In this document: piece after piece, positions 1 through 64,000 of the stretch
How the letters are laid out: each line of letters starts with the position of its first letter
Numbering within the stretch: the first letter of the stretch is position 1
Origin: Methylobacterium sp. R2-1
GTDB taxonomy: Bacteria > Pseudomonadota > Alphaproteobacteria > Rhizobiales > Beijerinckiaceae
DNA: 64,000 nucleotides
Assembly (NCBI RefSeq): GCF_014191355.1
Contig: NZ_JACHWM010000013.1
Location: 1 to 64,000 of the forward strand
Reading direction: 5' to 3'
Notes under the pieces: generated by a model
What the model saw: the letters and a program-made list of their open reading frames with translations, nothing else
Databases searched by the model: none
Told to the model about the DNA's origin: nothing
Position numbers and translations under genes: made by a program

Positions 1-1184
1 AGCTGGCAGCGCGCGCGGCCGAGTACGCGGCCGGCCTCCCCACCCTGCGCCTGTTCGACGGAGAAGGCCGCTCGCTCCTCCGCTTCCGTGCCGTCAGCGA
101 ACGCTACCTCGCCGTGATCGGCGACTGGGTCCGCCGGGTCCTGCTGGCAAGCGCGGTGCTTCAGGTCTGCGTCGGTTCCGGGCTGCTGCTCGTGCTCCCG
201 CTGAGCTTGTGGCTCACGGCGCGGGGGGACTTGCCCGTTTCGCATCTCGTGATCTTCCTGGTCTTCGTTCCGAGCCTCGGCGGTCTGATCACCCGCCTGC
301 CGAATTTCGCCTTCCGCTTCGCGCAGCAGGGCGAGGTGCTGAGCCGGATCGATGCCCTACTCGCCGAACCGCCGCTGCCCCGAGCCGACGCCCCCGCCCG
401 TCCGGCGGACCGGACCGTGCGCTTCGAAGGAGTCGGCTTCCGCCGCGGTGAGCGAACGGTGCTGGACGGGATCGACCTCGTGCTGGAGCCCGGCACGGTC
501 ACGGCCCTCGTCGGCGCGAGCGGGGCCGGCAAGACGACGCTGGCCAACCTGCTGATGCGCTTCCACGACCCGCAGGCGGGCCGGATCACCATCGGCGGGG
601 TCGATCTGCGCGCCATGACACCGGAGACGCTCTATTCCCTGGTCGGCACCGTGCCGCAGCATCCCTGGCTGTTCACCGGCACGGTGGCCGAGAACCTGCG
701 CCTCGCCGCACCGGAGGCCGGCCCGGCGGCTCTGTCGGAGGCACTGGCACTGGCCCGCGCCGAGACCTTCGTCGCCGGCCTGCCGGGCGGCATCGACGCC
801 CCGCTCGACCACGGCGGCGCCACCCTCTCCGGCGGCGAGCGCCAGCGCCTCTGCGTCGCCCGCGCGCTCCTGCACGACGCGCCGATCCTCGTCCTCGACG
901 AGGCGACGGCTTCGGCCGATCCGATCAACGAGCGCGAGATCCAGCGCGCGCTGGGTGCCCTGGCCCGCGGCCGGACGGTGCTCGTGATCGCCCACCGCCT
1001 CGCCTCGATCGTCGATGCCGACCGGATCGTCGTGCTCGACGAGGGCCGGATCGTCGAGAGCGGCGATCATGGGGCCTTGCTGGCGAAGGGCGGCCGCTAT
1101 GCCCGCTATTGGGCGCTGCAGAACCCCGGCACGCCGAGCGGGAGCTCCGCTCAGGAGGAGAGCGCCTATGCCGCCCGTGCCTAG
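1..1184 (+). CDS. ABC half-transporter, permease fused to ATPase (5' partial)
   Basis: The reading frame is open from base 3, so the start lies upstream of the window and most of the membrane domain is missing. What remains is the end of the permease domain, with a clear hydrophobic stretch around bases 130-220, followed by a complete nucleotide-binding domain: Walker A GASGAGKTT, signature LSGGERQRL, Walker B ILVLDEAT and the H-loop motif IAHRL. This is the type-IV exporter fold shared by IrtA/IrtB, YbtP/YbtQ and lipid or peptide exporters. The next gene is a second half-transporter beginning 17 bases before this stop, so the two very probably form a heterodimer. The window is rich in iron uptake genes, so a siderophore role (IrtAB/YbtPQ-like) is attractive, but nothing in these residues proves the substrate. 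Confidence 0.9.
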   Translation, partial: LAARAAEYAAGLPTLRLFDGEGRSLLRFRAVSERYLAVIGDWVRRVLLASAVLQVCVGSGLLLVLPLSLWLTARGDLPVSHLVIFLVFVPSLGGLITRLPNFAFRFAQQGEVLSRIDALLAEPPLPRADAPARPADRTVRFEGVGFRRGERTVLDGIDLVLEPGTVTALVGASGAGKTTLANLLMRFHDPQAGRITIGGVDLRAMTPETLYSLVGTVPQHPWLFTGTVAENLRLAAPEAGPAALSEALALARAETFVAGLPGGIDAPLDHGGATLSGGERQRLCVARALLHDAPILVLDEATASADPINEREIQRALGALARGRTVLVIAHRLASIVDADRIVVLDEGRIVESGDHGALLAKGGRYARYWALQNPGTPSGSSAQEESAYAARA

Positions 1185-3018
1185 GGTGCTGTCCGAAGCG
1201 GACACCGCTTCGAGAGAGAGCGGGGCGGGAAAGGAGGCCCGGGCCGTGCCCTGGTGGCGCGACCTGACCGGCCGGATCGAGCCCCGGCTGCGCCGCCGTT
1301 ACCGCGTCGGGCTCGCTCTGCTGGCGGCGGATGCGGGGCTCGCCGCCCTGCCGCTCCTGACGGCGGCCTGGGTGATCGGTCAGCTCGCCGCCGACACCTG
1401 GACCAGCGGAAAAGCCTGGATTGCCGCCGCGATCGTGGTCGGTGCCTTCCTCGCTCGCCTCGCCGTGATGCCGGTCGGTTTCGCCCGCGGCTTCGAGGCC
1501 GGCTACGGCGCGGTCGCCGAGCTGCGGCTCGCATTGTTCGCGCATCTGCGTCGCCTCGGCCTCGGTGCCCTGTCCCGGATCGGCGCGGCGAGCCTGTCCG
1601 ATCTCGTGACCCACCGCTTCCGCTGGATCGAGGAGGAGGCGGGCTACGGTCTCGGCCGCCAGATCGGCCACGCGGCACTCGTCCTGGTCCTGATCCTGGT
1701 GCTCGCGAGCGTCCATCTCGCCTTTCTCGCCATCGTCGCCGTTCTCGCAGGCGCCGCCGCCCTCGCCTACCACCGACTGGACCGCGCCTTCGCGCGGCTT
1801 GCGCGCGACCAAGCCAGCCTCGTCGCGGAGAGCGCCGAGCGCATGGTCGAGTACCTCACAGGCCTGCCGGTGCTGCGATCGCTAGGGCAGGTCGGTGCGC
1901 GGCAGGGGGCATATCGCCGCCAAGTTGAGGCGCTGCACGCCTTCTATCGCGCAACGATCGGCACGGTCGCGCCACTGGTCAGCGCCACCCGCATTCTGCT
2001 CGATCTGGCGCTGCTCGCCCTGGTGGGGGTCGCGGTGACCCTGTTCGCGCTCGGCGCGATCGGGGCACCGGGCTTGGCCGTCGCCCTTGTTCTGGTGCTA
2101 CTCCTGCTCCCTCCCCTCGAAGCCTCCGTCGGTGAGGGGTTCATGCTGCGCCTCGTCGGCGATGCCCATGTCCGCGCCGCCGCAATTCTGGCACAGCCGC
2201 CGCTCACCGAGGGCGCCGAGACACCGCGCACGGGCGAGATCCGTTTCGAGGGGGTCCGATTCGGCTACGCCCCCGGTCGGCCCGTCCTCGACGAGTTCGA
2301 CCTCGTCCTTCCCCATGGTCACGTCACGGCGGTGATCGGCCCGAGCGGCGCCGGCAAATCGACTCTGTTGTCGCTGTTGGCCCGCTCCTTCGACGTGGAA
2401 GCGGGCTGCATCACCATCGGCGGCCAGGACATCCGTGCGGTCCCCCTCGACCGGCATCTCGCTCGGCTCGGCGTGGTGCCGCAGGACGTGTTTCTGTTCG
2501 CTGACACGCTCGCGGGCAACCTGCGCATTGCCAAGCCCGAGGCTACCGAGGCTGAGTGTCGGGCGGCGGCCGAGAGCGCCTGCTGCGCCGGTTTCGTCGC
2601 GCACCTTCCCGAAAAAGACGGGACCCGGATCGGCGAGGGGGGGCGCGACCTGTCGGGCGGCGAGCGCCAGCGGGTCGCCATCGCCCGCGCCATGCTGAAG
2701 GATGCGGAGATCGTGCTCCTCGACGAGGTGACCTCCGCCCTCGACGCGGAGAGCGAGCACGGCGTCGGCGAGGGCCTGCGGACGCTCTTCCGCGGCCGGA
2801 CCGTGGTCATGGTCGCCCATCGGCTTCAGACCGTGGCCCAGGCCGACCATATCGTGGTGATGGAAGCGGGCCGCGTCGTCGACAGCGGCCCGCCGGCGGA
2901 GCTGCAGGTGCGCTGCGCCCTCTACCGCAATCTTTGGGCCGCCTATCACGACACCGAGCGTTGGCGCCTCTCGAAAGGGATATCCGCTTCCCCGTTGAAT
3001 GCGGACAACGGACGCTAA
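1168..3018 (+). CDS. ABC half-transporter, permease fused to ATPase
   Basis: Second partner of the ABC pair, 616 residues. The start chosen is ATG 1168, preceded by AGGAGGAG at 1153-1160; it overlaps the upstream stop by 17 bases, which implies translational coupling. Residues of roughly 40-310 form a six-helix membrane domain and the C-terminal part is the ATPase: Walker A GPSGAGKST, signature LSGGERQRV, Walker B IVLLDEVTSALD, and VAHRL. Both halves carry consensus ATPase motifs, so two functional ATP sites are expected. Family members either export substrates or, in the IrtAB and YbtPQ branch, import ferric siderophores. The direction of transport cannot be read from the sequence. A longer upstream start is possible but lacks a ribosome-binding site. 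Confidence 0.9.
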   Translation: MPPVPRVLSEADTASRESGAGKEARAVPWWRDLTGRIEPRLRRRYRVGLALLAADAGLAALPLLTAAWVIGQLAADTWTSGKAWIAAAIVVGAFLARLAVMPVGFARGFEAGYGAVAELRLALFAHLRRLGLGALSRIGAASLSDLVTHRFRWIEEEAGYGLGRQIGHAALVLVLILVLASVHLAFLAIVAVLAGAAALAYHRLDRAFARLARDQASLVAESAERMVEYLTGLPVLRSLGQVGARQGAYRRQVEALHAFYRATIGTVAPLVSATRILLDLALLALVGVAVTLFALGAIGAPGLAVALVLVLLLLPPLEASVGEGFMLRLVGDAHVRAAAILAQPPLTEGAETPRTGEIRFEGVRFGYAPGRPVLDEFDLVLPHGHVTAVIGPSGAGKSTLLSLLARSFDVEAGCITIGGQDIRAVPLDRHLARLGVVPQDVFLFADTLAGNLRIAKPEATEAECRAAAESACCAGFVAHLPEKDGTRIGEGGRDLSGGERQRVAIARAMLKDAEIVLLDEVTSALDAESEHGVGEGLRTLFRGRTVVMVAHRLQTVAQADHIVVMEAGRVVDSGPPAELQVRCALYRNLWAAYHDTERWRLSKGISASPLNADNGR

Positions 3019-3119
3019 GCTGTCGTTCGCAGGCTGAACGTTTTGGAACCGGACGAAACCATCCCTCGCTGCATGGTGGTCACATCTACGACCACATCGC
3101 GGGATCAAACACCTAAAGG

Positions 3120-3634
3120 TGAGCCTCCGGGTCTTATTCGGCGACTTGTCGAGCCGCCGCCAAGGCGAAGTCCTGGGGCGTCAGCCACCCCAGAGCTGTG
3201 TGAGGACGGCTCTCGTTGTACTGCCGCCGCCACGTCTCGATCTTGCTCCTCGCGTCGGCCAAGGACAAGAACCAGTTCGCGTTTAGTCACTCGTCGCGCA
3301 GGCGGCCGTTGAACGACTCGACCAACGCGTTGTCGGTCGGTTTGCCAGGCCGCGAGAAGTCCAGCGTGACGCCGTTCTCGTAGGCCCAGCGGTGAGCGCT
3401 TTCGAGACGAACTCAGGCCCGTTATCGACCTGGATCGCGCGCGGCGCTCCGCGCAGCAGTGCCAAGCGGGCGACGGCAGCCACGACCTGCTCGCCTTTGA
3501 TGCCTTGGTCGACCTCGATCGCCAGAGCCTCGCGCGTGAAGGCGTCGACGATCGTTAGGGCTCGCAGCCGGCGGCCGTCGAACAGCGCGTCGGAGACGAA
3601 GTCCATCGACCAACGCTCGTTCGGCCAAAGCGTC
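3120..3634 (-). mobile_element. IS3-family transposase (orfB) remnant, 3' part
   Basis: On the minus strand the integrase-core of an IS3-type orfB can be followed from TLWPNERWSMDFVSD (near 3634) through DNGPEFVSKAL, then after a frameshift near 3393 through RPGKPTDNALVESFNGRLRDE, an in-frame TGA near 3288 where a Cys codon is usual, and on to WRRQYNESRPHTALGWLTPQDF ending at a stop near 3135. The first two catalytic-core blocks and the conserved Glu region are recognisable, but the N-terminal third of orfB and all of orfA are gone. It abuts an IS630 fragment without spacer at about 3633. Dead element; two independent lesions. Confidence 0.8.
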
Positions 3635-3901
3635 ACGCAGTTCGCGCAGAAAGATCGCCGGCCGCGCCTCGTAGGTCGTCAGGATCAGGTCGGCCTGCGC
3701 CTCGATCCGGTGCGAGGCGTGATCGCCACCCGACGGCTTGGGCGCGAGCTGTCCCTCCTGGCGAAACCGATCCGACCAGCGGCTGGCGCTGGACACGCTG
3801 ACCCCGAACCGGGCTGCGGCTTGATGACAGGACGCGCCCGCGGCTACCGCCGACACGACACGCTCGCGTAGATCGACAGACAAGGGTGAAGGCATCGGCA
3901 T
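3633..3901 (-). pseudogene. IS630-family transposase, N-terminal fragment
   Basis: The minus-strand frame starting at ATG 3901 encodes the helix-turn-helix head of an IS630-type transposase: LSVDLRERVVSAVAAGASCHQAAARFGVSVSSASRW, then the linker reaching LRELRDALAER. At that point sequence similarity stops and IS3 sequence begins in another frame. The DDE catalytic domain is missing, so this cannot be active. A second, separately truncated copy of the same head sits at 36185-36424, again joined to IS3 debris. Confidence 0.8.
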
Positions 3902-4219
3902 CCTCCTTCACTCCTCAACGTCCCGACTCTCCAGCCGTCCCAACCCGCTCGGGCACGGCTCTAAATCGCTTTTGCCGTGACGGCGGCAGCCAGCGCACAC
4001 GAGAAGCTGGGTAACCAGTTATCTGATCTCGTGCGCCCACGTCCCCTAATCGGAGCATGTCGTCGCAACCCGATCCAAGCTGTGAGGACACCGCGTAGCG
4101 GTGAACAGCTCAGGGCGACGTCGGGTGGCCCGCAAGTCCCGTGGCACCGGCCAACAGCTTCCGAACGCCGGAATGAAATTTTCGGCGCGCCTCGGAACTG
4201 GCTTGCGCTCGCTGCGTTA

Positions 4220-4316
4220 CGCGCGTGCGAGGCCCTGAATGGGCTCGCACCATGGGCGCCGGACACCCGGTGTCCGGCGTCCCTTGTAGTCACGTTGCTC
4301 ATTGGAGGATGTGGTT
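4220..4316 (+). promoter_or_regulatory. ROSE-like RNA thermometer in front of hsp20
   Basis: Three successive hairpins can be drawn in the leader: GTGCGAG...CTCGCAC (about 4224-4252), the near-perfect GCCGGACAC/GTGTCCGGC stem (about 4257-4279), and a short 3' hairpin in which TTGCTC (4295-4300) faces the Shine-Dalgarno GGAGG (4304-4308). The segment TTGCTCATTGGAGGAT closely matches the conserved 3' hairpin of rhizobial ROSE elements (UUGCU pairing with the ribosome-binding site). ROSE elements repress small heat-shock genes at low temperature and melt on heating. Assignment is from sequence and position only. Confidence 0.7.
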
Positions 4317-4799
4317 ATGAGGACATACGACGTTGCGCCCCTGTTCCGTTCGTCCGTTGGCTTCGACAGGCTGCTCGATCTGCTGAGCCAAGCCGAAAGG
4401 GCCGAAGCGACAGCCGCTTGGCCGCCCTACAACATCGAGAAAGTGGCTGAGGACGAGTACCGCATCACCATGGCGGTGGCCGGCTTCACGTCGGACGAGA
4501 TTGAACTCACTCAGCACGCCACCGCCCTCGTCGTCTCCGGCCAGAAGAAGAGCCAGGAGAGCGAGCGCCACTACCTGCATCGCGGCATCGCCGCCCGCAC
4601 GTTCCGCCAGACCTTTAATCTGGCCGAGCACGTGAGGGTCACGGGCGCCGCCCTGGAGAACGGACTGCTCACCGTGGATCTCAAACGCGAGGTGCCGGAG
4701 GCGCTCAAGCCCCACCGCATTGCCATCGACGGGACACAGGCCGCCCTCGGGCAGGACAACGCGCCCGCACAGGTCGAGGACCGCGTCAAAGCTGCCTGA
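4317..4799 (+). CDS. Small heat-shock protein, Hsp20 family (IbpA-like)
   Basis: ATP-independent chaperone of the alpha-crystallin family that holds unfolding proteins in the cytoplasm. 160 residues; the alpha-crystallin domain covers roughly residues 30-140, with the conserved block ENGLLTVDLKREVPE and the C-terminal RIAI (IxI anchoring motif). The start is ATG 4317, 8 bases after GGAGG; an in-frame TTG at 4302 lies within the ribosome-binding region and is not favoured. It follows a ROSE-like leader, so heat induction at the translational level is likely. A second Hsp20 of a different subgroup follows 90 bases downstream, and both head a stress-gene island. Confidence 0.95.
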   Translation: MRTYDVAPLFRSSVGFDRLLDLLSQAERAEATAAWPPYNIEKVAEDEYRITMAVAGFTSDEIELTQHATALVVSGQKKSQESERHYLHRGIAARTFRQTFNLAEHVRVTGAALENGLLTVDLKREVPEALKPHRIAIDGTQAALGQDNAPAQVEDRVKAA

Positions 4800-4889
4800 T
4801 CAGGACTAGGAGCAACACGGATCCCGCGCGGGTCCTGTGCCCGCGCTGAAGGTCACATGCCCCCAACCATGCTGATGGAGACAGAAGCT

Positions 4890-5414
4890 ATGAGTGTGAG
4901 AGATCTGATCCCTTGGGGTCGCAGCACGAGCGCGCCCGTGCCGAGCCGGATGCGGGATGAGTCCGCGAGCCCGTTCCTGATGCTCCACCGCGAAATGAAC
5001 CGTCTGTTCGATGACGTGTTCAGCGGCCTTGGCGCCGGAGCCCTCACGCCGGCTATGCGCGGCCTCGGCTGGCCGAGCGTCGAAGTGGTCGAGACCGAGC
5101 AGGGCCTACGCGTCTCGGCCGAACTGCCAGGCCTTGACGAGAAGGATGTCGAGCTCACGATTGATGATGGCGTCCTGACGCTCCGGGGCGAGAAGCGAGC
5201 GGAGAAGACGGACAAGGAGCGCGGCTACACAGAGCGCTCCTACGGCCGCTTCGAACGCAGCCTCGCCCTCCCCTTCGCCGTCGAAGAGGACAAGGCCGAA
5301 GCCTCGTTCAAGAACGGCGTGCTCAGTGTGACGCTGCCCCGCTCGGCCAAGGCACCGGAGCGCGGACGGCGCATCGCGATCAACGGCGGCACGCCGCAGA
5401 CGACGGCGCACTGA
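4890..5414 (+). CDS. Small heat-shock protein, Hsp20 family (class distinct from neighbour)
   Basis: 174-residue Hsp20 with a longer N-terminal arm (DLIPWGRST... FLMLHREMNRLFDDVFSG), a full alpha-crystallin domain from about residue 55 (WPSVEVVETEQGLRVSAELPG) to the block NGVLSVTLPR, and a terminal RRIAI IxI motif. This architecture resembles the HspC2/HspF class, unlike the IbpA-like protein just upstream. Four in-frame ATGs are available (4857, 4869, 4875, 4890); the last is preferred because GGAG at 4877-4880 sits 9 bases before it. No ROSE-like hairpin was seen directly before this gene, so it may be co-transcribed with the first. Confidence 0.93.
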   Translation: MSVRDLIPWGRSTSAPVPSRMRDESASPFLMLHREMNRLFDDVFSGLGAGALTPAMRGLGWPSVEVVETEQGLRVSAELPGLDEKDVELTIDDGVLTLRGEKRAEKTDKERGYTERSYGRFERSLALPFAVEEDKAEASFKNGVLSVTLPRSAKAPERGRRIAINGGTPQTTAH

Positions 5415-5526
5415 CGCGCACTCTACCGGTTCGGAGAGAGCCAACGACTGAACGCTGAAACGGTGGCCGGCGTGGACCAGCGGGTCACGTCGGCTGCTGA
5501 ACCTTTGCTCGATTGAGGAGGGTCCC

Positions 5527-5928
5527 ATGCAGCAGATTGAGACACCCGTCGAACGGCTCGGCCCGCTGGCCTCGGTGACGCTCCGGCCATCGGCCGAGGA
5601 CGCGTTCGAGGCCTTCGTGGCACCGGGTGACGTCTTCAGGCATCCCCGCGAGGTGCTGACCTATCCCGGCCTGACCACGGCCGAGAAGCGCGTCGTCCTT
5701 GCGTCCTGGGCGTCCGATGCCCGCGCGGTCGAATCCTGCCCGACCATGCGCTGCCTGCCAGGGTGTCGGGCCGAGCCCGTCCCATTCGATGCCGTCCTTG
5801 CCGCGCTGCAGGCGCTGGATGAAGGGCCTATCGACCGGCCGGAAGCGAGGGGAAAGCCACGCTTGCCATTCACGGTCGGAAGCCGCGGCAATCGCGAAGC
5901 AGCGTCCTGGCGGAACGGCTTCCACTAA
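5527..5928 (+). CDS. Conserved hypothetical protein of the stress island
   Basis: 133 residues, no membrane segment and no known domain that I recognise. The central stretch FVAPGDVFRHPREVLTYPGLTTAEKRVVLASWASDARAV is well ordered and clearly resembles the C-terminal half of the NDUFS4-like protein at 6316-7068 (LLAPAAIFSAPEVVLNQPQLTKEYKREILRRWAWD), suggesting a shared small helical domain. GAGGAGGGTCCC immediately before ATG 5527 supports the start. It lies between two Hsp20 genes and a membrane protein, all on one strand, and is probably part of a stress operon. Function unknown; a regulatory or chaperone-associated role would be guesswork. Confidence 0.8.
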   Translation: MQQIETPVERLGPLASVTLRPSAEDAFEAFVAPGDVFRHPREVLTYPGLTTAEKRVVLASWASDARAVESCPTMRCLPGCRAEPVPFDAVLAALQALDEGPIDRPEARGKPRLPFTVGSRGNREAASWRNGFH

Positions 5929-5944
5929 GAGGGGGAGCGATCAC

Positions 5945-6289
5945 ATGACGACCTTACACCTGAAGGATTGGCGCCACCGGTGGTCCTGGGTGCAACGCCG
6001 GTGGTTCATGGTTCCGGCGCGAGGTACGAACGCTGCGCTGCTGACGGATTGGCTGCTCACCATGAGCCTTTGCGTCGGCCTCGCGTCAATCCTGCCGGCA
6101 TCGGCCGCAGTCTGGGCGCTAGCGTCCCTGTCCTCCGTGGCAGGCTACGTCTGGCTCGCCCTTGCCATCACGCAAGCCGGTCCGCCTGCCGCAAGCCCGC
6201 ACCTCACCGCCTGGGATGCCGCCCTGCTGTCGTTTGCCGCCAGCTTCGGTGTGCAGACAGCAGCGTATCTCGGAGCGTTCAGCCCCTGA
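5945..6289 (+). CDS. Small membrane protein, unknown
   Basis: 114 residues, start ATG 5945 behind AGGGGGAG. After a basic, tryptophan-rich N-terminus (RHRWSWVQRRWF) there are about three hydrophobic segments (around residues 33-55, 57-77 and 93-110), so this should be an inner-membrane protein. It matches no family I can name with confidence. It lies 16 bases after the preceding hypothetical gene and 26 bases before the NDUFS4-like gene, consistent with one transcript. Confidence 0.75.
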   Translation: MTTLHLKDWRHRWSWVQRRWFMVPARGTNAALLTDWLLTMSLCVGLASILPASAAVWALASLSSVAGYVWLALAITQAGPPAASPHLTAWDAALLSFAASFGVQTAAYLGAFSP

Positions 6290-6315
6290 TCGGATCAAGA
6301 CATGGAGACGCAGCC

Positions 6316-7068
6316 ATGCAGGAAACCGCAGCCGGGATTGGACACAACAATCCGCCGGTCGCGTGCAACCCGGCACCCTGGCTTGCCGGCGCACACGCGA
6401 TCATACGGCGCCGCAAGCGTCCGGTCGGAACCGCAGGTCGAGCCCGCGAGAACGACTGGATCCTCAGCTTCGAGCGGCGCAAACCCCCGGAGATTGACGA
6501 GCTCATGGGCTGGACCGGGGGCGACGACACCCTGGCGAATGAGGTTCGTCTGACCTTCGCCTCGCGAGCCGAGGCCATCGCTTATGCCGAGCGCCAGGGG
6601 CTGGACTACGACGTCGAGGCCGAGCCTGAAGGCGTCCCGCAGGCCAGCTTCGTGACGCCGCGATTTTGGGCCCGGTACGGCAGGCATGCCTTCGGCAGGC
6701 CGCTGGTTACCCGCACTCGATCTCCGGTGGGCCAGAACCCCGAGGACCACACGGCACCTGGGACGAGCAGCCCAGACCTGGAGCATGCCCTCTTGGCCCC
6801 TGCCGCAATCTTTTCGGCTCCTGAGGTTGTTCTGAACCAGCCCCAGCTGACGAAGGAGTACAAGCGGGAGATCCTCCGGCGTTGGGCCTGGGACGAGTAC
6901 CTGAAAGAGGTTTCTGCCTCGGAAGGGATGGCGGGAGGCGAGCCCTCCCGGCTCGAAGAGGTCAAGAGGGCCCTTCTGACCCTGAGTGAGGTTTGGCGAC
7001 CGAGGCCGAGCGCGCCAGCGGCGGCCGTGTCGAGCACACTTGGTGAGCTCGCCGCCATCGCTGCTTGA
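6316..7068 (+). CDS. NDUFS4-like (ETC complex I subunit) domain fused to stress-island domain
   Basis: 250 residues, start ATG 6316 after GGAG at 6304-6307. Residues of about 45-105 read ENDWILSFERRKPP, LMGWTGGDDTL, VRLTFASRAEAIAYAERQGL: the signature of the ETC_C1_NDUFS4 family, the accessory 18-kDa subunit of alphaproteobacterial and mitochondrial complex I. Genuine bacterial NDUFS4 proteins are about 100 residues, so this is an extended version. The extra C-terminal region (about residues 155-240) carries the same motif as the hypothetical protein at 5527-5928. No nuo genes are nearby, and the neighbours are heat-shock and membrane-stress genes, so a paralog recruited to stress protection is more likely than the housekeeping subunit. 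That role is inferred. Confidence 0.82.
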   Translation: MQETAAGIGHNNPPVACNPAPWLAGAHAIIRRRKRPVGTAGRARENDWILSFERRKPPEIDELMGWTGGDDTLANEVRLTFASRAEAIAYAERQGLDYDVEAEPEGVPQASFVTPRFWARYGRHAFGRPLVTRTRSPVGQNPEDHTAPGTSSPDLEHALLAPAAIFSAPEVVLNQPQLTKEYKREILRRWAWDEYLKEVSASEGMAGGEPSRLEEVKRALLTLSEVWRPRPSAPAAAVSSTLGELAAIAA

Positions 7069-7210
7069 GCATGCTTGGTCATGGACGGCCATCTCGGTTG
7101 CCGGAGCCATCAGGAGCGACAGAGAAAATCATGGCCGGTTGTTCACTGAACCATCCGAACTGCCGCTCCTGAGCGGACAACATCAGCGATCTGCAAGCAT
7201 GAGGCGGATC

Positions 7211-7615
7211 ATGGTCACGAACTGGAGAGAATACATCGAATCCTACACGTCGTGCATCATTGCACTTGCCGTGTTCCTGTTCGCAGCGCCCTGGGTCTGG
7301 GGCTACTCGGACGTGCCAAGAGCGTCATGGAGCGCCTGGATCAGCGCCATGGTCGTGGCAGGCTTGGCCGTCGTCGCCTGGGCTTGGCCGCCGCTACGTG
7401 CGGAGCGTGCCAACCTCTTCGGCGGTCTCTGGTTGATCCTCGCCCCTTGGGCTCTGCACTTCACCGAAAGCTCCAGCGCATTCTGGACACATGTCTGCGT
7501 GGGTGCTGGTGTCATGGCGTTTGCAGCAGCGGAAGCATGGCTCCTGCACCGCGCCGGCCCGACGGCAATTCAGCCGCGTCACCCTTGTGATTTGAGCGGC
7601 TCATATCGCTCATAG
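7211..7615 (+). CDS. SPW-repeat integral membrane protein
   Basis: 134 residues with about four hydrophobic helices. The stretch LFAAPWVWGYSDVPRASWSAWISAMVVAGLA and the second LILAPWALHFTESSSAFWTHVCVGAGVMAFAAAE match the SPW-repeat family (two copies of an [A/S]PW helix pair). Start ATG 7211 is taken because GAGGCGG precedes it; ATG 7199 is also in frame but has no ribosome-binding site. Function of the family is unknown. It resembles HdeD-type membrane proteins in size and topology and, like them, sits in a stress-gene cluster. Confidence 0.82.
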   Translation: MVTNWREYIESYTSCIIALAVFLFAAPWVWGYSDVPRASWSAWISAMVVAGLAVVAWAWPPLRAERANLFGGLWLILAPWALHFTESSSAFWTHVCVGAGVMAFAAAEAWLLHRAGPTAIQPRHPCDLSGSYRS

Positions 7616-7722
7616 AGATGGGATCGATGCTGTTCCGAGCCCGCAGTGTCAGGAGCCAAGTGCGAGCGGGGTCTTCAGGCGCCGGTGACGACTAGAGAGG
7701 CCACGGGACATACAGTGCTACC

Positions 7723-8919
7723 ATGATCAAGCCGCGGCGATTCATTGCAAGCGTGCTCATGATCGCGCTCTCGGCCTGCAATCAGAAGCAGGCTGTGGCC
7801 CCGATGCCGGCCGGCTTGCCGGAGGTGAGCATCGTCACGGTCCAGGCGCAGCCGCTCCCATACGTGAGAAGCCTTCCCGGTCGGGTCGCTCCGCTGCGGG
7901 TCGCGGAGGTGCGTTCCCGAGTTTCCGGACTCGTGACCAAGCGTCTGTTCGAGCAAGGCAGCCACGTCAAGGAAGGCGACATTCTCTACAAGATCGATCC
8001 GGCTCCCTACGAGGTTGAACTCGCGCGAAGCGAGGCGGAGTTGGCCAAGGCCGAGGCAGCCCTCACGCTCACAACGCAGCAGGCGGAGCGCCTTGGGCTT
8101 CTTCTCGCGCGAGGTACCGCGAGCCAGGCGCAGTATGATGGTGCCTCCGCGGCACAGAAGCAGGCTCAGGCGGAAGTCGCAGCGGCGAAAGCCATGCGCG
8201 ATAGGGCCAAGTTGAACCTCGGCTACACCGACGTCCGCGCTCCCATCTCGGGTCGTATCGGGCGAGCGCTGCTCACGGAGGGCAACCTCATCGAGCAAGG
8301 CAGCGGGCAGGTGTTCGCGACCATCCAGCAGCTCGATCCGATCTACGTCGACATCACTCAGTCGGTCGGTGAGCTGAACAAGATCCGGCGCGACCTTGCG
8401 AGAGGCGAGCTACTGAGCCTTGCGAACGATGTCGCCAATGTCGAGCTCCTCCTCGACGATGGAACGGCCTATGGCCAAACCGGCAAGCTCCTGTTCTCCG
8501 ATGTGACAACCGACCCGAGCACCGGTCAGGTCACCATGCGCGTGCTGTTCCCCAATCCCCGGGACGAGCTGTTCCCTGGCATGTACGTGCGGGCGCGCCT
8601 TCCGCAGGGTATCGACGCGGACGCCATCGTCGTGCCTCAGCAGGCGGTCCACCGCACTAGCGACGGTAAGCCTGAGGTTTGGGTCGTCGGCGACGGTGAT
8701 AAGGTCATGCTCCAACCGGTGGAGGTTGGGCCGGTTATCGATGAGGGGTGGATCGTTCGCGAGGGTCTCAAGTCAGGCGACCGCGTCGTCGTTGAGGGTG
8801 TCCAGAAGATCAGTCCAGGCACACAAGTGACGCCCGTGGAATGGAAGATCCCCCCGCCCGGCCGATCCGAACCCGATCCGCCTGGAAGCGCCGGCTCTAT
8901 GAATATGCTGCAGTATTGA
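7723..8919 (+). CDS. RND efflux periplasmic adaptor (membrane fusion lipoprotein), orphan
   Basis: 398 residues. A lipoprotein signal ends in LSAC with the lipidated Cys at residue 19, so the protein should be anchored to the periplasmic face of the inner membrane. The order of parts is typical of MexA/AcrA: first half-motif VEVRSRVSGLVTKRLFEQGSHVKEGDILYKIDP, a coiled-coil hairpin at about 95-165, the second lipoyl half YTDVRAPISGRIGRALLTEGNLI, then beta-barrel and membrane-proximal domains (LFPNPRDELFPGMYVRARL). Such adaptors bridge an RND pump and an outer-membrane channel. No pump or channel gene lies beside it, so it is an orphan: either a partner elsewhere is used or the rest of the operon has been lost. 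Confidence 0.92.
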   Translation: MIKPRRFIASVLMIALSACNQKQAVAPMPAGLPEVSIVTVQAQPLPYVRSLPGRVAPLRVAEVRSRVSGLVTKRLFEQGSHVKEGDILYKIDPAPYEVELARSEAELAKAEAALTLTTQQAERLGLLLARGTASQAQYDGASAAQKQAQAEVAAAKAMRDRAKLNLGYTDVRAPISGRIGRALLTEGNLIEQGSGQVFATIQQLDPIYVDITQSVGELNKIRRDLARGELLSLANDVANVELLLDDGTAYGQTGKLLFSDVTTDPSTGQVTMRVLFPNPRDELFPGMYVRARLPQGIDADAIVVPQQAVHRTSDGKPEVWVVGDGDKVMLQPVEVGPVIDEGWIVREGLKSGDRVVVEGVQKISPGTQVTPVEWKIPPPGRSEPDPPGSAGSMNMLQY

Positions 8920-9157
8920 TGGATCGCTGTCTCGGGAAATCAGGCCAGCGTGTCGTAGCCACTGCCTTCCAACAGGGCGGAGAGAAAGCGATCAGCTCGC
9001 TTCGGGCCCGACTGGCCTATGGCAGCCAGTCGTGGTTGCCGCTCTCCGAGGCGGGGGGTCAGTGTGGCCGCATTGAGCCGGCATGCTCCGCCCGAAGTTC
9101 GTTAACAGGAACGGAAGATCGCGTTCTGGGCATGGAAGGTACGAAGGAGTTCGCAGG

Positions 9158-9718
9158 GTGGATCAACGTACAACCCAGGATCCAATCGATCCGAACCAGG
9201 GCCAAAGGCGTTTTCCCTTCTCGCGACACGTCTCGGCGGCGGCGGACACGCTGCGGGACACGCGCAAGGCGTGGCCGGGCCTGAGCCTCTACGAGCGTTT
9301 CGAAGAGGGGATCGTTGTGGTTCTGACCGGCCTCATCGGCCTCGTCATCGTCGCGGCGGTGATCAACCTCTGTTTCCGGGTGGTCTTACTCGTGGTCTAC
9401 GGCTTGCTCGACCCGGCCGAGCACAGCGTGTTCCAGGCCGTGTTCGGCATGATCTTCACCGTGCTGATCGCGCTGGAGTTCAACCATTCGATCCTGAGCG
9501 TGCTCCACCGCCAAGAAAGCATCATCCAGTTGCGCACGGTCATCCTGATCGCGCTGCTGGCGCTCGCCCGCAAGTTCATCATCCTGGATGCCAGCAAGAC
9601 CGAGCCGCTGACCATCATTGGGCTGGCAGCCGCCGTCCTGGCGCTTGGCGCCGTCCACTGGCTGGTGCGGGACCAGGATCGCAAGGACACGCAAACGAGG
9701 AGCGAGAGCCCTTCCTAG
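9158..9718 (+). CDS. psiE: PsiE family phosphate-starvation-inducible membrane protein
   Basis: 186 residues, GTG start at 9158 with GAAGGAG at 9143-9149. Following a polar N-terminal tail, four hydrophobic helices (from GIVVVLTGLIGLVIVAAVINL to IIGLAAAVLALGAVHWLV) match the PsiE family, including the conserved LEFNHSILSVLHRQESIIQLRTVILIALLALARKFIILD block between helices 2 and 3. PsiE is a poorly understood inner-membrane protein induced by phosphate starvation in E. coli, and a psiE homolog is a regular member of the transmissible locus of stress tolerance. Its presence at the end of a two-sHsp cluster fits that picture. Confidence 0.88.
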   Translation: MDQRTTQDPIDPNQGQRRFPFSRHVSAAADTLRDTRKAWPGLSLYERFEEGIVVVLTGLIGLVIVAAVINLCFRVVLLVVYGLLDPAEHSVFQAVFGMIFTVLIALEFNHSILSVLHRQESIIQLRTVILIALLALARKFIILDASKTEPLTIIGLAAAVLALGAVHWLVRDQDRKDTQTRSESPS

Positions 9719-10054
9719 CGCCGCGTGTCTGCCAGCTCCAGCAGAAGTGGCTCGACCACCGCTCAGAGGTCGTCAGGTGCGAGGGTGTCCATGCCCTCCC
9801 AACCCGCTCGGCCCAGTTTTGTCCCACGCTCTTCATCGCCGTTGTACCGCTTCATCATCAAGTGCCAAGGGACCGAGAACTGGACGTCTGCCCCCGCGCA
9901 CGAACACGGGAGGAGAGATCGACGACGTCGATGTTCCATTGGTTGCCGTGTTCGGTCGAGGCGGGTCTGATCGGATGCACGCTGATCCTCGGACCTGTGG
10001 ACGAATCCGGAAACAGTAGCAGCTAATAAATACATCGCGTCATTGTAATAGATA
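9719..10054. other. Intergenic stretch, no supported gene
   Basis: No frame looks convincingly coding. The base composition changes abruptly: to about 10020 it is GC-rich like the neighbours, and from about 10021 to 10110 it is strikingly AT-rich (TAATAAATAC, TAGATATTATC), running into the end of the hydrolase gene. This marks a junction between two sequence blocks between the convergent psiE and hydrolase genes. Confidence 0.5.
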
Positions 10055-10864
10055 TTATCTAAGAACTTCAGTTTTTGTAAAATATTCTATAATCATACAC
10101 ATTATGCCTGAGGGGTCTTCATCTTGGGGAGAGTGACCTCTTTCCGGTAGATGATGAACCTCTACCTGCGGACAGGATTGGCGCACGCCGTCGATCTGCA
10201 ATACGGTGCCGTAGCGGTCACTCTCGCCCTGAACGAGGAGGAGTGGCACGATCACGGTCTCCAAAGTCGTCCGGACGTCCCATCCGCTGCGCTGGGGATC
10301 GAGCCACGCGTCGCTCCAGCCTCTGAATGCGCCGTCAACGTCCATGTGTCGTGTTGCTAACCTCCGCCTCAGGTCGCCCTCCTCAAAGGCCTGCGTGGCA
10401 CGCGCGACACCCTCGATCGTCGCGGCCTCAGCCACGACGTGCGGCGCGATCAAGGCCGCTCCGCGGATGCGCGGGTCACCGGAAGCGGCCGCGAGGGCTG
10501 CGATGGTCGCACCGTCCGAATGGCCGATGAGGATGCAGTCGCTGATGCCGACCACCTCGAGCACGTGCGGCAGAACCTCCGCCGCCTCGCGCTCGAGATA
10601 GTCGAGCGGGCGTGGCCGCGTGATCCGGCTCGAACGCCCGTAGCCCGCGCGGGAATAGGCGAAGACCGGGCATCCGGATGCCTTTGCCAGCCCGTCCGCA
10701 AACGGCCACCAGCCATCGGCCGAGCCGAGGCCCTCGTGAAGAAGCACGATCGTGGTGGCGCCGGCCCGTCGTGGTATGGTGCGGCGATATTCGAGGCGCT
10801 GCGAACCGAGATCGAGGAAGCCCGCTTCCGGCGGATCGGGGGCTTCACCCGGCTCGGATGTCAT
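10055..10864 (-). CDS. Alpha/beta hydrolase
   Basis: 269 residues with a complete alpha/beta hydrolase fold: oxyanion-forming LLHEGLGSADGW (about 41-52), nucleophile elbow GHSDG with Ser116, likely acid in GESD, and catalytic His in ERGHSP near the C-terminus. Substrate is not readable; esters, lactones or C-C bonds of aromatic ring-cleavage products are all handled by this fold. The gene overlaps the 3' end of a broken GMC oxidoreductase gene, which follows a UbiD decarboxylase gene, so the three were probably one catabolic operon divergent from the LysR regulator at 12944. The last 15 codons run into AT-rich sequence, so the natural C-terminus may have been altered. Confidence 0.85.
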   Translation of the reverse strand: MTSEPGEAPDPPEAGFLDLGSQRLEYRRTIPRRAGATTIVLLHEGLGSADGWWPFADGLAKASGCPVFAYSRAGYGRSSRITRPRPLDYLEREAAEVLPHVLEVVGISDCILIGHSDGATIAALAAASGDPRIRGAALIAPHVVAEAATIEGVARATQAFEEGDLRRRLATRHMDVDGAFRGWSDAWLDPQRSGWDVRTTLETVIVPLLLVQGESDRYGTVLQIDGVRQSCPQVEVHHLPERGHSPQDEDPSGIMCMIIEYFTKTEVLR

Positions 10865-11370
10865 CGGCGATCTTCTTGGCGATCATAAGGGTTGGAACGT
10901 TGGTGTTGGCGCTCGGCAGACGCGGCATGACGGAGGCGTCTGCGACCGTCAATCCGTCGGTCTTGATTGTGCTTCCTGTCGGATCGACAACGGCCCCGGG
11001 ATCCGCCGGATCGCCCATCCTGCAGGTCACTCTCGCGTGCCAAGCCCAGAAGACGCCGTCGCACACGTCGTCCGCGAGGGCCGTCTCGTCGGCACCGATT
11101 CGGGCGAGATCGCGCCCGCCGGTGAGGCTGCGCAACATTAGCCAGCGTAAGGGGCGCGGCCCGTCGAGTAGGCGTGCGAGCTCCGCCGTGACATGGCGGC
11201 AGCGACGGCCGACCCGGCACGGCGCTGGGCAGGGTATCGATCCCGGCCCCCACGAGAAAGACGCGGCGCCCGGGATACGTGGACACACGGTTGGCTAAGA
11301 CGCAGCCCGCGGACCCGCCACCGGCGATCAGCCGTCGACCGAGTCTGGCAGGCCCCCCTTCCCCCTTGCC
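10845..11370 (-). pseudogene. GMC-family (choline dehydrogenase-like) oxidoreductase, internally deleted
   Basis: Two pieces of a GMC flavoenzyme remain. Near 11340-11250 lies the FAD-binding head LIAGGGSAGCVLANRVSTYPGRRVFLVGAG; it has no credible start codon. After loss of several hundred codons and a frame change near 11215, the C-terminal piece reads WHARVTCRMGDP, VVDPTGS, DGLTVADASVMPRLPSANTNVPTLMIAKKIADDI and stops at 10845. A full GMC protein is about 530 residues, against about 170 codons here. The usual HP-x-GTC signature is also changed. It sits between ubiD and the hydrolase gene on the same strand, so it was probably an alcohol dehydrogenase of the same pathway. Confidence 0.82.
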
Positions 11371-11372
11371 CG

Positions 11373-12761
11373 TCAGCCGCCTACTTCCGCGCGCCAGTCG
11401 GCCTCGGGTACGATCACAGCCGCGAGGTCCACCTCGGCCTCGCCCGGCACGCGGATGCGCGTGAACTTCATTGGCGGTGCGTCGAGCGGCGCCGTGGCGT
11501 CGAGGCCCATCTTGGCGCCGAACCCCTCCCGTGTGGAAGGGTCGAGCTTCGAGCCCTGGCTGCCGGCGATCACTACTAGGTCGCGATCGGCCTGGAAGCG
11601 AGTCGACACCGCCCACTCGACCTCCCGGGGATCGTGGATGTCCACGTCCGTATCGACCACGACCGCGTGCTTGATGTCGTAATGTGCGGCGAAGGCCCCG
11701 AGCAGCACGTTCTTGGCCTCGCCCTCCTGCGACTTACGCAACTTGATGTAGAGGTGGTAACGTCCGACGCCACCCAGCGACAGGTGGACGTCCTCGACGC
11801 TGGGGAAGTTGCGCTGGAGCGAGGCGAGGATCGTGGCCTCGCGCGGGATCGCGCCGAGGAGGAGGTGCTCCAAGCCGCCGCCGACGATCATGTGGAAGAT
11901 CGGGTTTTCGCGATGGGAGACCGCGTCGACGGTCATGACATGGCGTTTGGCGCGCTCGCCGTAATATTGCGGGAACTCGCCGAAAGGCCCCTCCAACTCG
12001 CGCACCTCCGGCAGGATCCGGCCCTCAATTACGATCTCCGCCTCCGCGGGCACGCGCACGTTGTTCGTCAGGCACTTTACCACGTCGAGGGGTGCGCCGG
12101 AGAGCGCGCCTGCGATCTCCAGCTCGTCGTGGCCGAGCGGCACGATCGCCTGCGAGGCCAGCAGGCAGGCCGGATCAACCCCGACAACCAGGGCGACCTC
12201 AAGGCCACGGCCTGTGGCCTCGGCCTTCCGGTAGAAGTTGTCGGTGTGGCGCGGCAGGACGAGGACGCCGATCCGATCCGGCCCGCTGATCTGGCAGCGC
12301 AGGATGGCGACGTTCTGCGCGCCCGTCTCGGGATCGCGAGAGATCATCAACCCGGCCGAGATGTAGGGGCCGCTGTCGTGCTCGTTCAGCGTGGGCACGG
12401 GCAGCAGACGCAGGATGTCGATGGCGCCGCGGTGCACCACCTCCTGGGCCGGGCCGGTCTCGCGCTCGCACCAGGGCAGTGGCTCGGCGCAGGCCTGCTG
12501 GAAATGCGCGATCAGGCGGTCCTCGCGGGTACCGAGCGCCTCGGCCATCCAGGCCCGGCTGGAGACGAGGCCGGAGACGATGGTGCCGCGCTGGCCGCCT
12601 GGCCGCGGGAACAGGGTGGCACTGCGCCCGTCCAGCCGGTTGGCGACTGCAGCCGCCTCGTGGCGCAGACAGATGCCGGGCCGCGCGACGCTGAGGCGCC
12701 CGCTTCCGTCGAGACGGTCGAGCCAGGCGCGCAGGGAGCGCACGGGAACCGGGTCGCTCAT
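11373..12761 (-). CDS. UbiD-family (prenylated-FMN) decarboxylase
   Basis: 462 residues, typical UbiD length. The central block VEGPFGEFPQYYGERAKRHVMTVDAVSHRENPIFHMIVGG is the family hallmark, and upstream QISGPDRIGVLVLPRHT and downstream HAVVVDTDVDIHDPREVEWAVSTRFQADRD also match. Enzymes of this family reversibly (de)carboxylate aromatic or alpha,beta-unsaturated acids using prenylated FMN. The cofactor is made by a UbiX flavin prenyltransferase, and a ubiX-like gene lies at 15486. The gene is divergent from the LysR regulator at 12944, the usual arrangement for a regulated catabolic operon. Housekeeping ubiquinone UbiD is unlikely in this context; a substituted benzoate or phenylacrylate is a plausible substrate. 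Confidence 0.92.
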   Translation of the reverse strand: MSDPVPVRSLRAWLDRLDGSGRLSVARPGICLRHEAAAVANRLDGRSATLFPRPGGQRGTIVSGLVSSRAWMAEALGTREDRLIAHFQQACAEPLPWCERETGPAQEVVHRGAIDILRLLPVPTLNEHDSGPYISAGLMISRDPETGAQNVAILRCQISGPDRIGVLVLPRHTDNFYRKAEATGRGLEVALVVGVDPACLLASQAIVPLGHDELEIAGALSGAPLDVVKCLTNNVRVPAEAEIVIEGRILPEVRELEGPFGEFPQYYGERAKRHVMTVDAVSHRENPIFHMIVGGGLEHLLLGAIPREATILASLQRNFPSVEDVHLSLGGVGRYHLYIKLRKSQEGEAKNVLLGAFAAHYDIKHAVVVDTDVDIHDPREVEWAVSTRFQADRDLVVIAGSQGSKLDPSTREGFGAKMGLDATAPLDAPPMKFTRIRVPGEAEVDLAAVIVPEADWRAEVGG

Positions 12762-12943
12762 GATGTCCTCCCGTTCGCCGCGGGTCGTCGGCGTCGTTCC
12801 TCCCTGGTTAGGGTGTCCACGGGGCGCGCCAAAATAAAGATTGCTGATACCCGCGATCAGACAGTCTGAATTGCCCCGTTGGCATCGGCGTGGTCCAGTT
12901 TAAGAGGGTGTGGCCGCAGAGCCGGACCTGGGAGGCGCAAGCG

Positions 12944-13870
12944 GTGGACCTACGCCAGATCTCCTACTTCGTCGCGTTGTTCGAGGAGGGCAGCGTAACC
13001 CGCGCGGCACAACGCATGAATGTGGTGCAGCCGGCGCTCAGCATGCAGATCGCCAAGCTGGAGCGAGAACTGGACCAACGCCTGTTCGACCGGCAGCCCA
13101 AGGCGATGGTGCCGACCGCCGCCGGCCGGACGCTGCACCAGCTCGTAGCGCCGATACTGCGCGACGTCGCCGAGGCGCGGGCAACGATGGCGCGGCTGTC
13201 CGAGAGCGTGTCCGGCCGCTTGACCGTCGGAATCCTGTCCTCGCTCGCGATGAGCGTCGTTCCGAATGTGCTCGCCCGCTTCTCGGTCGCCTATCCGCAG
13301 GTCGAGCTGTCGCTGGCGGACGGTTACAGCAGCACCTTCATCGACAGCGTCGGCACCGGCGGCCTCGATCTCGCGGTAATCAACAAGCCGCCGCGACGCC
13401 TCGGCCTCCTCGTCGATCCCCTGCTCGACGAGGAGATGGTGGTGGTCGGCGGGCGCGACACGCCGCTGCCGATCCCGGTCCCGGTCCGCATGCGCGACCT
13501 GACGCAACTCGACCTGATCCTGCCCTCGCAGCGGCACGGCCTGAGGCTCGAGCTCGACCGGCGGGTTGGCTCAGAGGACATCGCGCTGAGCCCGAAGCTC
13601 GAGCTCGACCTTCCGCCGGCCATCGCCGACTTCGTGGCGCGCTCGGACCGCTTCACAGTCCTGCCCAGCGTCGCCGTGAGCCGGCAGCTCGCCGAGGGGT
13701 CCCTTAAGGCCTACCGCATCGTCGCGCCACGCATCACGCGCCAGCTCGTCATCATCCACCACCCGAAGCATCCGCTGACCACGGCAGCCCTTCGCTTCAT
13801 CGAAATGCTGTCCGAGGAACTCTCGGCGGCGGCGGACGCCCTGCAGGCGCATATCGTGACTGGGTCCTGA
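12944..13870 (+). CDS. LysR-family transcriptional regulator
   Basis: 308 residues. GTG 12944 is chosen because GGAGG at 12931-12935 lies 8 bases before it and the protein then begins with the canonical VDLRQISYFVALFEEGSVTRAAQRMNVVQPALSMQIAKLERELDQRLFDR helix-turn-helix (residues 1-60). The rest is the type-2 periplasmic-binding effector domain. It is divergent from ubiD across a 182-base gap and lies upstream of the aldehyde dehydrogenase operon, so it is well placed to control both. The intergenic region contains AT-rich, partly palindromic sequence suitable for T-N11-A sites but no single site stands out. The co-inducer is probably an aromatic acid of the pathway. Confidence 0.92.
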   Translation: MDLRQISYFVALFEEGSVTRAAQRMNVVQPALSMQIAKLERELDQRLFDRQPKAMVPTAAGRTLHQLVAPILRDVAEARATMARLSESVSGRLTVGILSSLAMSVVPNVLARFSVAYPQVELSLADGYSSTFIDSVGTGGLDLAVINKPPRRLGLLVDPLLDEEMVVVGGRDTPLPIPVPVRMRDLTQLDLILPSQRHGLRLELDRRVGSEDIALSPKLELDLPPAIADFVARSDRFTVLPSVAVSRQLAEGSLKAYRIVAPRITRQLVIIHHPKHPLTTAALRFIEMLSEELSAAADALQAHIVTGS

Positions 13871-14040
13871 TTCGGCCTGCCCGATCGCGCCCGTGCAACG
13901 ATCGCGCATGCAGTCCCGGTGATCGCGACTATCAACCATCCTTATTCGACAGCGCCGTCCGGACGTCCCTACGATCGCCGGAAGCCGCCCGCCCAGCGCC
14001 GGGGTGAGGGGGAACCACGATCGAGGGCGAGGAAACGACC

Positions 14041-15489
14041 ATGGACGGCAGCGCGCATCACTGGATCGATGGCGAGGTTTGCGGCACGCCGCGGGCGGAC
14101 AGCCTCGACCCAGCGGACGGCAGCCGCGTCGGCAGGATCGCCGAGGGCGGCCTGGCCGAGGCGAAGGCGGCGGTCGCGGCGGCGCGCCGGGCCTTCGACT
14201 GCGGCATCTGGGCCTCCACCCCACGACTCAGGCAGCAGGTACTGCTCCTCTGGGCCGCAGCGCTAGAAGCGGATCGGGAGCGCCTCGCCGAACTCCTCAC
14301 TCGCGACAACGGCAAGGCAATCGCTCAGTCGCGCGGCGAGATCGCGGGGGCGATCTCGGAGGTGCTTTACTACGCGGGCCTTGCCCGCCACATCCCTGGC
14401 CACGTCCTGGAGCCGGAGCCGGGCGTGCTCTCAACCATGCTGCGCGAGCCCGCGGGCGTCACCGGCATCATCGTGCCCTGGAACGCACCGGCCGTGTTGC
14501 TGGTGCGCTCTCTCGCGCCGGCACTGGCCGCGGGCTGCACCGCGATCGTCAAGCCGGCTGCGCAGACCGCCGTGTTCAACGCCGCCCTGATGGCCCCGCT
14601 GCTCGCCGCACCGGGACTGCCCGCGGGCGTGGTCAACGTCATCGTTGAAATCGGCCACGCCGGGGCCGAGCACCTCTCGGTCTCGCACGACGTCGACGTC
14701 CTCAGCTTCACCGGCTCGACCGCCACCGGCAAGGCGATCATGCGGGCCGCGGCCGACAGTATGAAGAAGCTCTCGCTCGAACTCGGAGGCAAGTCCGCCT
14801 GCCTCGTCTTCCCGGATGCCGAGATCGGCACCGTGGCGGTCAAGCTGGCCGAGGCGGCGACCATCATCTCGGGCCAGCAATGCACGGCTGCGCGGCGCGT
14901 CCTCGTGCACCGATCCCGGTTACCCGAGATGCGCGAGGCTCTGACGGCGGCCCTCTCGGAGTTGCGGGTCGGACCCGGTCTCGACCCGGCGACACAGGTC
15001 GGCCCGCTCATCGACCGCGCGACGCGCGACGCTGTCGCGGCCCGCGTCGAAGCGGCCTGCGCCGGTGCCGACGCTGTCCTGTTGAGGCCGACGATTCCCG
15101 ACGGGCCCGGCGCATTCCTGACGCCATCCCTCGTGGAGCACGGCGATCCGCGCGCTGACTTCGTGCAGGACGAGATCTTCGGCCCCTTCCTCGTCCTCGA
15201 AGGCTTCGAGAGCGAGGCCGAGGCGGTCGAGAAGGCGAACGACACCGTATTCGGGCTCTCAGCGAGCGTCTGGACGCGGGACGGAGCGCGGGCGCTGCGG
15301 ATGGCCCGGGCGTTACGCAACGGCACGGTCTGGATCAACGACCACAACAAGCTTTTCGCGGAGGCCGAGACCGGCGGCTACCGTCAGAGCGGCCTCGGAC
15401 GCCTGCACGGCTACGAAGCCTTCATGGACTTCACCGAGCTGAAGCACGTCTACCAGGCGCCGGGGCTCATCGAAGGCTTTGACGCGTGA
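14041..15489 (+). CDS. Aldehyde dehydrogenase, NAD(P)-dependent (benzaldehyde-type candidate)
   Basis: 482 residues, full ALDH. It contains PWNAPAVLLVRSLAPALAAGCTAIVKPA (cofactor region), GSTATGKAIM, catalytic general base Glu247 in LELGGK and nucleophile Cys281 in GQQCTAARR, followed by DEIFGPFLVLEGF and the C-terminal SGLGRLHGYEAFMDFTE. It oxidises an aldehyde to an acid. The next genes encode UbiX, a benzoylformate-decarboxylase-like ThDP enzyme and a 2-hydroxy-acid oxidase, so the aldehyde is likely the product of 2-oxo-acid decarboxylation, e.g. a benzaldehyde. The stop overlaps the start of the UbiX gene by 4 bases. Confidence 0.93.
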   Translation: MDGSAHHWIDGEVCGTPRADSLDPADGSRVGRIAEGGLAEAKAAVAAARRAFDCGIWASTPRLRQQVLLLWAAALEADRERLAELLTRDNGKAIAQSRGEIAGAISEVLYYAGLARHIPGHVLEPEPGVLSTMLREPAGVTGIIVPWNAPAVLLVRSLAPALAAGCTAIVKPAAQTAVFNAALMAPLLAAPGLPAGVVNVIVEIGHAGAEHLSVSHDVDVLSFTGSTATGKAIMRAAADSMKKLSLELGGKSACLVFPDAEIGTVAVKLAEAATIISGQQCTAARRVLVHRSRLPEMREALTAALSELRVGPGLDPATQVGPLIDRATRDAVAARVEAACAGADAVLLRPTIPDGPGAFLTPSLVEHGDPRADFVQDEIFGPFLVLEGFESEAEAVEKANDTVFGLSASVWTRDGARALRMARALRNGTVWINDHNKLFAEAETGGYRQSGLGRLHGYEAFMDFTELKHVYQAPGLIEGFDA

Positions 15490-16061
15490 GCCTCAACCTG
15501 CCCCTCGTCGTCGGCATCTCCGGCGCTTCGGGCGCGATCTACGGCATCCGCCTGCTCGAGATACTGCGCGACCTCGACATCCCGGCCCATCTCGTGATGT
15601 CGCGCTCGGCCGAGGTGACCCTCGCCCACGAGACCGACCTGAAGGTCGCCGACGTGCGCGCTCTCGCGGCGAAGACCTACGCGCAGTCCGACATCGGCGC
15701 GGCGATCTCCTCAGGCTCGTTCCGCACGCGCGGTATGATCGTGGCGCCTTGCTCGGTGCGCAGCATGTCGGAGATCGCCGCGGGCACCACCACCGGCCTG
15801 CTGACGCGGGCCGCCGACGTGGTGCTCAAGGAGCGCCGGCGCCTTGTCCTGATGGTGCGCGAGACGCCGCTCCATACCGGGCACCTCCGTACGATGACGG
15901 CGCTCTCCGAGATGGGCGCGATCATCGCGCCCCCTGTTCCCGCCTTCTACGCGCGGCCGGAGAACCTCGCAGTGATGGTCGATCACACGGTGGGCCGCGT
16001 CCTCGACCTGTTCGAGATCGAGGCCGGCTGCGTACGGCGATGGCGCGAGGATGCGAAGTGA
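15486..16061 (+). CDS. UbiX-like flavin prenyltransferase
   Basis: 191 residues with GTG start at 15486 overlapping the aldehyde dehydrogenase stop (GTGA). The N-terminal VVGISGASGAIYGIRLLEIL, with the phosphate-binding GASGA loop at residues 13-17, and the later APCSVRSMSEIAAGTTTGLLTRAADVVLKERRRLVLMVRETPLH are diagnostic of UbiX/Pad1. These proteins prenylate reduced FMN to make the cofactor of UbiD decarboxylases. The partner is almost certainly the UbiD-family gene at 11373-12761, placing cofactor supply and decarboxylase in one regulon. Confidence 0.93.
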   Translation: MSLNLPLVVGISGASGAIYGIRLLEILRDLDIPAHLVMSRSAEVTLAHETDLKVADVRALAAKTYAQSDIGAAISSGSFRTRGMIVAPCSVRSMSEIAAGTTTGLLTRAADVVLKERRRLVLMVRETPLHTGHLRTMTALSEMGAIIAPPVPAFYARPENLAVMVDHTVGRVLDLFEIEAGCVRRWREDAK

Positions 16062-16256
16062 CTCGCAGAAGCGGCGATGTGAGGCCCATCATCGGCGGTG
16101 ATCGGATCAATAAAACAAGATTATTTGCCAGAAATATTGTTCCGGCGTTGAATCCAAATGCAGAATATCGGTCTCTCGCAGTCACGAGTGAGACCGAATA
16201 CCCCGCAATGCTCCCGGTCGACCGGATGGCAACGGAGCGGGACATGGGAGGTTCGG

Positions 16257-17957
16257 ATGAGAGTCGAGCTTGAGCCGCGCGAACGCACCAGCGAGGTCTG
16301 CAGCGCCGCTGACGTTCTGCTCCGGCAGCTCAGCGTCTGCGGCGTCGACTACTTCTTCGCCAACGGCGGCACTGATTTCCCGCCGATCGCGGAGGCCTTC
16401 GCCCGCGCCGAGGCGACCGGCGAGGCCGCGCCGCGACCGTTGGTGATCCCGCACGAGAACCTCGCCGTCGCGATGGCGCATGGCGTCTATATGGTCTCCG
16501 GCCGAGCCCAGGCCGTGATGGTGCACGTCAATGTCGGCACCGCCAACGCTGTCAACGCCGTGCTGGACGCCAGCCGGGACGAGACCCCAGTGCTGCTGTT
16601 CGCCGGCCGCTCGCCCTATTCCGAAGCCGGCCGCCACGGGTCGCGCACCCGTTACATTCACTGGGCGCAGGAGATGTTCGATCAGGCGGGTATGCTGCGC
16701 GAGGCGGTGAAGTGGGACTACGAGCTCCACCTCCCCGAGCAGGCCGGCGAGATCGTGGCCCGGGCCCATCAGGTGGCGATGTCGGCCCCACGCGGGCCCG
16801 TCTATGTCACGCTACCCCGTGATACCCTGGCCGGTGCCGCGGCGCTGCCGGGCTCCTCTGCCACCGCCCCCCTCGCGCTCGTCCCGGCGCCCCACCCGGA
16901 CCCGGCCTCCATCGCGCAACTCGCGGACTGGCTCGCGCTGGCCCGGCAGCCGGTCATCGTTACGGCGAGCGCCGGCCGGAGCGAGGCCGGCTTCCGAGCA
17001 CTGGCGCGCTTTGCCGAGCGCTTCGCGGTGCCGGTGGTGTCCTTTCACCAGCGCTTCCTCAACATCGCGTCCGATCATCCGTGCTTCGCGGGGTTCGAGC
17101 CCGGTCCCTGGATCCATGACGCCGACCTCGTCATCGCGCTCGACTGCGACGTACCCTGGATCCCCTCGATCCAGAACCCGCCGAAGGGCGCGCGGGTGGC
17201 CCATCTCGGGATCGATCCGGCATATACACGCTACCCGATGCGTAGCTTCCAGGCGGATCTCTGCCTGCCCGGTGAGGCCGCCGTGCTGCTCGGCGGCCTG
17301 GAGCGCGCTCTCGAAGGCCGCATCGCCGAGCATTGCCTCTCGGAGCGTCGCGCGGAGATCAGGCGGCGCAGGCCTTCGCTCACGCTACCCGAAGCGCGCG
17401 ATCCGATCACCCCCGAATGGATCAGCGCCTGCGTGGCCAAAGCGGTCGGGCCTGAGGCAATCATCGTCAACGAGTACCCACTGCGCCTCGACCATTGCCC
17501 GCGCAGGCAGGCCGGGACCTATTTCGGGCTGAGCCCAGCCGGCGGCCTTGGCTGGGGACTCGGAGCGGCGCTCGGCGCAAAGCTCGCGGCGCCGGACCGG
17601 CTCGTCGTCGCGACGCTCGGCGACGGAGCCTACATCTTCGCCAACCCGACCGCGAGCCACTGGGCGGCTGCCACCCACGGCCTGCCTGTCCTCACGGTCG
17701 TCTTCAACAACGCACTCTACGGCGCTGTCCGAAACTCGACGCTCGCCATGTACCGGGAGGGCTTCGCCGCGAAGAACCGCGGGCGCATGCTCGCCGATCT
17801 CGGCCCCGCCCCAGACTTCGAGCGGGTCGTGGAGGCGAGCGGCGGCCTCGGCCTGCGGGTCGAGAGCGCCAACGCCCTGCCCGGCGCGCTCGCCGAGGCC
17901 GTCGCGGCGGTGCGCGGCGGCCGGCAGGCCCTCGTCAACGTCATCTGCGAGTACTGA
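16257..17957 (+). CDS. Thiamine-diphosphate enzyme, benzoylformate decarboxylase-like
   Basis: 566 residues. Start ATG 16257 follows GGGAGG by 5 bases. The N-terminal Pyr domain has the conserved catalytic Glu67 in IPHENLAVAMAHG, the central domain is present, and the C-terminal domain has the ThDP/Mg motif GDGAYIFANP...FNNALYGAVRN starting near residue 454. This is the acetolactate synthase/benzoylformate decarboxylase superfamily. With an alpha-hydroxy-acid oxidase gene 2 bases downstream and an aldehyde dehydrogenase upstream, non-oxidative decarboxylation of an aryl-2-oxo acid to an aldehyde is the most economical reading. A carboligase of unknown substrate cannot be excluded. The preceding 195-base gap (16062-16256) is AT-rich in its middle and may hold a promoter. 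Confidence 0.85.
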   Translation: MRVELEPRERTSEVCSAADVLLRQLSVCGVDYFFANGGTDFPPIAEAFARAEATGEAAPRPLVIPHENLAVAMAHGVYMVSGRAQAVMVHVNVGTANAVNAVLDASRDETPVLLFAGRSPYSEAGRHGSRTRYIHWAQEMFDQAGMLREAVKWDYELHLPEQAGEIVARAHQVAMSAPRGPVYVTLPRDTLAGAAALPGSSATAPLALVPAPHPDPASIAQLADWLALARQPVIVTASAGRSEAGFRALARFAERFAVPVVSFHQRFLNIASDHPCFAGFEPGPWIHDADLVIALDCDVPWIPSIQNPPKGARVAHLGIDPAYTRYPMRSFQADLCLPGEAAVLLGGLERALEGRIAEHCLSERRAEIRRRRPSLTLPEARDPITPEWISACVAKAVGPEAIIVNEYPLRLDHCPRRQAGTYFGLSPAGGLGWGLGAALGAKLAAPDRLVVATLGDGAYIFANPTASHWAAATHGLPVLTVVFNNALYGAVRNSTLAMYREGFAAKNRGRMLADLGPAPDFERVVEASGGLGLRVESANALPGALAEAVAAVRGGRQALVNVICEY

Positions 17958-17958
17958 G

Positions 17959-19212
17959 ATGACGGCGACGAACCCGGGCGTGGCCGAGGGGGGCGCCGGA
18001 CGGGGTGCGGCTCCGGCACGCGCCGCCGGCTGGGGCAGCGGCGGCTTCAGCGGACAGGCCGCCGCCCTGCGCCGTCGATATCCGACGGTGGACGATCTGA
18101 AGGCCCGAGCCCGGCGCCGCACGCCGCGCTTCGCCTACGATTTCGTGGCCGGCGGGGTCGGAGAGGATCTCTGCCTCGCCCGCAATCGCGCCGCCCTCGA
18201 CGCCATTGTGATCACTCCGCGCCTCGGACTCGACGTCGCGCGGATCGATACGGCGATCACGCTGTTCGGGCGCGACTACCGCGCGCCCTTCGGCGTCGCG
18301 CCGATGGGCCTCGCCGGGCTGCTCTGGCCCGGTGTCGACGAGGCTCTCGCCCGTGCCGCGCAGCGCGCCCGGATCCCCTACGTGCTCTCGACGGTGGCCA
18401 ACACCACGATCGAGCGCGTCGGCCAACTCGCGCCCGACGTGTTCTGGTACCAACTCTACGGCGTTCCGGGAAACGACCACGCCGTCTCCTTCGACCTGGT
18501 CGCCCGCGCTGAGCGGGCCGGCGCGCACGCCCTCGTGGTCACCATGGACGTGCCGGTGCGCTCGAAGCGCACCCGTGACGTGCGCAACGGCCTCGTCGTG
18601 CCCTTCCGCCCCACTCTGCGCACGGCTCTCGACGCCGCCCGCGCTCCGCAATGGGGCCTTGCGATGTTGCGCCACGGCCAACCCCGCTTCGAGAACTTCC
18701 TGGCTTATGCCGGGGCGGACGCGAACACCACGGATCTGGCGAGCTACGTCTTCCAGAAGATGGCCGGCCCGATGACCTGGGAAATGGTGGCGCGCCTGCG
18801 CCAGGCGTGGCCCCGCGCCTTCCTGGTTAAAGGCTTGCTGCACCCGGACGACGCCGAGAAGGCGGTCTCGCTCGGCGTCGACGGCATCGTCGTGTCCAAT
18901 CACGGCGGACGCCAGTTCGACGCGGCGCCGGCCTCGATCGACGCGTTGGCCGAGATTGCGGCGCGGGTCGGCGACAGCACGAGCCTGATCGTCGACGGCG
19001 GCATGATGCACGGCCTCGATCTGCTGCGGGCGCTCCGCTGTGGCGCGCAGGCGGCCTTCGCGGGCCGAGCCTTCCTGTTCGGCTACGGCGCCCTCGGCGA
19101 GGAGGGGGGCGATCACGTCGCGCGCCTCTTCGAGGAGGAACTGCGCCTCGCTCTCGCCCAGAGCGGCGCCGTCTCCGTTGCGGAGGCGCGCGGAGCGGGC
19201 ACGACGATGTGA
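17959..19212 (+). CDS. FMN-dependent alpha-hydroxy-acid dehydrogenase (mandelate/lactate type)
   Basis: 417 residues, starting 2 bases after the ThDP gene stop. An alanine/glycine-rich leader precedes the (beta/alpha)8 barrel: FAYDFVAGGVGEDLCLARNR, FGVAPMGLAGLLWP, YQLYGVPG, VTMDVPVRSKRTRDVRNG, and the active-site segment GIVVSNHGGRQFD with catalytic His315 and Arg318, then VDGGMMHGLDLLRAL for the FMN phosphate. Family members oxidise (S)-2-hydroxy acids to 2-oxo acids, passing electrons to quinone or oxygen. Next to a benzoylformate decarboxylase-like gene, (S)-mandelate or a ring-substituted mandelate is the natural guess. No membrane-anchoring insert typical of Pseudomonas MdlB was identified. 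Confidence 0.9.
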   Translation: MTATNPGVAEGGAGRGAAPARAAGWGSGGFSGQAAALRRRYPTVDDLKARARRRTPRFAYDFVAGGVGEDLCLARNRAALDAIVITPRLGLDVARIDTAITLFGRDYRAPFGVAPMGLAGLLWPGVDEALARAAQRARIPYVLSTVANTTIERVGQLAPDVFWYQLYGVPGNDHAVSFDLVARAERAGAHALVVTMDVPVRSKRTRDVRNGLVVPFRPTLRTALDAARAPQWGLAMLRHGQPRFENFLAYAGADANTTDLASYVFQKMAGPMTWEMVARLRQAWPRAFLVKGLLHPDDAEKAVSLGVDGIVVSNHGGRQFDAAPASIDALAEIAARVGDSTSLIVDGGMMHGLDLLRALRCGAQAAFAGRAFLFGYGALGEEGGDHVARLFEEELRLALAQSGAVSVAEARGAGTTM

Positions 19213-19291
19213 ATCACGGCGCGGCCAACGGCACCCACGACCGCACCCGGTCCAATGAGGTCGCCGATCCGCCCTATCCGGAGGAACACCG

Positions 19292-19369
19292 ATGACGACT
19301 CTAAATGACCTGAAACCGGCGGGCCGCCGAGCCCCGCCGGAACGCCCCCTGCTGACCTTCGGCTGCTGA
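19292..19369 (+). CDS. Possible 25-residue small protein between oxidase and transporter genes
   Basis: ATG 19292 is preceded by GGAGGA at 19280-19285 with ideal spacing, and the frame closes at TGA 19367-19369, immediately followed by the ribosome-binding site (GAGGAGG) of the downstream symporter. The peptide begins MTTLNDLKP and ends RPLLTFGC. It has no membrane segment. It may be a real small protein, a translational coupler for the transporter, or a leader peptide. Supported only by its signals and location. Confidence 0.4.
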   Translation: MTTLNDLKPAGRRAPPERPLLTFGC

Positions 19370-19380
19370 GGAGGCACATT

Positions 19381-20850
19381 ATGCAGGCGAGTTGGACCGT
19401 CCTGTCCCTGACGGGACTCTACATGGCCGTTCTCGGCGTGATCAGCTTCGCGGCGAAGCGGTACGCGAACAGCGCCAAGAGCTTCACCTCCGGCGGGACG
19501 ACCTATCCCGCCATCCTGATCGGCTTCCTGCTGATGTCGGAGTTCATCGGCACGACGGCGAGCATCGGCACCGCGCAGGTGGCCTACACCCATGGGATTT
19601 CCGGGGCCTGGAGCCTTGCCGTCCTCGGGATCGGGTTCGTTCTCTACTCGATGCTGCTCGCGCGCCGATTCAAGGCGCTCGGCGAGAACACGATCTCGGG
19701 GGCGCTGTCGCGGATCTACGGGACGAAGGTGAAAGTCGCGACTTCGGTAATCATGATTTTCGCGATCCAGATCGTGGCGATCTCGGTCTATACGAGCGGC
19801 GGTGCCGTCCTGTCGAGCATCCTCGGCATCGACCGTACGGTGGCGATTGTCCTCACCGGTATCGTGGCGGTGCTCTATGTGACGGTCGGCGGCATGCGCT
19901 CGGTCATCTACACCAACGTGCTTCACGCGCTCGTCAAATATCTCGGCATCTTCATCGCCTTCGTGTTCGCGCTCAACCAAGTCGGCGGGATGGGCGAGTT
20001 GCAGGCGCGGCTACCCGAGAAAATGTTCGAGGTGGGCACGGTCGGGTGGCCGCAGATCATCGCCTGGTTCATCGCGGCGACGGGTGCGATCTTCTCGACC
20101 CAATACGTGATCCAGGCGATCAGCACGGTCAGCGACGGCGCCAAGGCGCAGCGGGCGAGCCTCTACTCGGCGATCCTGCTGATCGGGTTCAGCCTGTTGG
20201 CGGCCGGTATCGGCATGTGCGCCGCCGTCCTCTCGCCGACCATCCCGCCGCTCCAGGCCTTCCCGAGTATCATCGCGCGGATGGACACCGTCACCGCCGC
20301 CTTTGTGGTCGCGGGTCTCTCGGGCTCGCTGTTCGGCACGATCTCCGCCGTCAGCATCGGGACCGCAACGCTCCTGTTCAAGGATTTCTACCAGCCCTTG
20401 TTCAAGGATCGCGGCGACGGGCAGCGCTCACTCCTGTTCGTGCGCGTCGCGACGGTGGTGGTCGGGCTGATCCCGCTGCCGTTCGCGATCCTGGCGCCGG
20501 ATGTGGTCAAGGTGACCTTCCTGGCCAAGGCGCTCCGCGCGACGCTCGCCGTGTTGGTGCTGCTCCTGTTCTATGCACCCTGGTTCGGTACGCGCCTTGG
20601 CGCCCTGATCAGCATCCTGGCCTCCCTCGTGCTGACGATCGCCTGGTTCCTCTTCGGCGACCCCTTCGGCATCGACAACACCTACATTGCAGTCGCCATC
20701 CCGATCGTCGTGATGAGCGTCTCGCATCTGTTGCGCGGCCTCACCGGCTCGGAGAGGCCCGGGCACCTGCCCGAGGAGGTGACCGGCGAGTTCGAGCAGG
20801 CGGGCGAGTCCGCGCTGTCGCTGCACGCAACCGCGCCGCGGGCCAGGTAG
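19381..20850 (+). CDS. Sodium:solute symporter (SSS family)
   Basis: 489 residues with about 13 hydrophobic segments, characteristic of the SSS/SLC5 family: GFLLMSEFIGTTASIGTAQVAYTHG near the N-terminus, VTVGGMRSVIYTNVLHALVKYLGIF, and the paired GSLFGTISAVSIGTATLLFKDFYQP segment. ATG 19381 follows GAGGAGG by 6 bases. It should import an organic acid with sodium across the inner membrane. Being between the (S)-2-hydroxy-acid oxidase and the FAD-linked 2-hydroxy-acid dehydrogenase genes, the cargo is likely the hydroxy-acid substrate of the pathway. Confidence 0.92.
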   Translation: MQASWTVLSLTGLYMAVLGVISFAAKRYANSAKSFTSGGTTYPAILIGFLLMSEFIGTTASIGTAQVAYTHGISGAWSLAVLGIGFVLYSMLLARRFKALGENTISGALSRIYGTKVKVATSVIMIFAIQIVAISVYTSGGAVLSSILGIDRTVAIVLTGIVAVLYVTVGGMRSVIYTNVLHALVKYLGIFIAFVFALNQVGGMGELQARLPEKMFEVGTVGWPQIIAWFIAATGAIFSTQYVIQAISTVSDGAKAQRASLYSAILLIGFSLLAAGIGMCAAVLSPTIPPLQAFPSIIARMDTVTAAFVVAGLSGSLFGTISAVSIGTATLLFKDFYQPLFKDRGDGQRSLLFVRVATVVVGLIPLPFAILAPDVVKVTFLAKALRATLAVLVLLLFYAPWFGTRLGALISILASLVLTIAWFLFGDPFGIDNTYIAVAIPIVVMSVSHLLRGLTGSERPGHLPEEVTGEFEQAGESALSLHATAPRAR

Positions 20851-20861
20851 CCGGGGCGACG

Positions 20862-22295
20862 ATGCGGATCCCGGCCGACACCGGAGCGGAGCTGCCGCGA
20901 CAACTCCGCGAGCGCCTCAGTGCGATCCTCGGCGCGCGCGGCGTCGTCGAGGGGGATTGCTCGCGCTACCACGAGTCCTGGGGCGGCAGCTTCACGGCGC
21001 CTGGCGGCTTTGTGGTCCGGCCCGGCTCGACCGCGGAGGTGGCCGGGACCCTCGCGGCCTGCGCCGAGGCCCGCGTCGCCGTGGTCCCGCAGGGCGGCAA
21101 TACCGGGCTGGCCGGCGGCGCCCAGCCCACGCGGCGCGGCGCCGTGATCGTCTCACTGGAGCGGATGCGGGCCCTCCGCGCGATCGATCCCGTCAACGAC
21201 ACCATCACGGTCGAGGCCGGGATGACGCTCGCCGAGCTACAGGCGCGGGCCGCGGAGGTGGACCGCCTTTTCCCCCTGAGCCTCGCCTCGGAAGGCTCCT
21301 GCCAGATCGGCGGCAACCTCTCGACCAATGCCGGGGGTACGCAGTGCCTGCGCTACGGCAATGCCCGTGCCATGGCTCTCGGCCTGGAAGTCGTGCTGCC
21401 CGACGGGCAGGTCTGGGACGGCCTGCGCGGGCTGCGCAAGGACGCCACTGGCTACGATCTCAAGCAACTCTTCATCGGCGCGGAGGGCACGCTCGGCATC
21501 ATCACGGCGGCAGTGCTGCGGCTCCTGCCGCGCCCGCGCGACGCGGCCACTGCCTTCGCCGCCGTGCCGGATCCGGAGGCTGCGCTCCGCCTGCTCGACC
21601 ACGCGCGCCGCCATCTCGGCGAGAGCCTCACGGCCTTCGAGCTGATGCGGCACGAATGCCTTGCCTGGGCGCTGGTGGCACTGGGGGGCACCTCGCCCTT
21701 CGCCGCGTGCCATCCCTGGTACGTGCTGATCGAGGCGACCGGCCAGAGCGCGCCGGGCACCCTGGCCCTGCCGATGGAGGAGAGCATGGCGGCGGCCATC
21801 GCCGAGGGGATCGTCTCCGACGCGACGCTCGCCGCCTCCGAGACGCAGCGGCGGCGCCTCTGGGCGATGCGCGAGGGTCAGGCGGAGGCGCAGAAGGCGG
21901 CCGGACCCGGCATCAAGCACGACGTGTCGGTGCCGGTCTCGGCCGTCCCGGACTTCCTGGCCCGGGCCGACGCCGCGCTGGCGGCGGCCTTCCCCATGAT
22001 ACGGCCCTTCGCGTTCGGTCACCTCGGGGACGGCAACATCCACTACAACCCGCTCGGGCCCGCCGGCTCGACCCCGGCGGAGGTCGCGCGCCTGCGCCCG
22101 CAGGTAAACCGCATCGTGCACGACATCGTGGTCGATCTCGGCGGCTCGATCAGCGCCGAGCACGGGCTCGGCCAACTGCGCACGCACGAGATCCAGCGCT
22201 ACAAGGCGCCGGTCGAGCGCGCGATGATGGCGGCCCTCAAGGCGACCTTCGATCCGAAGGGCCTGATGAACCCGGGCAAGATCGTGCCGGACTGA
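20862..22295 (+). CDS. FAD-linked D-2-hydroxy-acid dehydrogenase (GlcD/D-LDH type)
   Basis: 477 residues. The vanillyl-alcohol-oxidase-type FAD domain is clear: VVPQGGNTGLAGGAQPTRRGAVIVSLERM, then GGNLSTNAGGTQCLRYGN and DATGYDLKQLFIGAEGTLGIITAA; the C-terminal domain has FGHLGDGNIHYN, SISAEHGLGQLR and FDPKGLMNPGKI. Such enzymes oxidise D-lactate, glycolate, D-2-hydroxyglutarate or D-mandelate. In this operon it would complement the FMN enzyme by taking the opposite enantiomer to the same 2-oxo acid. Start ATG 20862 is 11 bases after the transporter stop. Confidence 0.9.
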   Translation: MRIPADTGAELPRQLRERLSAILGARGVVEGDCSRYHESWGGSFTAPGGFVVRPGSTAEVAGTLAACAEARVAVVPQGGNTGLAGGAQPTRRGAVIVSLERMRALRAIDPVNDTITVEAGMTLAELQARAAEVDRLFPLSLASEGSCQIGGNLSTNAGGTQCLRYGNARAMALGLEVVLPDGQVWDGLRGLRKDATGYDLKQLFIGAEGTLGIITAAVLRLLPRPRDAATAFAAVPDPEAALRLLDHARRHLGESLTAFELMRHECLAWALVALGGTSPFAACHPWYVLIEATGQSAPGTLALPMEESMAAAIAEGIVSDATLAASETQRRRLWAMREGQAEAQKAAGPGIKHDVSVPVSAVPDFLARADAALAAAFPMIRPFAFGHLGDGNIHYNPLGPAGSTPAEVARLRPQVNRIVHDIVVDLGGSISAEHGLGQLRTHEIQRYKAPVERAMMAALKATFDPKGLMNPGKIVPD

Positions 22296-22300
22296 AACGG

Positions 22301-22780
22301 TCAGGCACTCGCGAGCGCGCCGAGCAGGACCTCGCGGGAGCCTTCCGGGATAGGCCGGCCGAGATGGTGGGCGTAGAGGCCGAGATGCCCCTGGGCGGCC
22401 GCGACCCGGTCGAGCGGCGCCCCGGGCAGCGGAGCAGCGCGAAACAGCGTGTCCTGGACCAAGCGTTCGGCCTCGAGCTCGACCGCCTTGATCCGCGCGC
22501 GGTAGGCCTCGGACCCGAATTCCGCGAGGGGAGCGACCTTCAGCGCTCGCCGAACCGTCCGCAGCGGCTCGATCACTGCCGCGCGCCACGGCGCGATCCG
22601 CGCATCCGCCGCCGCCACCGCTGCGGCGTCGAGCGGCCTGTCGGTCACAGCACACCAGAGCAGGAACATGAGGAGGTTCACGTCCGCTCCTGCCTCGTCC
22701 TGGAGGGGGAGGCAGGCGGGCGCGACACCGGGCCGGCCGTAGAGGCGGAGGGAGAAGTCCCAGAGCGCATTGTCGGACAT
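22301..22780 (-). CDS. TIGR02444/DUF2390 family protein
   Basis: 159 residues, opening with LWDFSLRLYGRPGVAPACLPLQDEAGADVNLLMFLLW, the diagnostic part of the TIGR02444 family found across Proteobacteria. Predicted soluble and helical; function unknown. It lies 7 bases downstream of the MFS transporter gene on the same strand and converges on the FAD dehydrogenase gene, leaving a 5-base gap. Its relation to the catabolic genes may be only positional. Confidence 0.85.
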   Translation of the reverse strand: MSDNALWDFSLRLYGRPGVAPACLPLQDEAGADVNLLMFLLWCAVTDRPLDAAAVAAADARIAPWRAAVIEPLRTVRRALKVAPLAEFGSEAYRARIKAVELEAERLVQDTLFRAAPLPGAPLDRVAAAQGHLGLYAHHLGRPIPEGSREVLLGALASA

Positions 22781-22787
22781 GATAGCC

Positions 22788-24134
22788 TTACCCGCGATCG
22801 AGGTTGCCCCGCGTCTCCGGCATCAGCACCGCGCCGATCAGGTAGACCACCGTCACAAGGGTCGAGAAGATCGCCAGCACCAGCGTGATCTGGCCCGGTC
22901 CGTCGGCGGTCAGAGAGACCAGCGTGGGGAGCATGCCGCCCAGCGCGAAGCCGATGTTCCAACTCAGGCCTGTGCCAGTGGCGCGCAAAGCCGTCGGGAA
23001 GGTCTCGTTGAGGAAGATCAGGAGGGGCCCGTAGCTCCCGTTCGCCACGAAAGCGAGCAGCATGGCGTAGATCGCGATATGGATCGGGTCCGTCGTCCGG
23101 CCGAGGGCCAGGAACAGCAGGGGAAAGGCGACGAGCCGCACGGCGCCCATCAGGAGAAAACTCCGCTTGCGGCCAATATGCTGGCTCAGTTCGCCCAGTC
23201 CGCAGGCGCCGACCGCCGCGGCAAGGCTCGCGCCGATCAACATCAGCGAGGCTGTGGCGTTGGGCAGGCCATTCACGAGCTTCAGGACGGTGGGGAGGTA
23301 GCCCGAGGTCAGGTAGTAGGCCGCGCCGCCGCCGAAGGAGAGCAGCACCGCGAGGACGAAGCTGCGGGCATGCTCAGCCGAGAACAGGGCCCGCACGGGT
23401 GAGACGACCACCGTGGTGTCGGCACGCCTCGCCGCCTTCGCGGCCTGGAGCTGCCGGAAGATCGGCGATTCTTCGAGGTTGCGGAACAGGATGAGCCCCA
23501 CGACCGAGGTGAGGAGGCCGGAGAAGAACATCACCCGCCAACCCCAGGCCGCGAAGGCTTCGCCGGGCGCCAGCAGCGAGACAAGGGAGAAGACGAGCGA
23601 TGCGAGCAGGCCGCCGATCGCCGCGCCGCCGCCGCCGACCGAGCCGGACATCAGGCCGCGCCAGCGCTCGGGCACCGACTCCGTGCCGATCGTGTGCGAG
23701 GCGGCGACCACGCCGCCGACGAAGATGCCCTGAATCAAGCGGAATGCGAGGAAGATCGCGGTGGCAGCCCAGCCGATCTGGCCGACGGTGGGCAGGAGGC
23801 CGAAAGCGCCCGTCGAGAGGCCGACCCCGATCACCGCCACCATCAGGGCGCGCCGCCGTCCGAAGCGGTCGGCGTAGGTGCCGAACAGGGCCGAGCCGAG
23901 CGGCCGGATCAGCAGCGTCACAGCGAAGGAGGCGTAGGCACCGGCAAGCGACAGCATCGGCTTGTCGGCCGGGAAGAACAGAGCTCCGACGACCGGCGCC
24001 ACGTAGAGCAGGATGAACAGGTCGAACAGGTCGAGGCCCCAGCCGAACAGCGAGGCTAGGGCGGCCGTCACGGTTTGGCGCGTAGTCGGCTTCGGCAGGG
24101 CCGCGGGGGCGGCAAGCGTCGTGGTGGCGTCCAT
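22788..24134 (-). CDS. MFS transporter, aromatic-acid/metabolite:H+ symporter type
   Basis: 448 residues, 12 hydrophobic helices. The loop GSALFGTYADRFGRRRALMVAVIGVGLSTGAFGLLP between helices 2 and 3 is the MFS signature, and RLIQGIFVGGVVAASHTIGTESVPERWRG is typical of the metabolite:H+ symporter branch (benzoate, 4-hydroxybenzoate, shikimate, citrate carriers). It is the most promoter-distal catabolic gene of the minus-strand cluster with crotonase, acyl-CoA ligase and molybdenum hydroxylase, 96 bases after the crotonase gene, so it likely imports that pathway's acid. Confidence 0.9.
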   Translation of the reverse strand: MDATTTLAAPAALPKPTTRQTVTAALASLFGWGLDLFDLFILLYVAPVVGALFFPADKPMLSLAGAYASFAVTLLIRPLGSALFGTYADRFGRRRALMVAVIGVGLSTGAFGLLPTVGQIGWAATAIFLAFRLIQGIFVGGVVAASHTIGTESVPERWRGLMSGSVGGGGAAIGGLLASLVFSLVSLLAPGEAFAAWGWRVMFFSGLLTSVVGLILFRNLEESPIFRQLQAAKAARRADTTVVVSPVRALFSAEHARSFVLAVLLSFGGGAAYYLTSGYLPTVLKLVNGLPNATASLMLIGASLAAAVGACGLGELSQHIGRKRSFLLMGAVRLVAFPLLFLALGRTTDPIHIAIYAMLLAFVANGSYGPLLIFLNETFPTALRATGTGLSWNIGFALGGMLPTLVSLTADGPGQITLVLAIFSTLVTVVYLIGAVLMPETRGNLDRG

Positions 24135-24230
24135 GTTTCGCCTCCCTCCGGGCTCGAACGAGCCCGCTCCGGATCCGCCCGCCGGTCTTTGTGCCGGCGC
24201 GGCGGACTCTCGCAGGTGGCCGTCCGAGCC

Positions 24231-25022
24231 CTAGCTGCCGCGGAATTTCGGCTGCCGCTTCTCGTGGAAGGCCTCGACGCCCTCCCGGAAATCGTCCGAC
24301 TGGCGCAGGCGGCTGTAACAGTGTCCCTCAAGCTCAATAGCGATCGCGAGGCTCGAATCCTCGGTGTCGTTGAGGAGCTTCTTGGCGGTACGCTGGGCGA
24401 TCGGAGAGAAGGCACGCAACTCGTCGACGAGGGCGTCGACTGCCTTCTCGAGGTCCGTATCGGCCACGCATTCGGTGGCGATGCCCCAGTCCAGCGCCTG
24501 CCGGCCCGGGATGCGCTTGGAGCGCATAACGATGTCCTTGGTGCGGGTGATGCCGACGATCTTTTGTAGACGGGCCGAGCCGCCGGATCCGGGAATCTGG
24601 CCGAGCTTCTGCTCGGGCAGCGCATAGCGGCAGGTCTCCGAGACGATGCGGAAGTCGCAGGCGAGCGAGATCTCGAAGCCGACGCCGAAGGTGTAGCCAC
24701 GGTTGGCCGCGATTACCGGCTTTGCGCATCGGGCCGGCGCGGCGATGTTCCAGGCGAGCTTCGAGACGTGCTCGGGCGAGGCTTCCAGGAAACCCTTGAT
24801 GTAGCCGCCGGAGGAGAAATGCTCGCCCTCGGCCCGCAGCACGATCACGCGAACGTGCGGATCCTCGTCTAGCGCCTCGAACACCTTCCGGATCTCGTCG
24901 CGCTGGGGCATCGAGATCACGTTCATCGGCGGCCGGTTCAGGATCACATCGGCGCGCTCGCGGGCGGGATCGATTTCGACGCGGAAGCCGTCGAGGTTCG
25001 TCAAGCGGGGATCGTCGGTCAT
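24231..25022 (-). CDS. Enoyl-CoA hydratase/isomerase (crotonase) family
   Basis: 263 residues; ATG at 25022. Crotonase-fold signatures: HFSSGGYIKGF (residues 69-79, first oxyanion-hole loop, unusually with SGG instead of the common AGAD), AANRGYTFGVGFEISLACDFRI (106-126, second oxyanion loop) and LPEQKLGQIPGSGGSARLQKIVG. The atypical first loop suggests a subfamily other than beta-oxidation hydratase, such as ring-opening or aryl-CoA enzymes. Overlap of function with the adjacent CoA ligase and molybdenum hydroxylase genes suggests a CoA-thioester pathway for an aromatic or alicyclic acid. The exact reaction is not determinable here. Confidence 0.88.
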   Translation of the reverse strand: MTDDPRLTNLDGFRVEIDPARERADVILNRPPMNVISMPQRDEIRKVFEALDEDPHVRVIVLRAEGEHFSSGGYIKGFLEASPEHVSKLAWNIAAPARCAKPVIAANRGYTFGVGFEISLACDFRIVSETCRYALPEQKLGQIPGSGGSARLQKIVGITRTKDIVMRSKRIPGRQALDWGIATECVADTDLEKAVDALVDELRAFSPIAQRTAKKLLNDTEDSSLAIAIELEGHCYSRLRQSDDFREGVEAFHEKRQPKFRGS

Positions 25023-25065
25023 CGGCTCTCTCTTTAGGAAACAGGTTGGGGAGGGTTGAGCTGGG

Positions 25066-26616
25066 TCAGGCGGCGGCCGGCGGCTCGCCCGCCGCTTCGG
25101 GCTGGTACTCGCCCGCCACGAGTTGGCGGCGCAGGAGCTTGCCGACCGGCGATTTCGGGATCTCGGTGACGAAAACGTAGGAGCGGGGCAGCTTGTGGCT
25201 CGGCAGGCCGGCCGCGCGGCAATGGGCGTCGAGGGCGGGTCCGCCGGTGGCGTCGCGGCGCTTGACGAAGGCGGTGACGAGCTTGCCCCAGCGCTCGTCG
25301 GGCAGGCCCACCACCGCCACCTCCGAGACGGCCGGGTGGAGCGAGAGGCAGCTCTCGATCTCGACCGGGGAGACATTCTCGCCGCCGGTGATGATCATGT
25401 CGTCGACGCGACCCGTGACGAAGATGTCGCCGTCCGGATCCGCGAAGCCCGTGTCGCCGGTGAAGTACCAGCCGCCTCGAAAAGCCTTCGCGTCCGCCTC
25501 TGGGCGACTCCAGTAGCCCTCGAAGACCTCGTCGCCGCTGGCGATCACGGCGATCTCGCCCTCCTCGCCTGGGGCGGCGACAGCTTCCGGGTCCGAGGCG
25601 CTGAGCGGCACCACGCGCACCATGGTGTTGAGGCCCGCCCGGCCGGCGGAGCCGGGCTTCGTGGCGGCGTCCTGATTGATCGTGAAGGTGTAGACCTCCG
25701 ACGAGCCGTAATGGTTGACGAAGAGGTCGGGCCGGAACGCCTCGGTCAGCTTGGCGAGCAGGCCGTCGGTCATCGGCGCGCCGGCGAATCCGAGCTTGCG
25801 CACCGAGGCGGTGTCCGTCCGCGCAAAATCCGGGTGGTGCACGAGGTCGTGGTAGAGGGTCGGCACGAGGTAGAGGTTCGTCACGCGCTCGGCGGCGATC
25901 AGGCGGAGCGCCCCTGAGACGTCGAAGCGCGGCAGGCACACGAAGGCGCCACCGATCAGCGACATGGCGATGAGCGAGCGCACGCCCATCGTGTGGTAGA
26001 GCGGCATGACGCCCAGCGTTCGCTCGCCGCGCGCGTAGAGGTTCTGCGCCACATGGGCGATTGCGGCGGCGCGCTCGGCGCGATGGCGGCGGGGCACACC
26101 CTTGGGCTTGGCTGTGGTGCCCGAGGTGTAGAGCATCAGCGAGGTGGCGTCCGCGCCGACGCGAGGCTTGGCCGGCACCGCTCCGGGCTGCGCGAGATCC
26201 GCGAAGGCCATCGCTCCGGACGCCGTGGCGTGGCCGACCGCGATGCGCGGCAGCGCCCGGGCGGCGGTGCTGGCCCGCACCGCGGCGGCGGAGACCTCCT
26301 CGTAGGCGAGCGCCCGGGCGTCGGAATTCTCGATCGCGAAATCGATCTCGTCGGGCTTCGCGCGCCAGTTGATCGGCGTCAGCACGACGCCGGCGAACTG
26401 GCAGGCCCAGTGCAGCGTCGCCGCCTCCAGCCGGTTCTGCAGCACGGTGACGAGGTGGTCGCCTGGGTTCAAACCAAGACGATCGAGCCCGGCCACGGTG
26501 TCGGAGACCCGCTCGTACCAGGCCGCGTAGGTCAGTCGTGTCTCGCCGTCCACGATGGCGAGTGCGTGCGGATCGCGCGAGACGCTCGCGAGGAAGCTGG
26601 TGCCGAGGTCAAGCAT
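25066..26616 (-). CDS. Acyl-CoA synthetase (AMP-forming), aryl/alicyclic acid candidate
   Basis: 516 residues of the ANL superfamily. P-loop LMLYTSGTTAKPKG at residues 160-173, A5 motif YGSSEVYTF, A7 WYFTGDTGFADPDGD, hinge GRVDDMIITGGENVSP and the C-terminal PKSPVGKLLRR with the adenylation Lys. It activates a carboxylic acid to its CoA thioester. The start overlaps the stop of the iron-sulfur subunit gene by 8 bases, so it belongs to the molybdenum-hydroxylase operon. This pairing resembles pathways where the acid is CoA-activated then ring-hydroxylated or reduced. The N-terminal region resembles 4-chlorobenzoate/benzoate ligases only in general terms. Confidence 0.9.
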   Translation of the reverse strand: MLDLGTSFLASVSRDPHALAIVDGETRLTYAAWYERVSDTVAGLDRLGLNPGDHLVTVLQNRLEAATLHWACQFAGVVLTPINWRAKPDEIDFAIENSDARALAYEEVSAAAVRASTAARALPRIAVGHATASGAMAFADLAQPGAVPAKPRVGADATSLMLYTSGTTAKPKGVPRRHRAERAAAIAHVAQNLYARGERTLGVMPLYHTMGVRSLIAMSLIGGAFVCLPRFDVSGALRLIAAERVTNLYLVPTLYHDLVHHPDFARTDTASVRKLGFAGAPMTDGLLAKLTEAFRPDLFVNHYGSSEVYTFTINQDAATKPGSAGRAGLNTMVRVVPLSASDPEAVAAPGEEGEIAVIASGDEVFEGYWSRPEADAKAFRGGWYFTGDTGFADPDGDIFVTGRVDDMIITGGENVSPVEIESCLSLHPAVSEVAVVGLPDERWGKLVTAFVKRRDATGGPALDAHCRAAGLPSHKLPRSYVFVTEIPKSPVGKLLRRQLVAGEYQPEAAGEPPAAA

Positions 26617-27172
26617 GGGCCTTCTCCCCTTCGATCGCCCCTTCGATCACCCCTTGGGCCGTGGGTTCGGACGGGTCCTCGCCGCGCAGGATGGCGGCGG
26701 CCTCGAGCGCCGCCGCGACGATCGGGGCGTAGCCGGTGCAGCGGCAGAGATGGCCACCGATGACCTCGGTGAGTTCCGTGCGGCTCGCACGCGGCCGCAG
26801 GCGCAGGTAGGCGTCCAGCGACATCAGGATCCCGGCGGTGCAGAAGCCGCATTGCAGGGCGTGGCGGCGGCGGAAGGCCGCCTGCAGCACGCCGAGGCGG
26901 CCGGGCTCGGGCGACAGACCTTCGACGGTGCGCAGGTCGCAGCCCTCGACGCCGACCGCCAGCGTCAGGCAGGCGCGGGCCGGCACGCCGTCGATCGCGA
27001 CCGTGCAAGCGCCGCAGACGCCGTGCTCGCAGCCGACATGCGTGCCGGTAAGCCCGAGCCCGTGGCGCAGGGCGTCGGTCAGGAGCGTGCGCGCCTCGAC
27101 CTCGACGTCGGCGGGCGCGCCGTTCAGGGTGAAGCGCACGCGATGGCGCGCGCCGACGTCTAGCTGCGGCAT
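26609..27172 (-). CDS. Molybdenum hydroxylase small subunit, two [2Fe-2S] clusters (CoxS/XdhC type)
   Basis: 187 residues. The plant-ferredoxin-like cluster ligands are Cys48, Cys53, Cys56 and Cys68 (GCEHGVCGACTV), and the second helical-domain cluster is Cys108, Cys111, Cys143 and Cys145 (QCGFCTAG ... HLCRCTGY). All eight ligands are intact. It passes electrons from the molybdenum centre to FAD. The gene overlaps the FAD subunit gene upstream by 13 bases and the CoA-ligase gene downstream by 8. The C-terminal 30 residues after CRCTGY are slightly longer than usual and acidic. Confidence 0.93.
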   Translation of the reverse strand: MPQLDVGARHRVRFTLNGAPADVEVEARTLLTDALRHGLGLTGTHVGCEHGVCGACTVAIDGVPARACLTLAVGVEGCDLRTVEGLSPEPGRLGVLQAAFRRRHALQCGFCTAGILMSLDAYLRLRPRASRTELTEVIGGHLCRCTGYAPIVAAALEAAAILRGEDPSEPTAQGVIEGAIEGEKAHA

Positions 27173-27999
27173 CGGATACTGTCCTGTCGCGCTTGGCTCA
27201 GCACGTGGCGGCCGAGCTGGCGCACGAGGTCGCGGCGGTAGCGGGCGGTGGCATGGAGATCCTCGCCCGCGCCGAGGTCCCAGGCGAAGGCGTTGAGGGC
27301 GTCGTCGAGGGCGGAGCCGTCAAGAAGAGGAAAGTCCCGCGCCGTCGGCCGGTCGGCGACGCCGCCGACCGCGAGCCGCATGCGCCGGGCATCGACCACG
27401 GCTGCGCAGGCCACGATGGCGAAGTCGCCTTGGCGGCGCCCCACCTCGGCGAAGGCGTAGCCGGTATCCGCGACCCGAGTCGGGTAGGCGATGGCCTCGA
27501 TCAGCTCGTCGTCGCCGCGCTCCGTCACCATCATGCCGGTGAAGAAGTCCTCGGCGCGCAGGCTGCGGCGCCGCTTGCGCGAGCGCAGCCGCACCTCGCC
27601 CTCCAGCGCCACGAGGCAGAGCGGGATCTCCGCGCTCGGGTCGGCATGGGCGACCGAGCCGCAGAGCGTGCCCCGCGCCCGGGTCTGGACATGGCCGACC
27701 CAGGGCAGTGCTGCGGCGAGGAGCGGCAGGTCGTCCGCAAGCCCCGGCCGGTCGAGCAGGATGGCCTGGCGCACGCCCGCCGGGATCACGAGGGCGCCGC
27801 GCTCCGGCCTCGGCTCGCGCAGGGCCTCGATCCGCATCACGTCGACGAGGATCGCGGGCTTCGTCAGCCGCATGTTCAGCATGGGCAAGAGGGACTGGCC
27901 GCCCGCCACGATGCGGGCCTCGTCGCCATGTTGCCCGAGCGCGTCGAGCGCCTCGTCGAGGCTCGTCGCGCGCAGGTAGCCGAAGGGGGCGGGCTTCAT
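27160..27999 (-). CDS. Molybdenum hydroxylase FAD subunit (CoxM type)
   Basis: 279 residues, the standard length. FAD-binding motifs VAGGQSLLPMLNMRLTKPAILVDV and TLCGSVAHADPSAEIPLCLVALEGEV are present, followed by the CO-dehydrogenase flavoprotein C-terminal domain. It overlaps the large-subunit gene by 4 bases (ATGA) and the small-subunit gene by 13. No [4Fe-4S] insertion of the 4-hydroxybenzoyl-CoA reductase beta-subunit type is apparent from the length, which argues for hydroxylation rather than low-potential dearomatising reduction. Confidence 0.92.
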   Translation of the reverse strand: MKPAPFGYLRATSLDEALDALGQHGDEARIVAGGQSLLPMLNMRLTKPAILVDVMRIEALREPRPERGALVIPAGVRQAILLDRPGLADDLPLLAAALPWVGHVQTRARGTLCGSVAHADPSAEIPLCLVALEGEVRLRSRKRRRSLRAEDFFTGMMVTERGDDELIEAIAYPTRVADTGYAFAEVGRRQGDFAIVACAAVVDARRMRLAVGGVADRPTARDFPLLDGSALDDALNAFAWDLGAGEDLHATARYRRDLVRQLGRHVLSQARQDSIRCRS

Positions 28000-30900
28000 G
28001 GCGAGATCCCCAGGCGGGCGAGGAGGCGGCGCAGCAGGCCCGGGGCATTCGCGCGCCCGCCCGCAGATTGCCCGGCTCTGCGCGCCAGCGCCGCGAAGAA
28101 GCCGCCGATGATCACGCGGGCGGCGCCGTCGAGCAGGCGGCCGCCCACCGCCGCGACCTTGCCGCCGACCGCGGCCTCGTACGCGTAGCCGATCCGCGTC
28201 CCGCCTCCTTCAGGGGTCAGGGTGATGCGGCCGGATCCGCCGCCGTTTCCGAGCGCGCCGGTCACCGTGCCGGCGAGCGTCGCCGCGCGCGGCGCGTCGA
28301 GGTCGGATAGGCGGATGTCGGCCTTGTAGCGGCCCTTCACCGGCCCGACGCCGAGGGTGACCTCGGCGGTGAAATGCGTGTCCGAGCGCTTGCGCACCCC
28401 GTGCGCGCCCGGGATCACGGAGGCCAGCACCTCGGGATCGAGCAGCATCGCCCAGACGGTCTCGGGCGGTGCCGCGACGCTCGCCGAGCCCTCGCCGCGC
28501 ATCGTGCGGTCGCCGGGCTTCGAGACGCGGGAGGGCGAGCCCTTCCCGGCGAGCCCGGCGGGCGGTGCCGGCTCGTCGCGGCCGGCGGCGAGTGCGGCGA
28601 GCTTGGCCGGGGTCAGCGGCAGGTCGATCGCGTCGAGCCCGAGCGCGTCGGCAACCGCGTTGGCGAGGCAGACCGGCGTCGACATGCAGTTGCCCTCGCC
28701 GACGCCCTTGGCGCCGAGCGGCGTGAACGGGGACGGGCTCTCGACGTGGAGGACCGTGAGCTCCGGCATCTCGGTCGCGGTCGGGAGGAGGTAGTCGGCG
28801 AGCGTGCCGGACAGGAAGGCGCCGTCCTCGCCGTAGGCAAGTTCCTCGTAGACCGCCGCGCCGAGCGCCTGAGCGAAGCCGCCGCGCACCTGCCCCTCGA
28901 CCATGCCGGGATGCAGGATGCGCCCGCAATCGTGCATGGTGACGTAGCGGTCGATGCGCAGCTTGCCGGTGATCCGGTCGATCTCGACCCCGCAGAAATC
29001 GAAGATGAAGCCGTGGCAGAGCGAGGAGTTGACCGCATCGGCCTCGTCCGGCGCCGTGAGCTGCGGCGGCGTCCAGAAGGCCGTCTCGCGGATCGGCGCG
29101 CCGTCCATGTCCGGCAGCAATCCGGGCGACCAGTGGGCGGTCGCCGCGACCCGGGCGAAGGGCAAGGAGGCGTCGGGGTTCGTGCGCGAGCCGACGCGAC
29201 CCCCGGCGAAGACGAGGTCGTCGGCGCGCACGTTGAGCTGGGCCGCCGCCACCGCCGCGAGCTTCTCGCGAAGCCGCACGGCCGCCTGATGCGCGACACC
29301 CGCCACCGCGGCGGCGAAGCGGCTCGAATAATTGCCTGAGGCGATCGACCACGCATCCTTGGCGGTGTCGAGGTCGACCATGACCCGGACCTGGTCGAGG
29401 GCGATGCCGAAGACGTCCGCCACCACCTGCGCCAGCACGGTGCGGTGGCCCTGGCCCTGCGGCACGGAGGCGACCTGCACAGTCACCGCGCCGACCGGAT
29501 CGAGGGTGATGGTGGCGGTGGCCTGCGCCCCGTTCTTCGGGCCGGCGTTGGCGCGCTCGGCCACGGTGAGGACGGTGGTGATGTAACCCATGTTCGAGAC
29601 GCTGGGCTCGACCGCCGCGGTGTAGCCGATCCCGTAGAGGCGGCCCGCGGCACGGGCCTCGGCGCGGCGGCGGACGAGGTCTTCGAGCCCGCCGTCGCGG
29701 GCTGCCACGTCGAGAGCGTGCTGGTAGTTGCCGGAATCGTAGAGCGCCCCGGTCGCGGTGCGGTAGGGGAAGGCGTCGCCCGGGATCAGGTTGCGCCGGA
29801 TCACCGCGAGAGGGTCGAGGCCGAGCGTCACGGCGATGCGCTGCATCAGCCGCTCCAGGGGATAGTAGACCTGCGGGCCGCCGAAGCCGCGCACCAGCCC
29901 CGTCGGCGTCTTGTTGGTCAGCACCACGCGGTTGCGCATCCGCAGGTTCCGGATCGCGTAGGCGCCGGTCATGTTGCCGTGCATCCGGTAGAGCGTGGCG
30001 GGCTCGGGCGCGCGCAGATACGCCCCGCAATCCTCGACCTGATCCCAGTCGAGGGCCTCGACCCGTCCCTCGTCGTCGAAGGCGGCTCGGAGCGTGGTGA
30101 TGCGGTTGGTGGCCGAGACCGAGGCCGCGAGGTGCTCCAGCCGGTCCTCCACCCATTTCACCGGCCGGCCGGCCTTGCGCGACGCGGCGGCCATCAGGAC
30201 AGCGTAGGGCGCGACACCCTGCTTCACGCCGAAGCTGCCGCCAGAATCGGGCGGCGTGCGCAGGCGCAGGCGGTTGCCCGGCACCTTCAGAGCGCGGGAG
30301 ACCACGGCGTGGATGCTGAACGGCCCCTGGAAATTGGCCAACACGTCGTAGCTGTCGTCGGTGGGGTCGTACTCGGCGACGACGCCGTATGTCTCCATCG
30401 GGGAGCCGGTGTTGCGCGGGTAGCGGACCGTCACCACGAGGGTGCGCCGCGCCCGCGCGAAGGCCGCCTCGGGGTCGCCGTAGCGGAAGGAGCGGTCGCT
30501 GACCTGATTGGCGCCGACGCCCTCGTGCAGGACGGGTGCCCCGGCTTCCAGGGCCGCGAGCGGATCGACCACGGCCGGGCGCGGCCGGTACTCGACCTCG
30601 ATCAGGTCGCAGCCGTCCTCCGCGACGTAGCGGTCGCGGCCCAGGACGATGGCGACCGGCTCGCCGACGTAGCGGACCCGGTCGACCGCGATGGCGCGGG
30701 CATCCACGGCCGCGCGCACCGCGGGAACGAGGCCCGCCGTGATGTCGAGAAGATCGCGTCCGGTGACGACGGCCGCCACGCCGGGAAGCGCCAGCGCCGC
30801 CACAACGTCGATCGCGACGATGTCCGCGTGCGCGTGGGGCGAGCGCACGATCGCCGCGTGCAGCGTGCCCGGCTTCGTGCCCAGATCGTCGATGTAGCGC

Positions 30901-31019
30901 CCGCGCCCCGACAGCAGGCCCGCGTCCTCGACGCGCTCGACCGACTGCCCGACGAACGGGATGTGCTCGATGCCCAACGTTCGCTTCCTCGCCCGGGGCT
31001 CTTGCCGGCCCGGTTCCAC
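27996..31019 (-). CDS. Molybdenum hydroxylase large subunit fused to C-terminal CoxG (SRPBCC) domain
   Basis: 1007 residues, about 220 longer than ordinary CoxL/XdhA large subunits. Residues 1-800 are the molybdopterin-cytosine-dinucleotide subunit: the substrate loop is GLVRGFGGPQVYYPLE (around 375), which is xanthine-dehydrogenase-like and lacks the CO-dehydrogenase AYRCSFR loop, and the catalytic Glu lies in GAKGVGEGNCMSTP (about 768). From Met840 a second domain begins, with APPETVWAMLLDPEVLASVIPGA and later GPVKGRYKADIRLSDL: the CoxG/SRPBCC fold. Free-standing CoxG helps membrane anchoring or maturation of CO dehydrogenase. Linked to a CoA ligase and crotonase, the enzyme probably hydroxylates an aromatic or heteroaromatic acid or its CoA ester. 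Confidence 0.92.
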   Translation of the reverse strand: MEPGRQEPRARKRTLGIEHIPFVGQSVERVEDAGLLSGRGRYIDDLGTKPGTLHAAIVRSPHAHADIVAIDVVAALALPGVAAVVTGRDLLDITAGLVPAVRAAVDARAIAVDRVRYVGEPVAIVLGRDRYVAEDGCDLIEVEYRPRPAVVDPLAALEAGAPVLHEGVGANQVSDRSFRYGDPEAAFARARRTLVVTVRYPRNTGSPMETYGVVAEYDPTDDSYDVLANFQGPFSIHAVVSRALKVPGNRLRLRTPPDSGGSFGVKQGVAPYAVLMAAASRKAGRPVKWVEDRLEHLAASVSATNRITTLRAAFDDEGRVEALDWDQVEDCGAYLRAPEPATLYRMHGNMTGAYAIRNLRMRNRVVLTNKTPTGLVRGFGGPQVYYPLERLMQRIAVTLGLDPLAVIRRNLIPGDAFPYRTATGALYDSGNYQHALDVAARDGGLEDLVRRRAEARAAGRLYGIGYTAAVEPSVSNMGYITTVLTVAERANAGPKNGAQATATITLDPVGAVTVQVASVPQGQGHRTVLAQVVADVFGIALDQVRVMVDLDTAKDAWSIASGNYSSRFAAAVAGVAHQAAVRLREKLAAVAAAQLNVRADDLVFAGGRVGSRTNPDASLPFARVAATAHWSPGLLPDMDGAPIRETAFWTPPQLTAPDEADAVNSSLCHGFIFDFCGVEIDRITGKLRIDRYVTMHDCGRILHPGMVEGQVRGGFAQALGAAVYEELAYGEDGAFLSGTLADYLLPTATEMPELTVLHVESPSPFTPLGAKGVGEGNCMSTPVCLANAVADALGLDAIDLPLTPAKLAALAAGRDEPAPPAGLAGKGSPSRVSKPGDRTMRGEGSASVAAPPETVWAMLLDPEVLASVIPGAHGVRKRSDTHFTAEVTLGVGPVKGRYKADIRLSDLDAPRAATLAGTVTGALGNGGGSGRITLTPEGGGTRIGYAYEAAVGGKVAAVGGRLLDGAARVIIGGFFAALARRAGQSAGGRANAPGLLRRLLARLGISP

Positions 31020-31111
31020 GAGGATGCACAGCGTCGCGCGCGGCGGTGGATCCCGCCGCGTCTCACGACTTACCCAAACGTCTCATAAAGCGCCGAGGCG
31101 CGCGGAGACGC

Positions 31112-31963
31112 TCAGGCGAGCGGCAGGGCGCCGCGGCGCACGATGTTGCGGAAAACGCTCGGCGGGACGCCGACATGATCGCGGAAGAAGCGCGAGAAAT
31201 GCGCGGGCGTGGAGAAGCCGAGGTCGAGCGAGAGATCCGTCAGGCCCTGGTCGGTGCCGACGATGGTCCGGACCGCGCGCTCGACCCGGATGGCGTTCTT
31301 GAAGACGTTCGGCGAGGCGCCGGTCGTCTGCTCGAACAGGCGGTAGAAATGGGCCCGCGAGAGCCCGACCTCGCGCGCGAGCGTGTCGATGCCAGTCTCC
31401 GTCCCCGGCTCGGCCTGGATCCGGGCGATGGCCCGCTGTACGCGCCAGTCCCGGCTCCGGCTCGCCGCCCGCAGGGAGGCCCTGGCCTCGCGCCACGCGG
31501 TGAACCGCTCGATCAGGGCGATCATCAGCCCGGGCAGCAGGGTCTCGCGGATGTAGTGTGATTCCGGCGTGTAGACCATCTCGGCCGCGAGATCCTGGGC
31601 GAGCCGCCGGATCTGAGCCGTGATCAGGCCGACCGGCTGCTCGAAGAAGCCTGGAGCGCCGCTGGCCGCCCAGTTGTTGCGGAACGATCCGAGCCAGGCC
31701 GGCTCGATGTAGAGCGCGAGGATCATCGCCTTGTCGCGCGCCGGGTCGTGCAGGTAGGCGTGCGTCTCCCAGGCGTTGACGAGGACAGCCTGCTCGTCGG
31801 TGAGGCGGACGACGCGCTCGCCGACCAGAAACTGCGTATCGTCGCCCTCGACCTTCAGCAGAACGTGGCAGTGATGATGCGCGTGCCGGACGAGGCCGCG
31901 GTCCATGTCGAGCAGGGCCACCCGGCCGAAATCGCCGTGGGCAATCTCGAGAGCTTCGGACAT
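31112..31963 (-). CDS. AraC-family transcriptional regulator
   Basis: 283 residues from ATG 31963; a longer in-frame extension upstream is poorly conserved and lacks a ribosome-binding site. The N-terminal half is a cupin-like AraC_binding domain (DMDRGLVRHAHHHCHVLLKVEGDD), the C-terminal hundred residues contain two helix-turn-helix motifs: IDTLAREVGLSRAHFYRLFEQTTGASP and LSLDLGFSTPAHFSRFFRDHVGVPPSVFR. It stands 92 bases before the molybdenum-hydroxylase operon on the same strand and is the probable activator of that operon. Confidence 0.9.
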   Translation of the reverse strand: MSEALEIAHGDFGRVALLDMDRGLVRHAHHHCHVLLKVEGDDTQFLVGERVVRLTDEQAVLVNAWETHAYLHDPARDKAMILALYIEPAWLGSFRNNWAASGAPGFFEQPVGLITAQIRRLAQDLAAEMVYTPESHYIRETLLPGLMIALIERFTAWREARASLRAASRSRDWRVQRAIARIQAEPGTETGIDTLAREVGLSRAHFYRLFEQTTGASPNVFKNAIRVERAVRTIVGTDQGLTDLSLDLGFSTPAHFSRFFRDHVGVPPSVFRNIVRRGALPLA

Positions 31964-32168
31964 CCGTCCCGAATAACACACCGCCCGAGGGGCGGCCAAT
32001 CGCGGGCGCCGGTCAAGGGCCGCGGCGGACGAGGAGCACGACGTGCCGCCGCTCTTCTCCTTCGGAGCGGGCATCCAGATTCGGCAGGGCGGAAGGTCCG
32101 GCAGGGGGCACGTCAAGCGCTTCACCTGTGCTGCGACGAAACCACCGAAGTGGACCAGCAGCTTCCGG

Positions 32169-32876
32169 TCATGCTCCGCTGCAGCCGATCGTTCGTGGGC
32201 CTGCCATGGTAAGGGTCGCGCACTGTGTCAATCGACGGTATCCCGCGGCACGATGCGGGAGTTGGGTTGCGCATCCACCGTAGGCGCGGCGGCACAAGTC
32301 AGCAGTCTCGGTTCCGGTGAGCCTGCCTCGCTCCAGGAGCGCGTCGGCAATGGTTCGGATTGCCGCCTCGCCTGGCCGCGACCGGATGAGGGTGGTCGCC
32401 CGCCAGGCCGCAAGAACGCTCGCGGCCCGGCGCTCGACCCCGTGCAAGTTCCAGGCATCGAGGAGCATGGACGCGTGCTGCATGTCCGCATCGCCACCGG
32501 CCAACGTGCAGGTCGCCACGGCCACTTTCCGGAAGCGTGCCTCCGCGATGATGCCCGAGACGCAATCGATGAGAGCGATGTCGCGTGCGATACCTCGCAG
32601 ACGGTCGCTCCGCTCCTGGGCGCGGGCATCCCCCGCGACACGCATCGGGTCATATGGCCAACCACAGATGTCGTAGGCATCGACATGGCCCTCGCAGAGC
32701 AACTGTTGGCCGGCCCGATCCTCGATCCGCACGCCGGCGAGCAACTCGTCCACCGACAGGATCGTGACGGAGTCCTGCCTGTGGCCGAAGGACCATCGTG
32801 CCAGCGCGTGTCCTGCCTCGTGGTGACACCGAGGGCGAAACATCAGCGTGGCAGAGGAGGACATGCGGCGATTCAC
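32169..32876 (-). CDS. Free-standing M41 (FtsH)-like zinc peptidase domain protein
   Basis: 235 residues with HEAGH at residues 19-23 (HHEAGHALARW), the zinc and catalytic signature of the peptidase M41 family, then a helical region ending in the FtsH-like segment AIRTIADALLERGRLTGTETADL. The AAA+ ATPase and transmembrane parts of FtsH are absent, so the protein cannot unfold substrates by itself. Similar short proteins are known as hypotheticals in Methylobacterium-like genomes. The start may be at one of the Met codons a little downstream (ATG at about 32864 or 32840). It could be a regulated protease, an inactive substrate binder or a remnant domain; both zinc His residues and the Glu are intact. 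Confidence 0.72.
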   Translation of the reverse strand: MNRRMSSSATLMFRPRCHHEAGHALARWSFGHRQDSVTILSVDELLAGVRIEDRAGQQLLCEGHVDAYDICGWPYDPMRVAGDARAQERSDRLRGIARDIALIDCVSGIIAEARFRKVAVATCTLAGGDADMQHASMLLDAWNLHGVERRAASVLAAWRATTLIRSRPGEAAIRTIADALLERGRLTGTETADLCRRAYGGCATQLPHRAAGYRRLTQCATLTMAGPRTIGCSGA

Positions 32877-32898
32877 CTATGTCGTGGCTGGTGATGCC

Positions 32899-33009
32899 TC
32901 ATCCGTCATTGGCCTTGAAGCGCCGTTCAAGCAAGGCGAAACTGAGCAAGTAGGACAACTCGACCAACTCGACGATGAAACCGATCTCTTCGATTTCTGG
33001 ATCACTCAT
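32899..33009 (-). CDS. Possible 36-residue small protein upstream of the peptidase gene
   Basis: A short minus-strand frame from ATG 33009 to TGA 32901-32899 encodes an acidic, clearly amphipathic helix (MSDPEIEEIGF..., ending RRFKANDG). It sits 22 bases upstream of the M41-like peptidase gene on the same strand, so the two may be co-expressed. The ribosome-binding site is weak, and the call rests on composition and position. Confidence 0.35.
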   Translation of the reverse strand: MSDPEIEEIGFIVELVELSYLLSFALLERRFKANDG

Positions 33010-33903
33010 CGGAACTCGGATCAGGTCTCGAGTCGCAAGATCGACCCGCGTCTTCTGAAGACACGACAAAGATAGAGCCAGTTTCGTGAATTGGCTCCCG
33101 GCATGGAAACGTGTCGTTTCGTTGGTAACGCACCGAGCCGATCGAGCCGTGGGCTCGGATGACCTCCGCCCTGTTGGCCGACGTCCCGCTTGCGCTGCCG
33201 CTCCCTACCCGTCGCGGTCGAGGTGCGCCCTGCGCCTCCTGAACCAGGCTTGGTCCCGGGCGCAGTCGCGATGGGTGCCATGGCAGGCACCCTGTGGTTT
33301 GCCGCGCTGTTCGGTCCAGGCTTGCTGCGCGACCCGCGGGTTTGGCGCCACACCGTACGCTCGTCGAACAACGTGGGCACCAAGCGTTAGACTCAGCCCA
33401 CTAGATTTCCGCCGAGGAAGGTCGCGTCCGCCGTCCTGACCCGAGACGAGGAGGCGGTCGCCGCGGTGGCGCTCCATGAGGCGTTCGAACTCGGGATCGG
33501 CTTCCACGTGCTGTGGACGCACGAGGACACTGGGTTTCTCGGGCGGGCGGAAGATGCTGTCCATGCCTTGCGTGTGGACCGCGCGCCCAAACCGGCCGTG
33601 CTGACGCGGCAGTGCTGGCCTGCCTCACTCCGCGTCTTCCGTCAGGTCCTCTTCGACAGCTCGGAAGTGGCGGCATCCGCGCATGGCCCTTCGGCAACGG
33701 GGGCGCCGAGGCGCGCGCCGTGCGCCTCGCCAGCGTGCGGACGTGGTTCGTTGACCTTTACCCCGCGGGGGAGAGGACGAAGCCAAACGCGCCGACGAGA
33801 AGCGAAGGCATCCAACCGTGCCCTCGCCGGTGCCACGAGCCGCGACCTCATCGGCTCCGTCGAGCTTCACGGGCTCGGCCACATTTGGCTGAAGATGGGG
33901 AAA
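33010..33903. other. No supported gene; degraded accessory DNA
   Basis: Several open frames exist on both strands but none has a recognisable domain or consistent start signals, and the more protein-like pieces (for example on the plus strand around 33640-33900) shift frame. I read this as decayed sequence at the edge of the mobile-element zone. Confidence 0.5.
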
Positions 33904-34170
33904 TCAAGCTCTGTAGGGGATCTCCGATGCTTCTATGGTCAGGCCTAGGCGCATTGTCTCAAGAGCTTTGATGTTCAGCTCCTGATGCCGAGATGGGCCC
34001 ATCATTAGGTCTGTGATTCTGATCTTTTTTCCTCCGCTGAAATCTTCAATCTGGTTGCCGTCCTGATCGAATTTTTCTTCAGGCACGATGCCATAATCGT
34101 AGTGCGGGACAATGAGCCCGAGACTGTCCGTATAATACTTCCTTTTTAAGAACTGTCCTTCATACGACTG
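33904..34170 (-). pseudogene. C-terminal fragment of a DUF2971-like protein
   Basis: The minus strand is open, without a start, from about 34170 and reads YEGQFLKRKYYTDSLG, then a polar stretch, then IRITDLMMGPSRH and a terminus of ASEIPYRA. The GPS...IPYR ending is typical of DUF2971 proteins, often found in defence or prophage islands. The base composition is distinctly lower in GC than its neighbours. Similarity stops at about 34172, so the first two thirds of the gene are missing. Confidence 0.45.
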
Positions 34171-34200
34171 TCATCAGGCGCGCGCAGCTCAACGCCGGTC

Positions 34201-34697
34201 ATGTGCCGAATGAACGCGCGCGATCTCGCCATCTTCCGCGCCGGTATCTGCCACGCCGCCGATATCGATAGCCTTGCCGGCGGCGGCTGCACGTCCCAGG
34301 ACATCTGGGCCGTGCTCGGCCGAAAAGCTTACGGGATGAATTCCAGGACGTGGATATGGCGCTTCGACCAGACTACGCTGCAGGCTCTTGCAAGTCCAAT
34401 ACTGCCAACGCTCAGTATCAAATTTGCTGGAAGCCTCGAAGTAAAATCAACCCACACGATAGATCGGGATTCGGCATGTTCCCATACCAAGCATTCCTTC
34501 CAATCGGAACTGCCGGGAAGGATGAGACTGCCAATTCTTGAAGCGCTTAAGTCCGTGATCCTCCTGCACTCGTTGGGCATTGCGCGCCTCCTGCCAGAGT
34601 TGAAGCTGTCAATCCGCACAAGCGGTCAATCACACAATTCCACCTGTGGTTTCGATGATGCAGCTGCATTCTGCGGCACGGTTAATGGAGCCTCCGC
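34201..34697. other. Phage-derived debris, no intact gene
   Basis: The plus-strand frame at 34201-34320 (NARDLAIFRAGICHAADIDSL ... GCTSQDIWAVLGRK) resembles short phage hypotheticals, but it breaks into AT-richer unrelated sequence by about 34330. From 34330 to 34640 neither strand gives a recognisable protein. Nothing else is supported. Confidence 0.4.
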
Positions 34698-34999
34698 GTG
34701 ACCGCCTTAGCGACAGAGCGATGGGAGCATCCCGCAACGTCCTACCTCTCCGTCTGCTCCGGCATCGAGGTTGCCGCGCTCGCATGGGTGTCGCTCCGCT
34801 GGCGGCCGGTGCTCGTCTCCGAGATCGAGGCGTTCCTGCGCGATGTCCTGCCGCTGCGCCCGGCCGCCTGGCCGAGGAATGCCTCGACGGCCTGCGCTAC
34901 TGCGCCCTCGGCAACGCCTACCCGCGCCCTGTGCTCGCCTGGGTCGGTCGGCGGATCGCCGCCGCCAACATACCCCTCTTCACCGTCGCAGCGGAGTGA
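34698..34999 (+). pseudogene. Phage-type DNA cytosine methyltransferase, head joined to tail
   Basis: Starting at GTG 34698, SYLSVCSGIEVAALAWVSLRWRPVLVSEIEAF is the N-terminal SAM-binding motif I (FSGIE type) of a phage C5-cytosine methyltransferase. In another frame, after 34880, the sequence LRYCALGNAYPRPVLAWVGRRIA is the C-terminal motif X (ALGN). The catalytic PC motif and target-recognition domain between them have been deleted and the frame is lost. Non-functional remnant. Confidence 0.72.
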
Positions 35000-35004
35000 C
35001 CGGG

Positions 35005-35298
35005 ATGGGGGACCTCCTCAATCTCGACCGCGCCCTGACGCCGAGCGGGCGCAGTCGGCTACGCGGAGGCACCCATGCGAAGAGGTACGCAGCACTGCTT
35101 GGTACCGGACCAGAGAGCGAGACCCGCAGCACCTGCGAGCACCTCGTGTGGAAGCACCTCTCCAAGGTCTATCGGAAGTGCGAACTCATGCGTCCGTACT
35201 GGAAGGGCGAGAAGGGCACCGGCGTGCTCGCGTCCGCACCAGCCTGCCGGAACTGGAAACCACTCTCCGATCCCAGGATGGCCGGGGACGCAAAGTGA
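35005..35298 (+). CDS. Hypothetical protein, phage-associated, Cys-containing
   Basis: 97 residues from ATG 35005. The stretch TRSTCEHLVWKHLSKVYRKCELMRPYWKGEKGTGVLASAPACRNW has three spaced cysteines and resembles small prophage proteins in which a C...C...C pattern may bind metal, although one expected Cys appears to be lost. It directly follows the methyltransferase remnant. Function unknown, and it may be a decaying gene. Confidence 0.5.
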   Translation: MGDLLNLDRALTPSGRSRLRGGTHAKRYAALLGTGPESETRSTCEHLVWKHLSKVYRKCELMRPYWKGEKGTGVLASAPACRNWKPLSDPRMAGDAK

Positions 35299-35777
35299 GA
35301 GCGCCGGAATCCTCTTGCTGCCGCTGTCGGCCGATCTCCTCGTCGGACAACCAAAGCTCAAGCGGCGCGGCATGGCCCTCAAGGTCCACCACGACTTGCC
35401 TGAAGCTTGCCTCGGTCATCGTTCCGGGCTTCGGCATCGACACAGACGCTCCGATTGCGCGGATAGTGCCCTGCAACTTGATAGAGCCGAGCGATATATT
35501 TACAGTTGCCCCAGGATACACGTCACAACCCAATTTTGATCTTTCCTCCACCGCCCTGAGACAACGTCTCTGCGCAGAGGGTGATCCGACCGATTGGTGG
35601 ACAGGCTTAACAGCCGCCACAACAGACCGCCCGCCGGATGACTCTAGGCCTGCCATGGTGGGTCGTATCGCGCGGAACTCAGCTGCAGACGGTGAGGAGA
35701 CACACCTCAAGTGCGCCGGCCAGGTCCGGTGGATCAAGGACGCCGGCAACGGCCATATCCACGCGCGGTGCGTGACC
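35299..35777. other. Unassigned stretch between phage debris and IS3 remnant
   Basis: The minus strand of about 35300-35560 is the most protein-like frame (GATVNISLGSIKLQGTIRAIG, then VVVDLEGHAAPLELWLSDEEIG) but has no convincing start and matches no family I know. At about 35655-35780 the plus strand ends in THLKCAGQVRWIKDAGNGHI followed by a stop just before the IS3 terminal repeat. Both are probably fragments. Confidence 0.4.
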
Positions 35778-36182
35778 TGACCGGTATTTCGGACCGGGCC
35801 AGTTGTGAGGCTACTGCATGGTCGTGGCCATGGGTAGCCGGAAGGCCAGATCCGGGAAGGTGACGGGCGCCGGCGGCCGGTAGCCCAGCGACGAATGCGG
35901 CCGGACACGGTTGTAGGTGTTCTGCCATAGGCCAATCACGACCTGTGCTTCTCTCAGCGAGTAGAAGATCTCCTGGCGTAGGCACTCGTCACGAAGCTTT
36001 GCTCGGAGACATCCGCCTCCTTGCACGCGACGGTGATACTCTTGCCTTGCGCCGTCTGTACCTCGATTTGGCGCAGCATCAGCACGACCTGCTCCGCGCT
36101 CGGCCTCTGTCCTCGCTTCATTCCCAACTCCTCTGATCCACGCTGATCCTCTCAATCAGCCCGGTCCAAAGCCAGCCGGTCA
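35778..36182 (-). mobile_element. IS3-family element reduced to orfA head plus orfB tail, both terminal repeats kept
   Basis: The ends are TGACCGG...GGACCGGGC at 35778-35799 and its inverted match at about 36160-36182, the TG...CA ends expected for IS3. On the minus strand ATG 36121 begins an orfA head (MKRGQRPSAEQVVLMLRQIE, with ITVACKEADVSEQSF). At about 35990 it switches frame into the orfB tail LRDECLRQEIFYSLREAQVVIGLWQNTYNRVRPHSSLGYRPPAP, which stops at 35811. About 1 kb of catalytic sequence is missing. The element is dead but could in principle be mobilised by a complete copy. Confidence 0.82.
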
Positions 36183-36184
36183 GG

Positions 36185-36424
36185 TCAGAGGGAGAGGATC
36201 AGATCCGCATGCGCCTCGATCGCCGGCAGGCTGTCGTCGGCGTGAATCGGTTTGGGCGCGACGTGACCCTTCTGCGCAAACCGCTGCGACCAGCGGCTGG
36301 CGCTCGACACGCTCACCCCGAACCGCGCCGCCGCCCGATGGAAGGAAGCGCCCCCGGCCACGGCCGCTACGACGCGTTCGCGCAGATCGACAGACAACGG
36401 TAAAGGCATCGCTGGCTCCTTCAC
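36185..36424 (-). pseudogene. IS630-family transposase, N-terminal fragment (second copy)
   Basis: From ATG 36424 (or the internal ATG at 36409) the minus strand reads LPLSVDLRERVVAAVAGGASFHRAAARFGVSVSSASRW, the IS630 helix-turn-helix head, up to IEAHADLILSL and a stop at 36185 beside the IS3 right end. It is close to the fragment at 3633-3901 but clearly a different copy, with several substitutions, and is truncated about 20 codons earlier. No catalytic domain. Confidence 0.8.
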
Positions 36425-36620
36425 CAGTCAACGCCCCAACCACCGTCCCGTCGCAACACCGCCGGGAACAGCTCTAGCAGTCCGAGCGGGCCAGTGCGCA
36501 GGTCGAGTGTGCCACCGGTCTCTGAAGGGTAGACCTCACCGACTGACAAGCCTGGCTACAACGCTGACACCAGCGTCCGGCGCATAAGCAAGCTTGACAG
36601 GCGTGGTCGTTCTAGGTTCT

Positions 36621-36641
36621 GCAATGTCATAACGTAACAGC
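36621..36641 (+). promoter_or_regulatory. Zur-box-like palindrome upstream of the TonB/CobN operon
   Basis: The segment AATGTCATAACGTAACA (36623-36639) fits the proteobacterial Zur consensus AATGTTATA-n-TATAACATT at most central positions with the correct half-site spacing; three central bases and the outer right bases differ. It lies 31 bases before the ATG of the TonB receptor gene, in the likely promoter. A chance match is possible. If real, the operon would be induced by zinc limitation. Confidence 0.35.
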
Positions 36642-36671
36642 TGCGATTTTCGCGTTCTCGTCGGTAGGGTC

Positions 36672-38969
36672 ATGGTTGAGTCAGACGCCGAACGTCGGCA
36701 CCCTCACGTTGTGTTCGGCAGGAATGTCGACTTCTGCGTCTTTACGGGCCTGCTTCTAGGAGTCTGTCTGATCGACCCCAAAGAAGCTGTCGCTCAAGCT
36801 GGTGGTGGTGTTTCCGCCAGCACTGGACCGGAACAGCACGTACTCCTCGAAACCTTGAGCGTTACTGGAGACGCGTCGGGCGGAGGCCTTGGCGGTACAA
36901 CCTTCGAACGCCAGAAGGAGCGGTTTTTGCGCCGCCCAGGAGCGGAGGTCGTGGTCACGGTCAAGGACGCCGAGCCGGGCCGGAGAACGAATCTCAATGA
37001 TACGCTCATCAGAACGCCGGGCGTGTTTGTGACGGAGCGCGGTGCTGGATCACTCGGCTTCATCTCCATTCGTGGCAGCGACATCGCTGCTGAGGGCTCA
37101 CGCAACGGTCGCGGCATTCGCGGCTACATCGATGGGATTCCCCTCGGCCGGACCGATGCGGGCCTGACCAGCGCCCTAATCGATCCGCTCGCGACCGATT
37201 TTGTCGAAGTCTACCGAGGGGCCAACAGCCTCCGATACGGCAGCATCGCCACGGGCGGCGCGCTCAACTTCGTCTCAAAGACGGGGCTGACCGCCCCGTG
37301 GAACGCTGTCACGATCTCCGGCGGCAGCTTCGGCAACCTGCTGACCCAGGCTGAAACGGGCGGGCAGGACGAAAACGTCGACTGGTACCTACAAGGCAAT
37401 ATTTTCAACAATCAGGGCTTTCAGGATCATACGCGCGAGCGCAATTTTCGCTTCAGCGGAAATGTCGGCGTGCGACTGGCGCCGAACATCGAGAGCCGGA
37501 CCTTCTTTGCCGCTGGTCATCTCCTGCAGGATCTGGCCGAGCCGCTGCCGCTCAATACCCTGCGCACGCAGCGACGCACGGCGCCGCCCAACTCCTATCT
37601 CTTCAATGAGCGGCTGAATCTCGATTACCAGCGCATCGCCAATCGCACCACGATCCGCGATGGGGACACCAACTATGAAATCGGGACCTACTTCCTGAAC
37701 ACGCGGCTCGACCATCTGCCCTCCCCCTTTGCCGGCGTCATTGATTACGGGTGGCGCGATTTCGGAGCCTCCGGTCGCGTAGAGCACAAATCGACGCTTG
37801 CAGATTTCCCGACGGAGTTCGTGGCCGGCGCACGGATCAACTACACCGATGCTGATTTTGATCGGTTCCAACACCGAAACAACGGTCGCGACAAGGGACG
37901 GCTGATCTTCGACAACAGCTTTGGCTCGTGGCTCGCCGAGAGCTACGGCGAGGCTGCCATTGAGGTCCTGCCGGGCGTCAGGACCTTCCTCGGCCTGCAG
38001 GCTGTCTACACAACGCGCACGCTCAATGATCTCTATCGTGGCGGCGTAGTCCCGGCCCTTGGCCCAACAGCACCGGGCGGCCCCCAACCTGGGCGCACAG
38101 CGGCGCGTCAAGAGTACGATCGGGATTTCGGTGCCATCAACCCGAAGTTTGGAGCAAACTGGGAATACACGCCCGGCCAGTTCATCTACGCCAATATCGC
38201 GCGGAGCTACGAAGTCCCCTCAGGCGCTGACCTGACCGACCTCCTGAGCGTGCAGGCTCGTACGGGCCGCAGCCTTTCCCCACTCGAAGCGCAGAGCGCC
38301 TGGACGGCGGAGGCCGGCACGCGTGGCGGATGGGATCGTTTCTCCTACGACGTCACGTTCTACCACATGCGCCTGCGTAACGAGATTTTGACGCGGTGTG
38401 CCGACGAGGTCGATCCGAGTTGCGCGACGACAGTCGCGTTCAACGCCCGCAATACCGTCCACAACGGGATCGAGCTCGGTCTCAACACGGAACCGTTCGT
38501 CGATGTCCTGCTGCCGGCTGATCGCATCTTTGTAAACCTCGTCTACAATCTCACCGACTTCCGCTTCGACGGGGATCCGCTTTTCGGAAGCGGTCGCCTA
38601 CCCGTCATCCCGCGTCATCAGCTCTTTGCCGAGGGCGGCTACCGGCATCCGGCCGGCTGGTTCGTGTCGGTGAATGTGCGGGCGCTGAGCGAACGCCGCA
38701 CGACCTTCGACGGAACGGGGGGAGAGGCGTTCATCGTGCCCTCCTACGCGTTGCTGGGGGCTCGGGCAGGCTGGCGCTCGGCGGATGCGTCGTGGAGCGT
38801 ATTCTTGGAAGGACGCAACCTAACTGACGAGGTTTATGTCTCGGAGTTTTCCGCAACGCCGACGATCCCGGTCGTGCAGCAAGGCCCGCGTGTAGTACCG
38901 CGCGTGACGCCCCAGGTCCGTCCGGGAGACGGCCGCGCCGTCTATGCCGGCATCACCCACCGCTTCTGA
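36672..38969 (+). CDS. TonB-dependent outer-membrane receptor (FecA/HmuR-like)
   Basis: 765 residues. After a signal sequence (hydrophobic FTGLLLGVCL, cleavage probably after AVAQA) comes the plug domain with NDTLIRTPGVFVTERG, GFISIRGSDIA, RGIRGYIDGIPLGRTD and VEVYRGANSLRYGSIATGGALNFVSKTG, then a 22-strand barrel with the typical FLEGRNLTDEVYVS close and terminal aromatic ...GITHRF. There is no extra N-terminal signalling domain. It is the first gene of a four-gene operon with a membrane-anchored CobN-type chelatase, so the ligand is probably a metallated tetrapyrrole or similar chelate. The next start is 141 bases downstream. Confidence 0.93.
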   Translation: MVESDAERRHPHVVFGRNVDFCVFTGLLLGVCLIDPKEAVAQAGGGVSASTGPEQHVLLETLSVTGDASGGGLGGTTFERQKERFLRRPGAEVVVTVKDAEPGRRTNLNDTLIRTPGVFVTERGAGSLGFISIRGSDIAAEGSRNGRGIRGYIDGIPLGRTDAGLTSALIDPLATDFVEVYRGANSLRYGSIATGGALNFVSKTGLTAPWNAVTISGGSFGNLLTQAETGGQDENVDWYLQGNIFNNQGFQDHTRERNFRFSGNVGVRLAPNIESRTFFAAGHLLQDLAEPLPLNTLRTQRRTAPPNSYLFNERLNLDYQRIANRTTIRDGDTNYEIGTYFLNTRLDHLPSPFAGVIDYGWRDFGASGRVEHKSTLADFPTEFVAGARINYTDADFDRFQHRNNGRDKGRLIFDNSFGSWLAESYGEAAIEVLPGVRTFLGLQAVYTTRTLNDLYRGGVVPALGPTAPGGPQPGRTAARQEYDRDFGAINPKFGANWEYTPGQFIYANIARSYEVPSGADLTDLLSVQARTGRSLSPLEAQSAWTAEAGTRGGWDRFSYDVTFYHMRLRNEILTRCADEVDPSCATTVAFNARNTVHNGIELGLNTEPFVDVLLPADRIFVNLVYNLTDFRFDGDPLFGSGRLPVIPRHQLFAEGGYRHPAGWFVSVNVRALSERRTTFDGTGGEAFIVPSYALLGARAGWRSADASWSVFLEGRNLTDEVYVSEFSATPTIPVVQQGPRVVPRVTPQVRPGDGRAVYAGITHRF

Positions 38970-39110
38970 CCGGCTCGCGACATCATGCTTGTTCAGCCGG
39001 AAGGCCAGGGTGCACGGCGCCGCGCGATCTCGTCGGAGAGTGCATCACCCATCCCGCAAGGCGGCCGTTCGGGTGAGGTCCAACGAGGGAGGCGGAGAGC
39101 GTCGTGCCGG

Positions 39111-42100
39111 ATGTCGGCGACGCGTGTGCAGGCCATCGTCGGCGCCGGCTTACTGTGGCTTGCTGCTGTTCTGCTTTCGACAATTCCGGCTGGCGCCGAG
39201 GATGCACCGGCCGGGTCGAGGCCTGTCCGGCTGCGCATCGTCGCAACGGACCTCGTGCTGCCGGGTAAGATTGCGAGCATCCGCCGTATCGCCGAGGCCG
39301 AGGGCGTTGCGGTCGAGGAAACGCGGCTCGGCACGAACGGTGGTGCGCCGGATCCGTTCGCGGAGAATGACATCGTCATCATCGATACGCCGCGCCCGGG
39401 CGATGTCGCGGCGATGCAGGCGTCGATGGCGGATACCCTGGCGAAGACGACGCGCCCATGGGTGAGGGTCGGCGGCGGCCCACCGGCGTTTGCCAACATC
39501 GCTGCCGGTGCAGCTCGCCGGATCGCGGCCTACTATGCGTCAGGGGGGCAAGCGAACTTCGCCCTGCTCGCAACCTATCTGCGCAGCTGGGCCGATGGCC
39601 GCGATCCATCGGCCATCCCTCCCGCCGTCCCGCTGCCGGCGTCCGGCCTGTATCATCCTGAGGCCGAGAAAGTTTTTGCGGACGCGCAAGCCTATCAGGA
39701 CTGGGCTCGGTCGCGCTGGAAGGAGGGGGCGCCGCGCATCGCGGTGGCGATCCCGAGCAGCCTTGTGTCCAACATGGAAACACGGGTGGTCGATGAGATC
39801 GTCCGACGCAGCGAAACCGCGGGCTTGGCGCCCGTTCCCTTCTGGTTCGACCAGGCCGATCCGTCCGGACTTGAGCGGACGCTCGGGCCGATTCGGACCG
39901 ACATCCTCATCGTTGCGACCCATCTCCAGAACGGCGCCGCCCGTGCGGCCGAGTTCCTCAAGCTCGGGATCCCGGTCATTCAAACGGTCGGGTACCGAGC
40001 GGGGGATCCGGCCGCCTGGGCAAGCGCGGCGAGCGGCATCCCGACGCCGCTGGTTGCCCCCTTTCTGATCGTCCCTGAGACTTGGGGAGCGACCGACCCG
40101 ATGGTGATCGAGGCCGTGGCGAGCGGCGAACTCGTGCCGCTCACCCGCCAGATCGACGCCCTGGTCGCCAAGGCAGGACGCCTTGCCGCCCTGAAACAGA
40201 AGCCGGCGGCGGAAAAGCAAATCGCGCTGATGTTCTGGAACTATCCCCCCGGCGAGAAGAACCTCGGGGCGTCCAACCTCAACCTGCCGCGAAGCCTCGA
40301 ACGGCTGAGCCGTACCCTTGCAGAAGCGGGTTACGACGTCCCTGCCCTGCGAGAGAAAAGTTTGATCACGGACATGCAGGCGCTGCTCGGTGCCGTCTAC
40401 CATCCCGACCGGGTTACGGACCTGTTGGCGCGAAACATGGCCGTTGCGCTGCCGCTGGCGCGCTACCAAGCCTGGTTTGCGAGCCTGCCCAAGGGCCATC
40501 AGACCGAGATCGTCAAAGCCTGGGGCAAGCCCGAGGACAGCGCGCTGCTGCGTCAGGTGCACGGCGAACCATCGTTCGTCCTGCCGCTGATCCGTGCCGG
40601 CAAGCTCGTGATCATGCCGCAGCTGCCGCGCGGAGAAAGACCGGGCGAGGCCTATCACGATACGGCGGTGCCGCCCGGTCACCTCTACCTTGCGCAGTAC
40701 CTCTACCTTCGTGAGGTCTCTGGCGCCGACGCTCTCATCCACTTCGGAACTCATGGCACCCAGGAGTGGACGCCGGGCAAGGACCGCGGCTTGTCAGTGG
40801 ACGACTACCCCTATCTGCTTCCCGGCGACCTGCCGGTCTTCTACCCCTACATCCAGGACAATGTCGGCGAGGCCGTCCAAGCCAAGCGGCGCGGGCGGGC
40901 GGTCACGATCAGTCATCAGACACCGCCCTTCGCTCCCTCTGGGCTCTATGACGAGCTGCGGGATCTTCACGTCCTGATCCACGAGTATCAGCAGCTTGAG
41001 CCGGGCGCCGCCCGCGACCGAACGGCCGAACGGATCCAAGAGGCGGCGGCTGCAAGCCACATCGACCGCGATCTCGGCCTGAACGTGGAAACCATGCGGC
41101 GCGACGTCCCTGCTTTCCTGTCCAAGCTGCACGATCATCTGCACGGCCTCGCCGCCTCGGTGACGCCGCTCGGCCTGCATACCTTCGGAGAGGCCGCCGC
41201 GCCGGATCACCGGCTCATGACGGTGCTTCAGCAGCTTGGACCGGAGTTTCAGCGCCAGGCAGGCACGGACCCGGAGGAAGCGTATGCGGCAGAGGCGAGG
41301 ACATTCGCCGAGACCCCGGCCTACCGCCTCCTCCAGACGCACCTGCGGAACGGAGACAGCCCCCCTCCGATCACCGAGCCGAAGCTCGCCGCGTTGATCG
41401 AGCGGGCCCGGAAACTCGACGGGCATTTGGCTCAGGTCGATGAGAGCGACGCCTTGCTCGCAGGGCTCGCCGGCCGCTTCGTCGCGCCGGGACCAGGGGG
41501 CGACCCCATACGCAATCCCGAGGTCCCGAACGGCCGGAACCTCTATCCTTTCGAGGCCGACAAGGTGCCGACGCAGGCTGCTTATGAGGCCGGCGACGCG
41601 GCACTCCGGCAGATCATCGAAAGCTATCAGGCGAGTCATGGCGGCACAGCGCCGACGAAGCTTGCTTTCAGCCTTTGGTCCTCCGAGACGATGCGCCACC
41701 TCGGCACGCTCGAGTCGCAGATCCTTCACGCGCTGGGACTGCGTCCAGTCTGGAAGGATGGAGGCCGCGTCGCACGGCTCGATATCATCCCCGCCGCCGA
41801 ACTCGGTCGGCCGCGCATCGACGCGGTGATTCAAGTGACAGGGCTCTACCGGGACCAGTTCGATGGGTTCCTGCGACTGCTTGCGGATGGAATCGAGCGG
41901 CTTTCCCGGCTCGACGAGCCCGGCAACCCGATCGCCGCCAACTCCCGCAGCGCGCTCGCCCGGCTTCTCGCTGCTGGCAACTCGCAGGAAGCGGCAGAGG
42001 GGTTCGCTTCGATGCGCATCTTCTCGAACGCGCCGGGTGATTACACAACAGGCCTCTCGGCTTCGGTGCTGGATTCCACCTCCTGGGAGAAGGACGATGG

Positions 42101-43028
42101 CCTCGCCGATGCCTTCCTCGCCCGAACGCAATACGCCTACGGCTCCAAGGGCTGGGGCATCCGTGCCGAGGCGGGCAACCTTTTGGCAGAGCAGCTTCGG
42201 GGTGTCAGCGCGGCGACGCTGTCCCGCAGCTCGAACCTGCACGGACTGCTGTCGACCGATCATCCCTATGAGTTCCTGGGTGGCCTCTCTCTGGCGGTCC
42301 GCCGCCTCGATGGGCAGGCGCCGGCCCTCTACGTCTCAGATCTGCGTCGGCCCGATGCGCGTGTGGCGACGGCTGGGCAGTTCCTCTCCGATGAACTCCG
42401 TGCCCGCTATCTCAACCCGCACTGGATCGAGGGGATGAAGCGGGAAGGCTACGCCGGGACGCTGGAGATCCTGAACGCGGTCAACAACCTCTGGGGTTGG
42501 CAAGTCGTCGATCCTTCGACTGTTCGTGCCGACCAGTGGCAGTCGATCCATGACACCTTTGTGCGAGACGCCCGCGAACTCGGCCTGAATCAGTGGTTCG
42601 CAAACACCAATCCAACAGCCCAAAAGCAGCTCCTTGAGCGGCTCGTGGAGGCAATCCGGAAAGGCTACTGGGACGCCCCTGATCGCACCCGACGCGAGAT
42701 CGTTGAACGGTGGCAGGAACTCACGGCGCTTGACGGCCTACCGACCGCACCAGAGACAACGCAGGCGTTCGTCGGCGAGATGGCTGCCGGCTTCGGGCTC
42801 CAAGCGGCAGCGTCCGAGGCGCAGGGCGGGGCGCCTGAGCCGAACCCATCCACGGCGATAGTGGGCGAGCCACAAACCGTTCGTGGCCAGGTCATGAAGG
42901 CCGCCCCTGCGGAACCGCAGGCTTGGTACCGCCGCCTCATCGCTCTGCTCCCACTGCTCCTCTTCGCAGCGGGCATGGTTCTTCAAGCCATCACAAACCG
43001 GCGAACTGCCTTCGGATCCACGGCATGA
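39111..43028 (+). CDS. Membrane-anchored periplasmic CobN-type chelatase (HmuS-like)
   Basis: 1305 residues from ATG 39111; the in-frame ATG at 38985 would only add a basic, non-conserved leader. CobN/BchH-family motifs are all there: FWNYPPGEKNLGASNLNLPRSLERL, HFGTHGTQEWTPGK (about 544-557), NGRNLYPFEADKVPT (807), the long SLWSSETMRHLGTLESQILHALGLRPVW segment, IFSNAPGDYTTGLSASVLDSTSWE and HPYEFLGGLSLAVRRLDG. Unlike cytoplasmic cobaltochelatase CobN it starts with a cleavable signal (VGAGLLWLAAVLLSTIPAGAE) and ends with a membrane helix (LIALLPLLLFAAGMVLQAI), placing the catalytic body in the periplasm. The overlap ATGA couples it to the ExbB-like gene. HmuS of Bacteroidota, in the same gene order, removes iron from heme. 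Whether this protein inserts or removes a metal is unknown. Confidence 0.9.
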   Translation: MSATRVQAIVGAGLLWLAAVLLSTIPAGAEDAPAGSRPVRLRIVATDLVLPGKIASIRRIAEAEGVAVEETRLGTNGGAPDPFAENDIVIIDTPRPGDVAAMQASMADTLAKTTRPWVRVGGGPPAFANIAAGAARRIAAYYASGGQANFALLATYLRSWADGRDPSAIPPAVPLPASGLYHPEAEKVFADAQAYQDWARSRWKEGAPRIAVAIPSSLVSNMETRVVDEIVRRSETAGLAPVPFWFDQADPSGLERTLGPIRTDILIVATHLQNGAARAAEFLKLGIPVIQTVGYRAGDPAAWASAASGIPTPLVAPFLIVPETWGATDPMVIEAVASGELVPLTRQIDALVAKAGRLAALKQKPAAEKQIALMFWNYPPGEKNLGASNLNLPRSLERLSRTLAEAGYDVPALREKSLITDMQALLGAVYHPDRVTDLLARNMAVALPLARYQAWFASLPKGHQTEIVKAWGKPEDSALLRQVHGEPSFVLPLIRAGKLVIMPQLPRGERPGEAYHDTAVPPGHLYLAQYLYLREVSGADALIHFGTHGTQEWTPGKDRGLSVDDYPYLLPGDLPVFYPYIQDNVGEAVQAKRRGRAVTISHQTPPFAPSGLYDELRDLHVLIHEYQQLEPGAARDRTAERIQEAAAASHIDRDLGLNVETMRRDVPAFLSKLHDHLHGLAASVTPLGLHTFGEAAAPDHRLMTVLQQLGPEFQRQAGTDPEEAYAAEARTFAETPAYRLLQTHLRNGDSPPPITEPKLAALIERARKLDGHLAQVDESDALLAGLAGRFVAPGPGGDPIRNPEVPNGRNLYPFEADKVPTQAAYEAGDAALRQIIESYQASHGGTAPTKLAFSLWSSETMRHLGTLESQILHALGLRPVWKDGGRVARLDIIPAAELGRPRIDAVIQVTGLYRDQFDGFLRLLADGIERLSRLDEPGNPIAANSRSALARLLAAGNSQEAAEGFASMRIFSNAPGDYTTGLSASVLDSTSWEKDDGLADAFLARTQYAYGSKGWGIRAEAGNLLAEQLRGVSAATLSRSSNLHGLLSTDHPYEFLGGLSLAVRRLDGQAPALYVSDLRRPDARVATAGQFLSDELRARYLNPHWIEGMKREGYAGTLEILNAVNNLWGWQVVDPSTVRADQWQSIHDTFVRDARELGLNQWFANTNPTAQKQLLERLVEAIRKGYWDAPDRTRREIVERWQELTALDGLPTAPETTQAFVGEMAAGFGLQAAASEAQGGAPEPNPSTAIVGEPQTVRGQVMKAAPAEPQAWYRRLIALLPLLLFAAGMVLQAITNRRTAFGSTA

Positions 43029-43501
43029 ATACATTCGAGACGACCCTCTACGACCTCGCGCGGATCTTCCTCGTGCCGGTGACGCTCCTCATCATGGTGT
43101 CTCTGGCCTATGCCTTCGCGACTCTGGGGGCGTTCGTGGTCGAAGCGTTCCAGCGACGGCGCGGCACCTACAGGTCCAGTCTGCTGGCCTTCCAGGCCGA
43201 GGCGAATGTCGGCAGCGACGATCTGGAGCTGTGGATCATGCGCCGGCTCGAATGGCTGCGCATCGTCTCTCGCTCGGCTCCAATGCTGGGCCTCGTCGCG
43301 ACGATGATCCCGATGGGGCCGGCCTTGCTGGCCTTGACCGGCAACGATGCCAGCGCCGTAGGCGCCAACCTAGCCGTCGCTTTTTCGTCCGTGATCCTCG
43401 CCCTCGTGAGTGCATCCATCAGTTTCTTTGTCCTCACCGTTCGGCGGCGCTGGCTGCTGGAGGAACTGCGGTCGTTCGAGCGGGCAAAGGGGATCGTCTG
43501 A
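43025..43501 (+). CDS. MotA/TolQ/ExbB-family proton channel (HmuU-like)
   Basis: 158 residues, start ATG 43025 overlapping the chelatase stop. Three hydrophobic helices: VPVTLLIMVSLAYAFATLGAFVV, then the conserved ExbB/TolQ pair LRIVSRSAPMLGLVATMIPMGPALLALTGND and VGANLAVAFSSVILALVSASISFFVLTVRRR. The APMLGLVATMIPMGPAL block is the MotA_ExbB signature. Such proteins, with a single-helix partner, turn the proton gradient into mechanical work on a periplasmic client. The partner is encoded next, and the client is presumably the chelatase or the TonB receptor. Confidence 0.9.
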   Translation: MNTFETTLYDLARIFLVPVTLLIMVSLAYAFATLGAFVVEAFQRRRGTYRSSLLAFQAEANVGSDDLELWIMRRLEWLRIVSRSAPMLGLVATMIPMGPALLALTGNDASAVGANLAVAFSSVILALVSASISFFVLTVRRRWLLEELRSFERAKGIV

Positions 43502-43794
43502 TGAGGTTCTTACAGGATGACGAAGCCGATGATCCCTTGCTGTCGGTCATCAATCTCATCGACGTTTTCCTGGTCGTCATTGCGATGCTGATGATCGCCA
43601 TTCTTCAAAACCCGAGCAACCGATTTGCTTCGCAAGCCTCGAGTGGCCAGGCATCGGAACAGAATATGACAATCCAGAACAGCAAGGATTTGACACGTTA
43701 TCAGACCAGCTCCGAAATGGGAGAGGGCAAAGGAGTTCGAGCCGGAACAACCTACCGCCTTCCCGATGGCCGAATGATCTACGTCCCTGACTAA
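43501..43794 (+). CDS. DUF2149 membrane protein (HmuV-like, ExbD analogue)
   Basis: 97 residues, ATG 43501 overlapping the previous stop by one base (TGATG). One N-terminal transmembrane helix, DDPLLSVINLIDVFLVV, continuing AMLMIAIL, carries Asp21 at the same place as the proton-carrying Asp of ExbD/TolR. A short periplasmic tail ends GTTYRLPDGRMIYVPD, typical of DUF2149. With the preceding ExbB-like protein it should form a dedicated pmf-driven motor. Last gene of the operon; it converges on the btu operon with about 100 bases between the stops. Confidence 0.9.
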   Translation: MRFLQDDEADDPLLSVINLIDVFLVVIAMLMIAILQNPSNRFASQASSGQASEQNMTIQNSKDLTRYQTSSEMGEGKGVRAGTTYRLPDGRMIYVPD

Positions 43795-43895
43795 TCTTAA
43801 CTTAGCGATATGCTGGATTCCTCGCGTTGCTGAGGGTTCCGCAAGAAGAAATTTGCGCCGTCGATTCGATGATGCGGCTCCGATCTAACTCTGAT

Positions 43896-44648
43896 CTAGG
43901 CCTCCGATTTGAGCAGCAGCACGGCGTCGACGGCTCCATCGAGATAGGTGCGAGCGAAGCGAACGCCGAACAAGTGGTCCAGATCGTTCCCGCGAGCGAT
44001 CTCCGCGACTGGTCCGTCTCCCATTATGCGCCCTCGCCCCAGCAGCACGAGCCGATCGCAATCGCGCACGGCCTGCTCGATGTCATGTAAGACGAGGACG
44101 ACGATCCGGTCGCGGGCATAAGCGTGAAGTCGCCGTATCAGGTCGATGCGGTGGCCAATGTCGAGGCTCGCTCCTGGTTCATCGGCAAGCAGCACCTCCG
44201 GTTCGGCGATCATGGTTGCGGCGAGCAGCGCCCGCGCCCGTTCGCCGCCGGAGATGCGCGACCAGGGGCGCTCGGCAAGATCGACGAGATCATGGGTGCA
44301 TAGGATCTCGTCGAGACGGCGCTCGGCACCCGGCATCCGGCTCGCGCCGAGTTCGACGATCGTGCGCACGCTGTAGTCCCAGGCCGGCTGGAACGACTGC
44401 GGCAAATACCCGATGCGGCGGGCGCGCTCCCGGGGCGGCAGGTCCACGACGGGTCGGCCATCGAGCATCGCGACGCCGGCTTGCGGGCGTGAAAGGCCGG
44501 CCAGCGTGCGCAAAAGGGTCGATTTGCCCGCCCCATTCGGGCCGATCAATCCGATCAGGGCGCCGGGCTTGATGTCGAGATCGACCGCATCGAGCAGACG
44601 GTGAGCGCCTGCCGTCACAGTGATGCCTTTGGCGATAAGGTGGGTCAT
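43896..44648 (-). CDS. btuD: Cobalamin/iron-chelate ABC transporter ATPase (BtuD/FecE type)
   Basis: 250 residues. Walker A GPNGAGKST (36-44), Q-loop GYLPQSF, signature ISGGERARALLA, Walker B EVLLADEPGASLD and switch His in LVLHDIEQ. It energises vitamin B12 (or related chelate) import across the inner membrane. It overlaps the permease gene by 4 bases and closes the operon controlled by the cobalamin riboswitch at 49588-49770, which is the reason for preferring B12 over iron. In the signature motif GERAR replaces the common GERQR, seen in other btuD proteins. Confidence 0.88.
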   Translation of the reverse strand: MTHLIAKGITVTAGAHRLLDAVDLDIKPGALIGLIGPNGAGKSTLLRTLAGLSRPQAGVAMLDGRPVVDLPPRERARRIGYLPQSFQPAWDYSVRTIVELGASRMPGAERRLDEILCTHDLVDLAERPWSRISGGERARALLAATMIAEPEVLLADEPGASLDIGHRIDLIRRLHAYARDRIVVLVLHDIEQAVRDCDRLVLLGRGRIMGDGPVAEIARGNDLDHLFGVRFARTYLDGAVDAVLLLKSEA

Positions 44649-45625
44649 GCGTGAAGCCTGCGGCGCAGCAGGACGAGGAAGAATGGTCCGCCCGCCGCGG
44701 CGGTGACGAGGCCGAGCGGCAACTCGGCCGGCGGCAGAACGGCGCGGGCGAGCCCGTCGCAGACGATGACCAGGGCGGCGCCCGTCGCGGCCGAAATTGG
44801 TAGCAGCGCGCTGTGGCGCGGGCCGACCCACCAGCGGGCGATGTGGGGGGCGACAAGACCGACGAAGGCGACGAGACCGCCATAGGCGACGGCGAGCGCC
44901 ACAACGGCGGCGCCGACCAGTACGGCGCGGGCAGTGAAGCGGTCGGCAACAAGTCCGAAGGCACGAGCCTGATCCTCACCCAGACCGAGGAGGTCGAGGC
45001 CGCGGGACAAAGGAAGGCTCACACACAGGGCGCAAGCCGCTAGGCCGGCGAGCAGGGCGAGGCCAGTCCAGTCCGGGGTCTGGATGCCACCGAGCGTCCA
45101 GCTCAGAACGACCTGTAGGCTGACGCTTTCATCCGAAAGAGCGAGCATCAGGAACGAGCGAGCTGCGCCCAGCATCGCCGCCACCGCGACACCTGCCAGC
45201 AGCAGGCCAGCGGCATCCGCCGCACCCGAGCCTCGCGCTACGGCGAGCACCAGCACGGCTGCGGCCCAAGCCCCCAAGAAGGCGAGGCCGCCAAGAGCGA
45301 GGCTGGAAGGAAGGCCGAGCGGCACGAGCAGGGCAACGGTCGCTCCGATCGCCGCACCGCCGGAGGCGCCGAGCAGGTAGGGCTCGGCGAGGGGATTGCG
45401 GAACACCCCCTGGAAGATCGCGCCGCCCAGGCCGAGCATGGCTCCGACGAGACCGGCAGCGAGCACGCGCGGCAGGCGCCAGTCACGGAGCAGGCGCGCC
45501 CGCAGGTCATCGGCTCCGCCGAGGACGTGGACGATCTCTAGCGGCCCGGCCCAGTCGTGTCCGGCCGCGAGACCGAAAGTCAGAGCGAGAAGGAGGATGG
45601 CAGCAATGAGAGGGATAAGCCTCAC
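44645..45625 (-). CDS. btuC: Cobalamin ABC transporter permease (BtuC/FecCD family)
   Basis: 326 residues with about ten hydrophobic helices and the FecCD family landmarks: RLPRVLAAGLVGAMLGLGGAIFQGVFRNPLAEPYLLGASGGAAIGA, WTLGGI near the middle, and GLVAFVGLVAPHIARWWVGPRHSALLPISAATGAALVIVCDGLAR. It overlaps both neighbours by 4 bases (ATGA), so binding protein, permease and ATPase are translated as a coupled set. Probably a homodimer in the complete importer. Confidence 0.9.
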   Translation of the reverse strand: MRLIPLIAAILLLALTFGLAAGHDWAGPLEIVHVLGGADDLRARLLRDWRLPRVLAAGLVGAMLGLGGAIFQGVFRNPLAEPYLLGASGGAAIGATVALLVPLGLPSSLALGGLAFLGAWAAAVLVLAVARGSGAADAAGLLLAGVAVAAMLGAARSFLMLALSDESVSLQVVLSWTLGGIQTPDWTGLALLAGLAACALCVSLPLSRGLDLLGLGEDQARAFGLVADRFTARAVLVGAAVVALAVAYGGLVAFVGLVAPHIARWWVGPRHSALLPISAATGAALVIVCDGLARAVLPPAELPLGLVTAAAGGPFFLVLLRRRLHA

Positions 45626-46506
45626 GGCATGGCCTGCGCCGGATGGAGAAGGGCGGCAAGGCGCTCGATCCCGCCAACCGTACGCGGTCCCGGAATCAGG
45701 AACTCGGCGCGCGGCAGAGTGTAGGCGCGGCCAGCTCGCACGGCGCGCATCTCACGAAAGCCTGGACGGGCGGTGAGCTCTGCCAGCTCCCACTCCTGTC
45801 CAGCGAGAAGAAGCACATCCGGATCGGCGGCGAGGACCGCCTCCGGCGAGACTTGGGCGATTCCGCGAATGGCGAGCGCCGGACAAGTGCCGGCGCGGAC
45901 GAGGGCATCACCGGTGTAGGTATCCTGACGCGCAACCAGCAGCAGCCCATTGCCGAGGCGTCCGGTCACGAGGATCGTGCGGGGGCAAACCGTGCCTGCG
46001 AGCCTGCGGGCTACTGCTGCGAGGCGTGCCTCCAGCCCCGCCGCGACCGCCTCCCCGCGCTCCGCCTCTCCGAGAGCCCGCCCGACGAGGCGAATGTTGC
46101 CGAGCACCTCATCGAGGCTGCGGCTCGTCAGCACGATCACCGGCAGGCCCAGCCGCTCCATCGGTGCGAGGAGTTGATGCACCGCCTGCCGGGCCGGCGT
46201 GACGAGCACGAGGTCCGGGTTTTGCGCCACAACGGCATCGACCGAGAAGCCGAGGCGACCGCCGACGACGGGTTTGTTTGCGGCTTCGGGCGGGTAGCGG
46301 GTGAAGGCGTCGATGCCGACGATGCGGTCCGTGAGACCAAGGACCGCCACCAACTCCGTGTTCGAGGAGAAGATCGTCACGACCCGCCGCGGGGCTGCCG
46401 GCAGCTCCACGGCCCGACCGAGGGTATCGGTCAGGCGGATTGGCTGGGCCATAGCCGGACTGGCCGCAGTCAGTCCGGTGAGAGCCCCGATGATCGCCAC
46501 GCGCAT
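45622..46506 (-). CDS. btuF: Periplasmic cobalamin-binding protein (BtuF type)
   Basis: 294 residues with a signal peptide (VAIIGALTGLTAASPAMAQ) and a class-III periplasmic-binding fold: RVVTIFSSNTELVAVLGLTDRIVGIDAFTRYPPEAANKPVVGG, VAQNPDLVLVTPA, and the C-terminal lobe EAVLAADPDVLLLAGQEW. It captures the ligand in the periplasm for the BtuCD-like pair. Its start abuts the stop of the TonB receptor gene directly. Whether the natural ligand is cobalamin, cobinamide or another corrinoid cannot be resolved. Confidence 0.88.
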   Translation of the reverse strand: MRVAIIGALTGLTAASPAMAQPIRLTDTLGRAVELPAAPRRVVTIFSSNTELVAVLGLTDRIVGIDAFTRYPPEAANKPVVGGRLGFSVDAVVAQNPDLVLVTPARQAVHQLLAPMERLGLPVIVLTSRSLDEVLGNIRLVGRALGEAERGEAVAAGLEARLAAVARRLAGTVCPRTILVTGRLGNGLLLVARQDTYTGDALVRAGTCPALAIRGIAQVSPEAVLAADPDVLLLAGQEWELAELTARPGFREMRAVRAGRAYTLPRAEFLIPGPRTVGGIERLAALLHPAQAMP

Positions 46507-48693
46507 TCAGAAGCGCGCCTGCAGGCCGAGTTGCAAATCCCGACCGGGTGCGGAGGTGCCGCCTCCGCCGTTGTAGAGGCGCAGGTCGGCCAGGGTCGAC
46601 TGCTGCCCGGCGATGGCGATGAAGAGCGGGTGGTAGTTCACGTCGAACAGGTTGCGCACCTGCGCGAACAGCTTCACCCCCGGCATCAGGTCCACCTCAC
46701 CGCGTATGTTGACGAGGAAGAACGGATCCTTGCGCCAGATGTACTCGCGGTAGGGCTCGGCCGTAGGCACGAGCAGGTTCTCCTCCGTGTTGTACCAGAC
46801 CGGACCGTTGAGCACACCCTGGACCTGGATCGCCCAGGGATAGGGGATATCGGCCTGACCGAAGCGGGTGCCGAGGGCAAGCTGGTACTCGTAGACGCGC
46901 TCGACCCGGCGCGTGTTGGCGCTGGCGACGCTGACGGCGCCCTCGTCCTTCATGTCGAAGTTGTAGTTGCCGTTGGCGTAAGCCCGCCAGCGCCAGCTGC
47001 CGGGTTCCCAGCCGAGGGTGCGGATCATGTCCGTCTCGTACTGGACCTCGATGCCGCGAATGAGCACGTCGCCGGCGTTGTTCACGTAGTCCGAGGTGTT
47101 GCTGTTGGGCCCGCGCGAGCGGGTGATGATGCGGTCCGAGATGATGTTCTGGAACAGCGCCACGTCGAGGCGCGAGACCCCGTTCGTCAAGGTGGTGCCG
47201 ATCTCGATCTGCTCGCTCGTCTCGGGCCGAATGTTTGCGTTGCCGAAGATGCGTCCGCCGCCGAGCGTGTTGTAGTCCGCCGCGATTTCTGTTGCGGTCG
47301 GCGCTCGGAAGCCCGACGAGGCACCGACGCGGAAGGCGGCCCAGTCAGTTGCCCGGTAGGTCGCGCCGGCGGAGTAGGTCGTGGCTTCGTAGGGGCGCGA
47401 GCCAGTGATCTGCCCGGCTAGGAACGGGGTCGGATCGAAGCTCGTGGTGCCGTAGGTCTGGCGGATGCCAGCCCGCAGCGTCACCCGATCGTCGAACAGG
47501 CGCTGGGTGTCCTCGACGTAGAGGGCGTGGAACTGGTCGGTCTGGTTGTTATCCTGCGGCGAGACCTGAGCCAACGGGTTGCCGGGCAGACCCACGCGGA
47601 AGCGATCGGAGCGCAGCCGGCTCGTCTCCCAATCCCAACCGAGAAGCAGGTCGTTGCCCGCAAACAGGCTCACCCTCGGCTGGAAGCGGGTGCCGAGGAT
47701 GTCGAGGTTGCGCGTGTTGAAGTCCGCCTGCGTGCCTGGCACCGGCTGCCCAGTGCCGCCGCGCTGGACCGGCGAGGCCCATTTGAAATGGTCCTCGTCA
47801 GTGACGCTGTAGAACTGCGCAAACAGGCTCGCGCGCCCGTCATCGGTGCGCCCGGTATAGCTCGCATCAAACGATCCGTTGATACGGTTGTCCCGGCTGT
47901 AGAGGTTGCCACCGGAACCGCGGAAGCCGACCCCGTAGATGCCGTCCGTGCGAAGCGTAAAGTCGAGCCGCTGATTGGGATCGATCTGGAAGCCGAGCGC
48001 GCCAGTGATGCCCATCCGGTTCCACTGGGTGTTGGCCATGCGATCGCCGGAGCCAGCATAGTAGTCGTCGCGCTTGGCGCCCGACAGGCCGAGATAATAG
48101 TCGAACGGGCCGACGACCCCACCGGTCTGCGCGCGTCCCTGTGCCAACCCCCAGACGCCGCCGATGCCCTCGGCAAGGGTACCAGGCGCAGTGCGGCCGG
48201 TCTTCAGGATGATGTTGATGACGCCGCCGATGTTCTGGCTGCCGTAGATCACCGAGGAAGGCCCGCGCACGATCTCGATCCGCTCGACATCGGCTATGGA
48301 GAGCTTGGAAAGGTTCGCCGTACCAGCCCGGCGGCCGTTCATGAGGACAAGGACTTGGCTGCGGAAGTCCTTGCCTTGGCCGTCGGTGGCACCGCCGCGG
48401 ATGTTGATCGAGGTCTGGCCCGGCGTCCATTCCGAGAAAAAGCCGACGGCGTTCTCGGCCAGCAGATCGGTCACCGATTTGGCGGTTGTGTTCTCGATCA
48501 TCGTACGATCGATAACCTGGACGGTGCCGGCGATCTCGGAGCGCGGCTCGGGTCGGCCGGTAGCGGTCACCACGAGCTCATCGAGGCTCACCGCGGCGCT
48601 GCCGGCGACGGTGGTGCCTTCCTGTGCCATCGCGGCGACTGAGTGCGTGCTGCCGACAAGGAGAAGCACGAGAGGGAAAAAGGCGCGAGGCAT
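46507..48693 (-). CDS. btuB: TonB-dependent cobalamin receptor (BtuB-like)
   Basis: 728 residues from ATG 48693, which overlaps the methyltransferase stop as TGATG and has GGAGGA at 48704-48709. Signal peptide PRAFFPLVLLLVGSTHSVAAMAQ, TonB box region LDELVVTATG, plug motifs NIRGGATDGQGKDFRSQVLVLMNGRRAGTANLSKL and VERIEIVRGPSSVIYGSQNIGGVINIILKTG, and a long barrel ending DLQLGLQARF. It is larger than E. coli BtuB (about 614). Control by a cobalamin riboswitch supports corrinoid uptake. Confidence 0.88.
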   Translation of the reverse strand: MPRAFFPLVLLLVGSTHSVAAMAQEGTTVAGSAAVSLDELVVTATGRPEPRSEIAGTVQVIDRTMIENTTAKSVTDLLAENAVGFFSEWTPGQTSINIRGGATDGQGKDFRSQVLVLMNGRRAGTANLSKLSIADVERIEIVRGPSSVIYGSQNIGGVINIILKTGRTAPGTLAEGIGGVWGLAQGRAQTGGVVGPFDYYLGLSGAKRDDYYAGSGDRMANTQWNRMGITGALGFQIDPNQRLDFTLRTDGIYGVGFRGSGGNLYSRDNRINGSFDASYTGRTDDGRASLFAQFYSVTDEDHFKWASPVQRGGTGQPVPGTQADFNTRNLDILGTRFQPRVSLFAGNDLLLGWDWETSRLRSDRFRVGLPGNPLAQVSPQDNNQTDQFHALYVEDTQRLFDDRVTLRAGIRQTYGTTSFDPTPFLAGQITGSRPYEATTYSAGATYRATDWAAFRVGASSGFRAPTATEIAADYNTLGGGRIFGNANIRPETSEQIEIGTTLTNGVSRLDVALFQNIISDRIITRSRGPNSNTSDYVNNAGDVLIRGIEVQYETDMIRTLGWEPGSWRWRAYANGNYNFDMKDEGAVSVASANTRRVERVYEYQLALGTRFGQADIPYPWAIQVQGVLNGPVWYNTEENLLVPTAEPYREYIWRKDPFFLVNIRGEVDLMPGVKLFAQVRNLFDVNYHPLFIAIAGQQSTLADLRLYNGGGGTSAPGRDLQLGLQARF

Positions 48694-49478
48694 CACGAGG
48701 CGGTCCTCCACACGAGGAGGGCGGAAGCTCGGGGAACGGACAGGCGGTGTCCGCCAGGAACGGGCACGGCTTGGGCGGCAAGATGTTCGTAAAGCTTGCG
48801 TCGGCGGCCGTCATCGAGGGCCCAACCGAGGCGGTCGGCAAGGAAGCCGGAAGTCCGTTCCACGTCTCGAACGACTGCGCTGAAGGTCCACTCTGTTTGC
48901 GCCGCGATGGATGGCTGATCACATGGCGGCAGGTTGCGCAGGACGACGTCGATGCCCGGCGTCTCGTCTTCACCGTGCCAGGCAGACGGCAGACAGCCGG
49001 CGAGGCAAAGGCCTCGCGGGCCGCGCTGGGCCGGAACCAGCCAGATGACATTGTTGCGGGCCCAAGCGCGGCACTGACGCAAGAAGACGCCCGCATCCGT
49101 GAGCGGGGCAGCGATGTTGGCGGCTAGCACGGTGTCTGCGGATCCTGCCGGCAGATCGGCTTGTTGCCACCCCACTGGTAGAAGGTGGGGCGGCGGCACG
49201 AGCGCGCGCAGGCGCTGCTGCATCCCAATGTTCGGCTCTACGGCGATCCAGGCTGCAAGCGGATCGCGCACGGCCTGGCCGAGTTGCCCGCCCCCGGCGC
49301 CGACATCAAGCAGGTCGCCAATGCGCGGCACTGCCGCACGCACGAGCGGAGCGACATGCGCGACGTAGTCGGATGTGTCGATGCCGGCCGCGTAGAGTTC
49401 GAGAGGATCGACTTCGATCTCGCTCGCCTGAGGCGGCGCAACGTTGAAGGGTCGTATGGTTGTGCAACTTTGTTTCAT
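48693..49478 (-). CDS. SAM-dependent methyltransferase of the btu operon
   Basis: 261 residues. The class-I methyltransferase motif LLDVGAGGGQLG lies at residues 56-67, followed by the acidic residue in AVEPN and LPAGSADTVLAANIAAPL. There is no obvious target-specific domain. It is the first gene after the cobalamin riboswitch and is translationally coupled to the receptor gene, so it is part of the corrinoid-responsive unit rather than a bystander. A role in corrinoid remodelling or in modifying a receptor ligand is possible; no known cobalamin biosynthesis methyltransferase (CobA, CobI, CobJ, CobM, CobF, CobL) signature was seen. Confidence 0.85.
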   Translation of the reverse strand: MKQSCTTIRPFNVAPPQASEIEVDPLELYAAGIDTSDYVAHVAPLVRAAVPRIGDLLDVGAGGGQLGQAVRDPLAAWIAVEPNIGMQQRLRALVPPPHLLPVGWQQADLPAGSADTVLAANIAAPLTDAGVFLRQCRAWARNNVIWLVPAQRGPRGLCLAGCLPSAWHGEDETPGIDVVLRNLPPCDQPSIAAQTEWTFSAVVRDVERTSGFLADRLGWALDDGRRRKLYEHLAAQAVPVPGGHRLSVPRASALLVWRTAS

Positions 49479-49587
49479 CGGTCCTTCCCCGAACCTTGAC
49501 GGGGGACCGTGGGCGCAAGCCGACGTCGCGGTTGCCGCAACGTGCGTTCATGCGGCCCGTTGGGACACCCCGCCCACGAGACATTTC

Positions 49588-49770
49588 ACGGTCATGGCAG
49601 GTCTCCTGGCTCACGGGTCGCCGCCACCCGTCTGGCCTTCCCGGTGATCTCTCACCAGTGACGCAGATCGACGGATGACTCGCCGCTTACAGTTGCGGGG
49701 GCAGCTCCGGTTTGGGCGCAAGCGCCGCACCGGATTCCCTCTTAGCTCGCCATGTCGGATGGCGAGAACC
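49588..49770 (-). promoter_or_regulatory. Cobalamin (AdoCbl) riboswitch
   Basis: Read on the minus strand, the conserved pieces appear in the proper order: GAGGGAATCCGGTG (about 49743-49729), GCTGCCCCCGCAACTGTA AG core (near 49690-49710), GTCACTGGTGAGAGATCACCGGGAAGGCC split over P6-P7 sequence, and the B12 box GAGCCAGGAGACCTGCC (near 49612-49596). It lies about 110 bases upstream of the methyltransferase start and should switch off the whole methyltransferase-btuBFCD operon when adenosylcobalamin is plentiful. Confidence 0.95.
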
Positions 49771-49799
49771 TTGACCGCAGCTCGTAGACCAAGCGGCGT

Positions 49800-50634
49800 T
49801 GAGGTTGTCAACCGCCAGAAAACTATCTCATTTTGACTTAATTCGCCGAGCTAATTTGCTTGATATCGTTTGCGGCAGCTCCACTCATGAGCAAATGTGG
49901 CCGGCAACACAGAAAAAGCGAAGCTCACCTTCTGAGCGCCAGATGGCAATCTTTGTGCATGGAGGCGCTTCAAGCGGAAGAGGCAGCATGTGCACTCTCG
50001 AGAACGGCAATAGCACCCCTGGATACCTCGCACACAGGTGTCGAGCCGGCTTGGACATCGCCGCGGCACGTGTCTCTCGACCGAATGCGGGATAGCACGC
50101 TCGGGCTTTGTTCATTTGCATGTAACATTATAACGTGACGTTCTTGTCAAGCTCCGAATCCGATGCCCAGCTGCCGCTCGCACAGGTACAGTGCCGTGCC
50201 AATGCACTCCACGGCCAATTCCTTGTAGCAGGATGGGCACATCGACTGCCGCAGCGCGGGATCAAGCACCAAGCACCTTGGCAGAGTTTGCGCCGTGCCC
50301 TCGCACATGTACCTCTGCAAGTCTGACTCGGGGTCTAAGTTTTTGTTCTATTAGAGCGTTTTCGGTTTGATCTGATTCGGCCTGATGGGGTTCACAGGGC
50401 TTTTGCGGGCTGATTCAGTGCTCGTTCCGGACGAGGAGCGAGATATGGGTCGACCCTACTGTTGATCCGGCCATGGCTGTGGAGGGGATCGACTGCGACG
50501 TCCACCATCCCGCATCCTGAAACTTAGCCTTCCCGCCCAAGGCCGGACTGCAGCCCGGGTCTCGATCCCGCAATTTCGCCGCCGGAGCTGCGGATAGTTG
50601 ACGCTGGTAGGCGAGTCGGAATGCTTTCGCCCTC
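49800..50634. other. Long intergenic region, no supported gene
   Basis: About 835 bases between the divergent riboswitch and pRiA4b-type gene. It contains short frames without known similarity and alternates between GC-rich and moderately AT-rich patches (for example 50090-50150 and 50330-50390). The region around 50350-50440 has the look of an IS end (GAGCGTTTTCGGTTTGATCT) but no matching partner was found. It should also hold the promoter for the riboswitch transcript near 49790-49850. Confidence 0.5.
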
Positions 50635-51267
50635 ATGCTGTTCGAACAACCCAACGCCCTGCAGATCCACGTCGTGCTGGACGGCGTCGAGCCTGCCGTC
50701 TGGCGGCGCCTCGCGGTGCCCTGCAGTTGGCATCTGGGCGAGTTGCACCTGGCCATCCAAGCCGCATTCAACTGGTGGAACTACCACCTGCACGAGTTCC
50801 GCATCGGCGGCCTACGCTACGGCGATCCCGACACGGTTGATTGGAGCGGTGTCGACGATCCCCGCGTGTTCGACGAGCGCACGGTGCGCCTGCTCGACTT
50901 CGACCGCGAGCCTGGGCTGGCCTTCACCTACCTCTACGACTTCGGCGACGACTGGCACCATACCGTCACGATCGAGGGACCTCTCGTTTTCGGCGCGCGG
51001 CCCCGCCATGCCACCTGCCTCGACGGGGCGCGGGCACGGCCGCCCGAAGACGTCGGCGGGATCAGGGGCTACGAGCGCTTCCTGGCTGTCATGGCCGACC
51101 CCGGCGATCCCGAGCATGCCGGGATCCGGCGCTGGTGCGGTGGCCACTTCGCGCCCGAATGGTTCGACCGCGCGCTCGTCGACAAGGACCTAAAGAGCGC
51201 CCTCAAGCCCAATGTCCGTCGACGCCTCCATCAGCCCAAACCGAAGCGACTTGGACACCCATCGTAA
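50635..51267 (+). CDS. Plasmid pRiA4b ORF-3-like (IS1096 TnpR-like) protein
   Basis: 210 residues. LQIHVVLDGVEPAVWRRLAVP, LGELHLAIQAAFNWWNYHLHEFRIGG and FTYLYDFGDDWHHTVTIEG are the defining motifs of the pRiA4b ORF-3 family. These proteins are common on plasmids and near insertion sequences; biochemical function is not established. Family length and the C-terminal WCGGHFAPEWFDRALVDKDLKS are normal, so the gene appears intact. It fits an accessory-DNA block with an ISL3 fragment 216 bases downstream. Confidence 0.88.
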   Translation: MLFEQPNALQIHVVLDGVEPAVWRRLAVPCSWHLGELHLAIQAAFNWWNYHLHEFRIGGLRYGDPDTVDWSGVDDPRVFDERTVRLLDFDREPGLAFTYLYDFGDDWHHTVTIEGPLVFGARPRHATCLDGARARPPEDVGGIRGYERFLAVMADPGDPEHAGIRRWCGGHFAPEWFDRALVDKDLKSALKPNVRRRLHQPKPKRLGHPS

Positions 51268-51483
51268 CCGACGCCGGTTGGGCATCGATATGGTCGTCGC
51301 ACCGCCTTGGTGCACCCATCGGGGGCCGAACCTCCGGATGCAGAGACCCTCGTCCCACTGCGGAGTCGGCTGCGCCTCCTTCTGATCCGCCCCCATCGAA
51401 GTGGTTCATCGCCGAGTTTGGTGGATCGAGGTGCGTGACGGTTGGGGTCTTGGCGTGGTCGGTTCAGCCTCGCAGATCGGGGC

Positions 51484-51717
51484 ATGACCCAGCTCTTCCC
51501 TTTGCCTGGCTGCCGCCTCGTCCGCGTCGCGCGGGACGGCCCCACCGCCCTCACCCTCGTCGCCGAAGCGAAGCCCGACCACGCCCGCTGCCCGACGTGC
51601 CGAGCCATCAGCACGTCGGTCCATAGCCGGTATCGGCGACGGCCTGCCGATTTGCCGGCCAGCGGCAAGGCCGTTCGGCTGCAGTTGGAGGTTCGGCGCT
51701 TCTACTGCTGCGACCCA
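51484..51717 (+). pseudogene. ISL3-family transposase, N-terminal zinc-finger fragment
   Basis: From ATG 51484 the frame reads LFPLPGCRLVRVARDGPTALTLVAEAK, CPTCRAISTSVHSRYRRRPADLP and VRLQLEVRRFYC: the N-terminal zinc-binding domain of ISL3 transposases (a CPxC pair with a further Cys in RRFYC). Similarity ends at about 51712 and the catalytic part is absent, so the element is dead. Confidence 0.78.
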
Positions 51718-52237
51718 ATCAAATTGCTGACGTCGTCTCGACCCAGGTCGAGCGGAGCCACAAAGCAGCCTCATCCAGGCCGCAGATCCTGTCGCCGGCC
51801 TATCGTTCAGCCGCGAGTTTGAACGTTTGGAAGCCACACTTCCGCAGGCAAGTCTGCTTACGAAGCAACAGCGGACCTGCCGCCGCACAAGAGCGAAGGT
51901 CTGCTGATGGCGCGAGGCCGTCAGTCAGCGCGCAGATGCTGAACAGCGGCTTCTTACCCTTCGCAGGCAATCGGAAGGTCCGCTTACCGGCAAACTGCCC
52001 GGACCTCACAGACGAAGTTTGGCTGGAAGACGGGCATTCCCGAGCAACTGCTCACCGCCGCCCTCGAACATGGTGATACACACCGCGCTCGCGGCCCTGG
52101 GCGCTGTCGATGACGGAGTGGTCGAACTGACGGCGCGAACATCTACCACGTGGCGTTCCGCTATCGAACGGACGAGGTGCTCACGGCCCTGCGCGCGCTC
52201 TTCGTCGAGGTAGGAACAAAGGACGCACCGGCGAAGA
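51718..52237. other. Unassigned debris between ISL3 fragment and MarR gene
   Basis: No full gene is visible. A short plus-strand piece near 52148-52215 (YHVAFRYRTDEVLTALRALFVEVG) is protein-like and could be the tail of a lost gene, but upstream frames do not connect to it. The rest gives no recognisable protein. Confidence 0.4.
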
Positions 52238-52765
52238 TCAGCCCGCTGGGGGCTCCACCGCGCGACAGGTCAGTTCGGCGTCGACGGGGCAGCCGACGCA
52301 GGCCTCGTAATCACATAGCCGGCAGACCGCGTAGGCGCGATCGAGATCGGTGACGAAGCCGCGCAGAACCTTCTCTGCCAAAATTCCAAAGGTCTTCCGC
52401 TCCTCAACCGTCAGAACTGTCAGCGCTTGTGTGACCGTATGATCTCTGGAGGCGATCACGGCCTGACATGTCACTTGACCGGCGGCGGTCAGTTGTAGCG
52501 CGACGGTCCGCCGATCTTTGGCGGATGGTGTCCGGATCACAAGCCCGTCATCAACCAGGCGGTCGACCAAGCGGACAGTGCCCGGATGCGACAGCCCGAG
52601 GGACCGGCGCAGCCGCTCGATCGTCATGCCGGGATCGTGACCCAAGAGTGCTAACGCCGCTGCTGCGGGCCCGAGTTCTGGTGCCTGTGCCTGCGCCTCG
52701 CGCAGCATCGCATCCGAGAGACCTAGCGCCAGCGCGCCGATCACGTTTTCGCTTCGACTGACCAT
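52238..52765 (-). CDS. MarR-family regulator with cysteine-rich C-terminus
   Basis: 175 residues. Winged helix: MTIERLRRSLGLSHPGTVRLVDRLVDDGLVIRTPSAKDRRTVALQLTAAG, the typical MarR recognition helix and wing. The C-terminal extension holds a compact cysteine cluster, CRLCDYEACVGCPVDAELTC, with five Cys in 20 residues, which is not part of the normal MarR fold and could bind a metal or sense oxidants such as hypochlorous acid. It is divergent from an RclC-like membrane protein with a palindrome just before each start, a classical autoregulated repressor arrangement. Confidence 0.9.
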   Translation of the reverse strand: MVSRSENVIGALALGLSDAMLREAQAQAPELGPAAAALALLGHDPGMTIERLRRSLGLSHPGTVRLVDRLVDDGLVIRTPSAKDRRTVALQLTAAGQVTCQAVIASRDHTVTQALTVLTVEERKTFGILAEKVLRGFVTDLDRAYAVCRLCDYEACVGCPVDAELTCRAVEPPAG

Positions 52766-52777
52766 TTCACGTAAATA

Positions 52778-52792
52778 TATGCGCCACGCATA
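52778..52792. promoter_or_regulatory. Probable MarR operator, regulator-proximal
   Basis: Palindrome TATGCGCCACGCATA, 12 bases before the MarR start codon. It shares both half-sites (TATGCG / CGCATA) with the second copy at 52816-52830; the centres of the two sites are 38 bases apart. Placement over the regulator's own promoter or ribosome-binding site suggests autorepression. Confidence 0.7.
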
Positions 52793-52815
52793 GACAGCAA
52801 GGCGGGATGCGATTA

Positions 52816-52830
52816 TATGCGTGACGCATA
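52816..52830. promoter_or_regulatory. Probable MarR operator, target-proximal
   Basis: Palindrome TATGCGTGACGCATA, 15 bases before the ATG of the RclC-like gene, almost identical to the site at 52778-52792. The half-sites differ only in the spacer. Binding would block transcription of the membrane protein gene. Confidence 0.72.
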
Positions 52831-52845
52831 CATTGGAGTGCCACG

Positions 52846-53343
52846 ATGCAAACGCTGTCCTTTCAGAGCCTGACGCGCATGGCGCAGGACCGTGCGATCG
52901 CCGTCACCGGCGTCGGCCGTGTTCTCGCGCTTACAGGTGTCGTCCTACCGCTGTTTATGATCGGTATCCTCAAGTTCACCGCGGTCGAGGTCGAGGCGCT
53001 CAAGCCCGTCATCAGCGGCACGCCGTGGCTCGTTTGGCTTTACTCCGCCTTCGGTGAGTCAGGCGCCTCCTATCTGCTCGGCACCGTCGAAGTTATTACG
53101 GCTTTGCTGTTCGTGGCTTCGCCGTGGTCGGCGCGCGCTGGAACCGTCGCCGGCGCGATCGGGTCGCTTACCTTCGCAGTCACATCCTCGACGCTTCTCG
53201 CCCTTCCGATCTGGGAGGAGGGATCGGGTGGCTTCCCCTGGCTCAACGCGCTGGGCTCATTCCTCATAAAGGACGTGGCGCTGCTCGGCGTCAGTCTCGT
53301 CGTGCTCGGCGAAAGCCTTCCACGGCTGCGCGCGAACGCCTGA
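52846..53343 (+). CDS. RclC/YkgB-like (DUF417) membrane protein
   Basis: 165 residues, four hydrophobic helices. VGRVLALTGVVLPLFMIGILKFTAVEVEALKPVISGTPWLVWLYSAFGESGASYLLGTVEVI is characteristic of the DUF417 family, whose E. coli member RclC protects against reactive chlorine. Its control by a divergent Cys-rich MarR regulator rather than the AraC-type RclR is a variation on that theme. ATG 52846 follows TTGGAGTG. Function by homology only. Confidence 0.85.
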   Translation: MQTLSFQSLTRMAQDRAIAVTGVGRVLALTGVVLPLFMIGILKFTAVEVEALKPVISGTPWLVWLYSAFGESGASYLLGTVEVITALLFVASPWSARAGTVAGAIGSLTFAVTSSTLLALPIWEEGSGGFPWLNALGSFLIKDVALLGVSLVVLGESLPRLRANA

Positions 53344-53356
53344 GTAGCGAGAGGTA

Positions 53357-53509
53357 GTGAAAGCCGTGAACGACGAACAGCGGATCCTACGCGTCTCGGT
53401 GGTCGCGACCGTGACGCTCGCCATCGCCGGCGTCACCGTGGGCCTCGCTGCCGGGGCCACCGCGATCGTCTTCGACCCGCCAAACCTTCGGCACCCGCGC
53501 TGCCGGTAG
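53357..53509 (+). pseudogene. Cation-diffusion facilitator, N-terminal fragment
   Basis: GTG 53357 opens a 50-codon frame with EQRILRVSVVATVTLAIAGVTVGLAAGATAIVFD, the first transmembrane helix and the IVFDG-type metal-site entry of a cation-diffusion facilitator. It then shifts at NLRHPRC and stops. A further 40 codons in another frame (53490-53624, FGTRAAGSLWLALGLPVV...) run to the integrase start but are not recognisable. The remaining five helices are missing. Truncation next to an integrase suggests a site of recombination. Confidence 0.55.
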
Positions 53510-53626
53510 CCTCTGGCTCGCCCTCGGCCTGCCCGTCGTCCCCGAAATGCGGGAGGGCCGGCGTCAATCCGATTTCGGCTTCACCTACGAAGCCCTTCCC
53601 ACCACCGCAGAGAGGAGTGCCTGATC

Positions 53627-54802
53627 ATGGCGACGGTTCGTCAGAGGAAAGAGCCGAGCAAAAAGACCGGCAAGAAGGCTTGGTACGTCGACTATGTGGA
53701 CCAAGGAGGCGTGCGTCGGCAGGAGACCCCGAAGTCGGGATTGAAGCGCGACGCCGAAGCCTTGCGCATCAAGATTGAGGCAGAGGTAGCGCGCGGCGAG
53801 CATGTGCCCGAGGCGTGCGCCCTCACCGTCAAGGAAGTGGCGGATCTGTTCATGCAGGATCAGCAACAGCGTGCGGATGACGGTCGTATCGGGCGCGGCC
53901 GGTTGGTCAACGTAGACATTCACGTCCGCAAGACCATCGTTCCTGTCATCGGGGCCATCGCGGTGTCGAAGCTGCGCGCCACTGATATTGAGAGGATCTA
54001 CGCCGAGGCGGTGCAGGCGAAGACGCTCTCGCCGCGCACCGCCCGGCAGCGGATCGGCACGCTTAAGATGATCCAAGATTTTGCCGTGCGCCGCGGCTAT
54101 ATGAAGGCCAAGCCGGTAGATCAGGTGCTCGAAGATCTCCGGGGCGTCGGCGTGAAACCAATCCGCCGGCTGAGCCGCGCCAATGTGCTGCGCATCCTTG
54201 AGGCCTCGAAGAAGCGTCGGCGCCGTTGCTGGCCGCGATCCTGCGCGCAAGCATCCCTGATGATCCACCTCGCAGCGCTCGCGGGACTGCGCTTTGGGGA
54301 GATCACCGGGCTCAAGGTCGAGAACGTGGATCTGGAAGCGGGCGTGCTGCGCATTGTCAACAGCATGTCGCGGTACGACGGACACAAGGGGCCGAAGAGT
54401 GAGGTGGGTTATCGGACCTTCCCCATCTCGTCGCCCCTCGCCGCAGTGTTGCGGGCGTGGCTCGCTGAATGGCACGTCCCAAACGAGGCGGGCCTACTCA
54501 TCACCACGAAGGACGGCACGCCGACCAAGCTCCAATCGTTCCATGAGGACCACTGGAAGCCGCTTCTGCACGACCTCGGGCTCGGCAACCCGGGCGACGA
54601 ATACCACTTCCATGCCCTCCGCGGCTTCGCTGTCTCCATGGCGTCGAGACACGTCCCGATCACGGACCTGCCGCGCATGTTCGGTCACAAGCACCTCGAC
54701 GTGACGTTGCAGCACTACCTGCACGAGCTGATGTCCGACACAGACAAGGCCGATGCAGTCGAGCGGATGGCGCTAGAAATCGTCTCGCAGCCCGCTCTTT
54801 GA
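53627..54802 (+). CDS. int: Tyrosine recombinase / phage-type integrase
   Basis: 391 residues. N-terminal DNA-binding region (arm- and core-binding), then the catalytic domain with the complete set of residues: Arg222 in AGLRFGEI, His329 and Arg332 in HFHALRG, His354 in FGHKHL, and nucleophile Tyr364 in LQHYLHE. It should be active. Ribosome-binding site GAGGAG lies just before ATG 53627. No excisionase or tRNA gene borders it, so the attachment site is not obvious; the truncated CDF gene immediately upstream may mark one boundary of the integrated element. Confidence 0.92.
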   Translation: MATVRQRKEPSKKTGKKAWYVDYVDQGGVRRQETPKSGLKRDAEALRIKIEAEVARGEHVPEACALTVKEVADLFMQDQQQRADDGRIGRGRLVNVDIHVRKTIVPVIGAIAVSKLRATDIERIYAEAVQAKTLSPRTARQRIGTLKMIQDFAVRRGYMKAKPVDQVLEDLRGVGVKPIRRLSRANVLRILEASKKRRRRCWPRSCAQASLMIHLAALAGLRFGEITGLKVENVDLEAGVLRIVNSMSRYDGHKGPKSEVGYRTFPISSPLAAVLRAWLAEWHVPNEAGLLITTKDGTPTKLQSFHEDHWKPLLHDLGLGNPGDEYHFHALRGFAVSMASRHVPITDLPRMFGHKHLDVTLQHYLHELMSDTDKADAVERMALEIVSQPAL

Positions 54803-54911
54803 CGTGAGAAAAATGCGGGAGTTTGCGAGCGCCCGTTAATAAGTGACTGTCGTACATTAGATTTTAGCACCCCCGGTTACCTTCGAGGAGTATCGCGGGA
54901 TGGTTGGCGCC

Positions 54912-56084
54912 TCAGGCGAGCGTTCGATCGCGGCCCGCGCCGTATCCGACGGCGGCGAACAACAGCCCGAACGCCACCAGGACAGCGAGCGGCAGAGACC
55001 ATGTGCCGGTGAGATCGTGCAGCAGCCCGAAGGTGAAGGGTCCGAACGCCGCCAGCAGGTAGCCGACCGATTGCGACATCATCGACAATGAGGCCGCCTG
55101 ATGGTGGTCGGCCGCGCGCAGGCTGATGAAGGCCAGCGCAAGCGGAAGACAGGCGCCCCCGCCCAATCCCGCGACGATCATCCAGAGATAGGCCCCGGCA
55201 GGGAACAGCAGCACCCCGCCCATCGCGACCGCGACCAGCAGGGCGGCCACGCACGCGACCCGGCTTTGGTCCTTCGCGCGCCCGAGGATCAGCGGCATCA
55301 TTGCGCTCACCGCGAGCGCGACGAGTTGGAAGAGCGTGATGAGCAGGCCCGCCTCGGCGGGGGCATAGCCATCGTGCTGGAAAATCGTGGGGAGCCAGGC
55401 GACCGCTACGTAGAAATAGAGCGACTGCAGCCCCATGAAGCCGGTGACCAGCCATGCCACGCCTGAGCGCCAAACCGGCATACGCTTCGAGGCACAATGT
55501 CTGTGGGCATCCCCGCCCGTGCGAAGGGCAATCGGCGACCATGCGAGCGCCGCGACGAACGCGGGCACCGCCCAGATGGCCAACGCCGTCTGCCAGCCAC
55601 CCGGAAGCCAGGTGGCGAGGGGAACAGCAAGCGCGGACGCCACGGCTGCGGTGAGGCCGAGCGTCACCGCATAGAGCGTGGTGAGGCCCTTTACGCGATC
55701 GGGATAGTCGCGCTTGATGATGCCGGGAACGAGCACGTTCCCGATCGCAATGCCGCCGGCGAGGCAAGCCGATCCGGCGAACAACGCCATGGTCGATCCT
55801 GAAGACCGGATCAGGATGCCGGCCGCCAATAACAGGAGAGCGGCGACCAGCGTTCTCTCTGCCCCAAAGCGCCGTCCGAAGTGCGCGAGCGGCGCGAATG
55901 CGGCGAGCGCGAGGAGCGGAAGGCTGTTCAGCAATCCGGCCGCGGTCAGCGACAGGCCCGTCGTCTGGCGGATCGGTTCGATCAGCGGTCCAACGCTGGT
56001 CAGCGCCGGGCGTAGGTTCGCCGCCAACAGCAAGAAGGGCAGGATGGAGAGAGCTGGGCCGGGTGGCCTGTTACGCGTCGGCAC
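54912..56084 (-). CDS. MFS exporter, CynX/NimT family
   Basis: 390 residues and 12 helices. The N-terminal FLLLAANLRPALTSVGPLIEPIRQTTGLS is the hallmark of the CynX/NimT branch (NLR in helix 1), and FGRRFGAERTLVAALLLLAAGILIRS is the loop 2-3 signature variant. E. coli NimT (YeaN) exports 2-nitroimidazole under control of the divergent AraC-type NimR, and the same gene arrangement occurs here with the regulator at 56236. It probably exports a small cyclic or anionic compound; the natural substrate is unknown. Confidence 0.9.
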   Translation of the reverse strand: MPTRNRPPGPALSILPFLLLAANLRPALTSVGPLIEPIRQTTGLSLTAAGLLNSLPLLALAAFAPLAHFGRRFGAERTLVAALLLLAAGILIRSSGSTMALFAGSACLAGGIAIGNVLVPGIIKRDYPDRVKGLTTLYAVTLGLTAAVASALAVPLATWLPGGWQTALAIWAVPAFVAALAWSPIALRTGGDAHRHCASKRMPVWRSGVAWLVTGFMGLQSLYFYVAVAWLPTIFQHDGYAPAEAGLLITLFQLVALAVSAMMPLILGRAKDQSRVACVAALLVAVAMGGVLLFPAGAYLWMIVAGLGGGACLPLALAFISLRAADHHQAASLSMMSQSVGYLLAAFGPFTFGLLHDLTGTWSLPLAVLVAFGLLFAAVGYGAGRDRTLA

Positions 56085-56235
56085 GATCGTTCCTCGGGTT
56101 GGTGAGGCGGTCGTTGGCTGCGCTTCCCTTCAAGGGAGACGCCGCATTGCCTCCGCGCTTTACTAGCGTACCCCAAGGTGGCTGTATCTTGCCTACCAGG
56201 TCACTCGATATTCAAATCCGGACAAGTTGCTACCG

Positions 56236-57033
56236 ATGGTACTGCCGCTCGACTCGCTCCCGCTCGATCCCGTCCGGCATCCCGTGGCAGCGCTTCACGT
56301 CGAAGGGGCCAACTATCAGATCGAGATCCCTTCGCACGCTCATGACCATGGCCAACTCATCCTGGCACTGCGGGGGGCGGTCACCTGTCATGTGCCGGCA
56401 GCGATGTGGATGGTCCCGCCCGGGCAGGCGGTATGGATCCCGGCCGGCCTAGAGCACCGCAGTCCGGCAACCCCTAATGCACGTATGTGCTTCTTGTTTG
56501 TCGACACGCATGCGGCGCGACTTCCGGCACAATGTTGCACTCTGCAAATCACGCCGATGATCCGGGAGATGATCCTGCATCTGGCCGATAATTCCAACGC
56601 GGACCAATTGCCCGACGATGATACCTTGCTCTTGATGCAGGTATTGTTGAGCCAGCTCGAGCGAATGCCAACGGGCGGACTCGAACTCCCGGTCTCTTCG
56701 CATCCGAAGCTCAGGCAGTTTCTTGACGGGCTCTCCGCCGATCCCGCGGATCGCCGCACGATAGGTGAGTGGGCAGGACAGCTCGCGATGAGCGAGCGCA
56801 CCTTGGCGCGGCTCGTCGTGAAGGAGACCGGCATGACCTTCGGCCGCTGGCGCCAGCAATTGCATCTGCTGATCGCGTTATCACAGCTCGCCGGAGGTGC
56901 ATCGGTGCAGCGAGTTTCCGAAGCACTGGGGTACGAGTCGCCGACCTCCTTCATCATCATGTTCAAAGGGGCGCTCGGGACGACGCCGGCACGCTATTTC
57001 GATGATAAGGCGCCTAGGAGCCCGTCCGAGTAA
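56236..57033 (+). CDS. AraC-family regulator, NimR-like
   Basis: 265 residues from ATG 56236 (a TTG at 56227 is also in frame). Cupin-like sensor domain: HAHDHGQLILALRGAVTCHVPAAMWMVPPGQAVWIPAGLEHR, then the two HTH motifs IGEWAGQLAMSERTLARLVVKETGMTFGRWRQQ and VQRVSEALGYESPTSFIIMFKGALGTTPARYF. It is divergent from the MFS exporter gene and likely represses it. The last codons (RSPSE) and the stop at 57031-57033 lie inside the left terminal repeat of an IS1182 element, so the native end has been replaced by insertion just after the HTH domain. Confidence 0.9.
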   Translation: MVLPLDSLPLDPVRHPVAALHVEGANYQIEIPSHAHDHGQLILALRGAVTCHVPAAMWMVPPGQAVWIPAGLEHRSPATPNARMCFLFVDTHAARLPAQCCTLQITPMIREMILHLADNSNADQLPDDDTLLLMQVLLSQLERMPTGGLELPVSSHPKLRQFLDGLSADPADRRTIGEWAGQLAMSERTLARLVVKETGMTFGRWRQQLHLLIALSQLAGGASVQRVSEALGYESPTSFIIMFKGALGTTPARYFDDKAPRSPSE

Positions 57034-57582
57034 TTCTCTCGACGGCGGGGACGGAGGGCGATTCACTCGGCTCATGGCCAAGGTGTTTCGCTCCTGGGAT
57101 GTCGATCAGGGCTGGCTTCTGCCGCCCTCGCTGTACGGGTTCGTGCCGCCCGGGCACATGGCGCACTTCGTGCGCGACACGGTGCGGGAGGCATGCGACC
57201 TATCGGGGGCATCACGGGCTATCTTGCTCCGGGTCGAGCGCGTCATGGCGAGGCTGACGCGGCCGGCCGCCGGAGGCTGACCAAGATGCCGTTGATGAGC
57301 GCGATGGCTGCGCGCCTGAAGCGGGCTGGCCGCCGCAGTCGCTATCGCCTCAGGAAGCAGGTGGTCGAACCCGTGTTCGGGCAGATCAAGCAGGCCCGAG
57401 GCTTCCGGCAGTTCCTGCTCAGAGGCCTCGATCAGGTCCGGGGTGAATGGGCGATGATCTGCACTGCCCACAACCTCCTCAAGCTGGCGAAGGTCGGGAG
57501 TTGAGACCAGGGCAAACGACCTGATCGTCGAAATTCTCATGCCAATCTCAACACGCAAACCCGTTACTCAGACGGGCTCCTA
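57015..57582 (+). mobile_element. IS1182-family element, internally deleted, with both terminal repeats
   Basis: Terminal inverted repeats TAGGAGCCCGTCCGAGTAA (57015-57033) and TTACTCAGACGGGCTCCTA (57564-57582) are complementary apart from one base. Between them the transposase head starts at ATG 57074 (VFRSWDVDQGWLLPPSLYGFVPPGHMAHFVRDTVREACDLS) and, in another frame, the tail runs to 57504 (RLKRAGRRSRYRLRKQVVEPVFGQIKQARGFRQFLLRGLDQVRGEWAMICTAHNLLKLA in segments). About 900 bases of the DDE core are missing. It was inserted at the 3' end of the NimR-like regulator gene. Confidence 0.85.
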
Positions 57583-57732
57583 GCGCGGGGTGGGTCCGGC
57601 TCAAGCAGACCTGCACTTTGCCAACACCCCAACGTCGCCCAGTGGCCTTGGCTCAGCTCGACTTGGTCGCTGACTGGCCCACACCGTAAGGGCACCCGGG
57701 TGCTTCAGCACCAGGCCCAGCTTCACCATCAA

Positions 57733-58554
57733 TCAAAGTATCTCATCAGGGCAGCATCTCTTGTGATCCCCAAAGCCTTGCACTGAGATACTGAACGAGT
57801 GGTCCGCGTGACGGTGGACAATTGCGCTCACGTTGTAGACTGTCGCCAACGTCGCGGACGTGACCGTCATTTCGGGTGTCCCGTCGGCGGCGACGGCCCC
57901 ATCCCGGATTAGGATCATCCGGTCGGCCCAGGATGCCGCGAGGCCGAGATCGTGCAGCACCGCAACCACTATTAAACCCTCCTCACTCAACCTGCGCAAC
58001 AAGGTTAGGACGGCATGCTGGTGGTGCAGATCAAGTGCGCTGAGCGGCTCGTCGAGGAGCAGGAGGCGCGGTCGGCGCACGAGAGCCTGTGCAAGGCTCG
58101 TCAACTGCCTCTGACCGCCCGATAGGCGATCGAGCGGAACATCGGAAAGGGATGTAAGTCCGAGACGGTCAAGGGTCGCGACGGCCTGCGCGACCGTCTC
58201 GACCGGTGCCAGCCGCCGCGCCTCGCCGGACCGGCAGGCGTGCACGACGGCCTCCAGCACCGTGAAGCCGAGATCATGCGGCAGGGTTTGCGGCATGAAG
58301 GCGATGCTCGCCGCCCGCTCAGCCGGTCGGGCGCCGATCAGTTCGTGCCCGTCGAGACGAAGGGAGCCCTCGACCGGCACCAGTCCTGCGAGCGCGCGCA
58401 GGAAGGTCGACTTACCGGCGCCGTTCGGCCCCGCCACAATCGTCAGCCGACTTGGCTCGATCGCTGGCAGCGTCAGGTTTGCCAGAACTGTGCGGCGTCC
58501 GTATCGCGCGCGCATCCCCTCGACGACGAGACCGCGCTCCCGTTCAAGCGTCAC
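57733..58554 (-). CDS. Ferric-siderophore ABC transporter ATPase (FecE/FhuC type)
   Basis: 273 residues from GTG 58554, which overlaps the permease stop by 11 bases. Walker A GPNGAGKST (42-50), signature LSGGQRQLTSLAQ, Walker B LLLLDEPLSALD, switch His in AVLHDLGLAAS. Last gene of a five-gene iron-siderophore operon. A longer open frame exists upstream but it overlaps the permease gene fully in another frame. The C-terminal tail ends GDHKRCCPDEIL with a Cys pair, unusual but of no known meaning. Confidence 0.9.
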   Translation of the reverse strand: MTLERERGLVVEGMRARYGRRTVLANLTLPAIEPSRLTIVAGPNGAGKSTFLRALAGLVPVEGSLRLDGHELIGARPAERAASIAFMPQTLPHDLGFTVLEAVVHACRSGEARRLAPVETVAQAVATLDRLGLTSLSDVPLDRLSGGQRQLTSLAQALVRRPRLLLLDEPLSALDLHHQHAVLTLLRRLSEEGLIVVAVLHDLGLAASWADRMILIRDGAVAADGTPEMTVTSATLATVYNVSAIVHRHADHSFSISVQGFGDHKRCCPDEIL

Positions 58555-59623
58555 GACGGCCCCGGCGAAGGATGAGCGCGAGAAAGAACGGCACGCCGAC
58601 CAAGGCTGTAACAATGCCGATCGGCAGCACGACCCCTGGTACGATGAGCTTGCTGACGGTCGAGGCCAAGGACAGAAGAAGCGCGCCCGTGCAGAGGCTC
58701 ATCGGCAGGAGAAGGCGGTGGTCTTCGCCCGTCAGCAGCCGCGCGAGATGGGGGCCGACCAGCCCCACGAAGCCGATCGTCCCGACGAATGCGACCGCTA
58801 CCCCGGTCAGCACACTGATCCGCAGCATGGCAGCAAGGCGCAGACGGTCGACGTCGACCCCAAACGTTCGCGCGCGCTCAGATCCGAACCTGAGCGCCGT
58901 CAGCCCCGAGGCGGAGCGTAGGGAGAGCGGGACGACGACAGCCAGCGCCAGAGCCAAGACTCCAATCTGCGGCCAATCGGTCCGACTCACGTTGCCCATG
59001 GTCCAGAAGACGAGCTGCTGCAGCGCCTGCTCCGTCGCGGCGAACTGCAGGAGCGCAACGAGTGCGTTGAACGAGAAGAACAGCGCGATCCCGAACAGCA
59101 CGACGGCGTCGCGCCCACCTCGAAGCCGCGACAGCACCTGGAGGAGCAGGGCAGCGCCGAACGCGAACGCGAAGGCATAGACCGGCAGGATCCAGGTCTG
59201 CGGCAGGAAGGGGAGCGTGGTGCCGAGCACGATGCAAAGGGCCGCGCCGAAGGTTGCGGCGGAGGACAAGCCGAGGGTGAAGGGGCTTGCCAGCGGGTTG
59301 TCGAGGACCGTCTGCATCTCCGTGCCGGCGAGCGACAGCGCTGCGCCGACCAGGATCGCCGTAACCGCTGGGGGAAGGCGGATCGCACGCACGATCGTCG
59401 CCTCGCCGATCGTCACACCCGCCGGATCGAGGAGCGCACGCAGCACCTGGCCTGGTGACAGCAGTGCGGGACCCGTGCCGATGTCGAGCAGGAAGGCCAA
59501 CCCAACGCACAGGCCGGCGAGGATCAACCAGGCCGCCCGCCGCCACTGGGTTCGGCGGTAACGTGCAGTCAGGTCGTGCACGGTTGTTCCGGACAGGGCG
59601 CTCTCCGTACGGGACCAACTCAT
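58544..59623 (-). CDS. Ferric-siderophore ABC transporter permease (FecCD family)
   Basis: 359 residues, about ten helices. RLPPAVTAILVGAALSLAGTEMQTVLDNPLASPFTLGLSSAATFGAALCIVLG and FVGTIGFVGLVGPHLARLLTGEDHRLLLPMS are the FecCD landmarks. A single permease gene implies a homodimeric channel. It overlaps the binding-protein gene by 4 bases upstream and the ATPase gene downstream. Confidence 0.92.
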   Translation of the reverse strand: MSWSRTESALSGTTVHDLTARYRRTQWRRAAWLILAGLCVGLAFLLDIGTGPALLSPGQVLRALLDPAGVTIGEATIVRAIRLPPAVTAILVGAALSLAGTEMQTVLDNPLASPFTLGLSSAATFGAALCIVLGTTLPFLPQTWILPVYAFAFAFGAALLLQVLSRLRGGRDAVVLFGIALFFSFNALVALLQFAATEQALQQLVFWTMGNVSRTDWPQIGVLALALAVVVPLSLRSASGLTALRFGSERARTFGVDVDRLRLAAMLRISVLTGVAVAFVGTIGFVGLVGPHLARLLTGEDHRLLLPMSLCTGALLLSLASTVSKLIVPGVVLPIGIVTALVGVPFFLALILRRGRRDA

Positions 59624-60726
59624 TGCGGGGAAATCCAGTAGGTCCCATCCATCGGGACAGCGAGGAAGCGTGTGTTGAGTTCGGCTAGTGTGGCGTCCGG
59701 ATCAACGTCGCGCGTCAGGTCCGGGTGCAGCCACTTGGCCAGGACCTCGACCGCCAGCACGTTCACCGGAGAGACGCTGAAGCCCTGCCACAGGCCGTAG
59801 GCCCGGCCGGAGCGGATTGCGGAGAGCTGCGCGAGCCTGGGCGTTTGAAGGACCGCTGCGAGTGCGGCCTGTGCCGTCTCGCGGTCGACGCCGGTGCCGA
59901 GCACCAGTCCGCCCTTATCGGCAAGGTGGGTGCCACCGGTCGCGACATAGACCGCCGGATCGAGGCCGAGAAGAGCCTCGGCGCTGACCTGCCCAGATGC
60001 ACCCGGGAGAAGCGCGGCCGCCGCATTACGCCCTCCGGCGGCTTGGATGTCGTCGCTGAAGGTTCCCTGGCCCGGAGAGAAGCAGCAGGGCGTTGCCCCG
60101 GCATGGGCGTGCAGGAAGACGACGGGCTGCGTGTTCCGATCCTGCAAGCGGGCCGCGACGGCGGCAAGATGCGCCCCAATGAAGCTGGTGAAGGCTTCCG
60201 CCTCCTGATCTCGCTCGAGCAGACGTCCGAGCAGCCGCATCACTGGTCCAGTGTCGCGCAGGGGGTGACCGTGCAAGTCGATCACCGCAACCGGGATGCC
60301 CGCAGCAGCGAGCGCGCGCAGCAGCGGGTTTACCCCATCGGAGGCGACGCCACCGGCTTGCGTGCGATCGAGGATCACGAGATCGGGTGCGAGCGCGATC
60401 GCCTGCTCTGTCGGGAAGCCGCCAGGACCTGTCTCGATCACCGGCAGCGTGCTGAGGCGCGGGAAGTAAGCGGCGTAGGCCTTGTGAATGTCGGGGCTCT
60501 GCCGCTGAAGATCGCGCCCGATGCCCACGAGACGATCGACGACGGTCCGGTCGAGGATGGCCAAAGCCGGGAGGCCGCGACCAGCGGCTAGGAGGATGCG
60601 CCGGGCCGGCGCCTCCAGCGTGACCGTGCGGCCGAGGCTGTCCGTTGCCGTTATAGGTGCCGCGATCGCTGGGGCCGCCCCGAGCAGCAGAACGGCGGCC
60701 GTGAGCGCGCGTATGAGCCGGCCCAT
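59620..60726 (-). CDS. Periplasmic ferric-siderophore-binding protein
   Basis: 368 residues with a signal peptide (IRALTAAVLLLGAAPAIAAPI) and a class-III binding fold: DSLGRTVTLEAPARRILLAAGRGLPALAIL, ALAPDLVILDRTQAG, ALLGLDPAVYVATGGTH. It should deliver the siderophore complex to the FecCD-type permease. Its start overlaps the stop of the esterase gene by one base. The segment around HAHAGATPCCFSPGQGTF contains a Cys pair of unknown role. Confidence 0.88.
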   Translation of the reverse strand: MGRLIRALTAAVLLLGAAPAIAAPITATDSLGRTVTLEAPARRILLAAGRGLPALAILDRTVVDRLVGIGRDLQRQSPDIHKAYAAYFPRLSTLPVIETGPGGFPTEQAIALAPDLVILDRTQAGGVASDGVNPLLRALAAAGIPVAVIDLHGHPLRDTGPVMRLLGRLLERDQEAEAFTSFIGAHLAAVAARLQDRNTQPVVFLHAHAGATPCCFSPGQGTFSDDIQAAGGRNAAAALLPGASGQVSAEALLGLDPAVYVATGGTHLADKGGLVLGTGVDRETAQAALAAVLQTPRLAQLSAIRSGRAYGLWQGFSVSPVNVLAVEVLAKWLHPDLTRDVDPDATLAELNTRFLAVPMDGTYWISPQ

Positions 60727-61601
60727 CAGGCAGCTCCTGTATTGGCGAGGAGGAAGGGAAGGGCGCGACCGAGTGCGACAGGCACCACCGAGGCGTGGTT
60801 CTCGCCCTCGAAGATGTGAAACTGGACTTCGCGGTCCGCGCCTGCTGAGTGTCCGAGGTGCCCGGCCACCGCCCGGGCGTTGGCGATCATGGCACGGTCC
60901 GGCGCTTCCCGATCCAGCGCAGCGTGGTCCGGAGGCTCACACTCCGCGCGACAAGACGCTGGAGCCACTCGCTCTTCGAGAGCACCGACCGCGATCATCA
61001 GAGGGACCGACAGCGCGAGAGGCGTTGCCGCACAGGTTCGTAGCAGAGCACGGTCGTCGAACCAGAGCGATGGGCTCGCGGCGGCGTAGGCCGCGAAGGC
61101 CCAGGGCCGCGTCAAGACGGTGTGGAGGACGAACAGACCGCCGAACGAGTGCCCGAACAGGACGCGGCGTTGGTTGGCTAGACCGAAGCGTGCATCGATC
61201 AGAGGACTCAGCTCGTCGGTGAGGAAATCGAGGAAGGCGTCCGCGCCACCGGTATCGCAATCGTCTGCCGCGCCGCCGGAGCGTGGCGGTGTCAGATCAT
61301 AGCGGCGGCGCGCGACGTCCACGACATCGTCGATCGGATAGCCAATACCGACGGCGATGGCAGGGCGTACGCCCGTGACATCGGGCCGGCGCGCTCGCAT
61401 GCGTAGGCTGTCGAGCAGCGTGCCGAACCATGCGTTGCCATCGAGCAGGTAAACGACATCCCAGCCCTCCCGCGGCATCGGCGTATCCGGCCAGCCCAGC
61501 AAGATGCGATAGGGTCGGCCAGCCCGCGAAGGGATATCCCACTGCTCGGTGTTAGGCAGGCGCACAGGGACCGGGAAGTCCGAACGGACTCTCGTCAGCA
61601 T
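60726..61601 (-). CDS. Siderophore esterase candidate (Fes/IroE/BesA-like alpha/beta hydrolase)
   Basis: 291 residues, esterase-D fold. Nucleophile Ser152 sits in FGHSFGGLFVLH, preceded by YLLDGNAWFG and GIGYPIDDVVDVARRRYDLTPP, a pattern shared by enterobactin/salmochelin esterases; the probable catalytic His is in EGENHASVVP. No signal peptide is obvious, so it likely acts in the cytoplasm, hydrolysing the ester backbone of the imported siderophore to release iron. It lies 4 bases after the receptor gene and is coupled to the binding-protein gene. Confidence 0.87.
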   Translation of the reverse strand: MLTRVRSDFPVPVRLPNTEQWDIPSRAGRPYRILLGWPDTPMPREGWDVVYLLDGNAWFGTLLDSLRMRARRPDVTGVRPAIAVGIGYPIDDVVDVARRRYDLTPPRSGGAADDCDTGGADAFLDFLTDELSPLIDARFGLANQRRVLFGHSFGGLFVLHTVLTRPWAFAAYAAASPSLWFDDRALLRTCAATPLALSVPLMIAVGALEERVAPASCRAECEPPDHAALDREAPDRAMIANARAVAGHLGHSAGADREVQFHIFEGENHASVVPVALGRALPFLLANTGAA

Positions 61602-61605
61602 GGGC

Positions 61606-63903
61606 TCACCAGCGATAGGACACGGTGGCGAGAATGGTGCGGCTCGTCCCGTAGAAGCACTGGTTCGCCGAGGCGCATGCAGAGACGTACTGCTTGTCGA
61701 ACAGATTGGTAGCGTTCACCGCCGCAGTCAGCCCTCTCAAAGCGGGGTTCATAGCCCCGAAATCGTAGTGAACCTGCGCGTCGAGGAGCAGGTAACCCGG
61801 TACCTTGTAAGCGGCGGAGTTGACCGCATCTCCGAACGAAGCGCCGATGTAGCGCAAGCCGCCACCGAAGCCGAAACCGCGCAGCTCCCCGCTCTGGAAG
61901 GTGTAGTCGCCCCAGCCGGCGATCGTCTGATCCGGTACGCCCACCGGCCGCTTTCCCTGAACGGCGACGCCATCCGTGACCACGCTGCTGCGCGTGACTC
62001 TCACATCGGCGTATCCGTACGAAGCAATCAGCGCGAGGCCAGGCAAGGGAGATGCCTTGGCGCTGAACTCGACGCCCTTCGAGTTGATCGCACCAGTCTG
62101 AACCTGGCACACGGTGGCGCTGCACCCCGTCACCGCCGTGTTGGTACTGGTGTGGGCGGTGTCGGTCGTCAGAACGTTGTACTGCGTGAGGTCGAAGGCG
62201 GCGACCTGCAGGAGCGCATCGACGCCCGGCGGCTGGTACTTGATACCGATTTCGTACTGCTCACCCGTCGTCGGCTGGAATGGCGTCCCACCGTAACCGG
62301 TGCCTGCCTGCGGCTCGAACGAAGTCGCGTAATCCGCGAAGGGTGCCAAGCCATTCTCGAATTGGTAGAGCAAGCCCACACGCCACGTCGTCGCCTCGCT
62401 GTTGGTCTCGGCCACCGTCGAGCGGCCTGTCGACAGGGTCGTGGTTTGCGACCAGTTCCTGGCCCAGTCGTGGCGGATGCCCGCCTGCAAGTTCCAGTTG
62501 CCCCACTGGATCTGGTCCTCGCCATAGAGGCCGAGCTGACTGTTATCCTGTCGCTGCTCGGTCGTCAGGCCAGGCACGGTGAAGGCGCCGTAGGCAGCGG
62601 TCAGGTAGTTGACGTAGCTCGTCGTACCCGTCCCGTACTTGGCTGTCGGACCTGTCCAGAGATAGCCGAGGCCGGTCAGCACCGTGTGCTTCAGCGGCCC
62701 CGTCCAGAAATGCGCCTCCGCCTCGTTGTCGAGGGCGATCGCGTCCAGGCTCTCGACGTAGCGCTGCGGCGTGCGGGCAAGACACAGATAAGTTCGGCCC
62801 CCGCAGAGGGAGGATGCCGCGTAAGGGCTGCCGCCCGCGGGCACCGAGAAGGCCTTGAAGTCGGTATCGAGATGGAAGTAGCGGAAGTTCTGGCGCACCG
62901 CGAGCGTGTCGTCGAAGATGTGCTCGAACTGGTAGCTGAAAGCGGCCTGGTCTCGGCTGAAGCTGTTGTAGAGCGGGTTGCCGCTCTGGAAGGTGTAGGG
63001 GATCTGCCCATTCGGGTTGCGCAGCAGCGTGCCGAGGGCCGGCATCCAGTTCGAGTGGAAGCTGTTGGGATCGCGCTGATACAGGCCTTGGACCGAGAGG
63101 GTCGTGGCGGCATCTGGGCGCCAAGTCAGCATCGGCGCAATCATCATGCGCTGGTTCGAACTGTCCTTGACGGCGGTGTCTGTGTCGCGCCCGAGGCCGA
63201 TCAAGCGGTAGAGGAGGTGTCCCTCCGGATCGACGGGGCCGCTTAGGTCAAAGCCGCCCTCCACATGTCCGTAATTGCCGATCCGCGTGATGACCTCGTT
63301 ATAGGGGACTGCGAGCGGACGCTTGCCGACGAGATTGACCAAGCCGCCGGGATTGGACTGGCCATAGAGCACGGAAGCCGGCCCGTGCAGGACGTCGATG
63401 CGCTCCAGCAGGTAAGGCTCGATCGACGGGATGGCGTAGTTGACGCCCTTCGGCAGGCGCAGGTTGTCGAGGAACTGTACGTAGCTGGCATTGCCGCCGA
63501 AGCCGCCGAAGCCACGGATGAAGACGCTGTCAGACCGATTACCGCCGCGCGTCTCGGCGGCCAGGCCAGGTTCGTAGCGCAGGGCTTGGCTGACGCTGAG
63601 CGAGGCTTGCGCCTCGATCTGTGCGCGGGGCACCACCGTAATCGACTGAGGCGTCCGACCGATCGGCGTCGCGGTCTTCGTTCCCGTTGCAGTCACAGCC
63701 GGTGCGTAGCCGGCGGATGGCCCACCACCAGGGCCGCCTGAACCCTCGACAGAGAGGGCGTCGAGAGTGACTTCTTCGGTCGTGGCGCCAGTCCGGATGC
63801 CGGGCGCGGCCTGGGAGGCCGTGCCGGAAATGGATACGAGAGTGCCGCCGAGCAGGAGCAGTGACGACCAGGGCTCGCGGCGGGAATGCAAGATCTTGAG
63901 CAC
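61606..63903 (-). CDS. TonB-dependent siderophore receptor (FhuA/FhuE/FoxA family)
   Basis: 765 residues. Signal peptide region WSSLLLLGGTLVSISGTASQAAPG, TonB box area TLDALSVEG, then plug with GRTPQSITVVPRAQIEAQASLSVSQALRYEPGLAAE, SVFIRGFGG and YLLERIDVLHGPASVLYGQSNPGGLVNLVGKRP: the TonB-siderophore subfamily signature. The barrel closes with CFYGTSRTILATVSYRW, including the Cys pair (ACASANQCFYG) common in this subfamily. It is the promoter-proximal gene. No clear Fur or Irr box could be seen in the 97 bases before it up to the window end, so the regulatory site may lie beyond. Confidence 0.93.
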   Translation of the reverse strand: MLKILHSRREPWSSLLLLGGTLVSISGTASQAAPGIRTGATTEEVTLDALSVEGSGGPGGGPSAGYAPAVTATGTKTATPIGRTPQSITVVPRAQIEAQASLSVSQALRYEPGLAAETRGGNRSDSVFIRGFGGFGGNASYVQFLDNLRLPKGVNYAIPSIEPYLLERIDVLHGPASVLYGQSNPGGLVNLVGKRPLAVPYNEVITRIGNYGHVEGGFDLSGPVDPEGHLLYRLIGLGRDTDTAVKDSSNQRMMIAPMLTWRPDAATTLSVQGLYQRDPNSFHSNWMPALGTLLRNPNGQIPYTFQSGNPLYNSFSRDQAAFSYQFEHIFDDTLAVRQNFRYFHLDTDFKAFSVPAGGSPYAASSLCGGRTYLCLARTPQRYVESLDAIALDNEAEAHFWTGPLKHTVLTGLGYLWTGPTAKYGTGTTSYVNYLTAAYGAFTVPGLTTEQRQDNSQLGLYGEDQIQWGNWNLQAGIRHDWARNWSQTTTLSTGRSTVAETNSEATTWRVGLLYQFENGLAPFADYATSFEPQAGTGYGGTPFQPTTGEQYEIGIKYQPPGVDALLQVAAFDLTQYNVLTTDTAHTSTNTAVTGCSATVCQVQTGAINSKGVEFSAKASPLPGLALIASYGYADVRVTRSSVVTDGVAVQGKRPVGVPDQTIAGWGDYTFQSGELRGFGFGGGLRYIGASFGDAVNSAAYKVPGYLLLDAQVHYDFGAMNPALRGLTAAVNATNLFDKQYVSACASANQCFYGTSRTILATVSYRW

Positions 63904-64000
63904 GACTTTCGGTCCCGGAAGGCATCCCCGGGAGCGCAGGAACGCTCGAACTCCCTCGGGGAACGCGTTCGCTCATAGGAAGATTAGGCTGAGGCGAGCA

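Follow-up and report, generated by a model that had tools for sequence, protein, structure and literature searches.

The four-gene operon described here is read as a zinc-starvation operon repressed by Zur, in which a periplasmic dechelatase of the BtuS/HmuS type, equipped with a private proton motor, would free zinc from an imported metallo-tetrapyrrole; we put the chances of this reading as a whole at about even. Computation yielded the gene set, the protein classes, the Zur-like operators here and in related genomes, and the active-site identity with HmuS, the enzyme by which gut bacteria take iron from heme. Coordinates refer to the window, that is, the whole 64-kb stretch of DNA that was analysed, and are collected in Table 1. 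A Pseudomonas operon that is regulated by Zur and matches this one in description was already reported in 2015, according to the available part of that paper (PMC4542158).

Table 1. Genes and control elements of the four-gene operon and of the convergent importer operon in the window.
Feature	Position	Strand	Basis
Zur-like operator upstream of the four-gene operon	36623..36641 (core TGTCATAACGTAACA at 36625-36639)	+	best matrix match in the window
TonB-dependent outer-membrane receptor, 765 aa	36672..38969	+	Pfam PF00593 (barrel), PF07715 (Plug)
BtuS/HmuS-type CobN-family protein, 1305 aa	39111..43028 (ORF open from 38985)	+	PF02514 (CobN-Mg_chel), 993 bits
MotA/TolQ/ExbB-type proton-channel protein of 158 aa with three hydrophobic segments	43025..43501	+	PF01618 (MotA_ExbB), 29.8 bits, cut-off 22.9
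DUF2149 protein, 97 aa, Asp21 in its one predicted helix; position and helix ExbD-like	43501..43794	+	PF09919, 71.9 bits
ABC ATPase, heme/corrinoid/siderophore importer type	43896..44648	-	PF00005
FecCD/BtuC-type permease	44645..45625	-	PF01032
Periplasmic binding protein, BtuF/FecB type	45622..46506	-	PF01497
BtuB-like TonB-dependent receptor	46507..48711	-	Pfam
ORF of 261 aa, SAM methyltransferase-like by eye	48693..49478	-	ORF call
Cobalamin riboswitch, head of the convergent operon	49579..49788	-	Rfam RF00174, 131.8 bits
Second Zur-like operator, upstream of the convergent operon's cobalamin riboswitch	50119..50137	-	second-best matrix match

ORF calls and Pfam matches agree with an earlier sequence-only reading of this DNA on the position of the four genes and on their order along the plus strand: TonB receptor, CobN-family protein, MotA/TolQ/ExbB protein and DUF2149 protein. 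The last three are tightly coupled, the ATG of the ExbB-like gene overlapping the stop of the CobN-family gene and the ATG of the DUF2149 gene overlapping the ExbB stop. The signal-like sequence begins at 39111, so the CobN-family protein probably starts at this position rather than at 38985; such a start leaves 141 nt between it and the receptor gene. The four-gene set singled out by that reading is not a chance assembly, since CobN, ExbB and TonB receptor stand on the same strand as DUF2149 in 61 of 80 named DUF2149 loci (43 of 52 when full stretches alone are counted).

A Zur weight matrix built from five published Caulobacter Zur sites was scanned over the window, and its top two matches were the promoters of the four-gene operon and of its convergent TonB/ABC neighbour. 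The former scored 21.4 bits, with nothing as good in 6 Mb of simulated sequence, the latter 19.6 bits, and the next non-overlapping match about 12 bits. The operon core matches TGTNATANNGTNACA exactly, a sequence found at four exact sites in the genome versus 0.1 expected, and the core of the second operator was recovered with one mismatch in the pattern search of the genome. Elsewhere in the genome the motif precedes znuA and two COG0523 genes, as well as two receptors, one next to a Fur-family gene and one in the vicinity of a COG0523 gene; a relaxed pattern gave 12 sites, three of them with no evident zinc gene nearby.

The same signal marks most relatives of the operon. Counting over entire stretches and not promoters alone, matrix matches of at least 15 bits occurred in 10 of 11 loci of the window clade, window included, and matches of at least 18 bits in nine, the corresponding counts for the DD-Q class being 7/60 and 1/60. 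Matches of at least 15 bits were also present in 5/15 ND-D, 4/5 HmuS-type, 2/7 other DH-E and 7/10 other loci. The HmuS-type and other locus sets are of lower G+C. With each genus taken once (L025, L045 and L225 of the window clade form a single genus), six of nine window-clade loci reached 11/14 in a consensus count versus none of 54 DD-Q promoters. A Zur box as a general trait of the gene set was rejected on this result and on the single DD-Q locus at 18 bits or above. Three clade members found later and checked prospectively all had the site, one of them coming from a genus already seen; in this later set the matrix further picked out L230 (23.1 bits), missed by the consensus count, so that two of the eight other clusters, and not one, may be zinc-type. 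A COG0523 gene lay in the stretch of 4/11 window-clade loci (two of one genus) versus 1/60 DD-Q loci. Azospirillum L126, of the same clade, carries no Zur-like site (best match 9.0 bits), and a nikR gene stands about 7 kb away. Loci L046 and L049, identical with L038 and L184, do not enter the matrix, COG0523 and genus-collapsed consensus counts or one survey of motors lacking CobN, and were kept in the first promoter consensus count, the both-end hydropathy count and the co-occurrence count over 52 full loci; L037, L127 and L137, tree neighbours or housekeeping, fell outside the DD-Q class in the COG0523 and matrix counts, and six loci whose contig ended were dropped from the first consensus count. 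Predicted control of the operon by zinc (Zur) is well supported on these sequence grounds, and it is a point beyond the sequence-only reading.

A close published counterpart is PA1922-PA1925 of P. aeruginosa, described as one operon with a Zur site whose products are a TonB receptor, a CobN-like protein, an ExbD-like protein and a further, small one; zinc depletion strongly induces the operon, which was 45- to 147-fold up in a znuA mutant (PMC4542158). Gel shifts showed binding of Zur to the PA1922 promoter (PMC8531726). Compared by published description alone, gene content and Zur site match the window operon. The available text of these reports calls PA1923 a cobaltochelatase whose role is unclear and draws no link to HmuS. 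Literature searches, largely outside subscription journals, turned up no published zinc-tetrapyrrole uptake system and no text that ascribes dechelatase activity to a CobN-like protein under Zur control.

The ExbB-like and DUF2149 proteins resemble ExbB-ExbD and TolQ-TolR in their hydrophobic segments, in a conserved P..LGL..T core (P86, G89, L90 and T93 belong to the columns that do not vary over 40 aligned rows) and in the Asp of the partner's single helix. This Asp, to which the sequence-only reading had drawn attention, lies in predicted helix 12-35 and is invariant in 42 aligned rows and at least 90% conserved in 47. Unlike those pairs, the ExbB-like protein is only 158 aa long and no TonB gene accompanies it, while the DUF2149 model, a helix plus a short hairpin of low confidence (mean pLDDT 67), shows no ExbD-type periplasmic domain and gave no Foldseek match to structures at E 0.001. 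The pair co-occurs with CobN in 46 of 52 full loci and with a same-strand receptor in 44, which cannot tell which of the two the motor serves. It may be, although we doubt it, that the motor is an accessory Ton motor working for the outer-membrane receptor and not for the chelatase, as the frequency of same-strand receptors would suggest; the available text on PA1924 likewise took it for an ExbD with a possible part in the TonB pathway alongside PA1922 (PMC4542158). The missing TonB gene and the DUF2149 model, low in confidence as it is, speak against it, as does a Trichlorobacter cluster (pGLOV01) that holds the ExbB/DUF2149 pair together with a separate ExbB-ExbD-TonB set. So do matches to the CobN, DUF2149 and MotA_ExbB families, as family presence only, in the archaeon M. 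acetivorans, which has no outer membrane. The pair was found without CobN in six of the 52 full loci, five of which also lack the receptor and three of these five adjoin AcrB/CusB-type efflux genes; the motor is therefore not tied to the chelatase alone.

The sequence-only reading had noted the absence of any ABC importer in the operon; this needs correcting in that a TonB/ABC importer directly adjoins it as the convergent operon (43896-49788, minus strand), where a Zur-like site and a cobalamin riboswitch are both present. BtuC was the best NCBIfam match of its permease, below cut-off, the NCBIfam scores of its ATPase were all below cut-off among the matches listed, and its 261-aa ORF matched nothing in Pfam at 0.001 or in NCBIfam at 0.01. 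Solved relatives of the convergent receptor include heme receptors and BtuB, and the solved sequences nearest to the operon receptor are PqqU/YncD (61 bits, residues 103-271). Three clade loci (L022, L024 and L025) have receptors closer to the convergent one than to that of the operon; the receptor is not conserved in the clade, so the imported compound may differ. The double marking of the convergent operon favours a reading that we consider unlikely, in which operon and neighbour import corrinoids or cobalt complexes during zinc starvation and cobalt replaces zinc. In the Trichlorobacter cluster the CobN stands among corrinoid genes (see also PMC3403914), and zinc starvation in P. aeruginosa is reported to be relieved by cobalt (PMC13083405). 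The riboswitch occurs in three of ten searched window-clade loci versus 1/19 others, a weak contrast, the window (64 kb) being longer than the rest. Against this reading, cobalt is chemically hard to remove from corrin, and the housekeeping CobN of S. meliloti has Asp/Gln at the positions of the clade's His/Glu; the cobalt-type pair is therefore not present here.

In the reading that we prefer, release of zinc from a tetrapyrrole would be the work of the CobN-family protein. It scores 1779 bits with NCBIfam PRK05989.2-2 (cut-off 1248) and carries the superfamily motif HFG(T/A)HG as HFGTHG. By prediction it is exported and membrane-anchored: hydropathy segments lie at the N and C termini, where the sequence-only reading had placed a signal and a membrane helix, with one borderline internal segment at 1.4. 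Segments at both ends occur in 83 of 103 motor-linked CobNs, HmuS included (5/8 in the window clade), versus 0/5 for CobN/BchH; since the ORFs were script-called as longest open frames, their starts are approximate, which caused some hydropathy misses. Known CobN-like proteins predicted to be exported and membrane-anchored, and proposed for metalloporphyrin salvage, are alike in this respect; the difference is that the motor-linked ones split into several active-site classes, with the zinc-type site concentrated in some. H548, H1051, E1054 and H271 align with HmuS H538, H1209, E1212 and H254 (PDB 9d26), and E577 of HmuS is likewise conserved. At 6 of 29 clade-specific invariant columns, including H254, H1209 and E1212, HmuS shows the same residue in 3/3 rows; its heme ligand His-254 is kept in all eight window-clade members, and its motif LSLDHxxEFMGG reads LSTDHPYEFLGG here, His and Glu unchanged and two other letters different. 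The fold model (residues 30-1215, mean pLDDT 89.9) is common to housekeeping CobN and BchH/ChlH and does not separate CobN from HmuS: Foldseek gave TM 0.82 for M. tuberculosis CobN (7c6o) and 0.81 for HmuS (9d26), and VIA gave Z 51.4, rmsd 3.7 and 1092 aligned residues for the former and Z 41.6, rmsd 5.0 and 1119 for the latter.

These shared residues, together with gene kinds that match hmuR-S-U-V (the Bacteroidota HmuR-S-T-U-V system likewise has a receptor, a membrane-anchored CobN-type protein, an ExbB-like and a DUF2149 protein), could point to a true Hmu system drawing iron from heme, which appears improbable. The earlier description of the operon as Hmu-like is supported in so far as HmuS is its best-studied mechanistic relative. 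The tree places the window protein in a separate eight-row clade (support 100) and HmuS with CobN/BchH (support 87; deep joins are unsure), so the two are not sisters. Identity to HmuS-type proteins is about 28-30%, and Alphaproteobacteria have separate HmuS-motif proteins (L229, L232). Met79, the second heme ligand of HmuS, is Pro in 8/8 window-clade members (Aureibacter HmuS also lacks the Met), no HmuT- or HmuY-like gene is among the four, and the control site is zinc-type. Membership in a true Hmu operon was rejected on the tree and on the replaced Met79, and no heme-specific signal was found in the operon or its control region apart from the residues common to HmuS. A duplicated housekeeping cobaltochelatase acting with CobS/CobT, as the NCBIfam name (cobaltochelatase subunit CobN) and a CobT in the genome might suggest, is hardly credible. 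It was rejected on the tree run against HmuS and CobN, which sets the protein apart from CobN/BchH as the sequence-only reading expected, on a signal-like start and anchor that suggest a non-cytoplasmic place, and on the separate CobN (PRK12321, 1716 bits), BchH and CobT encoded elsewhere; the catalytic pair of the housekeeping enzymes is also a different one.

Under zinc-tetrapyrrole demetallation, scarce zinc would take Zur off the operator and the operon would be expressed; the receptor would import a complexed metal, with a zinc tetrapyrrole as the likeliest candidate, to the periplasm, where the membrane-anchored chelatase would hold the ring, aided by the neck histidine H271, and would pull the metal out between H548 on one side and H1051/E1054 on the other. 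Once released, the metal may reach the cytoplasm via ZnuABC or the Zur-marked neighbour importer. We infer that Zur binds, that the metal is zinc and its ligand a tetrapyrrole, that the reaction runs towards removal, and that motor and chelatase are coupled. The ExbB-like/DUF2149 pair would be a small proton channel that powers opening and closing of the chelatase in place of the CobS/CobT ATPase; housekeeping CobN and BchH/ChlH have ATPase partners. The sequence-only reading had argued for a non-ATP energy source from an operon without cobS/cobT, an argument that is weak because CobT is encoded elsewhere, presumably serving the separate CobN. According to the accessible part of the report on HmuS, it works without ATP but with NADH, and the purified protein demetallates heme without HmuU/HmuV (PMC12583661). 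Tentatively, and with less confidence than in the zinc reading, we propose a more general pmf-driven dechelatase, in which the ExbB-like/DUF2149 pair would power a class I chelatase outside the cytoplasm, protons standing in for the ATP of CobS/CobT or ChlI/ChlD. Such a module may be metal-flexible, and its active-site pair (His/Glu, Asp/Gln, Asn-Asp/Asp) would shift by lineage together with its regulatory setting (Zur, cobalamin riboswitch, or genes for nickel, copper or heme).

NCBIfam labels the window protein a cobaltochelatase subunit, and the role of the Pseudomonas CobN-like protein was left open in 2015, as far as the available text goes (PMC4542158). The zinc-type clade shares the HmuS catalytic residues, which suggests a specific activity, periplasmic demetallation of a zinc (or cobalt) tetrapyrrole. 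If this is true, metal-loaded tetrapyrroles would be a zinc source for which bacteria compete, many CobN annotations would be wrong, and the motor would represent a general case of a chelatase driven by protons and not by ATP.

Our analysis upholds the four-gene order put forward by the sequence-only reading, and within it the CobN-family, ExbB-like and DUF2149 genes are coupled by overlapping start and stop codons. Sequence comparison gives good support both to this gene set and to its zinc-type control. The CobN-family protein, closed by a C-terminal membrane helix according to hydropathy prediction, is assigned by NCBIfam to PRK05989.2-2 under the name cobaltochelatase subunit CobN. Its identity as the housekeeping enzyme was rejected, since the genome (5.83 Mb, 52 contigs) holds three CobN-family genes, including BchH on contig C4 (PRK13405, 2270 bits) and CobN on C2 (PRK12321, 1716 bits), with CobT encoded on C3, and in a tree of 63 proteins the window protein falls within an eight-member clade (support 100) apart from both CobN and BchH. 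The chelatase is thus distinct from housekeeping CobN, as had been claimed.

Features of the window discussed in the text
Feature	Position	Strand	Basis or remark
TonB receptor, CobN-family, ExbB-like and DUF2149 genes	36672-43794	+	ORFs and family profiles
Receptor of the operon	36672-38969
Probable start of CobN-family protein	39111		beginning of signal-like sequence
Receptor of the convergent operon	46507-48711
Second Zur-like operator	50119-50137	-	ahead of cobalamin riboswitch, convergent operon
TonB-receptor locus with Zur-like operator and cobalamin riboswitch	43896-50137	-
Transposase-like genes or remnants, fragments	35811-36443		just upstream of operon; judged by eye
ROSE heat-shock RNA thermometer	4226-4323	+	Rfam RF00435, 61.2 bits

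Zinc control was first sought with a pattern built from the site at 36.6 kb and the known Zur consensus, which gave three sites in the genome with at most one mismatch against one for the reversed control, the two sites outside the operon both lying upstream of COG0523 GTPases. A relaxed pattern has four exact sites against 0.1 expected: one each at znuA and at the operon, and two at TonB receptors that are near copies of one another, of which one lies next to a Fur-family gene; at one mismatch it gave 12 sites, against 5.75 expected from a Markov model and two with the reversed pattern, of which nine adjoin znuA-, COG0523-, operon- or receptor-type genes and three do not. With an independent matrix, drawn from five published Caulobacter Zur sites (PMC4176598), the two best matches in the 64-kb window were the operon promoter and the second operator. 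Another riboswitch-headed receptor, on C10, also carries a Zur-like site. Operator and riboswitch appear to be combined at two TonB-receptor loci in this genome, the one in the window and L207 (about 4305-6912), which suggests joint control by zinc and B12; L185 shows this pairing as well. Contig C13 has a metal-uptake island from about 36 to 86 kb, covering 36-64 kb of the window together with L027 and L205, with four Zur-like sites, several TonB receptors, two FecCD-type importers, a Fur-family gene, a repressor of CsoR/RcnR type and a COG0523 gene.

Among relatives, the Caulobacter-derived matrix reached at least 15 bits in 10 of 11 loci of the window clade and in 7/60 loci of the Asp/Gln active-site class; at 18 bits or more, the counts were 9/11 versus 1/60. 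The matrix scan of the window-clade locus of Azospirillum (L126) gave no Zur-like match of at least 15 bits, and nikR lies about 7 kb from it. A later set added three further members of the clade, each with a site by consensus count; among the eight other DUF2149 clusters of that set one has it by this count and a second, in L230, by matrix. Zinc control is not confined to the clade, since L023, L041 and L233, from other lineages, have strong Zur-like sites too. For PA1921-PA1925 of P. aeruginosa, PMC4542158 lists a Zur site and reports strong induction upon mutation of znuA, but assigns the operon no definite role.

At the position of His-1209/Glu-1212 of HmuS, the Bacteroidota heme dechelatase, motor-linked CobN-like proteins fall into classes. 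The window protein and HmuS have His/Glu; Asp/Gln is the pair of most beta/gamma loci and is shared by S. meliloti CobN; Asn-Asp/Asp belongs to a long form of about 1450 aa from Pseudomonadaceae and a small number of other genomes (L026, L043, L044, L171-L182). A nitrite/sulfite reductase-type gene lies near six Pseudomonadaceae loci with the long form, and at three loci of one genus with this form strong Zur-like sites stand at distances above 1.5 kb upstream of the CobN gene. The eight-row window clade has 29 invariant columns whose residue occurs in under 10% of the Asp/Gln class; at six of these (H271, Q908, H1051, E1054, D1077, N1102) the three HmuS rows all carry that residue too. Window H271 aligns with His-254 and H548 with His-538, respectively a heme ligand and a residue required for turnover (PMC12583661), while H1051 and E1054 align with His-1209 and Glu-1212; in contrast, HmuS Met-79 is replaced by Pro in 8/8 clade members. 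Given these shared residues and this replacement, the demetallation site of the clade looks HmuS-like and the first binding site different. In the tree, four long branches make the deep joins unsure and HmuS stands on the CobN/BchH side with support 87, below the mark of 95; HmuS therefore counts as a relative in mechanism rather than as a demonstrated sister. HmuS-motif proteins also occur in the sampled alphaproteobacterial order (L229, L232).

DUF2149 was found, own genome counted, in 9/289 sampled genomes of the class, 11/299 of the phylum and 3/249 of the order, as well as in 29/119 genomes of the family of G306 (a genome whose contig matches Stutzerimonas) and 12/249 of the order of genome G183. 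It is absent from all five listed relatives of the window's own genus, and the locus is therefore accessory here; the transposase-like fragments upstream suggest horizontal gain. The receptors of clade relatives L022, L024 and L025 are nearer the convergent BtuB-like receptor than the operon's own, and a receptor swap in the operon is possible. An ExbB partner adjoins DUF2149 in 79/80 named loci, and same-strand neighbours in the 52 full-stretch loci include CobN in 46, a TonB receptor in 44 and neither in five. Pairs with neither nearby are those of L074, L096, L104, L107 and L122; efflux genes of AcrB and CusB type are found close to L096, L104 and L122.

The ExbB-like protein keeps the core motif P..LGL..T and DUF2149 the Asp of its single helix. 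A zinc tetrapyrrole substrate is our best current guess, and so is a motor that serves the chelatase. For the motor, the four-gene set has no TonB gene, the Trichlorobacter cluster contains a separate ExbB-ExbD-TonB set, and the archaeon M. acetivorans matches all three families at the level of family presence. However, the ExbB/DUF2149 pair is accompanied by receptor and by chelatase with similar frequency, and in some cases both are missing. HmuS itself is described in PMC12583661 as a membrane-bound, NADH-dependent heme dechelatase requiring no ATP. PMC6460266 puts BtuS forward as a third type of CobN, with a role in salvaging metalloporphyrins, and reports that PPIX release persists in a B. 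fragilis btuS1 btuS2 mutant, which argues against a simple dechelatase role in that organism.

Related gene sets sit in differing metal contexts. On Runella plasmid pRUNSL01 (L129), an ExbB/DUF2149/CobN set lies among the hyp genes of a cluster for hydrogenase maturation, which points to a variant for nickel, and in Trichlorobacter a related set stands among corrinoid genes. With one representative per gene cluster identified, ChaN, HmuY, Cus-type efflux, multicopper oxidase or NnrS genes were found near related sets, mostly at Asp/Gln loci. Because of these contexts, our data suggest a single module serving several metals.
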